Part shown: in pieces, positions 1 to 64,000 of the stretch
Layout: each line of letters opens with the position of its first letter
How positions within the stretch are numbered: position 1 is the first letter of the stretch
DNA from: Heliocidaris erythrogramma
Lineage: Eukaryota > Echinodermata > Echinoidea > Camarodonta > Echinometridae
Assembly (NCBI GenBank): GCA_025617745.1
Contig: CM046870.1
Span: forward strand, 29,655,927-29,719,926
DNA length: 64,000 nucleotides
Direction of reading: 5' to 3'
Position numbers and translations under genes: made by a program
The notes under the pieces: model-generated
The model's input: the letters and a program-made list of their open reading frames with translations, nothing else
Told to the model about the DNA's origin: nothing
Database searches by the model: none

Positions 1-1229
1 GAGGTGTGAAAGCGGCACACTTCAAAGCCCCCATCGCCGACCCATTACTACCGCCCCTGAGACTCTTTTAACCCCTACCACACCCTCTCAATTAGGCAAA
101 CTGGTCCCTCAGGAGTACAGATACCAGGTATATCATGTATTTGAGCACACCTTGTTATTATGTTGAGCAGTGCAGAGCATGAAGATACAATTTGAAGTAG
201 AGTCCACGAGCAGAGCAAGGAGATGGTTTGAAGCTTACAGAGTGAAGGGTACAAAAAAGAAGGAATTGAAGATAAATTTCGCCCCTGCCGACCCCAAGCC
301 ACCCCCCCCCCCTCTCTCTCTCTCCCCTCTCTCTCTCTCTCTCTCCAGTCAGCTACCACGACTTCCAAAGAACAAAATTTATAGATTCGCAATTATTGAT
401 ATAACTGACTGGTATTGAATTCGACTGATTGAAATCTAGTTGTTGTCGTACACCATTTTAGTACACAATATTGAATTGGCATAAAATCACTTTTTTATGG
501 TCTCACATTTGTATAAAAGCATGTATGAATTTATCAAAGTATACAAAATGAAAATTTTGTATACGTTTTGTATACAACCATTGATTACTTAAGGAAGAGG
601 GTGAATAAAGAACTTGACATGTTGTTAAATTGATGCTTTCCCTTAAAGAGGGAGCGGATCCAGGATTTTGTAAAAAAAAAAAAGGGGGCTACACTATTCA
701 GAAATTTTTTCTAACCCCCCCCCCCAAAAAAAAAAAAAAAAAAAAAATCTTTTTCGGGGGTGTCTTTTGACTCCAAATTTCTCTGACAAGCACATACATA
801 ATTATATTCAAAAAAAAACAAAACAAAACAAAACAAAAGACCATCACCAGTTGTGTTTCGAAGGGGCCACGGGCAGGAAGTGCCCCCCCCCCCCCCCCCC
901 CCCCGCTAAAACCGCCACAACCTTCAGAAACAAGTAATCACAAAGATAGAATATGTCTATCACCTCGACAATGAAAACGGATATGCGATTAGATGAATAC
1001 ATACGAATGGAAAGAAAGCCCAATCAATTATTATCGTTTATCAATTTCCTCTTCAGGGGATAGAAGATTTGATTTCGCATTGCATGTCATGATATCCACG
1101 AATCCTTTGTAACAACATTTTTGGGGGAAATGTGTATGTTTTGGGGGGTTTTTTTCACTGAATGTAAAAGACTGTCATATAGTAGTTAAATGTTTAAAAT
1201 CGGGAACAAGAAGTATAAGTAGTGATACA
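1..1229. other. Intergenic, low-complexity
   Basis: No gene seen. It holds C and CT runs at 301-344, a polypurine/poly(C)/poly(A) cluster at 670-750, an A-rich (AAAAC)n stretch at 810-838 and a C tract at 883-904. Open frames here are simple-repeat translations. Confidence 0.6.
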
Positions 1230-1259
1230 GTGTTATCCTTCTTCTTGACCATTGCCAGT

Positions 1260-1503
1260 CGTAGTAGTGGTAGAAGTAGTAATAGTAGAAGTAGTAGTAG
1301 TGGTGGTGGTGGTGGTGGTAGTGGTAGTGGTGGTGGTGGTGGTGGTGGCGGCGGTAGTGTTGGTGGCGGTGGTGGTGGTAGTGGTGGTGGTGGTGGTGTG
1401 ATGGTGGTGTGATGGTGGTGGTGGTGGTGGGGTGGTGGTATGGTGGTAGTGGTGGTGGTAGTAGTGGTGGTGGTGGTGGTGGTGTTGATTGCGATGGTGG
1501 TGG
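1260..1503. repeat. (GGT/GTA)n trinucleotide array
   Basis: About 240 bp of GGT with interspersed AGT units. It produces artefactual Gly-rich frames on + and His/Thr-rich frames on -. Confidence 0.95.
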
Positions 1504-4500
1504 TTAGTAATTTGAATCCTGGACAAATTCATATTATGTGTTGGAAAGTGAGAATGGTATACTAGGAGATATTATTTTTTGTTTTTTAAATATTAAATTT
1601 TGAGTTTGTGCCGTTTTTAACATCGTGTGTTTCGAAGTGGAATACACGAATACTTGGTAAATGAAAGCGAATCGAGATCTACTGAGAGAGAAGGAAAATT
1701 GAAAGGAGGAAGAAAGAAAGGAAGCAGAAGAAATAGTTCTGAAAATAAAACCGCATGCTAAGAATAAGAAGACACGATGAATATGATCTGTCATCATCGC
1801 TATCTCTAAGATTATGTGGAATGTGTTTCCGGGTAATTCTGACCATCTTTTGCTCATCATCATTCCTGTTGCTATGGCAATGATCCTACCGGTTAACCTG
1901 AAGTCCTGGAGCGCATCTCATCCGGGGGCGGAGATGGGATATTGATCGGGAAGGGGGTTGTACATTAATTGTTATGGACTTTATCGTTCTCCGATTAAAT
2001 GAATCAATATACTTAACACTTTTATTTCAAAGAACAGGTTGAAACTTATATTATCAGATTGAAAATCCCTCCCCCCCCCCAAAAAAAAAAAGAAGTTTGA
2101 ATGCAACTATATATATTTGTCGCTCCTGTAGTATTATTTTATCATAAAATCATGTATGTTATCATCATCTTCTTCAATATTTTCTATGAATCTAGTTGCA
2201 ACATAAGTTAACAAATGTATGAATCTTCCAGTTTAAAAAATATGATAAGTTGTAAGGAAATGCCCCTTTTTCCAGACATTTTGCTTCTGGTTGAAATTTG
2301 GTGACCTTTTCATGCGAAGGCTACTATTTTGAGCGATGTTTTTCAGAAAACCTGTAATATGTGTATTAAGGTATATGGAAATCAAAAGACAAGGGACATA
2401 CCCTGAATCTGCATTAAATATCGTGAAAGCTGAAAAGTTATGAAAGTCATGATGATCTGATAAGGAAAGGAGACCCCCGCCCCTTCATCATCCCTCCCTC
2501 TACCCCTCACCCCTCCCTCTCACCCCCCCCCCCCCCCCCTCCCCGCTCCCTCTAACCCCTTTGGTGCACCCATCCGTCCCACAAAGGCGTGATTGTTGTC
2601 ATATCTCTGTCATGCCCAATCAAAATATGTGCCTAGCGCTCGGGGCTCGGGTTACGGGGCGTTTTTAGAATAAATCGTCCGGAGATAAAATCCGATATCC
2701 TTTATAACCAGTACATTTGTCGGAAGATGTCGATTGACATCTAGCTAGTGTGATCTTCAGAGGTTGGCATACATGCCAAAGAAATTATGCGAGTCGAGTC
2801 AGTTTGGTCATCAGGGGCGAAGCTGAAAAACGAAATACTGAATAGGAGGGGGTCGATAGTTGAAGACCCATTCATTTTGTTCATTCATACATTCGATCAT
2901 TCATTTCGCTTGACTGCATGAATAAAAACAAACTGAAAAATTCAAATGACTAGGTGTAGGTCTACTTAAAAAAACATTAGATACAGACAGATATTGTGCT
3001 GAAATGAATATATCAGCCAAAAAGGGGGAATAACCCAAGAAAACAGTCAAGTTTTAACATTATGAAATATTTTAATGATATTACACGATAAGTATACTAA
3101 TTGAAACAACTAAAAGAACAAAACAAGATGCTGCTCTTCGACATCTGCATGCGACAGTGATCTTCAAAGGTTGGCACATTTTCAAGGGATGGCAGATGCC
3201 TTTGCCCGAATATCAACTTCCAGTTTTACTTTTCTCGCGAGCGAGCGAAGCGAGCTGGGGGAAAGTGACATTTTTTGGTGAAAATGTACAGAAATTACAT
3301 ATTGGGGCACATCGATGCCTAAAATATGAGGATATTCAGGCACTCTGTGGAGGTTGCCCGAATATCAGAACTTTGAAAAATCCTCAGGGCTGGTATATAT
3401 ACAAACAACTTCATGTCAAATCATCTACCGATAAACTTTCCATTGACATGATGATTTCAAGACAGGTTATAACAATATCAGCGAATCACTAATACTAATA
3501 CTTTTGTTTAAACATTTAAACTAAACTACTTGTTAAATGAAGAAATATGTGAAGGAGAATATATGACTCAAAAGATAAACATGATCATAATATACAGTAC
3601 AACTGTTTACACAATGTAGCCGAATCATATTTATACAGTGTTTACAATATTTACATTCAAATAAATAGTCAGGTAGGATAAAATTCCTCAAAAGATAAAT
3701 GTTGGTCTGAACCTTTTTTTGTTTGTGATTTATTCATGTATTTCATGTATTTATTCATTGAGATTTGTAATCTCGTTGGACAAAGCATTTCAATTTCAAA
3801 ACATGCCAAATGCACTCCAGGAGAGCGTTTCATCGAGTGTTTTTTCAGTGATTTTTACCGACAACTGTTACAAGCTACTGAAATCCTTGCAACTGATTGG
3901 CTGAGAGCGAATTTGTTAGTAAATGTCACTTACAAAAAACACTTGATGAAACGCTCCCCAGACGTTAAAAAACGTTTCTCGCGAATTTTTCCTCATTTTG
4001 TTGCCCTATTTTGTCAAATATTCTTTGTAAATATTTTTTTTTCAGCTCTATATATATCTTCTGGGGGAGTATAGCAAAATGGTTCGAATTATGTTTTCTT
4101 GGCCCATCATGTCAAGATCTTCATAAAGTTGACCAAAGGCTCGGATTTCGGGCCAAACATTTTGTTGTACAAATAATTTATTTGCTCTATTTATCTCTGT
4201 GCTTTTAATTTCATCTGCCATTTGTGCTGAAAATTTACATTAAAAATGGTTCAATCTGTTCGTTTAGATCTGCATCGGACAGTTATAAAATATATCAATC
4301 TTCATTCCATGGTTTCAAAAGTTTGTTTCGGTTGGCTCAAACACCTTCCTTGTGAATCCAATTACTGGGAACAATCGCGTAGAAAGAGACCCATAATCAC
4401 ACGTTGATTACACTTACTGATAAACCATTAATCATTCTATTTAAAGAGAAGTTTCTACAGGTTCATTCCCCAGAACAGTTACAAATCTGAACTGAATTGA

Positions 4501-7500
4501 ATTATTAAAAAACGAAGATATTTTACTTGATCTTTTGTCAGTCTGCACTCCAATGGTAAAGAGGTCACGGTTAGACGCGTACAGGATGACGGTTTAACAG
4601 CCCATAAAAGAAAAAAAAACGGAATAAATGGCTTTTCGGTTGACAATAAAGGTGGGAGTATGATTGCGTCTCTTTTCTCTCTTCAAGCTATTCTTCTATT
4701 CATCAAATAATTTACCTATCGTGTTTGCGCATTGGTACATCACCGGCAGATTCGGCGTAATTCAAACCACGGCAATCTTCCATTCATTTCAGATCGGATA
4801 TTGATAGATGGGAAGAGATATATCATCCAGCGTGCAGTCAAAGCAAGTGTTTTGTGCAAATAGAATATTGTCAAGCGTGGAGTGTGACTGTGGAAGTGGC
4901 TACAAATTGTTAATTCAGTCTCAATACAATGCGCTCCAACTGGAGTCAAATTGGTATTGTAGTGACTTTTGTGAAGGCATCACAAAGAGTTCTGTCGGTG
5001 GCGCTGAACCATGAAAACTTCTGTAACTATTAACCGGGTGTTATTACTCGTGTAGAGCATATACAAGGTCTCTTAATTTTGATTTTAAAAATTTACGCCG
5101 AAGTTGGAGAAATTCCTGTTGATCCAACCCATAATCGAAAACACAAAATGCAAAACCATGAGAACACGTGAAGATATTTAAAAGAGAAGCCGAACAACTT
5201 TAAAGAATCAAGGAGATATCCCCATCAAAGAACAAAGTAATTCACTCTTTTGACATACCTACACGCAGGAAATCCACCATAATATTATGGCCCTTCCAAT
5301 ATAATTTGTTAACAGTTCATAAAGAGAATAATAAAAAAAGGAATGTATAAGGATAAATAATCAAATATAAGTTTTAAAACTTTATCTTGTGCCCTCTTCC
5401 ACTTTGACTGTGGATGATTATTTATCTCTGTTTGGAGGGGCGGAGGAGTATACCACTTCCTGTCACGTCATAAATTGAGCCAAAATTCTACTTCTACCTG
5501 TCATGCATGTTCATATATATTCCTCTTATATTGCTATTTGTTTATTCGTATATGTATATTCTCTTTTCTTCTTACAAATTAAATATTGGTGTAAAAAATA
5601 AAGAATCTATGTGATCTGAATTCATCCCATATAGGCCTATACTGAAATACACTGTCCATGAATATCCGGTTATTTTGAAGAGAAAAAAAATAAAGTCTAA
5701 AACAACATCTATCCCTTCAAGAAATTCTTATAATCAAATTATAGAAAAAAATGCCTTTCTTCTAAATAGAACAGAAAAGAAATTATTAGAACTGAATTCA
5801 TTCCAATACTCAGAGATACATTCATCAATTGCCGATTTTAAAAAAAAATCTGATCTATGCAGAGTAATCGCCCCCCCCCCCCCCCCCCCCCCCCCCCCTC
5901 TCCTAACAGATATTTCAAATCCTTGCAGTCTAAAAAAGGAAGATTTGTCTTTCTTGAGAATGAAACCGGAAAGAAGTCAACCTTCCTCCACTCAACCCCC
6001 GTCGTCCGTTGTCCAGCACCCACCTTGACCGCTGAATATCTTCCTTAACCTTGACCTTTGACCTAGCATTCCACTGCGAGAGTATAAAAAGGATTTATTT
6101 TTAACTCGAAATGTCCATGACCTAAAATAACATTTTTGTCTGTGGTAGCACTTCCTCCGATATATGTTTTTATAACATAACGGACGAGTATAGATCTTTT
6201 TGGGGATGTCCATCTTTCTATTGCTGGCTGAAGATCTTTGAGAAAATAATTATCTATCTACACACATTTTTCATTATAATTACAACAAAACAGCCATTGC
6301 TGAAGGAATGTCAAAGCTACATTTCAAAACTGCATATGCGTAACGATGAGCAAAAAGCGCTCTATGTGAAAATCAAGAAAATCGCGTCGGTGTCAAGCTT
6401 CATCGTGATAATTTCGACTGAACGGTCCAAAAGAAAAATAGGGCACGGGGGGGGGGGGGCTTCTGTTGCGAGGGACAGAGCGATTAAGAGTTGAATGGAG
6501 GGGATGTTGCCATAATGGCGTATCCTGACCTTAGCCTCAAGGGGGGGGGGATCATCCCAGCCGAAGGTAATCCCTCTATTTCTTCCATAAAATCACTTTT
6601 CCGGTCCTAGCGTATAAACGAGGATTGGCATGGTGACGTTCCATCCATTTATCAAATTTATTCACATATGAATATGATTTGCAACAGCATTATGCAACCA
6701 CTTTATACTTATTTTTGAGCGAGTGAGGTGAGCAAACAATAGTTAAAGTCACATTTCGTTCTGATTGACAGTTTTTGGACAGGCACGTAATTTATAATGT
6801 ATATGCATAGTGTCTTTATCTATAATGTTTGAGGATAGTTCAGATTTGACTTTTATTCATGACTATATAAGAATAAGCGTTCAGTGTAGCTTTGGTGGGC
6901 TTCAGACTTTGCTCCATCAATTCACAGACTTTTGTGAGGTTCCGAAAATTCTCTGGAAATGTGCACAGGCCCCTAATTATTCCCTAGGTTTTAATATAGC
7001 AATCCGATGCTTTATAACTCGCGATAAATTCAGTCTCAGTTTCATTTTCAGTTTATAGTACAAACAATATAATTGGTACAAACAAGATAAATGGTACAAA
7101 CAAACATGAAATATATTGTCAGAGAAAATAAAAGAAGGTGAGTACCTCATATCTTTACGTTTGCATGCAATATCAATTGAAAAGACTGGGCTAGAATAAA
7201 AGTGAAATATTGAGGAGCCTAAGGAGAAAGCTACGCTTTCCTCTCTTGTCGTCTGAAAAGTCAATTATTACTATATTATTTAGTTGGAAATTTGTCGAGG
7301 GAGGCTTGAATAAACGGCTAAACAGGTAGTCATGGCACTCTTCGACGGCCTAACTGACTGATCTTCTCCGTTTCGTGATGAATGGGACAAGACAGGTACA
7401 AAATGCTCAGGAATTTTCAAGTCAAGTCCAAGATACCAAGAATTCTTTGAAGGCATACCAGATGTCTGACTAGCAGGCATAACAACGACCAAGCCTGGCT

Positions 7501-7600
7501 CTGGTATAATGGCGGTGGGTGATAATTGCGTAGATATGAAGGGAACGGGGGCAACGTACCCCATTCCCAACCATCGGATAGCGAGAAATCCACGAAGTAA
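1504..7600. other. Intergenic, no recognised gene
   Basis: AT-rich sequence with C/G tracts near 2070, 2525, 5871, 6450 and 6541. A segment at 3231-3300 with 'gcgagcgagcgaagcgagc' looks like a common dispersed repeat motif, and a weaker match lies near 6716. A miniature element occupies 3820-3959. Confidence 0.5.
3820..3959. mobile_element. Miniature inverted-repeat element, 'GAGCGTTTCAT' ends
   Basis: Ends ggagagcgtttcatcgagtg and cacttgatgaaacgctcccc are inverted repeats. The core 'aagctactgaaatccttgca.ctgattggctgagagc' is shared with seven other copies in the window. Non-autonomous; no protein. Confidence 0.85.
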
Positions 7601-8225
7601 GAACGGAGGTGATGGTGGTGGCTGAGGGTCGGTGGTAGAGGTGGTGGTGGTGGTGGTGGTGGTGGTGGAAGGGTGAAAGAAAATGGTGGTCGTGCATGGT
7701 ATTAGGGCATGTAGGGTGGATGGTTATAGTTGGTATGATGTTGGGGCATTGGCGTAGAGGCTTTTGTGATGGTTGTGATGGTGGTGGTGGTGGTGGTGGT
7801 GGTGGAGGAGGAGGCCTTGGTGGACTGATGTTATAGGTGACAGATAGTGGTGGTGATAGTGGGTTAGTGGCGGTAGTAGTGGGGTGGTGGTGGTGGTGGT
7901 GGTGGGGCAGTGTGGTAGTGGTGGTTGTGGTGGTGGTGGAGGAGGCGTTGGTGTGGTGCTGATGTTGGGAGTGATATATATGGTGGTAGTGATATTAGGA
8001 TGGATGGTAGCAGTAGTGGGGTGGTGTGGGGGCAGTGGGGTAGTCATGTTTGTTGTTGTGGTGGTGGTGGTGGGTGCCGTGGTGGTAGTGGAGGAGGAGG
8101 AGGAGGAGGCGTTGGTGGTGCTCATGTTGGGGGTGATATAAATGTTGGTAGTGATAGTGGTATGGTGCTGGTAGTAGTAGGGTGGTGGTGATGTTGGTGG
8201 TAGTCGTGCTGGAGATGGAAGTTGC
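7600..8225. repeat. Long imperfect (GTG/GGT)n array
   Basis: About 600 bp rich in GGT/GTG with AGT, GGA and TTG variants; the longest pure stretches are at 7640-7668 and 7781-7805. Shadow frames of Val/Gly or His/Thr/Pro arise in it. A short GTGGTGGTGGT block recurs at 8332-8350. Confidence 0.95.
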
Positions 8226-8350
8226 AGAACAATGTAGGTGGTGATTGTGGCTGAGGCGTCGCAGGTGTAGTAGACGCTTGACGGATAATTTTCGACTAAA
8301 TTTTGTTGCGACACCCCTTCCCCTACCCCTGTGTGGTGGTGGTGGTGGTA

Positions 8351-9710
8351 GTAGTAACACTGTTAATAGTTAAGTACTGCTAGAACAAACGTAGGGTAGG
8401 TCTACTTGTTTGTCGATAGTCGATAGTGGCATCTGCTTAATCTTTCTTTTTAATCATTATTTTATTTAATATAATTTGTCTCAATTCACTGTCACCATCC
8501 CAATCTGTTACAAGTTTCCATTGAGGCTATCTTCGTCATTAGAAATTATTATGGCGTCATGTCTTTCGATGAGACAGGTGATCTGGGGTGACTCTCGGTC
8601 TCTTTCGGTATGTTGCCGTCGCATCCCGAAGATTGGTCTGCAAAGGTATCGTGGATGAGACTCGACTGCACTCTACCAAAAATATATGAAGACGAAAAAA
8701 TAAACCTGCGCGTGTTGGGGCAAATTCCCATTGGCTCTTCACAGCAGGAGTCGCTCCAGAAAACCATTTGATATGGAAATGAGATAGTGAAGGGCGCCGA
8801 TGATTGGTGGGCAAGCGGGAGGGTTGGTTTAATGACTGCAGGCGTTTACATTTCGGTCAGCTTTGAAAAGCGGTACGAGTGGGAGAGACAGAACCGTTCT
8901 GGGTTTATGTTTGTTTTCGTGGACATTAAAACGAATCGTTTGATCTCACCGACAACGAGCAACGATCCTCATATCGCGCGTAATCGACAGTTGCATTTAT
9001 TCATCGGGGCATTTATTATAGTATTTCGATCGGCGCAGCGATTTTACTCCCTCCTTGGTCTTATGTCTTCGTATTCTTTCATTCGGCTTTTATAGAAAGG
9101 TTCTCGCCTTCGATGGAGCACAGCTATTTACAATCTCTGATGTCGTGACACTCCCATTGAAGACAATCCCCGCGTAACCTGACGGAATTTAAATACCAAA
9201 GCAGTGTTTGGAAGTAGACGCTTGATCGTGTTGAATATCCGCGGCAGTGGGTCTCTGAAGTTTGTTACTGTTTATTTTTGCATGGAAAGGTGATCGACAT
9301 GAGATTTTTATTCTCCAGCTTTTATTTGCCCCATGTGATTGCGGAGGAATTCTACTGATCTGAGCCAGCTATGATGGTGTGAATTTGCCAGCCTTGGAAT
9401 TGCAGTTGAAGATATTTTTTTCGCTCAGATTTAGCTGACTTTTTTTGCCCTTGTTATTGATTGAAGACGTTGAGCATGCATTATGCTAAACATGATATTG
9501 TTTGATTGATGCATTGGAGTGTTTTTCATTGATATTCAGCGATTGCATTAAATGTGTATTTTCGAAGCTACAGGCAGAAATCCGGATTTTCACGAAATTG
9601 AGTAGAGTATAAGCCTGCACTATTTGTCGTTTTGAGGGGGACAAATTAGCTGATTTGAGGAGGACTCTTTGCCACTTTTTACGGAGAAGAATAAACTCGC
9701 AAAATCCAAA
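8351..9710 (+). other. 5' flank of gene 1
   Basis: Mostly non-repetitive sequence directly upstream of the first ATG; the promoter and 5' UTR should lie here. I see no confident TATA box or initiator. A 102-codon frame at 8790-9095 has no recognisable features and is probably chance or UTR. Confidence 0.4.
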
Positions 9711-10185
9711 ATGGGTTTGCTAGATCAACAAATAATTTACAGGACACATGTATCCCTGTTTCATATATTATGTTGCTTTCTCCAACTTTCCTCCACCCTT
9801 GTAAGCAACACATACCGTACCGATATGCTATCAAACCACGGGCACCATACCACGGCAGAGATGCAACTCCACCGCTGGGCCGTCGCGGCAATGGATTACC
9901 CCAGGACACTGGACTGCACCGTAGTCCCATTCATAAGAGAACGTGAGTGCCTCCAGCTAGTGCAGCGGCCTGAAACGGAAATGAACTTGTATGTCGCGCC
10001 GCCGCGCCCCGGTGGCTATCATGCTGTGTTGCCTGACGGCGGGCTGAGTGGCAGTGGAACGCACGATGTGGTGCTCGCGATAGACCCCTACCCACAAGCG
10101 AGTTTTGGACATCTTGTGATCATCTTCTTCTTGGATTTTGATTTAGATCTTGATTCATGCCGAGAACGGGGCGGAAAATATCTTG
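9711..10185 (+). CDS. Gene 1 coding exon 1 (residues 1-158)
   Basis: The ATG at 9711 opens MGLLDQQ, followed by a hydrophobic stretch (SLFHILCCFLQLSS), so this start gives a signal peptide; the same frame is open to 9669 but without an earlier ATG. The exon closes at CTTG|GTGAGT, phase 1. It encodes a domain of unknown type ending in an alternating hydrophobic segment (GHLVIIFFLDFDLD). The codons are GC-richer than the flanking DNA. Confidence 0.75.
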
Positions 10186-13100
10186 GTGAGTGACTTGTAG
10201 ATTTCTAGAATTAAAAAAATAAACATGTGATGTAGACTGAAATGAAGTGAATTTAGAGTATATTCCAAAAAAAGTGGCCAGTAGTCCACTCCTTCATAAA
10301 TCATAATCATAGTTGTGCAGATCATCATATTTTACTTTGTTTCATATTATCTTGATTGAGCAATACTTTCAATTACATATTTGATTTGCGTTTGGTGTGT
10401 CTGGATACTTAGTTAGTTAGGCCATATAGATTGTATCGGAGGGTCACGAACTGAGTACATGTAACACTTTCAAGACTACTACATTCATGACATTCATTGC
10501 CTAGAACGAACTCCATGCATCATGTCGGGGAAACATCAAGATAATTAAGTTCAGAAACATGAGCAATGATTACTGAAAAAAGAAATTATTACAAGCATGC
10601 ATCTAAGTTACTGGTATATGCACAATTAATATTATTATGCTTCTCTTTTTCCGTTTTCCTTTTTTCACCTTCTTTTTTTTATATCAGTCCCAAGTTGGGG
10701 GGGGGGGGGCACGGCACCGGCCAGATTCCCCCCCCCCCCCATATATCCGCGCCATCTCCCATTGAAAATTTGAAGAGAGAATATGTGCTAATACGGGATA
10801 CATGCCCTGAGTCACTCCTAGCTCCTTTTTCCAATGTTGACAATGAGGGTCAATGACCTCTTAGTTTCAATCATGGCAACATGCAGTGCACCCTGTCTGA
10901 GAGCACTCTGGAAGGGTTCCCATAGCAACCGCCGAAGTTATAAAGTCATAAAGTGGTGCAGGATTGATAACCTGTATGTGCGATATGTCCATTGGCCGGA
11001 CGGGCGGGCCTGGTCAACCAACTGTCATTCCCGATTCATAACAATTTCACACGCCCAATGACACAACGAAGATGTACAGTATGTATGCAAAAGAGTACTT
11101 TGATTTGATTAACCTGTGTCCTGAAAGAAATCAAAATAAATTCCTTTGAATTTAAATCAAGGAGGCAGTATATAACTATAGGCAGGCTTGTCTAGTACCT
11201 CCTTGATATAATATAGTATTGTAGGCCTCCTGAATAGGAATTAGTACTGTGTATCAATTATCATTATCTCATGTAATCTCGCTGAATGTTTTTTTTTTCA
11301 TGAGCCTGTTTTGTGGTAGCCGCATATAGAGTATTTGGTTCAAAGAGAAAGACGTGAAATTAATGTAACAGAGTTTGTTGCTAAAAATATGGTAGGATGG
11401 AAATCTGAAAACGTTATCAATAAAATACAATCGGTCTTTTCTCACTTGATATCTACCCTTTCGATGTCTTTCTGTTGCTCTAATTTCATGACATAAGCAT
11501 TTTAACTTCAACTACATCATTCCATGGTAACATGCATGCTCAGTCTTATCATGTAGCTTCATGGTCTTATCCATGGTCTTATCGAAGCTTGAATCAAGGA
11601 GGGAAATAGGTGACGGCAAAGTGCACGGACCTCTCTCTCTCTCTCTCTCTTTCTGGAGAAGCTGGCCACCTAATGTTCTGAGAATATTGTTACAGACAAT
11701 TTTGTCTATGTTGGAAGAGAAAGGGTCCTCCTCATACACAATATCTACAAATATGAAAAAAAGGGAAAAGAAGTTCATGTAGCGACACATTTTTCAAACA
11801 TATGATTAAGTCGAGTGGATGTTATCAAGGTCATTGTTGGGACACACCAGATGAGTGATAATAATTATCCTGGTACTAGAACTCACCTTTCCAAACGTCC
11901 TTGATGATATACCGACCATCTTTGGGCCTGGACCATGGCGACTCCTTATACTATAGATGCGAGCTTGTAGAAGATAGTTTGGGGCTCCCCCCCCCCCCCC
12001 CTCTCCCCTCCCCTCCTCTCCTCCATTTCCACAAGCGTTCCACGATGACCAGAACACCGACATAATATGCTAACGGTATAATATTAGACAGAAAACCTGG
12101 AGTTAATACCAGCCTTCTGAAATATTAATGAAAATGGAGCAACATATCCTTAAAAAAAATAACAGACAACTGTTTCGGTCTACAGATTGATCATTGAACT
12201 TTTAGTTCCCAATTAGTCTTTAAAATTCCAACCATCACTCTTAAGATTGATAGCCCCTTATGTTGGTATCATCCACCATGCACCCACTTATTTTGATTCG
12301 TTTTCTTGTCTTGTTTTGTCAAATTGACTGTTCTGTTGGAAATGAAAATAAAACTGAAACTGAAACTAAGAAGTTTCAAAGATGTCGTTCCAAACTTGTT
12401 CTTATTGTCCTGATGTTTTCAAATTTTATTTTGAATTCTCACGTTCAACTTCAAGATATCGAGAGTATACGGCATGTATACCTCAATGGATACTCAGTTT
12501 TCCAAAAACTGCATATTGTACACAGATGATGTTTCAGTGGTGAATCCCAGCCCCCAGCCCCCCCCCCCCCTTCTTAGATCCCGTTAGGCACCTAATAATG
12601 TTATAACTTTTTACTAGTCAGATTTTTTTTTTGACTTGTCCTTCCCCCACCCCCCTCTTTGAGAGAATCTGGATCCGCCCTTTGCCATACTTGAATATCG
12701 AACTTTTGCATGTGATTATGGGGAACTGGGACTCCCACGATACGAAACTTTCTGGAGGGGTAACCTCGTGGAAGTAGAAGCCATGCAACTGTGATTATGT
12801 CATGCTTCCGAAGTCTTCAGTTGCACTTGAAATATATTTAATGACTAATAAATTATGTTTGTATTTTTCCTGTTTGCTTCCATTCACCTGATTAAAAAGT
12901 AGAATTAATGGTTGCGTTGGCGAATATTTGGTTTGATTTTGTTTTTGTGTTTCTTCAGTCAATGTCAGCGCGGTTCGTTTAGACCGATGAATGAGTGTAG
13001 TTCAGATCTTGAAATGACGAGGGCACCTTTTTTCCCGATCAGAGGCAACGTTTCGTGACGCGTAAAATAGACGGAGTGTCAGAGAGCTGGAGCGAAGAAA

Positions 13101-16100
13101 TCGCTTTATGTACCGTAAAATTACCCATATAAATCGGCCTTCTCTCGTGGGGATTCGAATGCCAAAGCAAGATGAAGTAGAGAAGCCGTCGTCTCACTCT
13201 GAACTTGTTGATATACGGTATTATTAGGAGAAAAAAATCTTAGAAACCAACATCGTGCCGATATGCGATTGTGTTTACCAAGCGCTTCTATTTGAACTTT
13301 TTTTCTTCAGAGACTCGCTCTCTCGGCCATTTCTTGGCAAAAGTTTGGTGTGGGTTTTACCGGAGAGACTCCTTTTATAATTTTGGGGTTTACCTCGGTC
13401 TTTAGTGGCTCCTTGAGTGTATAGAATGGGACTGAGTTTGAGGGCTGGTCCCTGGAGGCGTACCCTGATAATTGGCCTAATTGCGTGTCTGGATATCGGG
13501 TAAAACCTCGGGTCAGCTTCGGGTCATACCGGCTCCCATTGGTGTAAAGTGACTTCCAAAAGGCTTTGCCGCATATTCAAAGCCGAAAAGAATCCCACTC
13601 CTTCCCTTATTCTCTCCCCTAACTTCTTTATTTTCCTTTGATTTTGCAATATCACAATTTTATGGAGTCCTAACAAAGCGGAGAAAGAAGACGGTGGCAT
13701 ACGTTTGATTATTAGCCGGGGTTGTTGGCGAGGATTCTATACGTTTTTTGTGGGTGCTGGGTGTGATAGGGGTATGGTACTTGTAATGTATCTTATTGCA
13801 GGTGCGGTGCTTTGTGGATATCGGATAGGTGAACCGAATATCGTAGAGCGGGAACTTTATCTAAACAGAGCCGATTAGAAAGGATTTCAGGTACGGTTTT
13901 TGAGCCGCGAAGGGCAACCGCTGTGGCACCTATATTCCTTTTGGGGGTATACCGTGTTTTCCCCTTGGGCTGGGTATGACTGATTTCTTCACTTCGTGGT
14001 TTTTTTAATTGCAGCCTGAAGAAGGGAACATGCAGCCGTCTTGGTTGAATCAGCACCAGAGGTCTTGCTTAACTATTGCTACCACGAAATATCATGACTT
14101 TCACTGAAATGTATACTTCACCACCAAATCCAGCACAACGAGAGGCGGCATGCCCTACCCCTTTCATGTCACGTAGAAGCGAAAGTTAATGTTGAATGAA
14201 AACACAGATGTTTATTTCTATGAAAGGAATGATTCGAGTGAATTCCAACTGGCAGTAATATTAACGAGATTATGATTGAGTCACTATAATTTTGATTTTT
14301 TTTTTAAATAAATGCTTTTTAACATTACTATCTTTGAGAATGCCCTCAGTTATTACAATCATGTTCTTGAGATGAAGTTGTGGTATACGTCGATGATTGA
14401 AAAGCAACACTATTTGGGGTTTCCCCGTAGAAAACTTCATGAATCTTTTTGTAGCATTTAATTTGAGTGAACTATTAATTTTATTCTCGTTTATTGTGAA
14501 CAAAATTTATTATGTCCACGAACAGGAACGCCCTTTCAATAAAAGCGAGCACTCTAAACTATACTAAATTAAGTATTTAGTCATTATATTCGGGGGTGAT
14601 ATGAAAAGCTATCACATTTATTTCATATCGCCATACAAATGAATCTTGATGTTTAATGATCACACCATTACCTAATTGCAACAGTAAACAGTCAATATTT
14701 ACACCTACGCATTGATTTTACTGATACATAAATCTGGTCGTGTGAAGGACGCATTTAAAGGGGTATTGATATTAGCTCTGTATTGCAGCTTCATTTCTTC
14801 GAGATCCATGTCATGTGCCGATTTATAACTAAGACGTGAACTGAAAGGCCAAGATATAACATTTAACAAGAAGAAAGAGAGAAAAAACAACTTTTTGCTG
14901 CATTGTAACTCCATTTCCTTGGTACGAGATGTCTCCATTGCTATGATTGCACCGAATGAAAGCTTCGCTTTGATGTGATCTTAAAGAAACGTATAGAGAG
15001 ACGTTTCGACAGGAGAAAAAGGCAAAATCTTGATATACTTCGTGGACATCACGCTTGACTTTACATATTTCCACCCGTGAACTTGTACTGTTTACAACGA
15101 ATGTCTGAAGTCCAATGTGCAATCAGAGTCCGTATCGTGAGTGGGCGTTTTACCACGTTCCAACTCTCAAGATAGAAATGAGAGATCATGTGAAATTTCT
15201 GAGAAACATTGCGAAAACAGTTTTTCCTATTTGTGTGCTTTAGAATTCGGAATGTCAACCTGTGGATTTCTCCAGATGTTGTCATTTGTCGCTAGATGTA
15301 ACGCTGCCCCCCCCCCCCCCCACACACACACTTTTTTGGGGGGAGGGGGAATTTCCATGCTTACTTTTGCCTTTTGGGAGCAGGTTAAAATTTTACCTGT
15401 CGGACCTTACTTTTCCTTGTACGAACATAATGGATGATATTTCATTTATGATTTATGGGGAGGGGGCGATATGGTCGTACGAACATAAATATGCCAACAG
15501 GCAGAGAGCTGGATATTCCCTGATATACCTGTGTGTGGAAGGTTAATACTGTTCTCGCACCAGGGCTTTATGTATCTGCTCTATTATAACAACTCAGTTT
15601 GTAAAACAAATGTCGGCATCTGGTCAAAAGAAACAGTGATCCCTTCAGCACACGATTAACAGTAATCAAAGGATTAGAGCCAACGAGATAATACGAGGCT
15701 GTCCACCACATACGTCATAGCCAGGGAAGTGGAGGTGTTGGACTTCAAAGGATGCAGGCGTGGGCTTGGGGGCAGCAGCCTTCCCCCCCCCCCCGCACGC
15801 ACCCACACACACACACACACACAGAAAAAAATATTGAACTTAGTTAATATCCGGTCAACCGTCACCTCATATTCAGACGGCGATGTGATCCTACACATTT
15901 TCAAATTGCATTTCCATATTAAGTAAAATGTAAAAAAAAATTGTGCTAGCTTGCTTTGCTTGCCCACAAAATGTAGAAACTGGAATGTCGATATTCGTGC
16001 AAGAGATGTAACTGCCACGGTCCCCTCCACTGGCAAAATATTGAAAGCCTTTGGTGCAGTAGCACAAATGGGGATGCTCGCTACGATTCTGAAAGTAATA

Positions 16101-19100
16101 ATGCCTTGTTTCTAAAGAGTGTTCAAAGTCGGCTTGTACAAAACTTGCAATAATGTTATGTTCAGTTCATCATCGATCTTGCATGGAATATATATCTGAT
16201 ATGTCGCATGCTATCTCCGGAACACACTGATGTTTTAAAGTCATAATACAAATAGTGACAAATTAAAGAGCATGCAGTCAACACGGTCCAAAGATAGTGT
16301 CGGCATATCAAAGCAAGGTGACCATTGCTATCTGACCTATGTCAACACATCACAAATGATTTGCTGTTTGGTCTTAACAGGCAAAACTCGACGTCTCTCT
16401 TTCTCTTTCTGACGGTCCTTATCTCCACCATGTTCAATTTGATATGGAAAAATGCATAAACCCATTACAAGGACTACCATGAGAGATTATGCACAGAGCT
16501 CATTTATCCTTCTCATTCTCGTCTGAAAAATATGTCTATCCATTTGTAAAATATTTGTGATACTTTTTCGGGAGATCTCCAAAGTTTTCATAACTTTGAT
16601 CAGAGATATGTGGTAGACACCGAGACAGTTTGCAGGATACTGGTCCTGTGTCTTTCGGACTCCCTTTTGCCATGTCCATTTTGAAGGGATTTGGGGTCAT
16701 ACTGAATTTACGAACAATTTTCCTGAAATTTTCAAGTGAACAAAAATAAACGGCCTCGGATTTTCTTTTGCCAACAGAAATCATAAATGTTTCGAATGGG
16801 ACACCATTACCCCTCATCATCATCCGCCCTGTACAATGAGCATTCAATGATCATCACCGTCATCGTAACGCCCCACCCCTCCCCTTTCTCTTGAGGCGCC
16901 CGTCTATGTTTTCATGGGACTTCCCTAGGCTCATTACACCAGCACCTTGTTGATAGAGGCACATTACGATGCGTTTACCGTCAACAAAGCTTGACTGATA
17001 ACGGCGGTATATCAAAGACTAGGTGTGAATCTAAGTCCATTACCTGTCAGTGATGTATATACTGTCATGGTAGTCTCAGTGTCGAGACCTACTTAGCGAA
17101 GATAGCTGGAGTAAGCCTTCCTCGGTAATCAATGGTGTATCCATTTATAGGATGGGGCCGGCTTCCCCTCCCCTTGTTTGAATGGTAACAAAACTGTGAA
17201 TGAATTACGGTATGCCTATATCATAATATACAGAGTTGGCCAGGTTCATCCTACATCTTCCCAATCATGCCTTTGCAGGGGACATCGTCGACCCTCCCCC
17301 CCCCCCCCCGAAAAAAAATCTTGAAATTCCATTCGTGTTTTGTATGCAGAGTGGAGTAGGCTACTGATAAAACTAATTGGACGGGTATATTAACGATACA
17401 TGTACAAAATAGCATTCACATGTGATGATTGGAAGCATTTCGACAGATTTTGGGTAGGGACTCGTTCGTATTCATGGTATCGGTGAATGGCTTTTTCATT
17501 TTACTCATGATAATTATATGCAAGAAAGAACTTGAATTCAAAAGTTATCCCTCTGCACAGAATACCACAGAACTTTTGGTTGGATTTGAAGGCAAACAGA
17601 CCATTTGCTTTGAGAAGTGAGCAAAATTTTGTCAGAAATACCATCGAAATATCTTTCGTTGGTTTCTGTTTCTAAAACCCCTCGACTGAAATCAAAGTGG
17701 TATAATAACATTAACATCCGCCTGGAGACACTCTCCCCACTAAAGAGCAAATTACACGCCTGATATCGACACACTCCAGAATTCGTGGTCGCAAGCTTTC
17801 CACAGCAAATGCACCAAATATGAAGAATGAAATTGATGTGTATTTGATCGGCAAATATCGAGGTAAATATACACACCGGCGTCAATAGATTGGGGAACCC
17901 TGAGCTCTTTTTTTTTTCGTTGGAAGTTCTTGACACAGAACCGAATCAAAAGGGTCTTCTTGACCCCATTGGTTAAGGAAATAAACTTATACTTTATAGA
18001 AGAAACACTTTTTTTGATCAAGTTGACATAGACCAGAAAAGAGGGAAAGAATGTTGGCGCGTGTGAAAAGATATTGCGACCTCGTGGATAAAAATAAATG
18101 GTTTGATTAATTTCATGAGATAAGTAGTAGAAAGTTGGCATCTGCTGATTGTACTTGATTGATGATGTTAACGTCTTAATTTGACATTGAAATGAGTGTT
18201 TTCTCCGCTAGAATTTTATAATTGAAAGGTTTTTGTTTCAAATTTAGGCCTGTTTTGTGTCAATTGGGTTATAGGTTGAATTAAATGTAGCTCCATAAAT
18301 GATTGTCAACGAGATGTCCAAACTGTCATAGCTTAGCTTTGGCTTGACTGGAAGATGTATTTTCCGCGTGATATTTTTCACGGATATACAAAATGATGAT
18401 ATGGAATTCTGTAACCACGTTCAGAAATCAGTTGTCATTGGTTGTAGACCCCCCCCCCCCCCCCCCGGTCCCATTCTCTTTCTGCATAGGTCTCTTGAAT
18501 TCATCGTGCTGGTATCTTCCTATATACCAGGAACCCAGTTACTACACCTTTATTGTGAGTGACATAATGGAGATTTATGTCTTGCCAGAGGATAGTGCCG
18601 CTACGGGGACTCGAATCGCGAAGCACTGATTTCCAGCCCGATTACGTATCCTCTAGACACGATACCTCTGCTCTAAGGTGTGGCATGATATTGGGTCCAG
18701 GGTTGATATTGCCGCAGTTGAATTAATTGTCACCTGAACATTGGCATTATAGAACTAGAAGTAAAATTATTGAAAATCATTCTCCAAATTGAACACAATC
18801 ATGACAAGAAGGAGGAATCACATGCCTACATCATGTGTGATGTCAAGACTTTGCAAAGGTGATGCATGAGTAACATACATGTTCTTTGCCCATTATCAAA
18901 CTATTTATAGAAGTGATGGTAATTGGATATTCGCTCTTCATGTGATATTCGAAACGTTGAGCAAAACAGGAAAGTCATTTGCTTCGATGTCACACCGAGA
19001 AGGCCGATGCCAGACCGACAACAGACCGAACATGAAAATGCATTGACACCAATGGCTAAGAATCGTCGGTTTGGCGGTGTGACTGTGGCATAGCCGCTGT

Positions 19101-22100
19101 ATCATCAGACTGGCAAGCTTCAACCACAAGACCTTGCTGAATGTGACCCGACATTGTCAGTCAGTGTATTGGTATGAACCAGGAAGGGGGGCATTTCATC
19201 AAGTGTCATGTTGGTGATATTTACCGACAAATGTGCTCTCAGCCAATCAGGTGCAATGATTTCAGTAGCTTATAACAGTTATTGCAACTTGTCATTGATG
19301 ACAAGTTTTATGAAACAGGGCCCTGGTTACCCGGATATACTGTTTCTTCTGGGTTTGTTGAATGCATCATTACGGAGTCATGTAGCGGACACATGTTGCT
19401 AGGCAACCATTTCACATATCCCAAATTTTACCATTCTGAAATTTGTTATACTTCAGATGCCTGCGGAAAGTGAAAATGCATGTCTTTGAACGATGTGTTT
19501 GTGTTCACGTGATACGGGTATGGTGGGTTAGGGTAGCTGTTTTTGATTGAATTTAAGTGTTTATGGTCTTTTCATCGACATATTCTGATGACAAATGACA
19601 GTGTACTTCATCCAAGTGTGGTAAATGTTTATTTCTATACAGCTCACTTATAGAAGGTAGAGGTTTGCATGGTGGTACTGATAACGTGGAGAAGGCTTAC
19701 GGTTCACCATGTGGTTAGTCCTGAAAAGGACTATTGAGTAAGAAGAATAGTCTTCTTAATAGAGACTACTCAATAGTCCTTTTCAGGACTAACCACAACC
19801 GTAAGCCTTCTCCACGGAACTCACTTATATTCATTAAATAAATTTCGTCTCATTGCCCAATCATATTTAGATGAGTAATACCATAATTAATCACGTGAAT
19901 ATCTTTGTTCTATTTCCCTTTGCTACATGACTGTAAGTTCCCATAACGTCCGGAAGGGCATGAAGGGAGAAAGACCAGATTTTAATTGACCTCAGTGTCA
20001 TGACTTTCTCCATGAATCTCTCGGTATCTAATGTGGGTGTCTACCTCCCTTTCTGACATACCAGAAACCAAACAGTGAAGCTCCAAGGAAAATAATAGAA
20101 AATGACAATTCATTACAATTGACCTTTGTAATGACTCATTAATTATATCGTCACGTTTTTGGTAATTATGAAAGGTGAATGCACTTTGTAATTGCCACTT
20201 TACAGGGTCTTACGTAGGGCATCGCTTGGTTGAAAATGAATAAAATCATTGCAGTCATAAGATCACAAATCAAGACAGGAGGTAATGGTGAAATTCAATG
20301 TCGCCTGGTCTCGAACAAAGTTCGTAGAATTACCAGCGTGCACACATTATAAATTATTAGTCAGAAATGTGGATTTTTTGGGGGGAGCATTTTTGCATTT
20401 TCAAACAGTTCCACTTCTGGTTATAGCAGATATATATGGTGTCAAAAGTGGATATGAGAAAAAGCAGAGACAAAATACATGTAGATTTTTACCAATTAAA
20501 GCAGAAAATGCGTTACCATGAAGAAATATTAATACTGATAATAATAATCTTTGTAATAATGACAATAATAATAACATTCATAAAGAGCTATATTACCATA
20601 TTTCGAATCATCGATATAATCGCTTTGAGAAACAAAATTGTCTCGGAGAAGTGATTTTTACTGTGTGTTAGTATACAGATTCTAAATTATACTGCCTTTT
20701 ACACAAATATATAAAAAAAATTATACTGCCTTTTCATTACACAGGACACATTTCGGAAGACACCATTGCCTGGCAAAAATATGAAGAATACAAAAACATG
20801 TCATCACCTTCGGGAATTACCTCAATACCTTCAATTTCTTTTTGTGGTCATGAGCTCTAGGCTAGGTAGAAGTAGCCCTCTAAATGACATTGAATAAAGC
20901 GTGGGAATATATAATATCCTAACATTCATACAAAATCCTAAACGTTTCATTGCTGCGATCACTGTGCAATATCTTGTTTGTTGCACGCGCTAAACCATTT
21001 CCGTTGACCCATGAATGTGGTTAGTTGTAAATACCTTGTGTTGTCTAGTGCATCTGTGTGGTGTAACTTTAATTTGCACATGTATCCGAGTGTAAAAGAA
21101 AATATCAAAAATTCAGAGAACAATGTTTAGCTCGGGTTATAAAAGCTGTTAAGAAGTATCACGCCAAACACGAGTGATATATATTCGTTAAGACCTATAC
21201 ATGTACACAAACATAACTTTTGAATTATTCACGATATCAATGCAAAAGTAGGTCATACGGTAAACACTATAAATTTTGCTTCTATGGGATGTAAATTGTG
21301 CGAATACACAATTAAATGTTGTTTTTCATAAATATATATATTTTTATTATATTGTTCTCTTCTTTTTCTTTGGTGTTTTTTCATTTTCTTTTTTTTTGAT
21401 ATATTTTTATGAAAGGGCTGCTTTATTGAATTTGAAATATGACAGAAACTAAAGTTTTAATGGGTATAATATACGACAATCGACGCTTTAACAACAATCA
21501 TAATTCACCTAAGAACATTTGAGGAAAACATGTTGTTGTGTCCAGGGAAGAATGTTTACAATGTTATTGAACACAACCATTCTAGTTAACATGGCATCAT
21601 ACATCCAATGATTCACTTGATTTCATATGAACAAACATGTGTTTTACAAGCAATTCACAATCCACTGGCAACAGAATACCGTTTCTTATTTTTCCATTGC
21701 ATACTTATACAATGACCCGTGTATGTACCACGCTATGCTATATATATTTCATCCCATCCTCGTCTCATTGTAAGTTAATACAAAAACCCTTTTTGTTCGG
21801 AATGAATAGTAATTGACTCGACTTGACTTTTCAGTCAATATACCTGTCGCTTGCTCGGGTCGGTGGAACAAGAATTCGCTGCTCCCAATCTCGTAAATCT
21901 TCTCCCAAATGCTCTCATCTGTGTCGCAGGCGGGAAATTGAAGTCCCCGTATCGTCTGCTCTGCCGAGAGTAAGAATGTGTGTTAAAGGATGTCAGTTAA
22001 CATCCTTCTTGCTCTATAACCAGATTGTAATTATCATTAGTAAGCTGGATGGTATAATGCTGTTAACTATGTTTCTCGCGTATGAAAGGATGAAGCAATC

Positions 22101-25100
22101 TCGATGAAACATTATATACTCGGGAGAGGGGTTAATGATGCCAAATGCGAGGGCGTTCTAACTCTATAAAGTGCATGGTAGAACTCCTTGTAATCATGAC
22201 AACGTATCTCGTGCACACCAGTATCGCATCCCCACATCCGTTTATCTCAAAACCCTATCTTGCTTCACATGCACCCTTTCTCTTTTGTGACATTACTATT
22301 CGTAAATTTAGTCAAGGATTTAATTCTTATGATATAATTCATTCATTTTCTTTTGTCAAGACTAAACGTCGAGAACCTTTTTCTCGAAACTTTTGAGAAT
22401 ATCTATATCGGCTTTGTCAAAATGCTAAATAATATACCTTGCATTAACGAAGGCCCGTAGATTAGAGAGAATAGCTTACATTTTGTTTGTTCTGTCTTCT
22501 TTTAAACTAGCTAGCGGTGAATGCCTTCAACTAGCTGAGAAGCAGCGATGCCGAAATCGTTTATGGCCTCGAAGTGGACGACGACGATGCGACATCAACT
22601 TTCTACCCCTCGTCTACTCCCCCTTCGACGAGGTTTGTTATTTTTTTACTTTGAAAGAATTCTTGTTAGCTAAAGCAAATGAGTTTGTCCGTTTAAAAAA
22701 AAAATATTTATGACTATAGCAAAGTTATAACTACACATTCAATAACAACGTTAATATTTTTAGGAGGAAAATATTGTACCACTTGATCTCCATTTTAAGG
22801 TATATGATACTTGAATAATTATGACATAGGCACTATTATGCTTATGAAAAACGTAATTTGGGGTTGTAGTTTCCCGTCGAGTACTGATTTCTGCGTGCAC
22901 GGAATTGTTCAACTTTTGTATTCAGGTCTGAATTTTCGCTATACATTTATGTTTAGCTCTATTCTGCCCATTTAGACAATTTAGATTGCAAACAGAAATT
23001 CATTTTCGGACGACGTATACCATTAGGTTTTCTACGCAATATAAACTAAATAACTAGATAGACTAAGCTTTTTTTAGTATACTTTAAAACCCGGTTTATA
23101 TCGTCTGTTTTCAAGAAGGACCGTAATGTCTTTTATGTTTCTCATTAATCCACTCTATTCAAGTCTATAAAAGCTCCGTGAACCTCGATTTAATCCCATT
23201 TTCAAAGACTTGCGCGCGTTGGCCAATTCACACCTCCCTTAAGTTGATACTACTTGCTTTTTGTAGGAAAGCTGTTATAATCTCCATTAAATGGATTGGA
23301 GCCGATATTTAAGTCAGTGTCTGAGTCATGACAGTTACTTAAAGTTGGTCATTGGATTGATAAAAATGGCGTCTAAAGCTTGACCGAATTTATGACCCCC
23401 TTCTTTGCAGAACTCTGTTTGAGTAGGTCCTGATCATAACAGACTTAAGACGAACTCCGAATTTTAGTCCAATGTTCTTAGAAATGCTGAATGGTGTCAG
23501 TAGTCGGACCCTGTGAATGTCAAATAGTTTTGTTTGTAAACAAGATAGTGTAGTAAATAACAACACTGTAGATTGACAAATGGTTATAGTGTATTTAATA
23601 GCACTATCAATTAGACGTTAGATATACGCTTGTATAGCGGGGATGCCAGTTTTCAGGCAAAAGCCTTTATTCAGATGTCAGGCCCTTGCAAGTCTTTTCG
23701 TGTCATTTTTCAAGTTTTTTTTTCTAGGGTACAAAAAGAGCTTATTGTAGGTTATTGTCAGACCCTCTTAAATTCTCTCTGGCATCCATGCTGTTGATAA
23801 AGTACTGACTGGACAGAATTTCGTACGGTTGGTCGCAGTGCAAAACAAAGTTGAAAAAAATCAATAATTTTACTTTTGAAAGAGTTGTCAATATTGTCTA
23901 TAGAAATGGATAACCCTTCAATAGCCTGAAAAAAGGGTTGAACACTTGGACACATATTTGATATATTTTCCGATTTCTCGCAAACAGTTCATTTTAAGGG
24001 TTTATTAAACGATGTACTTTAGCGAAGAATCACTGAACCTTGCAATGGCAAGAAGAAATATAATTGAATTTGTTTTTATTAGAAACCTGAAGTGTTTTTT
24101 AAAGTAGCACGTAACCTTAATTATGAACAATTCTTTGAATAGTTTTTATTTTCTTATTCGTGCATTATCATGTGGTTATCGACACGATTTTGTTTATAAT
24201 GTAATTAAAATTATCTTTACTATTTGATGCTACCGCCATATGTCTAAAAGATCAGATATTAATCGGCGAGTCAGACGTAATTGTCCTCTAAATTGCCAAA
24301 TTGAATGATGTATGATCTTTATCCCTTCAAAATAGGGGTGAATACCATAAAGAGTGCTATATACAGGTGTGGACTTTTTTATTCGAATAGTTTCGTCAAA
24401 TGTTTAATGAGTCGCAGGTATGATTGTGGAGTATAACGAGTAAAGATATTTTCAGGTATAGATTCAAAGGATCCCGCTAAATGATTATTAGTAAATCACA
24501 GGTGTGATCTCGGAGTTATAAAAGGGTAAAGAGCTGTTTTCAGGCATAGGTTGAAAGGGTCCCGCAAACGTTAAGAAGCCGGTATGGTCATGGAGTTGTA
24601 AAGAGTAGATAGATATATTTCTCAGGTATTGATTCAAAGGGTCCCGCCACATGAACATCACATGTATGATTATGATCATGGAGTAGAGACATGTAATTAT
24701 TTTCAGGTGATCAAAGTGGTAACAAAGAAGATTCCGTGGGAAAACTATGAGATGAGCCAATTTCGTATCGCATGAGAAAGATGGAAATTATTGTAAACAT
24801 TCCAATAAAAATTGTAGTTAAAAACGTATCTATAACTCATCTTCGCAAGTTAGTTTTGATTTCTTTTTTCCCTACTTACTATGTTTCCTCATGTATTTGT
24901 CTTTCCTCGGGCTAATTTCATTTATTTTAATTTTTTTATTTAATTATTATTCTGGGGGCTGTGTTGTGTACTTTTTCTAAAAAGATGTACATAAGATGGG
25001 GGTGGGGGCCATTTCACGAAAATAAGGTACGAGTGGTCCAGGGTGCTTCTTTGTACCTCAGATTTAATGGAATTAATGGAACCATCTATTTTATTGGAGA

Positions 25101-28100
25101 GTGTTACTACGAAAGATGCTTCAAATATATACGAAAAAGAAATACTGCTCATTTGAAATGTTCCGGAGGCCCGCAGTTTGTTTGGTGTTTTTTTTTTAGT
25201 TTTTTTTTTATAAATAAACTATATGTTAAAGTGTGTTTAGGTAATTAATAAAAGTGTATCGATCGGTTTGATGAAACTCAGAAGGGGTAGGAGTGAGAAG
25301 GCCGGATTCGTTCTTGCTGAGTTTTTTTTAAATCAGCGCGCTTCAAGGATGCTCACATTCTTTAAACAAATGTATTGGAATATTTAGTGGATGATGGAAT
25401 ATTTCTTATGCTTCACGGAAAGATAGATCGAAGCTCCGCCCTTGATGTTCATCTTTGATAAAGCATTGAACTCTCACAACTCGAGTACAAGTTAGAAGTT
25501 TGGAAAATCAACAGTCTGGCATTTGACTCGGTACGTGTCAAGGGCGAATATTTTCCAAAGTTCTCTTGGATTAATATCATCATCAAGGTATGAGAAGTGT
25601 CATTGAGGGTTGGTATCCAGCATGGAGATCAATTTTGCATTCAGGGCATGAACTGATAGCGGTATATACTCACCAACATCTTCCTTCTCTCCTTTTCTCC
25701 TCTCCTGCATTGTTCTCCGTGTTTCCCCCAGCAGAAAATTGCGAAAATAATGGGGCGCAGGTCGGATGGCATTTTGTTCATTGCTTCGATGTGAATAGTA
25801 GTAATGCAATTCGGTATTCTCTCGAATCAATTGAGCATGGATATTGTAAAGAAAGGGCAGTTTAAATAGCAGAAGAGGAAAGCGAAGTAACAAAACAGCG
25901 GTGAGCGGAGATCAAAGAGAACGAACCGCCGAGACTGGCGGTGCGCTCTTTGATCTTTGCCTACCAATAGACCGACTCGACATACAGCTATTCTAATAGC
26001 TACGTTAGCGCTCGACGCATTTTAAAGGGTGTTAAGAAAAGGGATGTTTAACCTCTATTATACTCCTCTATCAAAGATACAAAAACCCAACTGTTACAAA
26101 TTCTATAGATCTCTTTCTGCCAATTGAAAGGCGCTTTTTTAATGAAATGTCAGAATCGCATTATACGTCCATTTGAAAATAGATGTATTTTTTGTTTCGC
26201 CTGGAAGCTCGCTCTGTCATTTTATTAGTTATAGACTTTTTTCATTTTATCTGACTCCTTCTTAACATGCACTTGTATTTCTTTTAAACTTAGTTTGGAG
26301 ACGTTTAAAATCACGTAGGTTTTCCGAAGTTGATTGGAATCGTCCATAAAAAAAGAAGAAAAAAATCTTCCGAAACTGTAAATCTCTATTACTCCAATCT
26401 GATGTATCTATTCGTCGAACTGTGAAATTAAAAAGAGATTCTAGCGAAGCTATCTGGTACCCCCATCACTCGCATACCGGGGAACTGCACGATCTACTTT
26501 ATTTTTATTTCGATCTTTTCGGGTGAAATCAAACAACGTTTAGCACTAAATAGCGATCTCTTAATAGCATACCAATAGTTCTATCTCTCTAAATGCTACC
26601 TCGTAAAACAAACGCGAAACTATACCGTCGTCTGAGCCAAGAACGTGTTTATGTCCATCTCACATACAAACTAGTAATTTTATGCCCCTATGAAACATTT
26701 TCTTCCCCGCTTTGATGTTTCCCGCCGAGCCGTCAAAGCTGAGCTCGTACAAGAAGCCGGAAAAAGATCTCGGGGTTATTTAACTCGAACTGCTTCAATT
26801 ATTTAGGTATCATTTTAAATTTGGAATGCAATTCCTGGCTATGAGTCCTTCCCATGCATACACAATATTCTCCAGACAAGTTTCTCTTGGTGATGCCGTA
26901 ATGTAATTGTTCTAGAGTGCGAGATATAGTTGAGCCAGAGTTCACTTACAATTTTATATTTGATATGGTGTCGTGTCCTGGTTTTCCCTAGAGAGGATAG
27001 TTTACATTTTTCTATTTAAAGATATTGTAAAAACGTCATTTGGGCTCCATCAAAGGTGACGAGTGTATCGAAACATTCAGCAATGAAAATACATGAACTC
27101 AAGTCGTATGTCAACATCATGTTACCAATATTTGTGTTTATATAAAAGGTAATTTTTACTTAACTTGCCAAGGACGGTGTTGCCTTCTAATTCTCTCTTC
27201 AAATGGCGCTTTGAAACACACTCAAAAAAATGGGCCGAAGTTATGAAATTCTGTTCTCTAAGTCGTGGTATGAGTTTGAACCAAATGAATGATTTTGGTG
27301 ATACCACCATACATGTAGTATTTTAGAAGTAAAAAAAGATACTGGTTAGAATTGCCCAACATGACGGCAATTATGATTGTGTGCGACCACCTTTGGGCAA
27401 TCTTATAGCCATCTATGGTAACGGTTTGCCCAATGACTCCAAATTGAGTGAGCAAAAAAAATCACCCGAGTTGGGCGTTTGCCAAAAGTTGGTCGGACAT
27501 ATAAAGTACCCTCAAGTTGCGTGATTTTTCTTGTACACAATAGTTTTGACAGGTATGAATCTAAATGTCAATTTTTTTCAATGTCAATCTTTTTCCAAGT
27601 CGATCGAGTTTTTTACCATTTTTTTTTAACTTTTATTTTATTCCTTATTTTCTTTGCATCGTACAGACAAGAGAACAGCATCTTGTGTGCCGAGATGATG
27701 CTATCCTAGGATTCGGCTCATGCCCGACATATCGCAGTGATGCAGCCAACTACTCAACAAACTGTGAACTGAATAAGAACACAAGGCGGTGTGAGCTGCC
27801 CTCTTTGAAGGTAAAATATTAACTATATCACTATCAAATAAAAAGGGATGTGGTCATGTGCCCGGTCCGCCCCTTTTTTCAAACCCAAATTTATAAAGTT
27901 ATTTAATATGCAAGACATAGTAATCAGCTGGAATTAACTAATGATTGAAAGACTTGAACATTTTACCCCAAAAAAGTGTTATTAATATGATTTTGATAAG
28001 TTTCAAGAGGATTTTGATGATTAATTTCAGAATTACATTGTATGAGGTTTGTTTTTCTCTGTGTATATTATGAAGGTTTCAGTAATCTTTCAGAAGTTTC

Positions 28101-30463
28101 TGTGAATCAGTTCCTAATGCCTTCTTTCCGTCTCGCACTGATTTCCCCATGTTTCTGTAAGTTTGTAATTTTACTTAACCCTCCCCATTCTCTCTCTCTA
28201 GCTATTTCTACCTCCCGCCCCTTGAAATTCTATTTGCCTTCTCCCCATACTCAAGATAGTCTTAAACAAAACTTTTTTTTCAGAAAGAAATCCCTTTCCT
28301 TGTCTCCCACTATGCAGGTGAAAGCAAGATGCAAGGTATATGAGATCTGTGATCAAGCTGTTCTTATCTCAGGAGGCTTGAATCGACAGACTAGTCTGCA
28401 GTCATCGGCAGACAATGTCAGGGATATGTATTCTATGCTCAGGAAAAATGGATTCAGAAGACCCAACATCAAAACATTTTTTGCTGATACCAGCACTGTA
28501 TTAGGTATGCAACTTCATATGCACTTGCTCTTTTAATCGTTTTATGGACGTTTTTTTTCCCTCCCCCTCCCATTTATCAGTTTGTTATTGCTTCTCCTTT
28601 TCTTATTTTTCATCTGTTAATTGTTTAAGATTTGTTTACTTTCTTCTGCTACTGCTTTTACATGCTATTTTGTACTGTCTGTATTTCCATATTGTTGAAA
28701 GCAACACACAAGAAAATTTAAGCTAAAACTTTTTATAAACTCTCATATGTCATAAATCTTTACATGAAACACTTTTACACAAAACCTTTTAAGATGGAAA
28801 GAGATAAGAGGTAACTAGATTGTTCTGGATATGAGATATGTTAATCAAAGGAACTCTTTGTTATTTCTTTTAATTCCTTGCGTCAGATTGGTCCAATATC
28901 ACCCCACCCCATTCTCAAGTGTCCAAGCAACACTTCTGCTTGCAACTGTCTGTTTTACAGACTAGATTTGTCATTTAGATAAGTTAATCCATGCAAATCA
29001 GTGGCTATTTTTTTCCTGTGATTTTCTTCTACCTTCAGAAGACATAGATGAAGAGGGATCGAGACACACCTACCCAGCTACTCACAAAACGGCTATTCAG
29101 AGCCACCTAACTACACTATGTAGCACACCATACTGCGTACAGAGCCTTGTCATCTATCTGAATAGTCCCACCCTAGCAGATGGGACGATGCTATTATGGG
29201 ACACCAACCAGGATGGCATTGTGAGTATTGAAATCTTTGGAACAATGCGATATTTTTACATAAAGAATATTTGCTTTAAACTCGCAATATTGAGTGAATT
29301 CGGGCCATTGAATCAGAAACAGATATTTCAGTCCTCTTAATTTCTTCATGCTTAAGGTCACCATGTATGACAGTGTGCTATAAATGTTATGAAATTTAAT
29401 AGGATATAATTCTGGAGAACAAATATTTTTTGCTGTTGGATGTTGTTTTAAATTTCAGGTTCGGGAAACAAGATGTAAAAAAAGTTTGCATGGCATCAAT
29501 AATTGATTTGTAGATACAACAAATATCTTCAATATTACAGGCAGATAATTGTAGTTAAGTGGACATACTTCTGCTTACATATTGATAGACATTTTTTTTT
29601 CATTGTCCCAGCTTGTTCCATCAGTTGGGTAATATTTTTTTTTTCCTTCTTTATCTAAATTTCACCTTTCAAATGTGTTCCCTTGCTTCAATGTTATTAT
29701 TTACTATATTACTTTTGTTTCTTGATGTTTTCATTTTCATGTATGATGTGTAATTTTTTTACAAACGTCGTAAAAACAAACATCAGCTTTTCAGCTGCAA
29801 GTCTTGTTGTTATTTAAAAAACCATCACAATTCAATGCAAGTCAATATTCTTCTTTCTGCTGGTAACAAATACAATTTAAAAAATTAAATATTACAGTTA
29901 TGGATCAATAAATCTACATTATGTATTGAACCAACAGGCAGGTGTTGACGAGCAGTACACGGTATCTGAATTCTTAGAGGACATCTCTGACTGCAGTGCA
30001 CGACACATCTACATCATCGCTGACCAGAGCTTCTCGGGGAGGCTAGTAGATGCTCTTCAACTAACATCTGACACTCCCCGCCATGAGAATGTTGTGGTAT
30101 TCACGAGTGGAGGGAGTCTGGAGTACTCTTGGAATAGCGAGCTGACGAATCGATGGATGAATTCCAATCACACAACTTTGTGCGTTGATGAAATTCACCA
30201 GGTGAGAAATTGACCTTGATTTTTTCTGTCCTGCAAAATTAAACATTAACATATTGTCTGTTTGGAACCAGAAGGGCATTCATTTGTACAGAGTCAGTCA
30301 TATATATATCAGTCCTGAATATTAAAATCATCTTTCTCACAGCCATGTCTCAAAATTTTGCTCTTTGGGGGCATGAAGAAAAGCCAGTGTCCAAGAAACT
30401 CCATTGAGGCGGCATAGAAAATCTATTACTATTTGTTACACGCTGAATTATGTAGCAGTAGTG

Positions 30464-30518
<55 letters not shown>

Positions 30519-30844
30519 CGGTAGCAGTAGCAGTAGTAGTACATGTAGGAGGAGGAGTAGTGTTGTTTTTGTGTGTTACATTGTTAATAACCCGGAATAA
30601 TGGTTGATTTTCTCTATTTTAATTGGTCCTCTTTCTACAGGGTTATGAAGACACTCTTTCCTCAACGCCCCTCCTCTACGAAAGTTCTCCAAATGCTGCT
30701 AACACAACGCTGTTCGGAGCGCCTTGTGACATGCTTCCCTTTCTCACCCCCCATGAACTTCGCGTCACGTACATGGGATGTCAAAACCTTCCCATGACCC
30801 TTTGGTGGTTCCGCTTCCAGTCCACACGATCGACGCATCGATAG
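9711..30844 (+). CDS. Secreted legumain/caspase-fold pseudoprotease-like protein (7 coding exons, 525 aa), unnamed family
   Basis: Coding exons are 9711-10185, 22511-22632, 27667-27810, 28318-28504, 29039-29220, 29938-30201 and 30641-30844. All have AG/GT borders and phases that join without a stop (1578 nt with stop). Residues about 12-32 are hydrophobic, like a signal peptide. Residues 159-247 are Cys-rich with a basic RSGRRR run (179-184), a possible furin-type site. From about 260 the order resembles peptidase family C13/clan CD: strand AVLIS plus a D-N-V-x-x-M-Y helix (261-288), strand SLVIYLN (345-351), then IYIIADQSFSG (394-404), then NVVVFTSG and an E-Y-S motif. The family's His-Gly after the second strand is absent (NSP at 351-353), and the Cys of E-A-C-E-S-G or D-x-C-x-S-G is Ser401. 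Three N-glycosylation sequons (N227 and the NHT and NTT sites) fit secretion. A catalytically dead, secreted or lumenal protein is my inference; the exact family is not recognised. A 5' non-coding exon is possible but not visible. Confidence 0.8.
19185..19323. mobile_element. Miniature inverted-repeat element, reverse-orientation copy
   Basis: Ends ggggggcatttcatcaagtg and acttgatga-like/ttttatgaaacagggccc, with core 'gctctcagccaatcaggtgcaatgatttc' cut into the same order as other copies. Inserted in intron 1 of gene 1. Confidence 0.8.
19685..19816. repeat. Foldback (hairpin) element, 132 bp
   Basis: The left half cgtggagaaggcttacggtt...ggactattgagta is the inverse of the right half tactcaatagtcc...cgtaagccttctccacg, with a 3-5 bp offset in one arm and a short loop that is itself palindromic (agaagaatagtcttctt). 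Confidence 0.9.
22511..22632 (+). CDS. Gene 1 coding exon 2 (residues 159-199), isolated between two long introns
   Basis: This 122-nt open segment lies between AAACTAG and GAG|GTTTGT. The acceptor phase (2 nt completing the G left by exon 1) and the phase-0 exit both match the neighbours. It encodes a Cys/Arg-rich stretch, GECLQLAEKQRC followed by RSGRRRCDINF. No other open segment with matching phases was seen in introns 1 and 2. It is short and isolated, so it is less certain than exons 3-7. Confidence 0.65.
24414..24710. repeat. Degenerate tandem repeat, about 80-bp unit
   Basis: The pattern 'ggt(a/g)tgat...ggagt..taa..agta.a' then 'ttttcaggtatagattcaaagg.tcccgc' recurs about four times, starting near 24415, 24500, 24580 and 24661. 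Confidence 0.7.
25909..25956. repeat. Short hairpin in intron 2 of gene 1
   Basis: AGATCAAAGAG and CTCTTTGATCT form an 11-bp perfect outer stem and CCGCC/GGCGG an inner stem. It is unusually GC-rich for the surrounding intron. Confidence 0.7.
27667..27810 (+). CDS. Gene 1 coding exon 3 (residues 200-247)
   Basis: The exon follows a pyrimidine-rich tract ending TCGTACAG and closes at TTGAAG|GTAAAA; phase 0 at both ends. It encodes four cysteines (C207, C218, C232, C241) and an N-Y-S sequon at 227. Cysteine spacing suggests a small disulfide-bonded linker before the protease-like fold. Confidence 0.8.
28318..28504 (+). CDS. Gene 1 coding exon 4 (residues 248-309), first half of protease-like fold
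   Basis: Acceptor ACTATGCAG, donor TTAG|GTATGC, exit phase 1. The sequence AVLISGG followed by a D-N-V-R-D-M-Y-S-M-L helix, NGF and IKTFFAD corresponds in order and spacing to the first strand, helix and second strand of legumain-type peptidases. This is the strongest family signal in the gene. Confidence 0.85.
29039..29220 (+). CDS. Gene 1 coding exon 5 (residues 310-370), region of the lost catalytic His
   Basis: Acceptor CTACCTTCAG, donor GGCATT|GTGAGT. After the strand SLVIYLN, where clan CD peptidases carry His-Gly, the sequence reads NSPTLADGTMLLWD, with no histidine at that position. Two cysteines (337, 342) flank TPY and may form a disulfide. Confidence 0.85.
29938..30201 (+). CDS. 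Gene 1 coding exon 6 (residues 371-458), region of the lost catalytic Cys
   Basis: Acceptor GAACCAACAG, donor CACCAG|GTGAGA, phase 0 both sides. IYIIADQSFSG (394-404) aligns with the nucleophile strand of clan CD, with Ser401 where Cys is expected. It is followed by NVVVFTSG and LEYSW, like the next strand of legumains. It also carries an NHT glycosylation sequon. Confidence 0.87.
30460..30545. repeat. (GTA/TAG)n microsatellite
   Basis: About 80 bp of nearly pure AGT units between exons 6 and 7 of gene 1; the last part varies to GGT and GCA. Confidence 0.95.
30641..30844 (+). CDS. Gene 1 terminal coding exon 7 (residues 459-525)
   Basis: A strong pyrimidine tract and TCTACAG precede GGTTATGAAG, and the frame ends at TAG 30842-30844. 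It encodes an NTT sequon, two cysteines and a C-terminal MTLWWFRFQSTRS. There is no transmembrane segment or obvious GPI signal, so the product is most simply soluble. Confidence 0.83.
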   Translation, partial: GYEDTLSSTPLLYESSPNAANTTLFGAPCDMLPFLTPHELRVTYMGCQNLPMTLWWFRFQSTRSTHR

Positions 30845-31398
30845 CAAGAAGAAAGGAACATTATTTATGAGGACTTTTGATCAGAACTTTTATTGAAAAT
30901 TGTTTTCATTTCCAGTTTGCTTTTTAAAAGTGAACAGATTTTTTTTAATACAGAGCTTTCTTCTGATAAGCTTTCTAAAAGTTTACACAATCGAGTGCTG
31001 AGTGAGGTAACTTGGTTGGAATTGTATCAGTTCTGACTCAAGGTGGCGCTGTTCAAATAGTTGATTTGAAGGAGCAATTTACTTTTTGTAATGTTTGTGA
31101 GTGTTCCCTAGGAGAAGAATCACAATATTGAATGTGTTAACTTCTCTTTCATAACATGCTAGTTAAATTTGAGGAATAATTTCCTGTATGTTTTTTGAAG
31201 ATAACATATGAAAGTCCATGTTACTTTTAGTACATATATGTTGGGTATCTTTCTGTGATTGTCTTTGATGTTCAAAATCACTGGATTGATTAGTGGTTTT
31301 ACATTCAAAATTCAGTTCTTCAATTTTTTTTCAAAAATTTAACAGTCATGAAAGAAACCATCAGTTTATCTGTCTTGTTGGTTGGTTATCCATAGTGA

Positions 31399-31462
31399 GA
31401 TAATAATAATAATAGCTGGCATTTATAAAGCGCCTTTCCCAAACTGGCCCAAAGCGCTAGAT
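31399..31462. repeat. Interspersed repeat fragment 'gcatttataaagcgcc'
   Basis: (AAT)n followed by agctggcatttataaagcgcc and aaagcgctaga. A longer relative starts at about 54880 (gcatttatatggcgcttt). Confidence 0.6.
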
Positions 31463-32975
31463 ATATATCAAGATACAAGCTCTTTAATTGTAAGAGCAGT
31501 AATTCATTTGGCTGGGTGGTTGAAAATCATTTCATTCCTTTCATTTTTCATGAAGTGACATTTTCAAAAGTTTTTGTGTTTTTTTTTTTTTACATAAGTG
31601 TCTCTATGACCTGCTACAATATCAGACTTTGTTAAGCAAATGTTGCACATTTGGATGCATTCCTGTTACAACTTGAATTAATCAGTTAACATATTTTTAT
31701 TGTTTTGGTGTCCTCTTCTTAAAAAAGTGTTTTCTTTTTCCTCAAAGTTATCGTCATTTAGGTTTGTTTAGTTTTATTTGTTCCCTATTTGAGTTGCATG
31801 GTTTATGCAAAACACAAATTCTTTCAATTACATTTTCATATCATGAAAGCGACTTTCAATATTTTTTCTTGCCATTGAAGGCAGTCGTTTTACTTGACAT
31901 TTGAGCATGTTATGATTCAAATTGACATTTTTACCCTTATTTTTTCCATCGAATCTTTTGCAAGAGTGGTCTTGTATGTTGAGGCAATGCCTGTTTGTAG
32001 ATAAGCATATTTATCAGTGTAAATGTATAAAATAAACAACAAATTATGAGAGCAAAGATTATAAAAATATGTTGTGATTAGATATTTTTCAATACATGTA
32101 CTTGACAAAGGTGTATTTTTAATGTAGACGAAGTGGAAGAAGTACTTTTGTTTTATTGAAAAAGTTGACTGCACCTGCGCTTGACTTTAAGTTACTTGTA
32201 AATGAGGATTTGGGAAGTAAAATAAATAGAAAGCAACCCCTAATATTTACTTATTTGTTTTTTAATTTACTTTTTTGAGGGTCAATTTTGGGCTGTCAGT
32301 AGGAATTTCAAGTTGATTCAGTCTCATGTTACAGATTTATTTTTTCTAACATCTTGAATTAATTATCCTTTTTTATCCAGTCTTTTGTCGGATATTTTAG
32401 ATATGGTAATTTCTGAGACATTAAGAATACGTCAAGTATGTATTGATCAATACTGATCAGCCTCAACACACTTTCAGTTTACTCGTTTAAAGTTTAAATG
32501 AGTCTTTTGGGGTTGGAAAGTAAGCTTTATTTGTAAAACTTTTGAGTTTAGAAAGTCATTTCCTCTTTTGTAGTTTGAAACCTTTGAAATTATAGCTTAC
32601 AATATTTTTCAGTTCAGTTCATGCTGATATTGTCTCTTTCTCTCTCTCTCTCTTTCTCTGTCCTACTTTTGCTTCTCATGTGTCACTCAGTGTCTGCTCT
32701 CCCAATTCCCCTTACCCCTTAACTTATAACTAATACCTTACGATCATACTTTCATTATTACCGAATTAGTTCCCAAATTTGCTGGATGTTCATACATGTA
32801 TATTTTATAACTTTCCAATTGTTCCAGGTTCATAAAATGGCATCACATTGGATGCCGAATTTCTTTCTTGGATTTGTTTTTGGTGAAAATGATTTGCCAT
32901 GCTCAAGAAAGATTATGTTCTTTTACTTTTTATGAATGTATATATTTATATATATATTAGCTCAGGATACATGGT

Positions 32976-32981
32976 AATAAA
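32976..32981 (+). promoter_or_regulatory. Candidate poly(A) signal of gene 1
   Basis: AATAAA with a GT-rich element about 30 bases downstream. Other AATAAA matches occur earlier in the 3' region (for example near 32220), so shorter transcripts are possible. Confidence 0.4.
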
Positions 32982-32995
32982 ACCTGCAAAAAGAG

Positions 32996-35856
32996 CATTG
33001 ATAATGGTGTTTGTTTTATTCCTTTAGTTCAGAATTTTCAGATTAAATTCATTTGGGAATGGATACTCGGATTTTTTTTTTAATATAGTATTTTTTGTTT
33101 ATTTTTTATTATTGATTCGAAATGTTTTGGGTAGTGTGGCTAAGAATTTCAGCTCTATATCCAAAGTTTGTTCACCCTTGGAATATTAATTGGATTATGG
33201 GAAAACAAAGTCTCATTACCTGGATGTGTTGATAGATAACATCAAATGACCTTGGGACCATGAAAATTACCTTGTTATATATTAGGGATCTCTTTATGTC
33301 AGGATAAATAAACAAAAGAGCATGAAGACCTGGGACCAGCAAAATTACCTTGTAAAATCAGGAATCTCGTTATATCGGAGCTCTTTATAGTGCGTTTTCC
33401 AATGTATACGAAGAAATTACCAAATAATTATGGTCATTCATTGTTGACTGAACAAATGCACAAAGAACAACACTTTTCCACCAATTCTATAATTTTGACC
33501 ACCATCATGGTTTATTTTCAATGTGTGACATCACACACAATATACCAACAACAAAAAAACAACATTCCATTGTCAAATTAGCTAACTGTGTATATATCTA
33601 CACTACCAGCTGCTTTTACAACCATTATGACGGCTATGATGACGCCATCTTTTACATCTAAAATAAGATGGGAAAGTTTGTTTTTTTACAGAAACCTAGG
33701 TATCTACAATTAATGCCCTATGTGTTGAATAAACGCTACATAATAGAGAAAAATCACAGGAATATTGGGGAAGGCAGGACAAAAGCTGAAAATCCTACTG
33801 AGGAAATACATCCCCAATTCAAATTCATCATCACTTATGAGAAAATACATATATATTACTTTTCACACATAACTTTCCATAATAGTAACAAATCATTGAT
33901 AGTATAACATACACAAAACATTGATATCAACCATTGTTATAATGGAAGGAATAATTTTCTTGGCCTTCAAACTAATGTTATGGACCCTACATTCCTCTTT
34001 TCTGAAAGCTTCTGCGTAAACGGATAAAATATATACTGGGTACTGTTTCCCTAGTTTTGCTGAGTAAGATTGCGAGATATCAAGTTCTGGAGAGCAATAC
34101 CTGTTTGTGGGTACTATAACCTATCGACATGTACATTGATTTATAAGATTGAGAGCCACAGTAGCATTTACTTAAAAGTAAATGGCATAAAAGGAAATCA
34201 AATCTCACAATAAAATAATACCAAACACTTTTTGTATCCAGTGACGGTACATTAAATAGGATTTTTAAACAAATGTTTTGTTACGCATCACTGTGTTACA
34301 TATTCTATTATCCCATGTTGATGTACAAGGTCCCTGACATTCCTGTCCTTACCCACCCCAACAGCTACCCCCCCCCCCCCCAACACACACACTCAACTAT
34401 AAATTAACAATTTTATTATACACTGCATTCATAGTTTTTCATTTGTAAATTTGAAAATGATAATTACAAACCACAGAATAATAATGATGTTGGAATTTGT
34501 AATTAATTCTCACAAATATATCATACAGATATGATATTTAAATGTATGTTGTGGCATTAAATGATAACTGGAAAGATTAAAGAAATAAACATACAGAAAG
34601 TTGAAACAAACCTTGCAAGTCTACAGATAAACTCAGATACTCCCATAGTACAGGCATTGATAGCAAAGCTTGATAATACTAATATGAACCGAATTTTTAA
34701 GTTAAGTTATTCACTACAACACCCTGTGATTCCTATTCAGTCATCCAAGAAGAAAGGGAAAAAAAATCAACATTCATGAGAGATTCTCCACATCTATGAA
34801 GCACACAAAACCTGAACATGACTAAGCGATCAAATATGTAACAATCAACAATTAATAAGACATGGTTTAATTTTTTTTTAATATATTATTTCAGGTTGAT
34901 TAAATTTGTTTTTAACCCAAAAATGTACATTTTATGGTACATATCGATCAGGTATCCAACAGGTCATAGTGTTGCGGACAATCTGTCCCCAACCATCAGC
35001 CATTATTTGATAAGCTTCTTGCTGAGGGCACATCAATTTGCCTTCGACTATAATGCATAACCTAGTACTAAATTTGTCAAATTTTCTTTTTCAAAGTCAC
35101 TGTGCGTTGTTTGACTAAACCCTAAATCTCATTCATATCTTGAGGATTCATGCATCATATAATTTTGCACTTATTCATGTAATAACGCTCATCTGAAATT
35201 CTATTACTGTAAAAGTTGAAATTTTCACACGATTAATTTTTCGCGCTCAGCCGAGTAAGGTGAATTTCACATGTTTTTGATTTCGCCGACGCGCTAGGCT
35301 CATGCGCTAAAGAATACATAAACAAAAATATTTCCTTTTTTTTTATTTTTCGCGAAAGTACATCAACATGCAAGTCTTGCTATTCCCATCCTGAAAGCCC
35401 ATGTGTTACAATATCTCTTTGCGGAACATGTTAGATAACTTACAAAACATCTTCATACACCTCTACATCACTTGGAGCTAAAACTCCAAATAAACAGCAC
35501 GAGCAAAGAAGAAACATCACACTCCTAGCAATAACACTTCTAAAGGCATGTTCGCATATGCCGTGATAAGCTGTGGAGGGGGGGGGTTTAAAGTGTGCTG
35601 CGCTTTACATTTGCGTATCTCATCACACGCAGAAAAGGGAGTAGACGTAGGACTTTTGTTGCGCGCAGCTCCTTTTTTTTCATCCCCACTTGCTATTCAC
35701 TTGCACATTTTTTTTAAACGTGAGAATTTACTGCAGCACATGTGATCTAGCCTTTATGAAAGAAAGGTTCAAAATTAACCTTAAACCTTAATTAACCTAA
35801 AATTAACAAAGCAGTTCATATCTTGAATACCAATTTAAATTTCTGAGTGATCTCTT
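32996..35856 (-). other. ABCB6 3' side and intergenic space
   Basis: AT-rich, with no recognised coding sequence; the short open frames here are not supported by family features or splice context. A C/CA tract lies at 34370-34392. On the - strand an AATAAA at 33511-33516 followed by a TGATGGTGG stretch is one candidate end of the ABCB6 transcript; others exist nearer the stop. Confidence 0.35.
33511..33516 (-). promoter_or_regulatory. Candidate poly(A) signal of ABCB6
   Basis: AATAAA on the - strand with GT-rich sequence just downstream. It would give a roughly 2.3-kb 3' UTR. A signal at about 34412 is an alternative. Confidence 0.25.
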
Positions 35857-35974
35857 CTACTTTGTCTCATCCAGACTCTCGCTGCTCCTTTTAGCTCCCT
35901 CTTCTTCCTCTGTCTGAAGTTGCTGCTGCCACATGTCAGCGTAGATGCCATCCAAACCCAACAGCTCTTCATGC
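35857..35974 (-). CDS. ABCB6: ABCB6 terminal coding exon 20 (residues 793-831)
   Basis: The exon runs from TATGACAG|GCATGA to TAG at 35857-35859. It reads [20 protein letters not shown] followed by an acidic tail [17 protein letters not shown]. The 3' UTR lies to the left. Confidence 0.95.
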
Positions 35975-38900
35975 CTGTCATATCAAAGATAAGCAGAAAA
36001 TCACAATTGTTGGTCAAATTTCTAAGCTTTCTGGTTTTCATTGCAGAAGAAGTAAGACACCACTGTTAAAGGTAAAGTTTTGTTCTGGTCATGAGATTGA
36101 ATTGTGAAAGAAACTGTCTCAAAGCCATTGGGTAAGGTTGATTATATAGCACATAAGAAATGGCGTGTGCTGTAAGGTTTTGGATTCACCAAAATGATAC
36201 AAAATTGACTTAATCCTGCTGAGAGTCACATGCACTGCGCACAGAAACGTGTACATGGGACTACACACAGATGTTCGGCCTGAACATTTCAGCCATTTCT
36301 TGTTATATTGTGCATGTGAGGTCATTAAATTGAAGAGCAATCATTTTCAGGGGACACAATTTTCGGTCAAATTTCAAAACATTTTTAGTTTCAATTGCAG
36401 AAGTAATCTGTTACCATTATGAAGTAACAGAAGACTTTGAATGCCTTTATCTCAAAGGGCATATCCATTAGCACCCTTCTGGCAGGCACATGTCAAAAGA
36501 TTTTTTTTTAATTCAATAGTGAAATGATACCCACCTTCCTTTTTCTACAATGATGCCATCCTGCAGCACCAGAATTTGATCAGCGTTAATGATGGTGGAT
36601 AGACGATGAGCTACTACGATGGTTGTCCTGCCTTGACAGATGTTTGCTAAAGATGCTTGGATGTTACGCTCCGTCTTCGTATCCAAAGCTGATGTGGCCT
36701 GAATGAGAGCACACAATTAGGATAATCAAAGGATGACATATCGATGCATCATCTCGCATTCAATAACTGAGGAACGTTACCTTATTATTGCCAAATCCTT
36801 TACCCTTTTGATATGATTTGATTAAGATATAAAAAAAAGCATTTCTATAGGGGCAGCCATCGACATCAAGCAACTCATTCATGATGACATCGCTCATGTA
36901 CATCCTGCGTTCACAAGTCCTGTTAATTGTAAAATGTTGATTTCCCATATACATATTTTCTTTGCATTGAGAAGTAAATTGTTAATGTCTGAACATGTTT
37001 TTATATATTTTTTCCTGTAATATTATATTATTTTGCATCATGCAGAGTAATAACATATTATTTTGCTGGGGGTAAGAATTGAACATTTCAGGGTCCTCTA
37101 TCCATGAGTCCCCATTAAAATTTTCAGATGGGGGGGGTTTCAGAGTTAGACTTTTTGTTGTGGGGCCGAACTGAACACTTTAGGGTCTCTATCAATGAGC
37201 CCCCGTTAAAAATTTTTGGATGGGGGGGTTCAGAGTTAGCGTTTGGAGGCCCATGTCCCGGGTGCCTGATGATGTTCAGCTCTGAATTTCAATAGTCAGA
37301 AGTATATTAAACCAATCATGTACTTACCTCATCAAGTAAAACAAAGTCAGGTGCTTTCAGTATGGTCCTAGCAATAGCTACACGTTGCTTCTCTCCTCCA
37401 CTCAGCTTCAATCCTCTCTCCCCTACCACAGTATCGTAACCTAACATAAACATCAAAGGAAAGATATGCGTTTTAGAGCAAGTGCACGGTAGCATGTATG
37501 TGTGAAGGAATTCTACAACACCGACACATGCTTGGAGCAACAAATGCTCCCCAGTCAATTTTGTACATTACCCAAATTAGAGCACCTTCTCCTCCTTTCA
37601 TCTGGTTTACTAGTCCTTTTCAGAACTTCACCTTTTCAAGAAAGATAGTCTGTACTCCTATTCTCTCTCTCTCTCGCTCTTTTATAGCTCTTCTTCTATC
37701 CTTGCTCCACTATCCTTCTCCAACCTACAGTCCTTTTCAGGATTTACACACATGGTAAACCATAAACCCAGAGCTGCCAACCTCTGGCCAAGCTTTTCCG
37801 TACACGACAAGCTGAAATAATCCGTAACTTTTTGCGAGTCACCAAATACCAATTTTTTAAAACTGTGACTGCCTGCCGCCAAGATTGTTAAAGTTAAATT
37901 TAATAATCCCTCTCACTTACTTCCTGGCTTGCATTGGGCAACCAAATTGTGTCTATTGCTCTGTTGGAAGTCAGACAGGCATGATAAATGGTGTGAGGTA
38001 ACGCCCTTCTGCCTCTAAGTAGACATTATCAACTAGTTAACTTACACTCACCTTCAGGGAAAGACTCGATGCGTGTATGTATGTCAGCTGCTCTCGCTGC
38101 TTCCTCCACCTCTTCTGTAGGACAATGTACTTTACCATAGCGGATGTTATACCTGCAGTGGGAGCAGCGAAACCAATTGCCATAATTTTATCAAGGTATT
38201 CACATTGGAGTCTTATTTTTTTTAACAGAGAAGATATTATGATATCCATCTTCATGAAATACATAATGACTTGATTCAATTAGTCAGAGATAGACTTGTA
38301 AGCTAGTAACCTGTGCGGGTGCATATAATCAAAACTGATTATTTCACACAACAGTTCAGCATCTCCTTTGGGTTCCAACAGAACTGCACTCTGGGCCCGT
38401 TTCATAAAACTTGTTATCAATACCGACTACCCCATTTCTATGACAAATCTTCTCTCAGCCAATCATATGCAAGGATTTCAGTAGCTTATAACGATTATTG
38501 TAACTTGTTATTGATAACAAATTTTATGAAACAGGCCCTGAAGAATATGACATTCACAAGTCAAAGTATCATGACAAGTCATGGGCAACAAATCCCCAAA
38601 ATATTTGATATAACAAGCAGAGGACTTTAACAAGAAAACAGACTCAACAAATAGCAAATGGTCATTTAATGGAGAAATAATACTTACCTGATATCATTAT
38701 TGAAGAGAACTGTGTCCTGAGGAACAACACCAATAACTTTCCTTAAAGAACTCTGGGCAACCTGAAGATATGAAATAAATATTTAATATGACACAAAGTC
38801 AGTGCAAAGCATAGCACATTTGGTATGAAAGATTCAAGTGGGCTTCATTTATTGAACATTCTAGAATATATTCATTTACACTTCAACCACAGGAGGATAT

Positions 38901-41900
38901 TTTTAAAAAGTAGAATGCATGCATGAGGACATCGAGTCCCGGGGCATGGGCCCAGCCATCGAGGGGTACTGGCATTATGGGGGGAGAGCTCCTGGGGAGC
39001 GTTTCATCAAGTGTCTTGTCAGTGATTTTTACCGACAAATTTGCTCTCAGCCAAGCAGATGCAAGGATTTCAGTAGCTTATAACAGTTATTGTAAATTGT
39101 CAGTGAAAGCAAGTTTCATGAAACGGGGCCCTGTTTTACTAGGTGGATGAATTGTGACTTACCACAGCCATCGATTCTTTTTTTTTTCCTCACCTTTTCT
39201 TTCTCTCTGTTTTCTCATTCTCTCATTTTTGTTTCTCTCATTTTTGCCCCTTCTGTTTAACGGGGGCATCTTCCCCCTCCCCCATCCTTTTAGGATGAAG
39301 ATCTTACCTTGCTGATATCCTGGCCATCTAATCTGATGTGACCACCTTGTACCTCATAGAACCTGAAGAGTAGTCTGATGATAGTACTCTTACCAGCTCC
39401 TGATGGACCCACCTACATCACACAAACACAAGAGGGTGGAGAACGATTATTTCGTCGCATCAGTGTAAAAAAGGGATAGCGCTCATTGACACTATACATG
39501 GGCGTTAACCCCTTCTTACACTGATGCGACGATTTGACACTACTCAACAAGGCAGTGGGCAATTTCAGGGCAATGGAATGACACCAATACACTACATCTA
39601 TTTCTCACAAATTTAAATTTGCTTATTGGAAATATAGAATTACTACTGGTAAACCAAGTAGTTTTAGTTAGAGAGATTTTATCTTTGATAGCTGCCATAT
39701 TTCATCTGTTATAATGATTATCTGTGGTAACGGAATAATGTAAGAAAGTCATTGTCACAGATAAGAATAAACTTGAGTTACTTACAATAGCAAGTACATG
39801 TCCTGGTTCAACAGTAAAGGATACATTTCGCAAAATAGGCTTCCTGCAAAAAAAAACGAGATAAACAAAAGAACATGAATACATGAAAACTATTGTGACA
39901 TAAAATACATATTTGAGGATGTAAAAAGAAAAGAATTGATTTTTTTTTCTTCTCCTTTTTTTAATAAGAACCTAAAATGCAGATGAAAGACATATCAGAG
40001 TCGACTTGCTCATGACAATAACAGATGCACATCCCATGACCATTGCACTCACCGCATTTCAACTGGTTGCAGGACACATGCTCATGTGACAATCGCTCCG
40101 GAGTCCATTGCCAAACTTCCAACCCTGGATCGACACTGCACCTAACTCTAACCCTAAACCTTGCCTAAAGTCCGATCGCAAACCTAACCCTAATCCTACA
40201 TATCTTTAACATAAAGCTAAGAGAAAATGTTGCTGGAGCAAATGTCGGTTCACCATGTTTTTCGATGCCAGAATACACCATCGTACTTACTGTTCATTGT
40301 AGTAGAAGGAGACGTTATCAAACTCCACTTTCCCTTTCCTCACAATGAGATTCTTCGCATCAGGATCATCTGTAATCTAGGGGATAGCAGACATAGGAAA
40401 GAAACATGAATAGGCCTTGGCATTGTTGCTTTTGACATTGCAAATACAGCCTATCTTGCTTGAATTCTATCACAAAGACACTGTGAGAAATCAAGGCAGC
40501 GTCACATGCAACAATCACAAGTGCAGGTTTGTTGACATCCCATTGACACGCATATTAATCTTATAATACATTTCAATGGGATACTGGCAAACGTAGAATA
40601 ATGATGGTTTTTTGAGATGCTGCTCAAAGCATTTTTAGAATTAAAAACAAATCAAGACAATTTGGAGATATCCTGACGATGAACAGAACACACTGTTCGA
40701 AATGCGTCGAGACAGATATACTCCTTTACAGAAAGATTACCGTAGTTCAGAAACTCTCTTTTAGAACTACTCTAAAGAGGAATACAAGCAGTTCTTTTCA
40801 GAACTACACTCTCCAAACTTCTGTGACCTGTTAAGAACTTTCCTGATCTTGATCACTCTTTCTTTCTTTCTCTTCTTTCCTCTTTTCATTCAATTCATTT
40901 ATGGTGTAAACACCGAAGACAAAAACATAAAGTAGTTTTGTGTAAGTTTTTAATTTAATTTCATTCCATCATCTCTTTCCTTTCCTTTCACTTTTCCAAA
41001 ATTCCTCTAAATACCCCATAAGTGGGTTATTTTTCACAAAAGAATATATCAACAGCCTTTTCACAGAGGCTCCCACATGGTGTTACTGAAAGCCTTCAAT
41101 TGTGAATCTAATTTTTTCATTTTCATATAGATTTAATCTGTAAACTAACCTCTTGTTTCTCTTCCAAAAGATCAATCATATTTTCCATATCGATGAAGGC
41201 CTGCTGTATCATTCTGAAAGTACAACATATAAAAGAATAATAGGTCATACCTTTTCAAAACAAAATCTATTCATATTTTTCCTTTAATTTTAATACTATA
41301 TGTAGCAAAAAAGTACCCTTACAATTAATATACACCAACTAAGATCTTTATTTTTCGAATGCCTAGAATTAAATTCAATGTCTGATTTTAATTGCTGAGA
41401 GCATATTCAGAAAACATTTCACAATAACTCCAACATAAAAGCCTTCAGAGGTAATTCTGATAGATCGTTATCAATTGTAAAGTTCGTCCTCTTAACATAG
41501 AGAGGATTACATGCTGAAAACAAGACCTTTGAACCCTGTGACCCCACACTGTGAACTTGATGCTTACCTGTAGTAGGTACCAAAGAAGTTGAGGGGGCTG
41601 TACAGCTGCATGATGTAGGATGAGAACAGTACGTAGTCCCCTGCCTGCGGTGGAAGACAATAATATGATATACTTGGATCAGGGCCCTGTTTCATAAAAC
41701 TTGTATCAATAACAAGTTGCAATAAATGTTATAAGCTACTGAAATCCTTGCATCTGATTGGCCGAAAGCAAATTTGTCATAGAAATATTGCAGTCGTTAC
41801 TGATAAGAAGTTTTATGAAACGGGGCCCAGGACTAACTCAGCACTAGGGATAGCCTAGACTCGGCAGAAAATTGAGGTAGAGTCAGCCAGAAGAGCTGAA

Positions 41901-44900
41901 TCAATGGAATTGTTGCATTCAATATGCAATTTCAAAGAATGATGTTCAAGTCCATTTGATAGTTATGTGGATACAAATCTGAAATCAAAATTCTGTCCAA
42001 ATATTAAGTGGAAATTTTCATTTTTCATGAAAAGTACAAAACTTATGACCGACCCTCTTTTATTTTTTGGCAAAAGGGGTGGAGGACCAGGGCTCTGTTT
42101 TATTTTAAAAGTGTGTTATTTGTAACACCTAAAAATGATTAGTGCAAGCTACTGATATCATGGTCCTTGATTGGCCGCGACCAAATTCATCATAGAATAG
42201 TAGCATTTGTTATTAATAACAAACTTGATGCATCAGGGTCCTGTAAAACATTCTCAAAGTAATATAGGATTTGAAGGTTTGCATGGTGAAGTTGTAATTC
42301 AGAAAAAAGGTTTGCGGTACAACCATGTGAGTTGAAATAACTCCACGTTCCGGTCAGAATGCTCTGGCCGTCGTCAGGAGAATAAGAAGAGCGAATAAAT
42401 CAGCAGAATTTATATATGAAGCGGTAGAAATTCTACACCTTCACAACTTGTTTGTAATGTTTAGGCAATTCACTTTTTAAAATGGATTTCATGTTTCTCT
42501 CCTCAATTTGTTCATTACCTTTGTTTTGTTGTTTCATTCATAACATTCATTATATTCATCATTAGGATACTAATTCTGATGTCATTATTTCACCCTTTTT
42601 TTTTTTTTTCCACATGTATGTTTTTAACCTTAATGTCTTTCCTCAACAGGATGACTTGTTTCTCCCCACAGATTATCTCCAACAGGATTTCATGTTTCTC
42701 TCCTCAATTTGTTCATTATCATTGTTTTTTCACCTTTCTCTCCACAGCCACACCTTCATTCATAACATTTATTTTATTTATTATTAGTATACTCATTCTG
42801 GTGTCAATATTTCACCTTTTTCCATATGTATGTTTTAACCTTAATTTCTTTCCTCAACAGGATGTCATGTTTCTCTCCACAGATTACCTACGGTCCTAAT
42901 CCCCCTTTTGTTTCCAGCTTATCCAGACGGTTAATTGGTTTCTTAGTTCTATTGTTCACTTGTTTTCAATGTTTTTTCAACGCAGGATTAGTTTGATGTT
43001 ACTTATCCTTTCAATGCAGGTACCTTGATGTTATTTATCCTTTCAATGCAGGTACTTTGATGTTACTGTTACTATTTCTTTCTATACTAATTCCGTGATG
43101 TTATTGTTTGCCTCCATTTTAAAAAGTGAATTGCCTAACATTACAAACAAGTTGTGAAGGTGTAGAATTTCTACCGCTTCATATATAAATTCTGCTGATT
43201 TATTCGCTCTTCTTATTCTCCTGACGACGGCCAGAGCATTCTGACCGGAACGTGGTGTTATTCCAACTCACATGGTTGTACCGCAAACCTTTTTTCTGAA
43301 TTCTCAAAGTACTAAACTTGGAGAGAAACTTACTGTGAGTTTTCCTTCATAGACGATATGGGCACAGAGCAGACATCCCACCATTAAACCTGCATTGATG
43401 ACAAGGTTCTGGGCAGAGTTCAGTAGTGATAGGGATGCTGTGGACTTCCATTCGCTCACCTGTATAATGATAATAGAGAGAAGGTTGAGTCCTGGGAAAG
43501 GTGACAAATAATTTGTGAGCTTTCTCATTCCTTTTTATGTCAGTTGGAAGAACATCATAGAAGAAATGGCCCTGAAAAAGGATTACTCTTCAAATGCCCT
43601 CATATTCGAAATCGGAAGAAAAGCTGGTCAGTGTTGCGACAAAAAAGTCATGCCACATGTGTGTACAGTCCCATAAACCCATTTCTGCGTGCAGTGCATG
43701 TGCTTTTCTGCGAGAGTGGGTCAATTTCTTATCATTTTGATGATTCCAAAAACCTCACAGTATGCATCAATTCTTATGTATCGGTAGACATGATGAACCT
43801 TTCCCAATTGCTTTTTTTTTTCACAATGGATTTGCATGACCAGAACTCAATTTATCTTTAAAAGGGACTGTGACCTAAAAAAAAAAAATTGTCTTCAGCT
43901 GGTATGTATGATATCAACCCTAACAATTTTTACACTGCATTCTCGGGGAATAGTTGGAAGTATGGAAAAAATTAAAATGTTATAAAAAACCCATGCACAG
44001 AATCCAAGTCGGACATGGGTTCTAAGTGTTTGCATGCGGGTATGGGTGCCTCTAGCAGTATAATCCCAAGTTGCTTTTCCCTTCATTTAAAGACTAATTA
44101 AACTTACAATTTCTCTTTACAAAAGTAATATTTGAAGCTAATGTTTTGAATCTGGTATACTGACATGGAACCCAAAACATTTAGAGAAAAATATGCAAGT
44201 ATCCTTCCTTGCCATCCACTATGTGAGTCAGAGTATAGACATGTTTGTGATGTGATCCTACATCGGATAGTGAATTTTCAAAGTCTACGAAGCGTAAAAA
44301 AACAACTAACCTGGTAGTCTGTGATGCATTCATCGTAATTGCCGACTTCAAACGACTCATTGTTGTAGTATTTAACCTAGAAAATAAGACAAAAACAACA
44401 AAATTCATACCCAATATTAAGGAAAAAATAAAATATAGAAATATAAATTGATATACGGTCCAATCTGTGACCATTGCAAATAAAAATTTTGAATTCCTTA
44501 CATGTAGCAAACTAGGACTAAAAACAAGGGCACTCCCAAAGGGGATGCTGTAAAACCAGAAAGTTTCATGCAGCGAAATAATAAAATCATAACTGAAACA
44601 AAGAATTATTGCAATTTGAAAAAATTTCGTGCTGCAAAATTGGCTGTCATAAACAATTTGCAAAAGTTGATGTCGCGAAAGTTTCTGGTTTTAGACTACC
44701 CCATTGTAATTTCAAAGTTTGAATTTTCCGACAAAAGCGAACACATTTGAAATTTTGATAACCTTTTTTTTTGTAGTTGTTGTTGCTAGTAGGAACATTT
44801 TAGACAAACTTATCACCAAATATGGTCTGACAGCCCGTCCCCACACCACCCCCCTCATTTACAATGTTCAAGTACCAGAGACAATAATAATAATATTAAT

Positions 44901-47900
44901 AATAGTACAGTTTATACTATATACTCCAAAAATGTATGAAATATACACTCGGACGAGACAAGCCAATTAATTAAGCCAAGCCAATAATTTACTTACAGTT
45001 TCAAAATTGAGCAAAGAGTCTATAGCTTTCTGTCTCATCTTGTTGTCTTTTAAGTTCATCTCCCGGCGAAATTTAGTCCTCCACTCAGTAACACCAACAG
45101 TGACGACTTGAAAACACAAGTCAAGACAAGATGATTAGTTCACAGATCAAGTTTGAGTTCATCTTCATTTCCACATTAAAGATAAAGTTTAGCTCCAGTC
45201 ATGTGAATACACGGTGTAAGAAATTGTCTGGAAGCAACTTTGAAAGATTCATTACGTAGTACAAAATTGGTAGATGCAGGGATGCCACTTAGAATTGATT
45301 TTAAAAAGTAAGAAAATCATCTAGAATGGGCCCCTTGTGTACATAAAAAGTGGTTTTCTATGGCGAAAAATATGTTGAAAGAGTAGGAATTCCTACTTTT
45401 GTCTGAAAAGTGGCATCCCTGTAGATGGTTTGGGAATCATCAATATGATAAGAAAAGGACTTTACATTGCTGAATGTCACATGCACCGCACATAGATATG
45501 TGTACATGGGGCTACACAAAGATATGTCATGAAGGTTTGATTCAACTTTTCAGCTATTTCTCACCATGTTTTAGAGAAATCCTTTTTAGGGTACATTTAT
45601 GCTCTGATATCCTTCCAAACTGACATGAAAAGAACGAGAAAGCTTACACATTATTGTTCAGCTTTACCAGAACTAGACCTTCTCTTTAATGATCATGAGT
45701 GTAGTTGATATAATATTTTCCACATTTACTTAAGAACATTCAGTGATAGGAAAGTTTTTTTATTCAGTAGGCAAAAATTGTATAATTTGGGCCACTTAAA
45801 TTCATAGTGATTCACCCATCCTACATCATAAAGCATCTTAGGAAATTCTACCACACAGAATCACATCTTTTGTATCCACAGGACAAAAGAGTAACTTCAA
45901 TAGGAGTGCTTCTGCTTTCTTGTGATTAATAAGAGAGCTAATCTACAATGACAACAAAAGGAACAGGATGTACTAGAAAATGATTAATAGCCTCAATGAA
46001 CAGCGCTAAAACCAAAACAAAGAAGTAATCTTGCATTGTGGTTCATATTATGCTCTGTCAATGGCTGTATGAATGGAAACACTTAACAACAGCTCACACA
46101 ATAACAGCATTCATAGAGTCCTATGGATTACAGAGATTGTTGAGCGCTTGTACAAGGACAAAAAAATGTGGTCATGACTGTTCCTTCCAGTTTTTTTGTT
46201 TTTAATTATCTAAAGGGAAGGTTGAGTTTTGGGAAGGGTAAAGAATAATTTGAGAGCTTTCTCATTCTTTTTATGTTAGTTTGGAAGATTATCATTGTAG
46301 AGATGTCCACTGAAAAGGATTGCTCTTCAAATGCTCTCACATTCAAAATATGACATCTGTGTGTAGTCCCATATACACATTTCTGTGTGCAGTGCATGTA
46401 ACTCTCAGCAAGATTGAGTCAATTTCTTATCATTTTGGTGATTCCAACACCTTACAGCATACACTAATTCTTATGTGCTATATAATCAACCTTTCCCAAT
46501 TACTTTGAGACAGTTTCTTTCACAATTCAATATCATGACCATAATTCAACTTTATCTTTAAATTACTATACATGTATATGAGAATATTCCGGTCCCCCAT
46601 TGTATCTATCAAGAAATAGTTAAACCAAAGGTTTCTACAATATCAAAGAAGAAATTCATTAAAGATAAAGTTCAGTTCTGATCATGGGATTACAATGTGA
46701 TAGAAACTGTCTCAAAGCAATTGGGAGAGGTTGATCATGTCTATAAATGAATTGGTGTACACTCCAAGGTTTTGGAATCATCAAAATGATAAGAAATTGA
46801 CCTAATCTCGCTGAAAAGCACATGAACTGCACGCACATGTGGCATGAATGTACGGTCCAAACATTTCAGCTATTTCTTGTCATATTTTGAATATGAGGTC
46901 ATATGAGGAGCAATTCTTTTCAGGTGACATTTCTTCTATGATGTTCTTCCAAACTCACATAAAAGGAATGAGAAAGCTCACAAATTATTTGTCATCTTTG
47001 CCAGAACTCACCATTCCCTTTAACAACAGCTCACACAATAACAGCATACATAGCATCCTACGCGGATTAAAGAGATTGTTGAGAACTCGTACAAGGACAA
47101 AAAAATGTGGTCATGACTGTTCCTTCCAGTTTTTATTTCTTATTTAAATATTTAAATTACTATTTCTGAGAATATTCCTCTCCCACATTGTATCCATCAA
47201 GAGATAGTTAAACCAAAGGTTTCTACAATATTAACCCAAAAAAGGTCAGTATGCAACTGCACTGGAAACTCTATACCAAGGACCTTGGGACCATGAAAAC
47301 TACCTTTTTATATCAGCAATCTTATCACGGACGGAAAACCCAAAAACATAATGCCTCCGGCACCACCTTCAGAGGGCGGAGGCATAAAAAAAAACTTTAT
47401 AATGCTCAATGCAATCTTCATCTGGGCCTATTGTTTCTGCTGATAACCATCAGTGGCAAGCTCACTCCTGTATCAATTGCCATCCGTGGCATGCTAATAA
47501 AGACGCAAATTATTAATCGTGGCAAAGGAGGAGTTGAAGAAGTTCCAAACTGATAAAACGTTAAGTAACATGACAAATTTGCTTAGCTTTGTTTGAATAT
47601 TCAGTATTCATAGAATAACTTACTGATATAAAGGGTCATGGCCACAAAGACGATGAGACCGAACCAGGCATTGAAAGCAGTGATGAAGTAGACCACAGCT
47701 ATGACGATATCAGCGATCGTTGGGAAGATGTTGAACACAATGTAGCTGTAGGGAAGAAATATATATTTACATTAAATTCAAAAGTTGAGTGAATTAATTT
47801 ATATTTTAACCTCTGAATGTGTTGCCAATTTAAGGATTTTAGAGCTTATTCTTGTTTTAAAATCCTGGCATCAAACGAAATATGGTCATGAAACAAAACT

Positions 47901-50900
47901 GGACATAGTGCGTGCAGAATTTTCTGCTCTTTCTACTCATGCATCTAGTATATTTTTTAGAGCTCTGAATCAAAAGTTATTAGGCCAAACCACAAAATGT
48001 GGTAAATTTTCTCGAATGGGTTTTTAAATAACCCTAACCATAACCCTAAACCCAACCTATAACCCAATCCCAAGCCTAACTCTAATCCTTGTCAAATTAA
48101 AGCCCAGAGCAATTTTCAGATCACTAAGTGCTCATGAACAAGAAGGAAAAAAATTGTAGCATTTCTAAAGATACATTAGAGTCAGTCACTATATGAAGTT
48201 CAATCATACCCATAATATGTTCCAGAGATACATGTACATAGTTTATCATGGGTTTTCTACCACAGAACAATTGTAGTACAAGTGAATTAATTTATATTTG
48301 ACCCGACTACTAAAAAAAACAAGCATAATTTTACATTTGTACAATGTAGATAGGCAACAAGAGAAACTAAGGCTGTAAGGCCTATCAGAGGGCCTTGGTA
48401 ATTGAGAATTCTAGGGCTCGACAATAAATAAAACCATTTAGCTGCTAGAGGGCATCAACAGATATTTATCAAATGCTTGCTTTTGATTGGTGGATGCAAG
48501 CTGCTGGAGCAACTGTGGGTTCAGCTTCTGGTTGTTGTTGTCGAATGGGTATCAAGGGGACAAGACAAAGACTAGCTGAAATGAACATTTTCCACAATAT
48601 TTTCCACTCTGGGTATCGTATCAGGCTTCTTTCCTTGCAGTATTCAGTAGTCAACGGTTAACCCATAGACTACGGGAACCGGGTAGCTCCTGTATTAAGC
48701 CTATGAGAGTTGAAGAATTCAGTAGTCAACGGGTTAACCCATATATTACGGGAACCGGGTGGCTCCTGTATGAAGCATATGAGAGTTAAAGAATTCAGTA
48801 GTCAACGGGCTAATAGGATAATCTTATCAGTTTGTCCCTTTCTCCACGAGGAATTTCCATAAGATACCTGAGTAAACTGTTGATACTTGTCGTTCCTCTG
48901 TCCATCATTCTTAGAACTTCGCCAGTCTTCCTGTTCAGATGCCAACGTAATGACAAACTGGAAAAAAAGAAGAACGGTTAATAACCACTGCCCAACGATC
49001 TACATAACAATGAAATCACGACAAGAGCTCTGTTGTATGACACATGCTCCGGCGACTATTACCCCGCTGTCAATTACCTATTCCAACCGAATTCCTAACT
49101 TCAACCCTGGAACAAACGCTTTAACCCTTTCAGGACAGGAATTATTTAAGGGCTAAATTGATCACATGTTGTTCTTCAAATTGGCAACAATAATATTTTT
49201 CTTTTAATGCTACATGGTTCTAATAAGGTGTAATCTCTTTGAAAACAATCAACATGGTTGGGAATTTTGTCAAAGTTTGAAACATTGCCAATTTTGATAA
49301 TAAATAATGATTTTTAACCTCTCAAAGTGTTGCCAATTTAAGGATTTTAGAGCTTATTCTTGTTTTAAAAATTCCTGGCATCAAACGAAATATGGTCATG
49401 AAACAAAACTGGACATAGTGTGTGCAGAATTTTCTGCTCTTTCTACTCATGCATCTAGTATATTTTTTAGAGCTCTGAATCAAAAGTTATTAGGCCAAAC
49501 TGCAAAATGTGGTAAATTGTCTCGAATGGGTTTTTAAATAACCCTAACCCTAAGCCTAATCCTTGTCAAATTAAAGCCCAGAGCAATTTTCAGATCACTA
49601 AGTGCTCATGAACAAGAAGGAACAAATTTGTAGCATTTCTAAAGATACATTAGAATCAGTCACAATATGAATTTCAATCATACCCACAATATGTTCCAGA
49701 GATACATAGTTTATCATGCGCTTTCTACCATAGAACAATTGTAGCACAAATGTGTTTTAATTTTCTCTACTGATATACAAATGCTTGACACCCAAAAAAT
49801 TTCACCAGAGACCCCTAATCCCTGTATACGGTTATTGCCTGGACAGAACCTAAGAGGTTCTTTGCAATTAATCCTCATAAATTCCAATTCTAGACCTACT
49901 TCTTCTTTCTTTTTTCCGTCACCATATTTTATCTTGTAAATTTTCTGTGTATTTGTATTTATGTATTTAAATGTATATATTGTATCTTTTTATGGAATTA
50001 TGAAATAAATTTCAAGTCGAATTTGAACTTGAACTTGAACTTGAACTAAAATGTCAAGATGTCAAAGGGCAATCCAACCTTGGTAATAAGATGATTAGTG
50101 TGAAAGCAGAAAAATAAGAAAAACAGAATGGTGAAAGTTTGAAAGAAATCGGACAAGGACTAAGAAATTGATGGATGTTTGAAAAATGAGATCACTACAT
50201 CTATCGACTTATGTGTAACATCAACTTTTTTTAAAATCCGGACTGAAGCGGCCTCGAAGCCGCCTCCATCCCAGTCCACCTCTGGATGTGGTGTGAGGCC
50301 GGCCTCACGCCGGACTCAGTCCCGCAATCAGTATGTGTAACACCAAAGTGGACTCGGCGCCGGCTTTTAAGCGGAAGTTACGTAACCCGTAAGAGCTGTG
50401 CATGCGCGGACCGTTCACGATGTCGATGAGATAGTACAGCACCTGCAGTGCGAGTGTGCGAACCGCGCGAAAATTTTTACATGGAGTGCGCCCCAACGTC
50501 AGCTCGTGAAAAGGCGACGTGAAGCCGGCCTATGTGTAGACACAAAATTGCGGGCCCGAGGTATGTGTAACAGGGGTTTTAATGGTCTCGAGGCGGCTTC
50601 AAATTGCAGGTGTGAAGCCGGCTCCGCATTTGTAACAGGGGGCAAAGAAGCACAATAAAGCACTTTGGCAAGTCACTTGTAACTTATCATGCGCCACATA
50701 AAAAGCCTTTTTTTTATTATCATTATAGAAAGATAATTAAAAGCTGTTTTCTCACTGGCGTAAATGTAGCAAGAGACGGACAATGATGCCTTTGGAACTT
50801 GAAAATGAACTTGAACTAGAATTTGACTTTGAACTCAAACTAAAATGTCAAGATGTTAATGATTAATTGAATTCAATTACTCGGACGAAGACGCACAATA

Positions 50901-53900
50901 AAGCACTTTGGTCAGTCCCTTGTAACTTATCATGAGGTACATAAAACAATTTTTCTATCATCATTATAAAATATAATTCAAAGCTGGTTTCTCACTGGTG
51001 TAAATGCTGGAAGAGACGGACCATGATGCCTTTGGTGGTATACTGCTGCACTCGAATCCAGAGGAGAGATCGTAAGTTACTCAGTAGACCCAAACTACCT
51101 GTAGAGGAGAGCAGCAGAACAGACATATGCATAACCTACTCAATATGCATGGAATCTGGATTATGCAATGATTGCACAATTACTACAACTACTGCTGCAA
51201 CGACAACTACTGCTGCAACGACAACTACTACTGCAACGACAACTACTACTGCAACGACAACTACAACTACTGTACAGTCTAATTAATATGTAGTCAACTC
51301 GATCATCATTTCTTTTATGGTGGTTCTGGACACTGCTTCAGCTTCCCCAATAAGCCAGTTCAGGGTTAGCGCATGGTACAAATGACCCCAAATATCCACA
51401 GATATTTTAGACATGGAGGGTCCCTTTATGTGCACTTCAGAAAAATAACTCTGGGAGTGATAGAGGTGCCTCATGAATAGCTTTTGTTTCCCCCTTTAAA
51501 AAGAATACTTCCACCTGGATATCATGGAATGCACCATTAGTGCATAATTGAATAATGATTACATGACATTCATGAGCACATATCGAATATTAGTGTCAGT
51601 GGGTTTTAGAATTTGGTACAGATGACCTTTATCTGCTCATGCTCAGATTGCATCTCCGAAGTGGCTTATTAGCAGCTGTGTGTAATGGTCTAATGTGCGA
51701 GAGAGCAAATATTTTTCTTTTAGTGCTACAAGGTTCTAATAAGATGCAATGTCCTTGAATACAATATACATGGTTATACTTTGTCGAAAAGTTGAAAAAG
51801 TGGACAATTTTGATTTAAAAAAAAAACAATGATTTTGAACCTCTCAATGTGTTGCCAAATTGGCAACAAAATATTTTATTTTAGTGCTACAGGGATCTAA
51901 TAAGATGCAATGTCCTTGAAAACAATATACATGGTTATACTTTGTTGAAAAGTTGAAAAAGTGGAAAAGAAAAACAATGATTTTGAACCTCTCAATGTGT
52001 TGCCAATTTAAAGATCTTAAAGTTTGTTTTTTATTAATTCCTGGCATCAAATGCAATATGGTCATGCAACTAAAATGGACAGAATGTGTTCAGAAATATT
52101 TGCTCTTTCTGTTCATGCATCTGGTATATTTTTAGGGCTCTGAATCAAAAGTACTTGAGCCAAACCACAAAATGTGGAGTGATGTCGCGAAAGGGCTAAT
52201 ATGAAGTTGAAGTAAGGGATAATTCATATACATTACCAAAGCCTCCACCCTGCAACAGCTTGCAACCGACGTAGAACAAAATGTACTTGACAGGAAATGT
52301 TGGAGGATCTGACAGCGCATCCACTGAGTTTCAAAGACACAGAGAAATTAGTACTAATCATGTTGATTTCCTATTTTTTTAACCTAGTGACTTGGCTACA
52401 AGTCACTAGGCAGTCATGCAAAAGGTCTGGGGCCTGTAACATAAAGAGATACAATCAATCTTATGATCAATTGTAACTCTTCAGTACATGGTTTGCCATA
52501 GACTTAAGATTGATAGCAATCGTAAGATTGATTTATCTCTTTATGTAACAGGCCCCTGATATCATTACGATTGGCGGCCGATCACGCCTTTTCTCCAGGG
52601 GATAATAATAACCTGCAATTTCAACATAATAATAATTTACTTAACAATTTAGGACTTCAGTCAGGAAAACTGGATGTCTTTGATCTTCATTTCTAATCTT
52701 AAACAATTTTCCTCAAAACTAGATATGGTCGAGTGATTAGGAGCTCCATGGCCATGTTCTTACCTATGTTCTTATTGAGGACAGGAACGAAGACATTAAT
52801 CACACGTCCAGCGACCAGGATAAGCAGACAGAAGAGAACCCTGAGCTGCATCAAGCAGTTCCCTTTAGGCCAGACATAGGGCCAGACGATGCGCACTTTG
52901 GTCATAGCGTTGGCCCATGTGGACGGGTTTTCTGGCCCATCCTGGGGTATCTCATTGGTCTATTGTAAGAGAACATTAACACAATTTGAACAGGCTTCTC
53001 AGCACGCAACTTGGTAAACCACAACAACAAATGAATGAAAGCCAAGTGGGGTATGAAAATAATGTTCACTTTTCAAAACTTTCAGTAACACATACGGTCA
53101 CCTCTGTGAAGAGGCTGTTAAGTTTTTCAATCGTAAAAGAGGACCCCTCCCTCTACAAAAATACAAATACAAGTACATCATTTAACAGTCTTTATGCAAC
53201 CACAACCTCACAAGGGTTACAGAAGCTGTCAATTGTGCATAGTCTCACCCCATGGAAAACAAATGAGAACATCCATTCAAAGAAAGTTGTTGAACAACAT
53301 GGATTATTTCCTAGCAAGAAGACATGTATCCTCTTAAGTCTTTTTTCCATATATTATTACATACCATAAGGGGTCTTTCCCAAAGCATGACATGGAATAT
53401 TTGGGATGCAAATTCATATAAAAGATTTGAAACTTACCAGCTCCCTACCCTCCTCATTGATGACAAGCATGTAGCTCTTCCTTGGCAGTCCTGGTGCTCG
53501 GAGACCAAGGACAAACAGACAAAATGTGAGGATGTATCGCGCTACCCACAAGCCAAACATGGACTGGTGGAACTCTGTCTCAAGCTTCCACCAGTAGTGG
53601 GGGCTTCCCCACGACACAAAAGCCAGGTTCTCGTTCAGGAAAGCCAGGGACCAGAAGAGGAGTAAAATGAACCCATGACCGCGTACTCGGCTGGCGAGGA
53701 ACTTTGTACGTTCAATAGCGACGACAAACATGGAGACGATGTAGGAAGCAATGTAGAAGCACGTGCCGAGTTCGATGTCACCGCTGAGAGGCTCATGGAG
53801 GACAGCGTACATGACGATGCGGAGGATGTACTGAGTTACCATGGCGATGGTGAGGAAGATTTGGAGGCGGAACCAAAAAGGGTTTGTTCGAAATCTTTGC

Positions 53901-54797
53901 TCAACACCCATTGCACGTTTCCAGAAGACTAAAACCTGACAAAAAATGGAAAATGTAAAGATGAAACTTCTTTCTTCTAGTGTATGAAAACTTCATCATC
54001 ATAAGGACACATTTTATAATATTTATGTTACACTTTTCTTGCATTTTCCGTAACACAAGACTGATAGCACATATTCCAATAAAGGGCAGTGATCAATATT
54101 TTATTTTCAAAATGTACTTTAAGTTTGCTACATCCCTCCTATGTTAAACTTTAATGCTAGATTTTACTTTTCAATGTACCGGTAGGTCTGACACTTGGAT
54201 TTGTACCCTCAACAATAAACATGAAAGCAGAAAAGTAATTATGAATTCCACTGTTTCAAATTCATTTTTCTTACATGTGTGATAATGGAAGAATGGTCTA
54301 TATCTGGTTGACAAGGTTACGTAACTAAATTTCCAATCTAGCTATAGCTCACAAACCAAACCACTCTCAAACTCACTAGATTGAATGATTTTATTAATTA
54401 AGAGTGTCAACAGTTTTATAAAGGATAGAAATATGTCCTTAAAAAATTTAACGTAATGATCAAGAATCCTGTAAGGAAAAGAAATTAGACCAGACCAAAC
54501 CTGGGCCCCGTTTCGTAAAATTTTTTATCAGTAACACGTTATAAGCTACTGAAATCCTTGCATCTGATTGGCTGAGAGCAAATTTGTCATAGAAATGGGG
54601 CAGTTGTTATTGATAAGTTGTATGAAACGGGGGCCTAGAACAGGATTAGGGATGCTCACCTGAATCCCTCCCAAGACGACGACAACAAAAAACATGATGG
54701 ATGAGACCAGGGTCTCCATGAAGCACCTCGACAGTCCTTGGTCCACCCAGATAGGGACCAAACTAGAGTTCCCTGGACAGAAACTTGCTTCTCCCAT
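35857..54797 (-). CDS. ABCB6: ABCB6-type half ABC transporter (20 coding exons, 831 aa)
   Basis: Twenty exons, listed separately, join in phase from the ATG at 54797 to TAG at 35857 (2496 nt). Order: TMD0 (residues about 20-200, including LVSW-like [11 protein letters not shown]), ABC transmembrane core (about 225-530), then the nucleotide-binding domain: A-loop Tyr585, Walker [10 protein letters not shown] (609-617), Q-loop Gln657, signature LSGGEKQR (713-720), Walker B FVLLDE (733-738), D-loop SALD, H-loop His769. All key residues are present. Known role of the family: a homodimeric ATP-driven transporter of porphyrins (and, in HMT1-like relatives, metal or phytochelatin conjugates) reported in outer mitochondrial, lysosomal and plasma membranes. 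Identity is clear from TMD0 plus motifs such as [19 protein letters not shown], shared with vertebrate ABCB6. It is convergent with gene 1; no lesion was seen. Confidence 0.95.
36063..36360. mobile_element. Copy of an approximately 300-400-bp intronic repeat family (TTAAAG.TAAAG end)
   Basis: Begins ttaaaggtaaagttttgttctgg and continues 'gaaactgtctcaaagc.attggg', shared with 46663-47024 in the same orientation and with 43480-43870 and 46205-46560 inverted. Lies in the last ABCB6 intron. Confidence 0.75.
36535..36698 (-). CDS. ABCB6: ABCB6 coding exon 19 (residues 739-793), D-loop and H-loop
   Basis: The exon runs from CATTCAG|GCCACA to AGGAAG|GTGGGT. It contains [14 protein letters not shown] (D-loop), [12 protein letters not shown] (H-loop His769) and [16 protein letters not shown]. 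Confidence 0.97.
37068..37240. repeat. Twofold tandem duplication, about 93-bp unit
   Basis: Two copies of 'gaactgaaca(c)ttt.agggtc.ctat..atgag.cccc.ttaaaa' followed by a G7-8 run and cagagttag. In an ABCB6 intron. Confidence 0.75.
37328..37440 (-). CDS. ABCB6: ABCB6 coding exon 18 (residues 701-738), ABC signature and Walker B
   Basis: The exon runs from TATGTTAG|GTTACG to GATGAG|GTAAGT. It contains [20 protein letters not shown] and Walker B FVLLDE with the catalytic Glu738. The donor follows Walker B directly. Confidence 0.97.
38052..38152 (-). CDS. ABCB6: ABCB6 coding exon 17 (residues 667-701)
   Basis: The exon runs from ACTGCAG|GTATAA to CTGAAG|GTGAGT. It encodes YNIRYGKV, then [20 protein letters not shown], the helical subdomain of the ATPase. 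Confidence 0.95.
38393..38539. mobile_element. Miniature inverted-repeat element (GGGCCCGTTTCATAAAA type)
   Basis: Ends gggcccgtttcataaaactt and attttatgaaacaggccct; shared core with 'cagccaatcatatgcaaggatttcagtagctta'. In an ABCB6 intron, between exons 16 and 17. Confidence 0.9.
38688..38761 (-). CDS. ABCB6: ABCB6 coding exon 16 (residues 643-667), Q-loop
   Basis: The exon runs from ATCTTCAG|GTTGCC to ATATCAG|GTAAGT. It reads [20 protein letters not shown] with the Q-loop Gln657. Confidence 0.96.
38994..39132. mobile_element. Miniature inverted-repeat element (mixed ends)
   Basis: Left end ggggagcgtttcatcaagtg resembles the 3820 copy, right end gtttcatgaaacggggccct resembles the 38393 copy. 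This copy links the two end types as one family. Confidence 0.88.
39308..39412 (-). CDS. ABCB6: ABCB6 coding exon 15 (residues 608-642), Walker A
   Basis: The exon runs from TGATGTAG|GTGGGT to AGCAAG|GTAAGA. It contains GPSGAGKST (609-617) with the phosphate-binding Lys615, then [12 protein letters not shown]. Confidence 0.97.
39452..39532. repeat. 81-bp hairpin in ABCB6 intron 14
   Basis: tcgtcgcatcagtgtaa and ttacactgatgcgacga form a 17-bp perfect outer stem, continued by aaaggg/cccctt. Confidence 0.9.
39786..39843 (-). CDS. ABCB6: ABCB6 coding exon 14 (residues 588-607)
   Basis: A 58-nt exon from TTTTTGCAG|GAAGCC to GCTATT|GTAAGT. It reads [19 protein letters not shown], the strand leading into Walker A. 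Confidence 0.94.
40291..40376 (-). CDS. ABCB6: ABCB6 coding exon 13 (residues 560-588)
   Basis: The exon runs from ATCCCCTAG|ATTACA to GAACA|GTAAGT. It contains [14 protein letters not shown] with the A-loop aromatic residue Tyr585 that stacks on the adenine. Confidence 0.93.
41150..41213 (-). CDS. ABCB6: ABCB6 coding exon 12 (residues 538-559)
   Basis: The exon runs from ACTTTCAG|AATGAT to CAAGAG|GTTAGT. It encodes [20 protein letters not shown], the linker helix into the ATPase domain. Confidence 0.94.
41568..41644 (-). CDS. ABCB6: ABCB6 coding exon 11 (residues 513-538)
   Basis: The exon runs from CACCGCAG|GCAGGG to CTACAG|GTAAGC. It reads [20 protein letters not shown], then FGTYYR, the last core membrane helix region. 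Confidence 0.94.
41682..41828. mobile_element. Miniature inverted-repeat element (GGGCCC type)
   Basis: Ends gggccctgtttcataaaact and agttttatgaaacggggccc are near-perfect inverted repeats. The core is in the opposite orientation to the 38393 copy. Only 37 bp from exon 11. Confidence 0.93.
42089..42242. mobile_element. Degenerate old copy of the GGGCCC miniature element
   Basis: Same architecture (agggctctgttttatttt ... gcaagctactgatatcatgg ... cttgatgcatcagggtcct) with many substitutions. Confidence 0.7.
42296..43302. mobile_element. 1-kb foldback element with 190-bp inverted arms
   Basis: Arms 42296-42486 and 43113-43302 are near-identical inverted repeats carrying 'ccggtcagaatgctctggcc'. 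The 626-bp centre has a direct duplication of about 190 bp (42488-42680 and 42688-42885) and a repeated 'tcctttcaatgcaggtac' unit near 43010-43060. No open protein. Lies between ABCB6 exons 10 and 11. Confidence 0.9.
43334..43459 (-). CDS. ABCB6: ABCB6 coding exon 10 (residues 471-512)
   Basis: The exon runs from TATACAG|GTGAGC to CTCACA|GTAAGT. It encodes [20 protein letters not shown] and a hydrophobic helix ([13 protein letters not shown]). Confidence 0.95.
43480..43870. mobile_element. Copy of the TTAAAG-end intronic repeat, inverted
   Basis: Reads gaaggttgagtcctgggaaaggtgac through tttatctttaaaaggga, the reverse complement of the 46663-47024 type. A few bases left of it is exon 10. Confidence 0.75.
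44311..44376 (-). CDS. ABCB6: ABCB6 coding exon 9 (residues 449-470)
   Basis: A 66-nt phase-0 exon from TTTCTAG|GTTAAA to TACCAG|GTTAGT. It reads [18 protein letters not shown], matching the family motif VKYYNxExxE. Confidence 0.95.
44997..45106 (-). CDS. ABCB6: ABCB6 coding exon 8 (residues 412-448)
   Basis: The exon runs from TTTTCAAG|TCGTCAC to GAAACT|GTAAGT. It encodes [12 protein letters not shown] and [11 protein letters not shown], the second cytosolic loop conserved across ABCB6/ABCB7. Confidence 0.95.
45170..45690. repeat. Diverged copy of the TTAAAG-end repeat with an inserted segment
   Basis: ttaaagataaagtttagctcc at the left and ttctctttaatgat at the right correspond to family ends. 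An extra block at 45280-45425 (tgggatgccact.. to ..gtggcatccctg) is flanked by inverted 'agggatgccact'/'agtggcatccct', suggesting a nested element. Confidence 0.65.
46100..47240. repeat. Direct duplication enclosing an inverted pair of TTAAAG-end repeats
   Basis: Sequences at 46100-46200 plus 46575-46650 recur at 47030-47220 (shared 'acaaggacaaaaaaatgtgg' and 'aagaaatagttaaaccaaag'). The first copy is split by an element at about 46205-46560, which is absent from the second; another copy in inverse orientation (46663-47024) lies between them. Confidence 0.75.
47345..47390. repeat. 'gcctccggcaccacc' hairpin
   Basis: The stem gcctccggcaccacc/agggcggaggc is followed by an A run; the same motif ends the repeat at 56500-56540. 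Confidence 0.75.
47624..47745 (-). CDS. ABCB6: ABCB6 coding exon 7 (residues 371-411)
   Basis: The exon runs from CCCTACAG|CTACATTG to ATCA|GTAAGT. It encodes two adjacent core membrane helices, [19 protein letters not shown] and [16 protein letters not shown]. Confidence 0.95.
47800..48260. repeat. Intronic repeat family B, copy 1
   Basis: Shares over 400 bp of close identity with 49314-49735 ('tggcatcaaacgaaatatgg', 'tctttctactcatgcatcta') and includes a (CCCTAA)-like tract at 48028-48085 that is longer than in copy 2. Confidence 0.85.
48641..48812. repeat. Tandem repeat, about 73-bp unit, 2.3 copies
   Basis: The unit 'attcagtagtcaacgg.ttaacccata' then 'tacgggaaccgggt.gctcctgta' and 'atgagagtt.aag' repeats, ending close to ABCB6 exon 6. 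Confidence 0.9.
48868..48957 (-). CDS. ABCB6: ABCB6 coding exon 6 (residues 341-370)
   Basis: The exon runs from TTTCCAG|TTTGTC to CTCAG|GTATCT. It encodes [20 protein letters not shown], the ABC transmembrane coupling-helix signature of the ABCB6/7/HMT1 group. Phase 2 in and out. Confidence 0.95.
49178..49735. repeat. Intronic repeat family B, copy 2
   Basis: The longest copy; the left half (ttggcaacaataatattttt...) is shared with 51700-51990 and the right half with 47800-48260. Confidence 0.85.
50220..50645. other. GC-rich island in ABCB6 intron 5
   Basis: A 400-bp CpG-rich block unlike the AT-rich intron around it. Inverted 'gcctcgaagccgcctc' and 'gaggcggcttc' motifs and repeated 'atgtgtaaca' suggest an inserted element. 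Its frames show no recognised domain. Confidence 0.5.
50651..50795 (-). pseudogene. Partial duplicate of ABCB6 exon 5 and its downstream intron
   Basis: 145 bp matching 50894-51035 with scattered substitutions. Positions 50756-50795 correspond to the last 40 bases of exon 5 with its donor (ctcac on + strand) retained, but the rest of the exon is absent, so no acceptor belongs to it. Confidence 0.85.
50996..51098 (-). CDS. ABCB6: ABCB6 coding exon 5 (residues 307-340)
   Basis: The exon runs from CTCTACAG|GTAGTTTG to CACCA|GTGAGA. It encodes [16 protein letters not shown] and VRLFQHLH, the conserved intracellular coupling region. Its last 40 bases are duplicated about 240 bp downstream in the gene (see 50651-50795). 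Confidence 0.92.
51179..51280. repeat. 18-bp minisatellite
   Basis: The unit 'acaactactgctgcaacg' with CTG/CTA variants, about five copies, 80 bp upstream of ABCB6 exon 5. Confidence 0.95.
51700..52200. repeat. Intronic repeat family B, copy 3 with internal duplication
   Basis: 'tctaataagatgcaatgtcc' through 'aacctctcaatgtgttgcca' occurs twice in tandem (about 51707-51857 and 51868-52006), followed by the right part shared with copies 1 and 2. Ends 37 bp from exon 4. Confidence 0.85.
52237..52323 (-). CDS. ABCB6: ABCB6 coding exon 4 (residues 278-306)
   Basis: The exon runs from AAACTCAG|TGGATG to GGCTTTG|GTAATG. It reads [16 protein letters not shown] followed by KLLQGGGF, matching the family's conserved LQGGG turn. 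Phase 1 in and out. Confidence 0.9.
52383..52410. repeat. 28-bp perfect hairpin
   Basis: CCTAGTGACTTG and CAAGTCACTAGG are exact inverse copies around GCTA. Confidence 0.9.
52429..52556. mobile_element. Second type of miniature inverted-repeat element (GGGGCCTGTAACATAAAGAGAT)
   Basis: Ends ggggcctgtaacataaagag and ctctttatgtaacaggcccc are near-perfect inverses; inner 'caatcttatgatca'/'aatcgtaagattg' also pair. In ABCB6 intron 3. Confidence 0.92.
52764..52959 (-). CDS. ABCB6: ABCB6 coding exon 3 (residues 213-277)
   Basis: The exon runs from ACAATAG|ACCAATG to AACATAG|GTAAGA. It encodes the cytosolic linker (NPSTWANAM), then the first helix of the ABC core ([20 protein letters not shown]). 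Exit phase 1. Confidence 0.92.
53438..53935 (-). CDS. ABCB6: ABCB6 coding exon 2 (residues 47-212), most of TMD0
   Basis: The 498-nt exon runs from TTTTTGTCAG|GTTTTAG to GAGCTG|GTAAGT. It encodes the remaining TMD0 helices, including [15 protein letters not shown] and [16 protein letters not shown], which closely match the corresponding vertebrate ABCB6 blocks. Confidence 0.95.
54503..54636. mobile_element. Miniature inverted-repeat element (GGGCCC type)
   Basis: Ends gggccccgtttcgtaaaatt and ttgtatgaaacgggggcct; the core matches 41682-41828 but lacks about 14 bp. It ends 23 bp from the donor side of ABCB6 exon 1. Confidence 0.9.
54660..54797 (-). CDS. ABCB6: ABCB6 coding exon 1 (residues 1-46)
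   Basis: [12 protein letters not shown] opens the lumenal N terminus, with the ABCB6-like W-x-D/x-Q-G-L-S-x-C-F motif, then the first membrane helix begins. The donor is ATTCAG|GTGAGC, phase 0. The promoter and 5' UTR limits are not visible. Confidence 0.88.
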
Positions 54798-54875
54798 CTT
54801 GGACTTGGGTATATTCTAAATCAGGTCAGCTGATCTATTGGCACCGGGAATGGAGAAAATAAAATGAATTAAATA

Positions 54876-55300
54876 ATTGCATTTATATGGCGCTTTATTA
54901 CGGGTGTTTCTAAGCGCACTGGTTGTCTGTCTAAATATTTTAGTAAACACGATAACATAAAAGCAATACAATAACTACATGTATGCGCCTCCATAAAATT
55001 ACAACTGCTTAAAAAGATGGGTTTTTAGGAGGATTTTAAATGATTCGATAGAAGTGGCATTCTGAATATGGGATGGGAGTTTATTCCAAAGGGTGGGGGC
55101 AATGGACGAAAAGGCTCGGTCGCCATACCGGGTGTTTGTACATGGGCCATAAGATAATTGGAGAGAGGAAGATGAATGGAGGGGTCTGGCAGAAGAGGAG
55201 GAACAAAGGGTGACTAGTCTAAATCTTGAAGATATATGGGGGCAAGATTATGTGTGATTTTAAATGTAAAAAAGTTAGACATAGTCTAGACTGTAGAATC
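54876..55300. repeat. Interspersed repeat 'gcatttatatggcgc', longer copy
   Basis: It opens with gcatttatatggcgcttt and 'ctaagcgcact', then a body with 'tttattccaaagggtggggg' and 'aaggctcggtcgcc'. I recall similar sequence widely dispersed in sea urchin genomes; this is not checked. Confidence 0.55.
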
Positions 55301-55609
55301 CAGGATTTTGTAAACTAAAAGGGGGTCAAATTTACAAAAGTCTGACACTGACAGTGACTAAGTAACTGTACGAGCTCCTTGGCTTATCAATCTGGTACTG
55401 GCCTACGGACATGACCGAGCTGTACATGGACATGGGATGCATGTGTGTGGAGGGAGATAAAAAAACTAGATCTAAATATCACCATTTCTCACATAAATGT
55501 ACTGTGAGCCATGCAAACCACCCTCAGAGTTTGCCAAATGGGTTACCTTCCAGGATCAACTAAGTTAAGATTGTAAAAATTGAATGAATAAAAAAGAAAA
55601 CTAGATGAA

Positions 55610-56545
55610 TCTTCGACCGCGCGCGGTCGGAATTTAAGCCTCCGCCATCACCAGATTGGAAATGTATGGCATACATGTACACTCTGAAAAGGATTGCCAA
55701 CAAAATTACAAATCTTTTCACTTAAAAAGCACAAGAGACAGAAAATTTATTTCATTTCATTTTCAAATAAAAAACTTACCATTGATGACTTACAATCATC
55801 AAATACAACAAGGAAATAGATATTTTATAGCAAATAAACCACTGTCCCCTTGAAATTTCTAAAATAGGTAGGCCTAGACTCCTTACATTACAAACCATTT
55901 TTATGTATATAATGACCTCCATGACCTTGGAACTTTGACCTTGAGACCCTAAAATCTAATCAGTTCATCGTCCCTCACATATGCATACATGGGCCAAGTT
56001 AGAGGTTGATCTGTCAAGCAGTTCTGAAATTATTGCGAGAACGAACCACTTTTATGTACATAATGACGCCTGTGACCTTGACCTTGAGAACCTAAAATCT
56101 AATCAGTTCATCGTCCCTCCCATATGCAAACATGGGCCAGGTTAGAAGCTGATCTGTCAGACAGTTCTTCAGTTATTGCGAGAACTAACCATTTTTATGT
56201 ACATTACCTCTGTGACCTTTGACCTTGAGACCCCAAAATGTAATCAGTTCATCGTCCCTCCCATATGAATACATGGGCCAACTTAGAAGCTGATCCGCCA
56301 AACGGTTCCTAAGATATCACAAGAACAAACCATTTTTATGTATATAATGACCTCTATGACCTTTGACCTTGAGACCCCAAAATCTAATCAGTTCATCGTC
56401 TCTCCCATATGCATACATGGGCCAGGTTACAAACTGATAAAAAAAAACAAAAAAAAACGGTTTTTAAGTTATCGCGAGAATGAAAAGGGACCCGAAAACA
56501 TAATGCCTCCGGCACCACCTACGGTGGGCGGAGGCATAAAAAAAC
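55610..56545. repeat. Element with four tandem units of about 145 bp
   Basis: The unit 'accatttttatgta.ataatgacc', 'tgaccttgagacc', 'aatcagttcatcgtccctc', 'atacatgggccaa.ttaga' begins at about 55896, 56046, 56187 and 56329. Flanks: palindrome cgaccgcgcgcggtcg and gcctccgcc at the left, hairpin gcctccggcaccacc/ggtgggcggaggc at the right. Confidence 0.85.
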
Positions 56546-56601
56546 AAATCGGCAGGTGTGCATGGTGTCACAGGTGTGATCAAAAACCTGATCACACCTA
56601 C

Positions 56602-57564
56602 CAGGGCTCAACTTTAGCGGTGGCCCAGGTGCCAATGTCCACCTGAAACGGCGTTGGGCCATCCGAAACTGCCGGATTGGAGGCCCAGCTGGCCACCGAA
56701 AAAATAAGCAAGTAATGTGTTTTGAATGTTGTGAAAATAGTACTTCTGTGTGTATCTTTTATGTACTTGATATTGTTTGTTTACTCTTTTATAACTCTGT
56801 AATAAGTCTGCCGATTAAACACAAACATATCACGCATGTACATGTATTTAAATAAAAAATCTTAACTACTAGATCTACATCAAGTACGAGTCATAGCACA
56901 ATGAAACATGCATTGAATACATGTGTACGTCCGTTAACGTTGCAAATACTGTAGTCCACTGCATGCACTAGCTACGTACATACACCCATACCGCAGCTGC
57001 AGCGATCACGGATCGACCACGCCCGCGATTCTATGACTCAACCACCATAAATACACGTTAGTCTGTATTCCAGTCAAGTGCATTTAGTAATGATCCATAA
57101 CTATTTTAATAAAGTCCACCTACACACATGTAGAACGCAAAGCGTAATATATTCTGCGCACATTCTCCAGCTGCTCCCGATCGCATGTCCGCATGGAGTC
57201 TCCAGCTACGGTGAGCACTTTACTGGAATGCCCAATCAGTCTGTTCTGTGTTGCAATCGGGTTTTTTGAAATAATGGATTTATTGTAAACGATTGGAATT
57301 CAAACTAGCACTAAGATCAAGACCATATGCGCTGTTATAAAGTCAAAAAATAGTTTAGTTATAAAACTTTACTTATATGAACTGATTCCAAAACACATTA
57401 CGTAACAAAATTGTTTCATTAACTCGTAATAGCGTAGGATACATTATTTTTAAATTGAATAAAATGCAGCAAATGCATCTGGGCCACCTGAAAATCCATT
57501 TGGCCACCTGGATTTCATGCTCAAGTGGCCCTGCTGGCCACCTTAAAAAAAAGTTATGGCCCTG
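56602..57564. mobile_element. Non-autonomous DNA transposon, 963 bp, 5-bp target duplication
   Basis: The left end cagggctcaactttagcggt and the inverse of the right end (cagggccataacttt...ggtggcc) are terminal inverted repeats. CCTAC flanks both sides (56597-56601 and 57565-57569). There is no transposase; hAT-like by its CAGGG end, but the superfamily is not settled. Confidence 0.75.
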
Positions 57565-57590
57565 CCTACTGGCGTGAAGTTGGTCACACA

Positions 57591-57803
57591 TTCGATATTC
57601 GATATTCAACTTGTGAAGTAATAAGTTAGAAGCATCTTCATGATCTTGCTGGACCCTGCAAGGTGTGTAGGCCTAACTTTTACTAAAAGCCATAAAAACC
57701 TGTTAAATTTAAAAATACCGAATATGCCGAATATCGAATATGCTTCCAACGGTTCCACTTCCAGTTCCATCTTCACAAGTTGAATATGCTGAATATCGAA
57801 TTA
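57591..57803. repeat. Foldback with AATATCG motifs
   Basis: cgatattcaacttgtgaag and cttcacaagttgaatat are inverse; several further 'gaatatcgaat' motifs lie between and to the right (57940). Confidence 0.7.
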
Positions 57804-57996
57804 GACAGAAAGATCCGTCTGTTTGGAGGAGTTTTATAACATTTTTTTACTTTCGAGGCTCTCCTCCAAGGGATTCCGCGAAGCCAGACGTAGTCTCAGC
57901 GGAGCATATCCCCGAATGAAATAGACTGATTTTACGGTCCAATATCGAATTAACCCCAGAGAGCTCCAACACGCAGCGTTGGAGCCCCAGGTACAA

Positions 57997-58471
57997 CTAT
58001 CCAAAGTCGACCTCGCCCATTTTATGGCTAATCGCATCACTTAATTTCGGCAGGTAAGATAGAAATTTGTACTTATACTTCAAGAGAATTACTGTAACTA
58101 TCTAGCAGGCTCTTTGATTTTACGATTTAACGATTGTTTCGATGAAAAAAATGGAATTTCCTCGCCGAGCCGATATTTTCCCCGTACTGTACTGTCGATT
58201 AAAATGACTCGATTGCACTGTGTGATCGAGTCAGGGACGGTGTACGGTACATTACACACAGTGCGATCGATCAGTATCCTATCAGGGGAAAAGATCGGCT
58301 CGGCGAGGAAATTCCATTTTTTTCATCGAAAAAATCTTTAAATCGTAAAATCAAAGAGCCTGCTAGATAGTTACAGTAATTCTCTTGAAGTATAAGTACA
58401 AATTTCTATCTTACCTGCCGAAATTAAGTGATGCGATTAGCCATAAAATGGGCGAGGTCGACTTTGGATAG
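57997..58471. mobile_element. 475-bp near-complete palindrome (foldback)
   Basis: The left half from ctatccaaagtcgacctcgc is mirrored to gcgaggtcgactttggatag. Arms of about 200 bp are nearly identical, including 'cctcgccgagccgat'/'atcggctcggcgagg', and inner parts pair as well (cgattgcactgtgtg/cacacagtgcgatcg). Confidence 0.92.
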
Positions 58472-59405
58472 GGTGCGCGCCCCGGTCATATTCCAGAAAT
58501 CGGTCAGGCAGCTCTTTGAACAGCTGTGAAGAACTCATGAATAATTTTTGAGGCTCGAAACCTGCACATAACAGACACATGAACAAGGTACCTCTAATGT
58601 TGAAAGCAATTCAGGTCGGACGCCCTGGAAAAGATCTCCAAATACCCTCGAAACTGGTCAGTGTTACCCAAGTTTCCGCACTTCCGGGTTCCGTTAGCGC
58701 GTGAGTTAACACGCATAGCCATATGTAGACGCCTATGGTGAAATAACTATGTGTGCAGGTGCAATAAATTTAGTATGTGTGTGAAGAGGAGCTCCCGGGT
58801 GTTCCCTCTATCGCAGCGAATTTGCAAATGGCGATCTCAGCGACGAGCAAGAGAATATATACCTCACCCCTGCCAGTGAGATGGCGCTCTTCCAGTATTC
58901 GGTCAGGCAACATTGAGTGCCTTGCGCCAACGCGCTTTGTGTGCAACTTGTCGCTTTGCGCTTCGCCGACGCGCTTTGCGCTTTGCTGACGCGCTTTGCT
59001 CTTTTTAGAAATACATTTTGTGCATTATTTCTGACCCTAGAGCTTCGATTTGTGGATTTTAATGGATAAAAATTCTCATACATTTAAGTATGAATATATA
59101 GAAGCCACAGAAAATGCCTAAAAACGCAGAAATGTGACAAAAATGGTTATATAACTCTCCCGAGATGCAGCGCACTATCGCGTGACCGAATTGTGGACGG
59201 CGCCGACCGAATACTGGGCGGAAAACTTCTCCTTCTTCTGTCGGCGATATTTTTTGGGGTAAGTTTCCATGTTTTAAATTATTTTGATAATTATTTAAAG
59301 GACAATTTTGCGGTTCTTTTGATGGTAGATTGTCAATTTAAAGAGATAGGTATTCATATTAGCGGCGATTTCTTTTTAAGTGACCGAATACCGGCGCGCG
59401 CACCC
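58471..59405. mobile_element. Element of about 0.93 kb with GGGTGCGCG termini
   Basis: Left gggtgcgcgccccggtcat and right (inverse) gggtgcgcgcgccggtattc are terminal inverted repeats bordered by TA on each side. Subterminal inverse motifs 'ccagtattcggtcaggc' (58893) and 'gaccgaatactggg' (59204) are present. Repeated 'gacgcgctttgcgctt' lies at 58945-58998. No transposase. Confidence 0.65.
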
Positions 59406-59476
59406 TACTTCAATTTACGGTAAGTTTCACCACACCACGAATAGTGGTCATATTGACCACTACGAATACAAAATGC

Positions 59477-61150
59477 AAAAATAGTTGATATTTTCTGTCG
59501 CGTGTAGTAAAGGTATGGGGGGAAAATAAGATAAATATTTTAAATACAGTCAAACCTGTCTATTAAGGCCACCCAAGGGAAACAGAAAAAGTGGCCACTG
59601 TAGACAGGTGGCCTTTATAGACAGGTTCTAAAGCACATATTTCTTGCTACAGGGAGGCAATATAAGTGACCACTATAGACAGGTGACCGCTATAGACAGG
59701 TGGCCACTAAGACAGGTTTGACTGTACTTGCTTTCAAATTCAGCCCTTAAAAATCTCACTCCTACCTCAAATGGACGTTAGAAAGAACTTTTGATATTTT
59801 CAGCAAAATCCAAAGTCAAAATCTTGTCCAAAACCGGAGAAATCCCCGCCGATTTGTTTCGCGATCGCGTGTTGTTTACATACTGCCGATGTCTTGGACT
59901 AAAATCGGCCAATAAAATTTTTGTCCACGAAGAAACTCGGGATCGCAAGCGCACATCGATCTTTACGATCGCGCACACAGAAAATCGGGACTTTCCGTGT
60001 ATGCCACATAGGGACCGAATTTTTAAGGACAAAACTCTTTTGGGGAGATGTCAGCGCCCGCGGCGACCAGGAAATGTACACAATGACTCCGATAGCTCGT
60101 TTCGCGAGAATCAACAGTAAATTACGGATTTGATTTTTGGAAATATCTTTTCCAACATCGGTGAGTTGAATTTATTGTATTTCTTGGATATTTAGTGGTC
60201 GGTTTTTGTAAATTAAATGCCGATTTCGAGTGAATGTTTGTGACTTTTGTGCAGTGGTGTTTTAAAAAGTTGAGGTGTATGACTGCCTACATGAGATACA
60301 CACGAAGTATAGGAATGTAGCTATGAGTGAGTTTCACTAGATTTTCATGAGCATTAAAAAATATGTGAGCGTGCCTATCTATGGGGAAGGTTGAGAAATG
60401 TCAGACATATTAAAGATTTCCCCATAACAGACGGTTATTTCTGTCTAGTAATACTAGTATCACTCCCGGGTACATTTCTGTAAAATAGTTGGTATTTTCT
60501 GTCGCATGTACTAAAGGTATGGGGGAAAAAATAAGATAAATATTTTAAATACTTGCTTTCAAATTCAGCCCTTAAAAATCTCACTCCTACCTCAAATGGC
60601 CGTTAGGAAGAACTTTTTATATTTTCAGCAAAATCCAAAGTCAAAATCTTGTCCAAAACCGGAGAAATCCCCGCCGATTTGTTTCGCGATCGCGTGTTGT
60701 TTACAAACTGCCGATGTCTTACACTAAAATCGGCCAATACAATTTTTGTCCACGAAGAAACTCGGGATCGCAAGCGCACATCGATCTTTACGATCGCGCA
60801 CACAGAAAATCGGAACTTTTCCGTGTACGCCATAGGGACCGAATTTTTGAGGACAAAACTCTTTTGGGGAGATGTCGGCGCCCGCGCCGACCAGGAAATG
60901 TACACAATGACTCCGATAGCTCGTTTCGCGAGAATCAACAGTAAATTACAGATTTGATTTTTGAAAATATCTTTTAACATTGGTGAGTTGAATTTATTGT
61001 ATTTCTTGGATATTTTGGGGTCGGTTTTTGAAAATTAAATGCTGATTTTGAGTGAATATTGGTGACTTTTGTGCAGTGGTGTTTTAAAAAGATGAGGTGT
61101 ATGACTGCCTACATTATACACACGAAGTATAGGAATGTACCTATGAGTGA
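59477..61150. repeat. Diverged tandem duplication, about 0.67-kb unit
   Basis: Copy 1 (59477-60330 including a 178-bp insertion) and copy 2 (60482-61150) share most of their sequence, e.g. 'aatcttgtccaaaaccggag' and 'tcgatctttacgatcgcgca'. Both keep open frames of about 70-125 codons on either strand, which I cannot assign. Confidence 0.92.
59547..59724. mobile_element. 178-bp TA-inserted miniature transposon
   Basis: cagtcaaacctgtct and agacaggtttgactg are exact 15-bp terminal inverted repeats, TA flanks both sides, and copy 2 of the tandem duplication has the uninterrupted site (TA at 60550-60551). Internal 'tatagacaggtg(a/g)cc' repeats three times. Tc1/mariner or pogo-type by target and ends. 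Confidence 0.93.
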
Positions 61151-61749
61151 CTAGTATCACACCTGCCGATTTTTTTGGCTACGCCCGGAACCTACGCAGC
61201 ATGCATCTAGCAGCAGTGAGCCGCCCGGCCGCGGTAGATAACCGCACCGCCACCATCATATGCACCAGTTAGGGCCTAGGCTACTTGTTATGTTAGTGCT
61301 CAGTACTCGAGAGTGTTAGACCCTACAAGAATATATGATTATCTTTTCATCAAAACTGGTTTATGAGATTACGAATGATTTTACTTACGGTTCAGTGTTT
61401 GATTATCTCTCGCCGGTGGATTGGTTGACTGATTTACCTGATAAACTTAATGTTTTGAAATGAAGTAACCAACGGGGCAGGTATCATGGTATGCGATTCG
61501 AGATCTCGACCATAGCTAGCTTTCATAACTAAGAATTTAGTCTTGTATCTAGTCGGCACCAGTCTTTGGTCGGCATCCAGTATACAAAACTGCAAGTCAT
61601 GCATGCATGCATTGATCAATGCATATATATTGCAGAATGCAAGACTAGACAAGGACCTGGAATTGCTGGAATGAACTCGAATGAGAGAGATTGTTTTAAC
61701 AGTGTCAAAATTTGTGTCATTCAGTGGCGTAGGCACGAACACGCTTTCT

Positions 61750-61794
61750 ATTGTTAGTGGGGGATGATGAATAGATCATCCCCCACTAACAATG
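61750..61794. repeat. Short hairpin 'gttagtgggggatgat'
   Basis: attgttagtgggggatgat and atcatcccccactaacaat are exact inverses around gaatag; weaker outer pairing tggcgtaggcacg/cgtgtctacgccc at 61723 and 61764 onward makes a longer foldback. Confidence 0.85.
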
Positions 61795-61830
61795 GATAAT
61801 TATGCGTGTCTACGCCCGTGGTGTCATTGG

Positions 61831-61857
61831 AGCCCCCCCCCCCCCCCCCCCCCCCCT
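61831..61857. repeat. Poly(C) tract
   Basis: An uninterrupted run of about 25 C, the longest in the window. Confidence 0.95.
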
Positions 61858-61894
61858 CCTGAAACAAAGCCTGACAGGATAGAAAAAAAGATCA

Positions 61895-62094
61895 GGGTGG
61901 TATTCTGAGATTTATTTTATCTTGATTTTACTGAGTGAAAAGATTTTAATTGTCATAACGACTTTTATATTGGTGTTTGCGCAGCCACTTTTTTGCAGTC
62001 TTTAACCAATGATACGCCATAATCGTACATTTTGTTATGACAATTAAAATTATTTCACTTAAATCAAGATAAAATAAATCTCAAAATACCACCC
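61895..62094. mobile_element. 200-bp miniature element with GGGTGGTATTCTGAGATTTA ends
   Basis: gggtggtattctgagattta and taaatctcaaaataccaccc are long inverted repeats, continued through 'ttttatcttgattt' and 'aattgtcataac'. Confidence 0.9.
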
Positions 62095-62311
62095 AGAAAG
62101 TTCAAGGAAGGATGGGGACGGAAGTGGGAGATGAAAAAAAACAAATAAAATCTAAGCGATTGATGCGCGGATCCAAGGATTCTGTTGTGGGGGGGGGGGG
62201 GGGCAGTTCATTCTATAATGTGAAAGAAATGCGAGAATAACGTTGCGTAGCTCAATCAAAGTTCCCCAGAGCTGTCCTCCCTTTTTGAAATTTTTGCAAA
62301 GGCTGAAAAAA

Positions 62312-62383
62312 TGTCTCCGCCGGGAATCGAACCCGGGTCGTTGGCTTAGAACGCCAATGCCTTAACCACTAGACCACGGAGAA
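62312..62383 (-). tRNA. tRNA gene, anticodon UCU (Arg) as read
   Basis: It folds as a cloverleaf: acceptor TTCTCCG/CGGAGAC (six pairs plus a T-C mismatch at 1:72), D-arm GTCTAGTGGTTAAGGC, anticodon stem TTGGC/GCCAA with loop GTTCTAA, T-arm CCGGG-TTCGATT-CCCGG. A perfect B box (GGTTCGATTCC) and a T6 run just after the 3' end are RNA polymerase III signals. Oddities: G at position 32, the 1:72 mismatch, no intron, and general resemblance of the D-arm to Glu-type tRNAs. It could be a repeat-amplified tRNA copy rather than the decoding gene. It sits in one arm of a perfect inverted repeat. Confidence 0.6.
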
Positions 62384-62482
62384 GGGTTAGTGGTTTCGGC
62401 GACACCAGATTCAATTGACCGACAGATTTGACAAATCTTCAACCTTATTAATTAATTCCTTTGTTGGGGGCAGGTGAGTTTT

Positions 62483-62539
62483 GTGGTTAAGGCATTGGCG
62501 TTCTAAGCCAACGACCCGGGTTCGATTCCCGGCGGAGAC
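62483..62539 (+). pseudogene. Truncated tRNA copy, opposite orientation
   Basis: From the D-loop (gtggttaaggc) to the 3' end it is identical to the tRNA at 62312-62383, but the 5' acceptor strand and first part of the D-arm are replaced by unrelated sequence (caggtgagtttt). It cannot form the acceptor stem and lacks the start of the A box. Confidence 0.65.
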
Positions 62540-62695
62540 ATTTTTTCAGCCTTTGCAAAAATTTCAAAAAGGGAGGACAGCTCTGGGGAACTTTGATTGA
62601 GCTACGCAACGTTATTCTCGCATTTCTTTCACATTGTATTTATTCCCACGAGATTTGCCAAAGCTGTTGTATATGTTATTTCCTTACACTTGTTA

Positions 62696-62713
62696 TATAT
62701 ATATATATATATG

Positions 62714-62776
<63 letters not shown>
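62696..62776. repeat. (TA)n microsatellite
   Basis: About 80 bp of nearly pure TA, interrupted once by gtatgta. Potentially cruciform and length-variable. Confidence 0.95.
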
Positions 62777-62780
<4 letters not shown>

Positions 62781-63001
62781 GTTAATCCGATTTTTCAGGT
62801 GCCTTTTGAGGAGCACAAAACCTAAATCAAGGCCACACTGCATTGGTTTGATGAATGAGGTTGTGCCCCTCCCCCCCCCCCCGCAAAAAAAAAACAAACA
62901 AACAAAAAAAAAACATTTAAAGATATTATGGATGAATAGACCTAGATCTTTCATGGATAAAAGTTTTGAAAAAGAAATGATATGGTCATTATTAACATCA
63001 T

Positions 63002-64000
63002 AAATCTAAATCCAACGAGGCACCTTTGGAGGTCACTGTATGAATTTAGAAGATGCAGATCGATGCACTTTCCTTGTTATGCAATATGCAGGGTTGCCTG
63101 GATGATCCGCCCTTAATTAGCCCCCACCTACGCCCTTCTCATTTTAAAATACCAAATGTTATTTCTTCTTCTTCTTTTTCTTCTTCTAGTAATCTTTAAC
63201 GGGCTATGCAGCCTATCACAAAGAAGAACTAAAGATTGCAAGCTGTGCAAGGAAGAGTAATGTGGTTTATTGAGATTTGTTGATATGAAAGATGTTTTCG
63301 GCGTCAGGAGTAGACATCTGCAGGGGAGCGTTTCATGAAAAGAAGTTGTCGGATATTTTATCCGACAACTGTTATAAGCTACTGACATCCTTGCATTTGA
63401 TTAGCTGAGAGCGAATTTGTCGGATAAAATATCTGACAAGTCCTTTCATGAAACGCCCCACAGAGGTGTAGCCAGGATTTCTTCAGTAGGGAGGCACTGG
63501 GAGGTACCGCCTCTGTAGGGGGCACACGGAGGCAGTTTCGTAGTCCTCTTTTTTGCTGCATGAGGTTGAGGGGTAGGTATCGTCACATTGTCATTGTACG
63601 TGGGGGTAATTTACATCTTTTTTCACTGGGGGCATAATGGGCAGATCACTAAATTGCTGCTGGATTTTTCATTGGGGGTATCTGCGGACAAACAAATCTG
63701 TTCATTATATCACTGAAAAGTAATAGTAAAAACGACTGGTAGACACGACTGTCGATGCCGGGAATTCCCCATGCCATGCGCATGCCAGAGCATCGCTCTG
63801 AGCTGTTGCGAAGCCGCCGCCGACCCAGGCGCGGCCCGGGCGCGGCGCGCTAGTTTTTAGGCCTGGGTCGATCTGGAGTCGTATCGTTCTAAGTTACTGA
63901 GCCTGAGTTGATCCATGTTCGATAGAAAGTCGTCAAGTATTGATCACTGTAAAAAAAAAATCCCGACAATCCTGAATCACGTCTTTCATTTGGAAAGGAA
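63002..64000. other. Right edge of window, no recognised gene
   Basis: It contains a TTC-rich run at 63160-63189, a miniature element at 63323-63459 and a GC-rich, CpG-rich patch at 63770-63860. No supported coding region. Confidence 0.5.
63323..63459. mobile_element. Miniature inverted-repeat element with an internal 12-bp palindrome
   Basis: Ends ggggagcgtttcatgaaa and tttcatgaaacgcccc. Next to the left end, agttgtcggata and tatccgacaact form a hairpin; the right side repeats 'gtcggataaaatatctgac'. Core shared with the other family copies. Confidence 0.9.

Follow-up and report, generated by a model that had tools for sequence, protein, structure and literature searches.

A seven-exon gene of Heliocidaris erythrogramma encodes a constrained, dyad-less protein that is a candidate extracellular pseudopeptidase

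RESULTS

A seven-exon gene and its surroundings

The window is a stretch of 64,000 nucleotides of the Heliocidaris erythrogramma genome. The COX1 gene of this genome is located on contig C24, and its match contains 11 in-frame TGA codons. Under genetic code table 9, AAA stands at four conserved Asn positions of the COX1 reading (QIYN and RMNN among them), in agreement with the mitochondrial code used by echinoderms and flatworms; together with the likeness of this COX1 to that of sea urchins, this points to an echinoderm host. A seven-exon gene was assembled on the plus strand, and translation of its open reading frame gave a product of exactly 525 residues. The internal borders read AG/GT throughout, and the phases agree at every junction. 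A preliminary description of this DNA had claimed exons 4 to 6, which were confirmed by their AG/GT borders and consistent phases within the 525-residue frame, and all the strand and helix strings that it quoted were found in the translated product. The exons and the two codons discussed below are as follows, with secondary structure elements taken from predicted models.

9711..10185, plus strand: exon 1, residues 1-158 and the first base of codon 159 (open frame ending in a GT donor, phase 1); carries the ATG start, a hydrophobic, signal-like segment at residues 14-32 and the beginning of the N-terminal domain
22511..22632, plus strand: exon 2, residues 159-199 (AG/GT, phase 1 to 0); Cys-rich middle with RSGRRR
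27667..27810, plus strand: exon 3, residues 200-247 (AG/GT, phase 0); Cys-rich middle with sequon N227
28318..28504, plus strand: exon 4, residues 248-309 and the first base of codon 310; start of the predicted clan CD-like domain, with beta1, alpha1 (ADNVRDMY) and beta2
29039..29220, plus strand: exon 5; alpha2, beta3 (VQSLVIYLN) and then the loop SPTLADG, at the place of the catalytic His in clan CD enzymes
29167..29169, plus strand: codon of Pro353, which faces the catalytic His when aligned on the IY of beta3
29938..30201, plus strand: exon 6; alpha3, beta4 (HIYIIAD), start of alpha4 (QSFSG) and beta5 (VVVFTS)
30028..30030, plus strand: AGC codon for Ser401, where the catalytic Cys would be expected
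30641..30844, plus strand: exon 7; C-terminal part, sequon N479 and stop codon

Several other features were observed in the window. The first intron of the gene carries two nested perfect inverted repeats at 19685-19816 (arms of 31 and 20 bases), which form one long, MITE-like hairpin. On the minus strand, an open frame at 53414-53992, which we take to be ABCB6-like, matched the N-terminal five-TM region of mitochondrial ABC transporters (MTABC_N, 1.1e-43). A tRNA-Arg (TCT) gene is located at 62312-62383 on the minus strand, and a weaker partial tRNA match in the opposite orientation at 62477-62532 on the plus strand (33.1 bits, model positions 9-63). About 570 bases are directly repeated within 59725-61123 at a spacing of 822 to 825 bases, in three aligned pieces of 89 to 97% identity. 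A dispersed repeat lies within 3080-3500; leaving aside the window and its doubled counterpart, it has at least 41 further genome matches of 69 to 88% identity, with 40 of 378 candidates scored.

A second genomic copy and constraint on the protein

The genome (1.06 Gb in 26 contigs) was searched for further copies of the gene. Contig C18, which carries the window, holds a complete second copy at a distance of about 506 kb; all 14 matches at E <= 10 were the seven exons in two copies, and no diverged paralogue was found in this genome at that threshold. Compared over 525 codons, the two copies differ at 14 synonymous and no nonsynonymous sites (S = 361, N = 1,214) and thus encode an identical protein. 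If changes were spread evenly over sites, a ratio of 14 to 0 would be expected with a P of about 1e-9. The synonymous differences are distributed over exon 1 (three), exon 3 (four), exon 5 (three), exon 6 (one) and exon 7 (three), while exons 2 and 4 showed no difference between the copies. The absence of nonsynonymous changes beside 14 synonymous ones indicates more than chance, and strong constraint acts on the protein in its N-terminal half as well as in its C-terminal domain, whether the copies are alleles or duplicates.

The two copies of the gene may be alleles. Four of four tested features were doubled at an offset of 505 to 507 kb in the same orientation (approximately 29.50-29.71 versus 30.00-30.22 Mb of the contig), namely the repeat-bearing stretch 3080-3500, the pseudopeptidase-like gene, the presumed ABCB6-like exon and 1 kb of DNA from beyond the window, at 29.50 Mb. 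The doubling spans about 0.5 Mb and is either an unpurged allelic block or a head-to-tail duplication. Between the copies, the aligned stretches around the gene (exons among them) differ by 1.0 to 2.6% substitutions plus indels. The synonymous divergence (14 of 361 sites, 3.9%) exceeds the substitution level of this surrounding DNA, although the numbers are small.

Searches for family and relatives

The whole protein matched no Pfam or NCBIfam family at E <= 10, under search filters that drop most weak matches. Neither the whole protein nor the C-terminal domain matched Pfam C13 (PF01650) at E <= 10, whereas the host legumain used as a control matched at 8.7e-83. Residues 33 to 258 showed no Pfam match. 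When the domain was searched separately against Pfam, IL3 (E = 0.17) and DUF7441 (E = 0.96) appeared far below the cut-offs and were rejected as chance matches, as was the single match of a PDB sequence search (E = 0.32). The domain was also compared by hhalign with a C13 profile of three partial sequences (host legumain, human legumain segments and host PIGK). The score was 13.6 against a shuffle mean of 13.3; 81 of 200 shuffles scored as high, and the reversed sequence reached 15.3. With the first 212 domain residues and the same small profile, 78 of 200 shuffles scored as high. Relatives were found neither in a viral contig collection, searched with the 278-residue domain, nor in a prokaryote contig collection, searched with a 201-residue part of it; a query of 162 residues covering the Cys-rich middle and its surroundings also found none in either collection. 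These scans covered viruses and prokaryotes and say nothing on other animals.

Predicted fold of the C-terminal domain

The clan CD core is defined by four parallel strands in the order 2-1-3-4 together with helices alpha1 to alpha3 (PMC4357240). This core was encountered in predicted models of the C-terminal domain, which are single-sequence models of low confidence, and such prediction may favor well-known folds. The evidence for the core consists of the order of the elements and of structural matches, with the strand order within the sheet implied by the structural alignments. Four of the five Foldseek matches at E <= 0.001 were clan CD proteins or Raptor, as were the 50 matches listed by a second structure comparison. 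Among the matches listed, the best C13, C14, metacaspase and Raptor entries lay within about 1.3 Z of each other (11.1 to 9.8). The second half of the protein is therefore predicted to fold like the caspase/legumain proteases. The clan CD-like fold of the preliminary description gains from the element order and the structural matches, but it obtained no Pfam C13 match and an hhalign score close to that of shuffled sequences.

The low confidence of the models and the missing profile link to C13 would also agree with a different alpha/beta sandwich in the C-terminal half (integrin I/VWA-like, DJ-1-like or SGNH-like), pushed toward the caspase fold by single-sequence modeling. Integrin beta chains, YajL and PatB were among the Foldseek matches of the first model, and oxidoreductases among those of the second. 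However, clan CD proteins and Raptor predominate in both structure comparisons as given above, the caspase-like core recurs in the mature-length model, and the order of the elements had been proposed before any model was made. We consider a different sandwich unlikely.

Absence of the catalytic dyad

In clan CD enzymes, the catalytic His sits at the C-terminal end of beta3 and the catalytic Cys at that of beta4 (PMC4357240), and both are described as strictly conserved (PMC9604545). Host legumain reads HVFVYFADHG at beta3 and LVFYLEACESG at beta4, and host PIGK reads NVLVYMTGHG and LLFIVDTCQA. The corresponding segments of the window protein are SLVIYLNSPT and HIYIIADQSFSG. A MAFFT alignment with legumain and PIGK was set aside because it misplaced beta3 and beta4; the positions were instead assigned from the secondary structure of the models, anchors placed by eye and a register-free search for His and Cys. 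On the IY anchor, the catalytic His corresponds to Pro353, and on the SG of EACESG in host legumain, the catalytic Cys corresponds to Ser401; by the beta4 strand, the Cys would instead fall on Gln400. Whatever the register, residues 351 to 392 contain no His (His393 opens beta4) and residues 393 to 451 contain no Cys (Ser401 comes after IIADQ). The clan CD catalytic dyad is thus absent. The two replacements noted in the preliminary description hold: SPT follows LVIYLN where His-Gly was missing, and the AGC codon of Ser401 stands in place of Cys in the alignment by eye.

The fold could be right and the protein still an enzyme with migrated residues, in which Ser401 would be the nucleophile and the base would come from a different loop (His319 or His325 in the segment between beta2 and alpha2, for example). 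A pseudoenzyme review names migrated catalytic residues as a possibility (PMC10211241), the models place Ser401 at a helix N terminus after beta4, and the domain has further His residues at 319, 325 and 332. Against this, the beta3 loop is wholly devoid of His, and Trypanosoma brucei metacaspase 4, with a Cys-to-Ser change, is reported to be a catalytically inactive pseudopeptidase (PMC6657590). Such a rearranged enzyme appears very improbable.

N-terminal half and secretion

The most hydrophobic 17-residue windows of the protein are located at residues 14 to 32 (mean, 1.68), which would fit the signal-like N terminus of the preliminary description as judged by hydropathy alone; however, the next separate stretch, at residues 129 to 150, is nearly equal (1.45). 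The product has an even number of Cys residues (18) after the signal-like stretch. Because of the hydrophobic N terminus, these 18 Cys residues and a predicted fold shared with secretory-pathway enzymes, the protein is likely to be secreted and disulfide bonded. Two other features put forward earlier do not contribute to this reading. The three sequons are present (N227, N447 and N479), but their number is at chance level (shuffle expectation, 3.5 ± 1.7), and they were dropped as evidence for secretion. The possible furin site corresponds to the single R-x-x-R of the protein (RSGR, residues 179-182), which is minimal, short of the full furin motif and inside the Cys-rich part, and furin activation was also dropped. 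The best explanation of the architecture is a Cys-rich N-terminal part followed by a C-terminal domain with a predicted caspase/haemoglobinase fold.

Legumain and PIGK operate in the secretory system, and both rank high among the fold matches listed. The protein could accordingly reside in the ER lumen instead of acting as a secreted ligand, perhaps as a non-catalytic partner of the host's GPI transamidase or legumain, in the way that cFLIP partners caspase-8. Pseudocaspase-caspase heterodimers are known (PMC11121540), but legumain is described as an active monomer (PMC4357240), and any such partner would be hypothetical. Moreover, the C terminus reads RSTHR and carries no KDEL-like retention signal. 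We regard a lumenal partner as quite unlikely, with a slightly smaller chance than a different sandwich.

DISCUSSION

The protein probably represents a secreted, disulfide-rich protein with a dyad-less clan CD-fold domain that acts by binding rather than cutting. In that domain, Pro/Thr would have replaced the catalytic His that ends beta3, and Ser401 the catalytic Cys that ends beta4; without these two residues, the domain would be unable to use the clan CD mechanism. Its former substrate cleft and surface loops may then offer other proteins a binding surface, extracellularly or within the lumen of the secretory pathway; the protein could be a ligand, could act as a decoy that engages an inhibitor or a substrate, or could pair with an active enzyme. 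Given the missing dyad, a binding protein on a protease scaffold appears to be the best reading by analogy with other pseudopeptidases. The earlier proposal of an extracellular pseudoprotease, possibly a ligand or binding protein, is supported in part: the dyad is absent and constraint is strong, but the fold comes from low-confidence models, and secretion, inactivity and the binding role are inferred.

The protein differs from each of the known systems that it resembles. Legumain (MEROPS C13, PF01650) has His148 and Cys189, which have no equivalents in the window protein; the latter has an extra Cys-rich N-terminal part and shows neither a Pfam C13 match nor detectable profile similarity. PIGK/GPI8, the C13 catalytic subunit of GPI transamidase, keeps GHG and DTC in the host, against SPT and DQS in the window protein. 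The N-terminal CASPase-like domain of Raptor belongs to a cytosolic mTORC1 scaffold that lacks a Cys-rich N-terminal part, and the window protein matches no Pfam family. Both cFLIP-L and caspase-12 are animal pseudocaspases (PMC11121540). They are intracellular and close relatives of caspase-8 or the inflammatory caspases, whereas no family was matched by the window protein. In the T. brucei metacaspase 4/metacaspase 1 pair, Tyr is found for His and Ser for Cys, and the membrane-linked metacaspase 4 is described as keeping a function without catalysis (PMC6657590); it is a parasite metacaspase, whereas the window protein is an animal protein that is probably disulfide rich. These known inactive clan CD proteins (cFLIP, caspase-12 and metacaspase 4) are clearly caspase- or metacaspase-like, unlike the window protein, for which Pfam gave no match.

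No description of a secreted legumain-like or caspase-like animal pseudopeptidase was found among the listed titles and abstract openings of open-access papers. A bolder reading, which we hold to be somewhat less likely than not, is that animals have a family of secreted, disulfide-rich clan CD pseudopeptidases missed by current sequence models, and that this protein is the first of them to be described. In such a family, the fold of secretory-pathway proteases would have been recast as an extracellular binding protein. A secreted, Cys-rich and constrained example without a Pfam match would mean that the caspase fold has been recruited as an extracellular binding module too, and such a protein would provide a defined target for asking what an extracellular caspase-fold module binds. 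Overall, the protein makes a good candidate for an extracellular pseudopeptidase of a new type.
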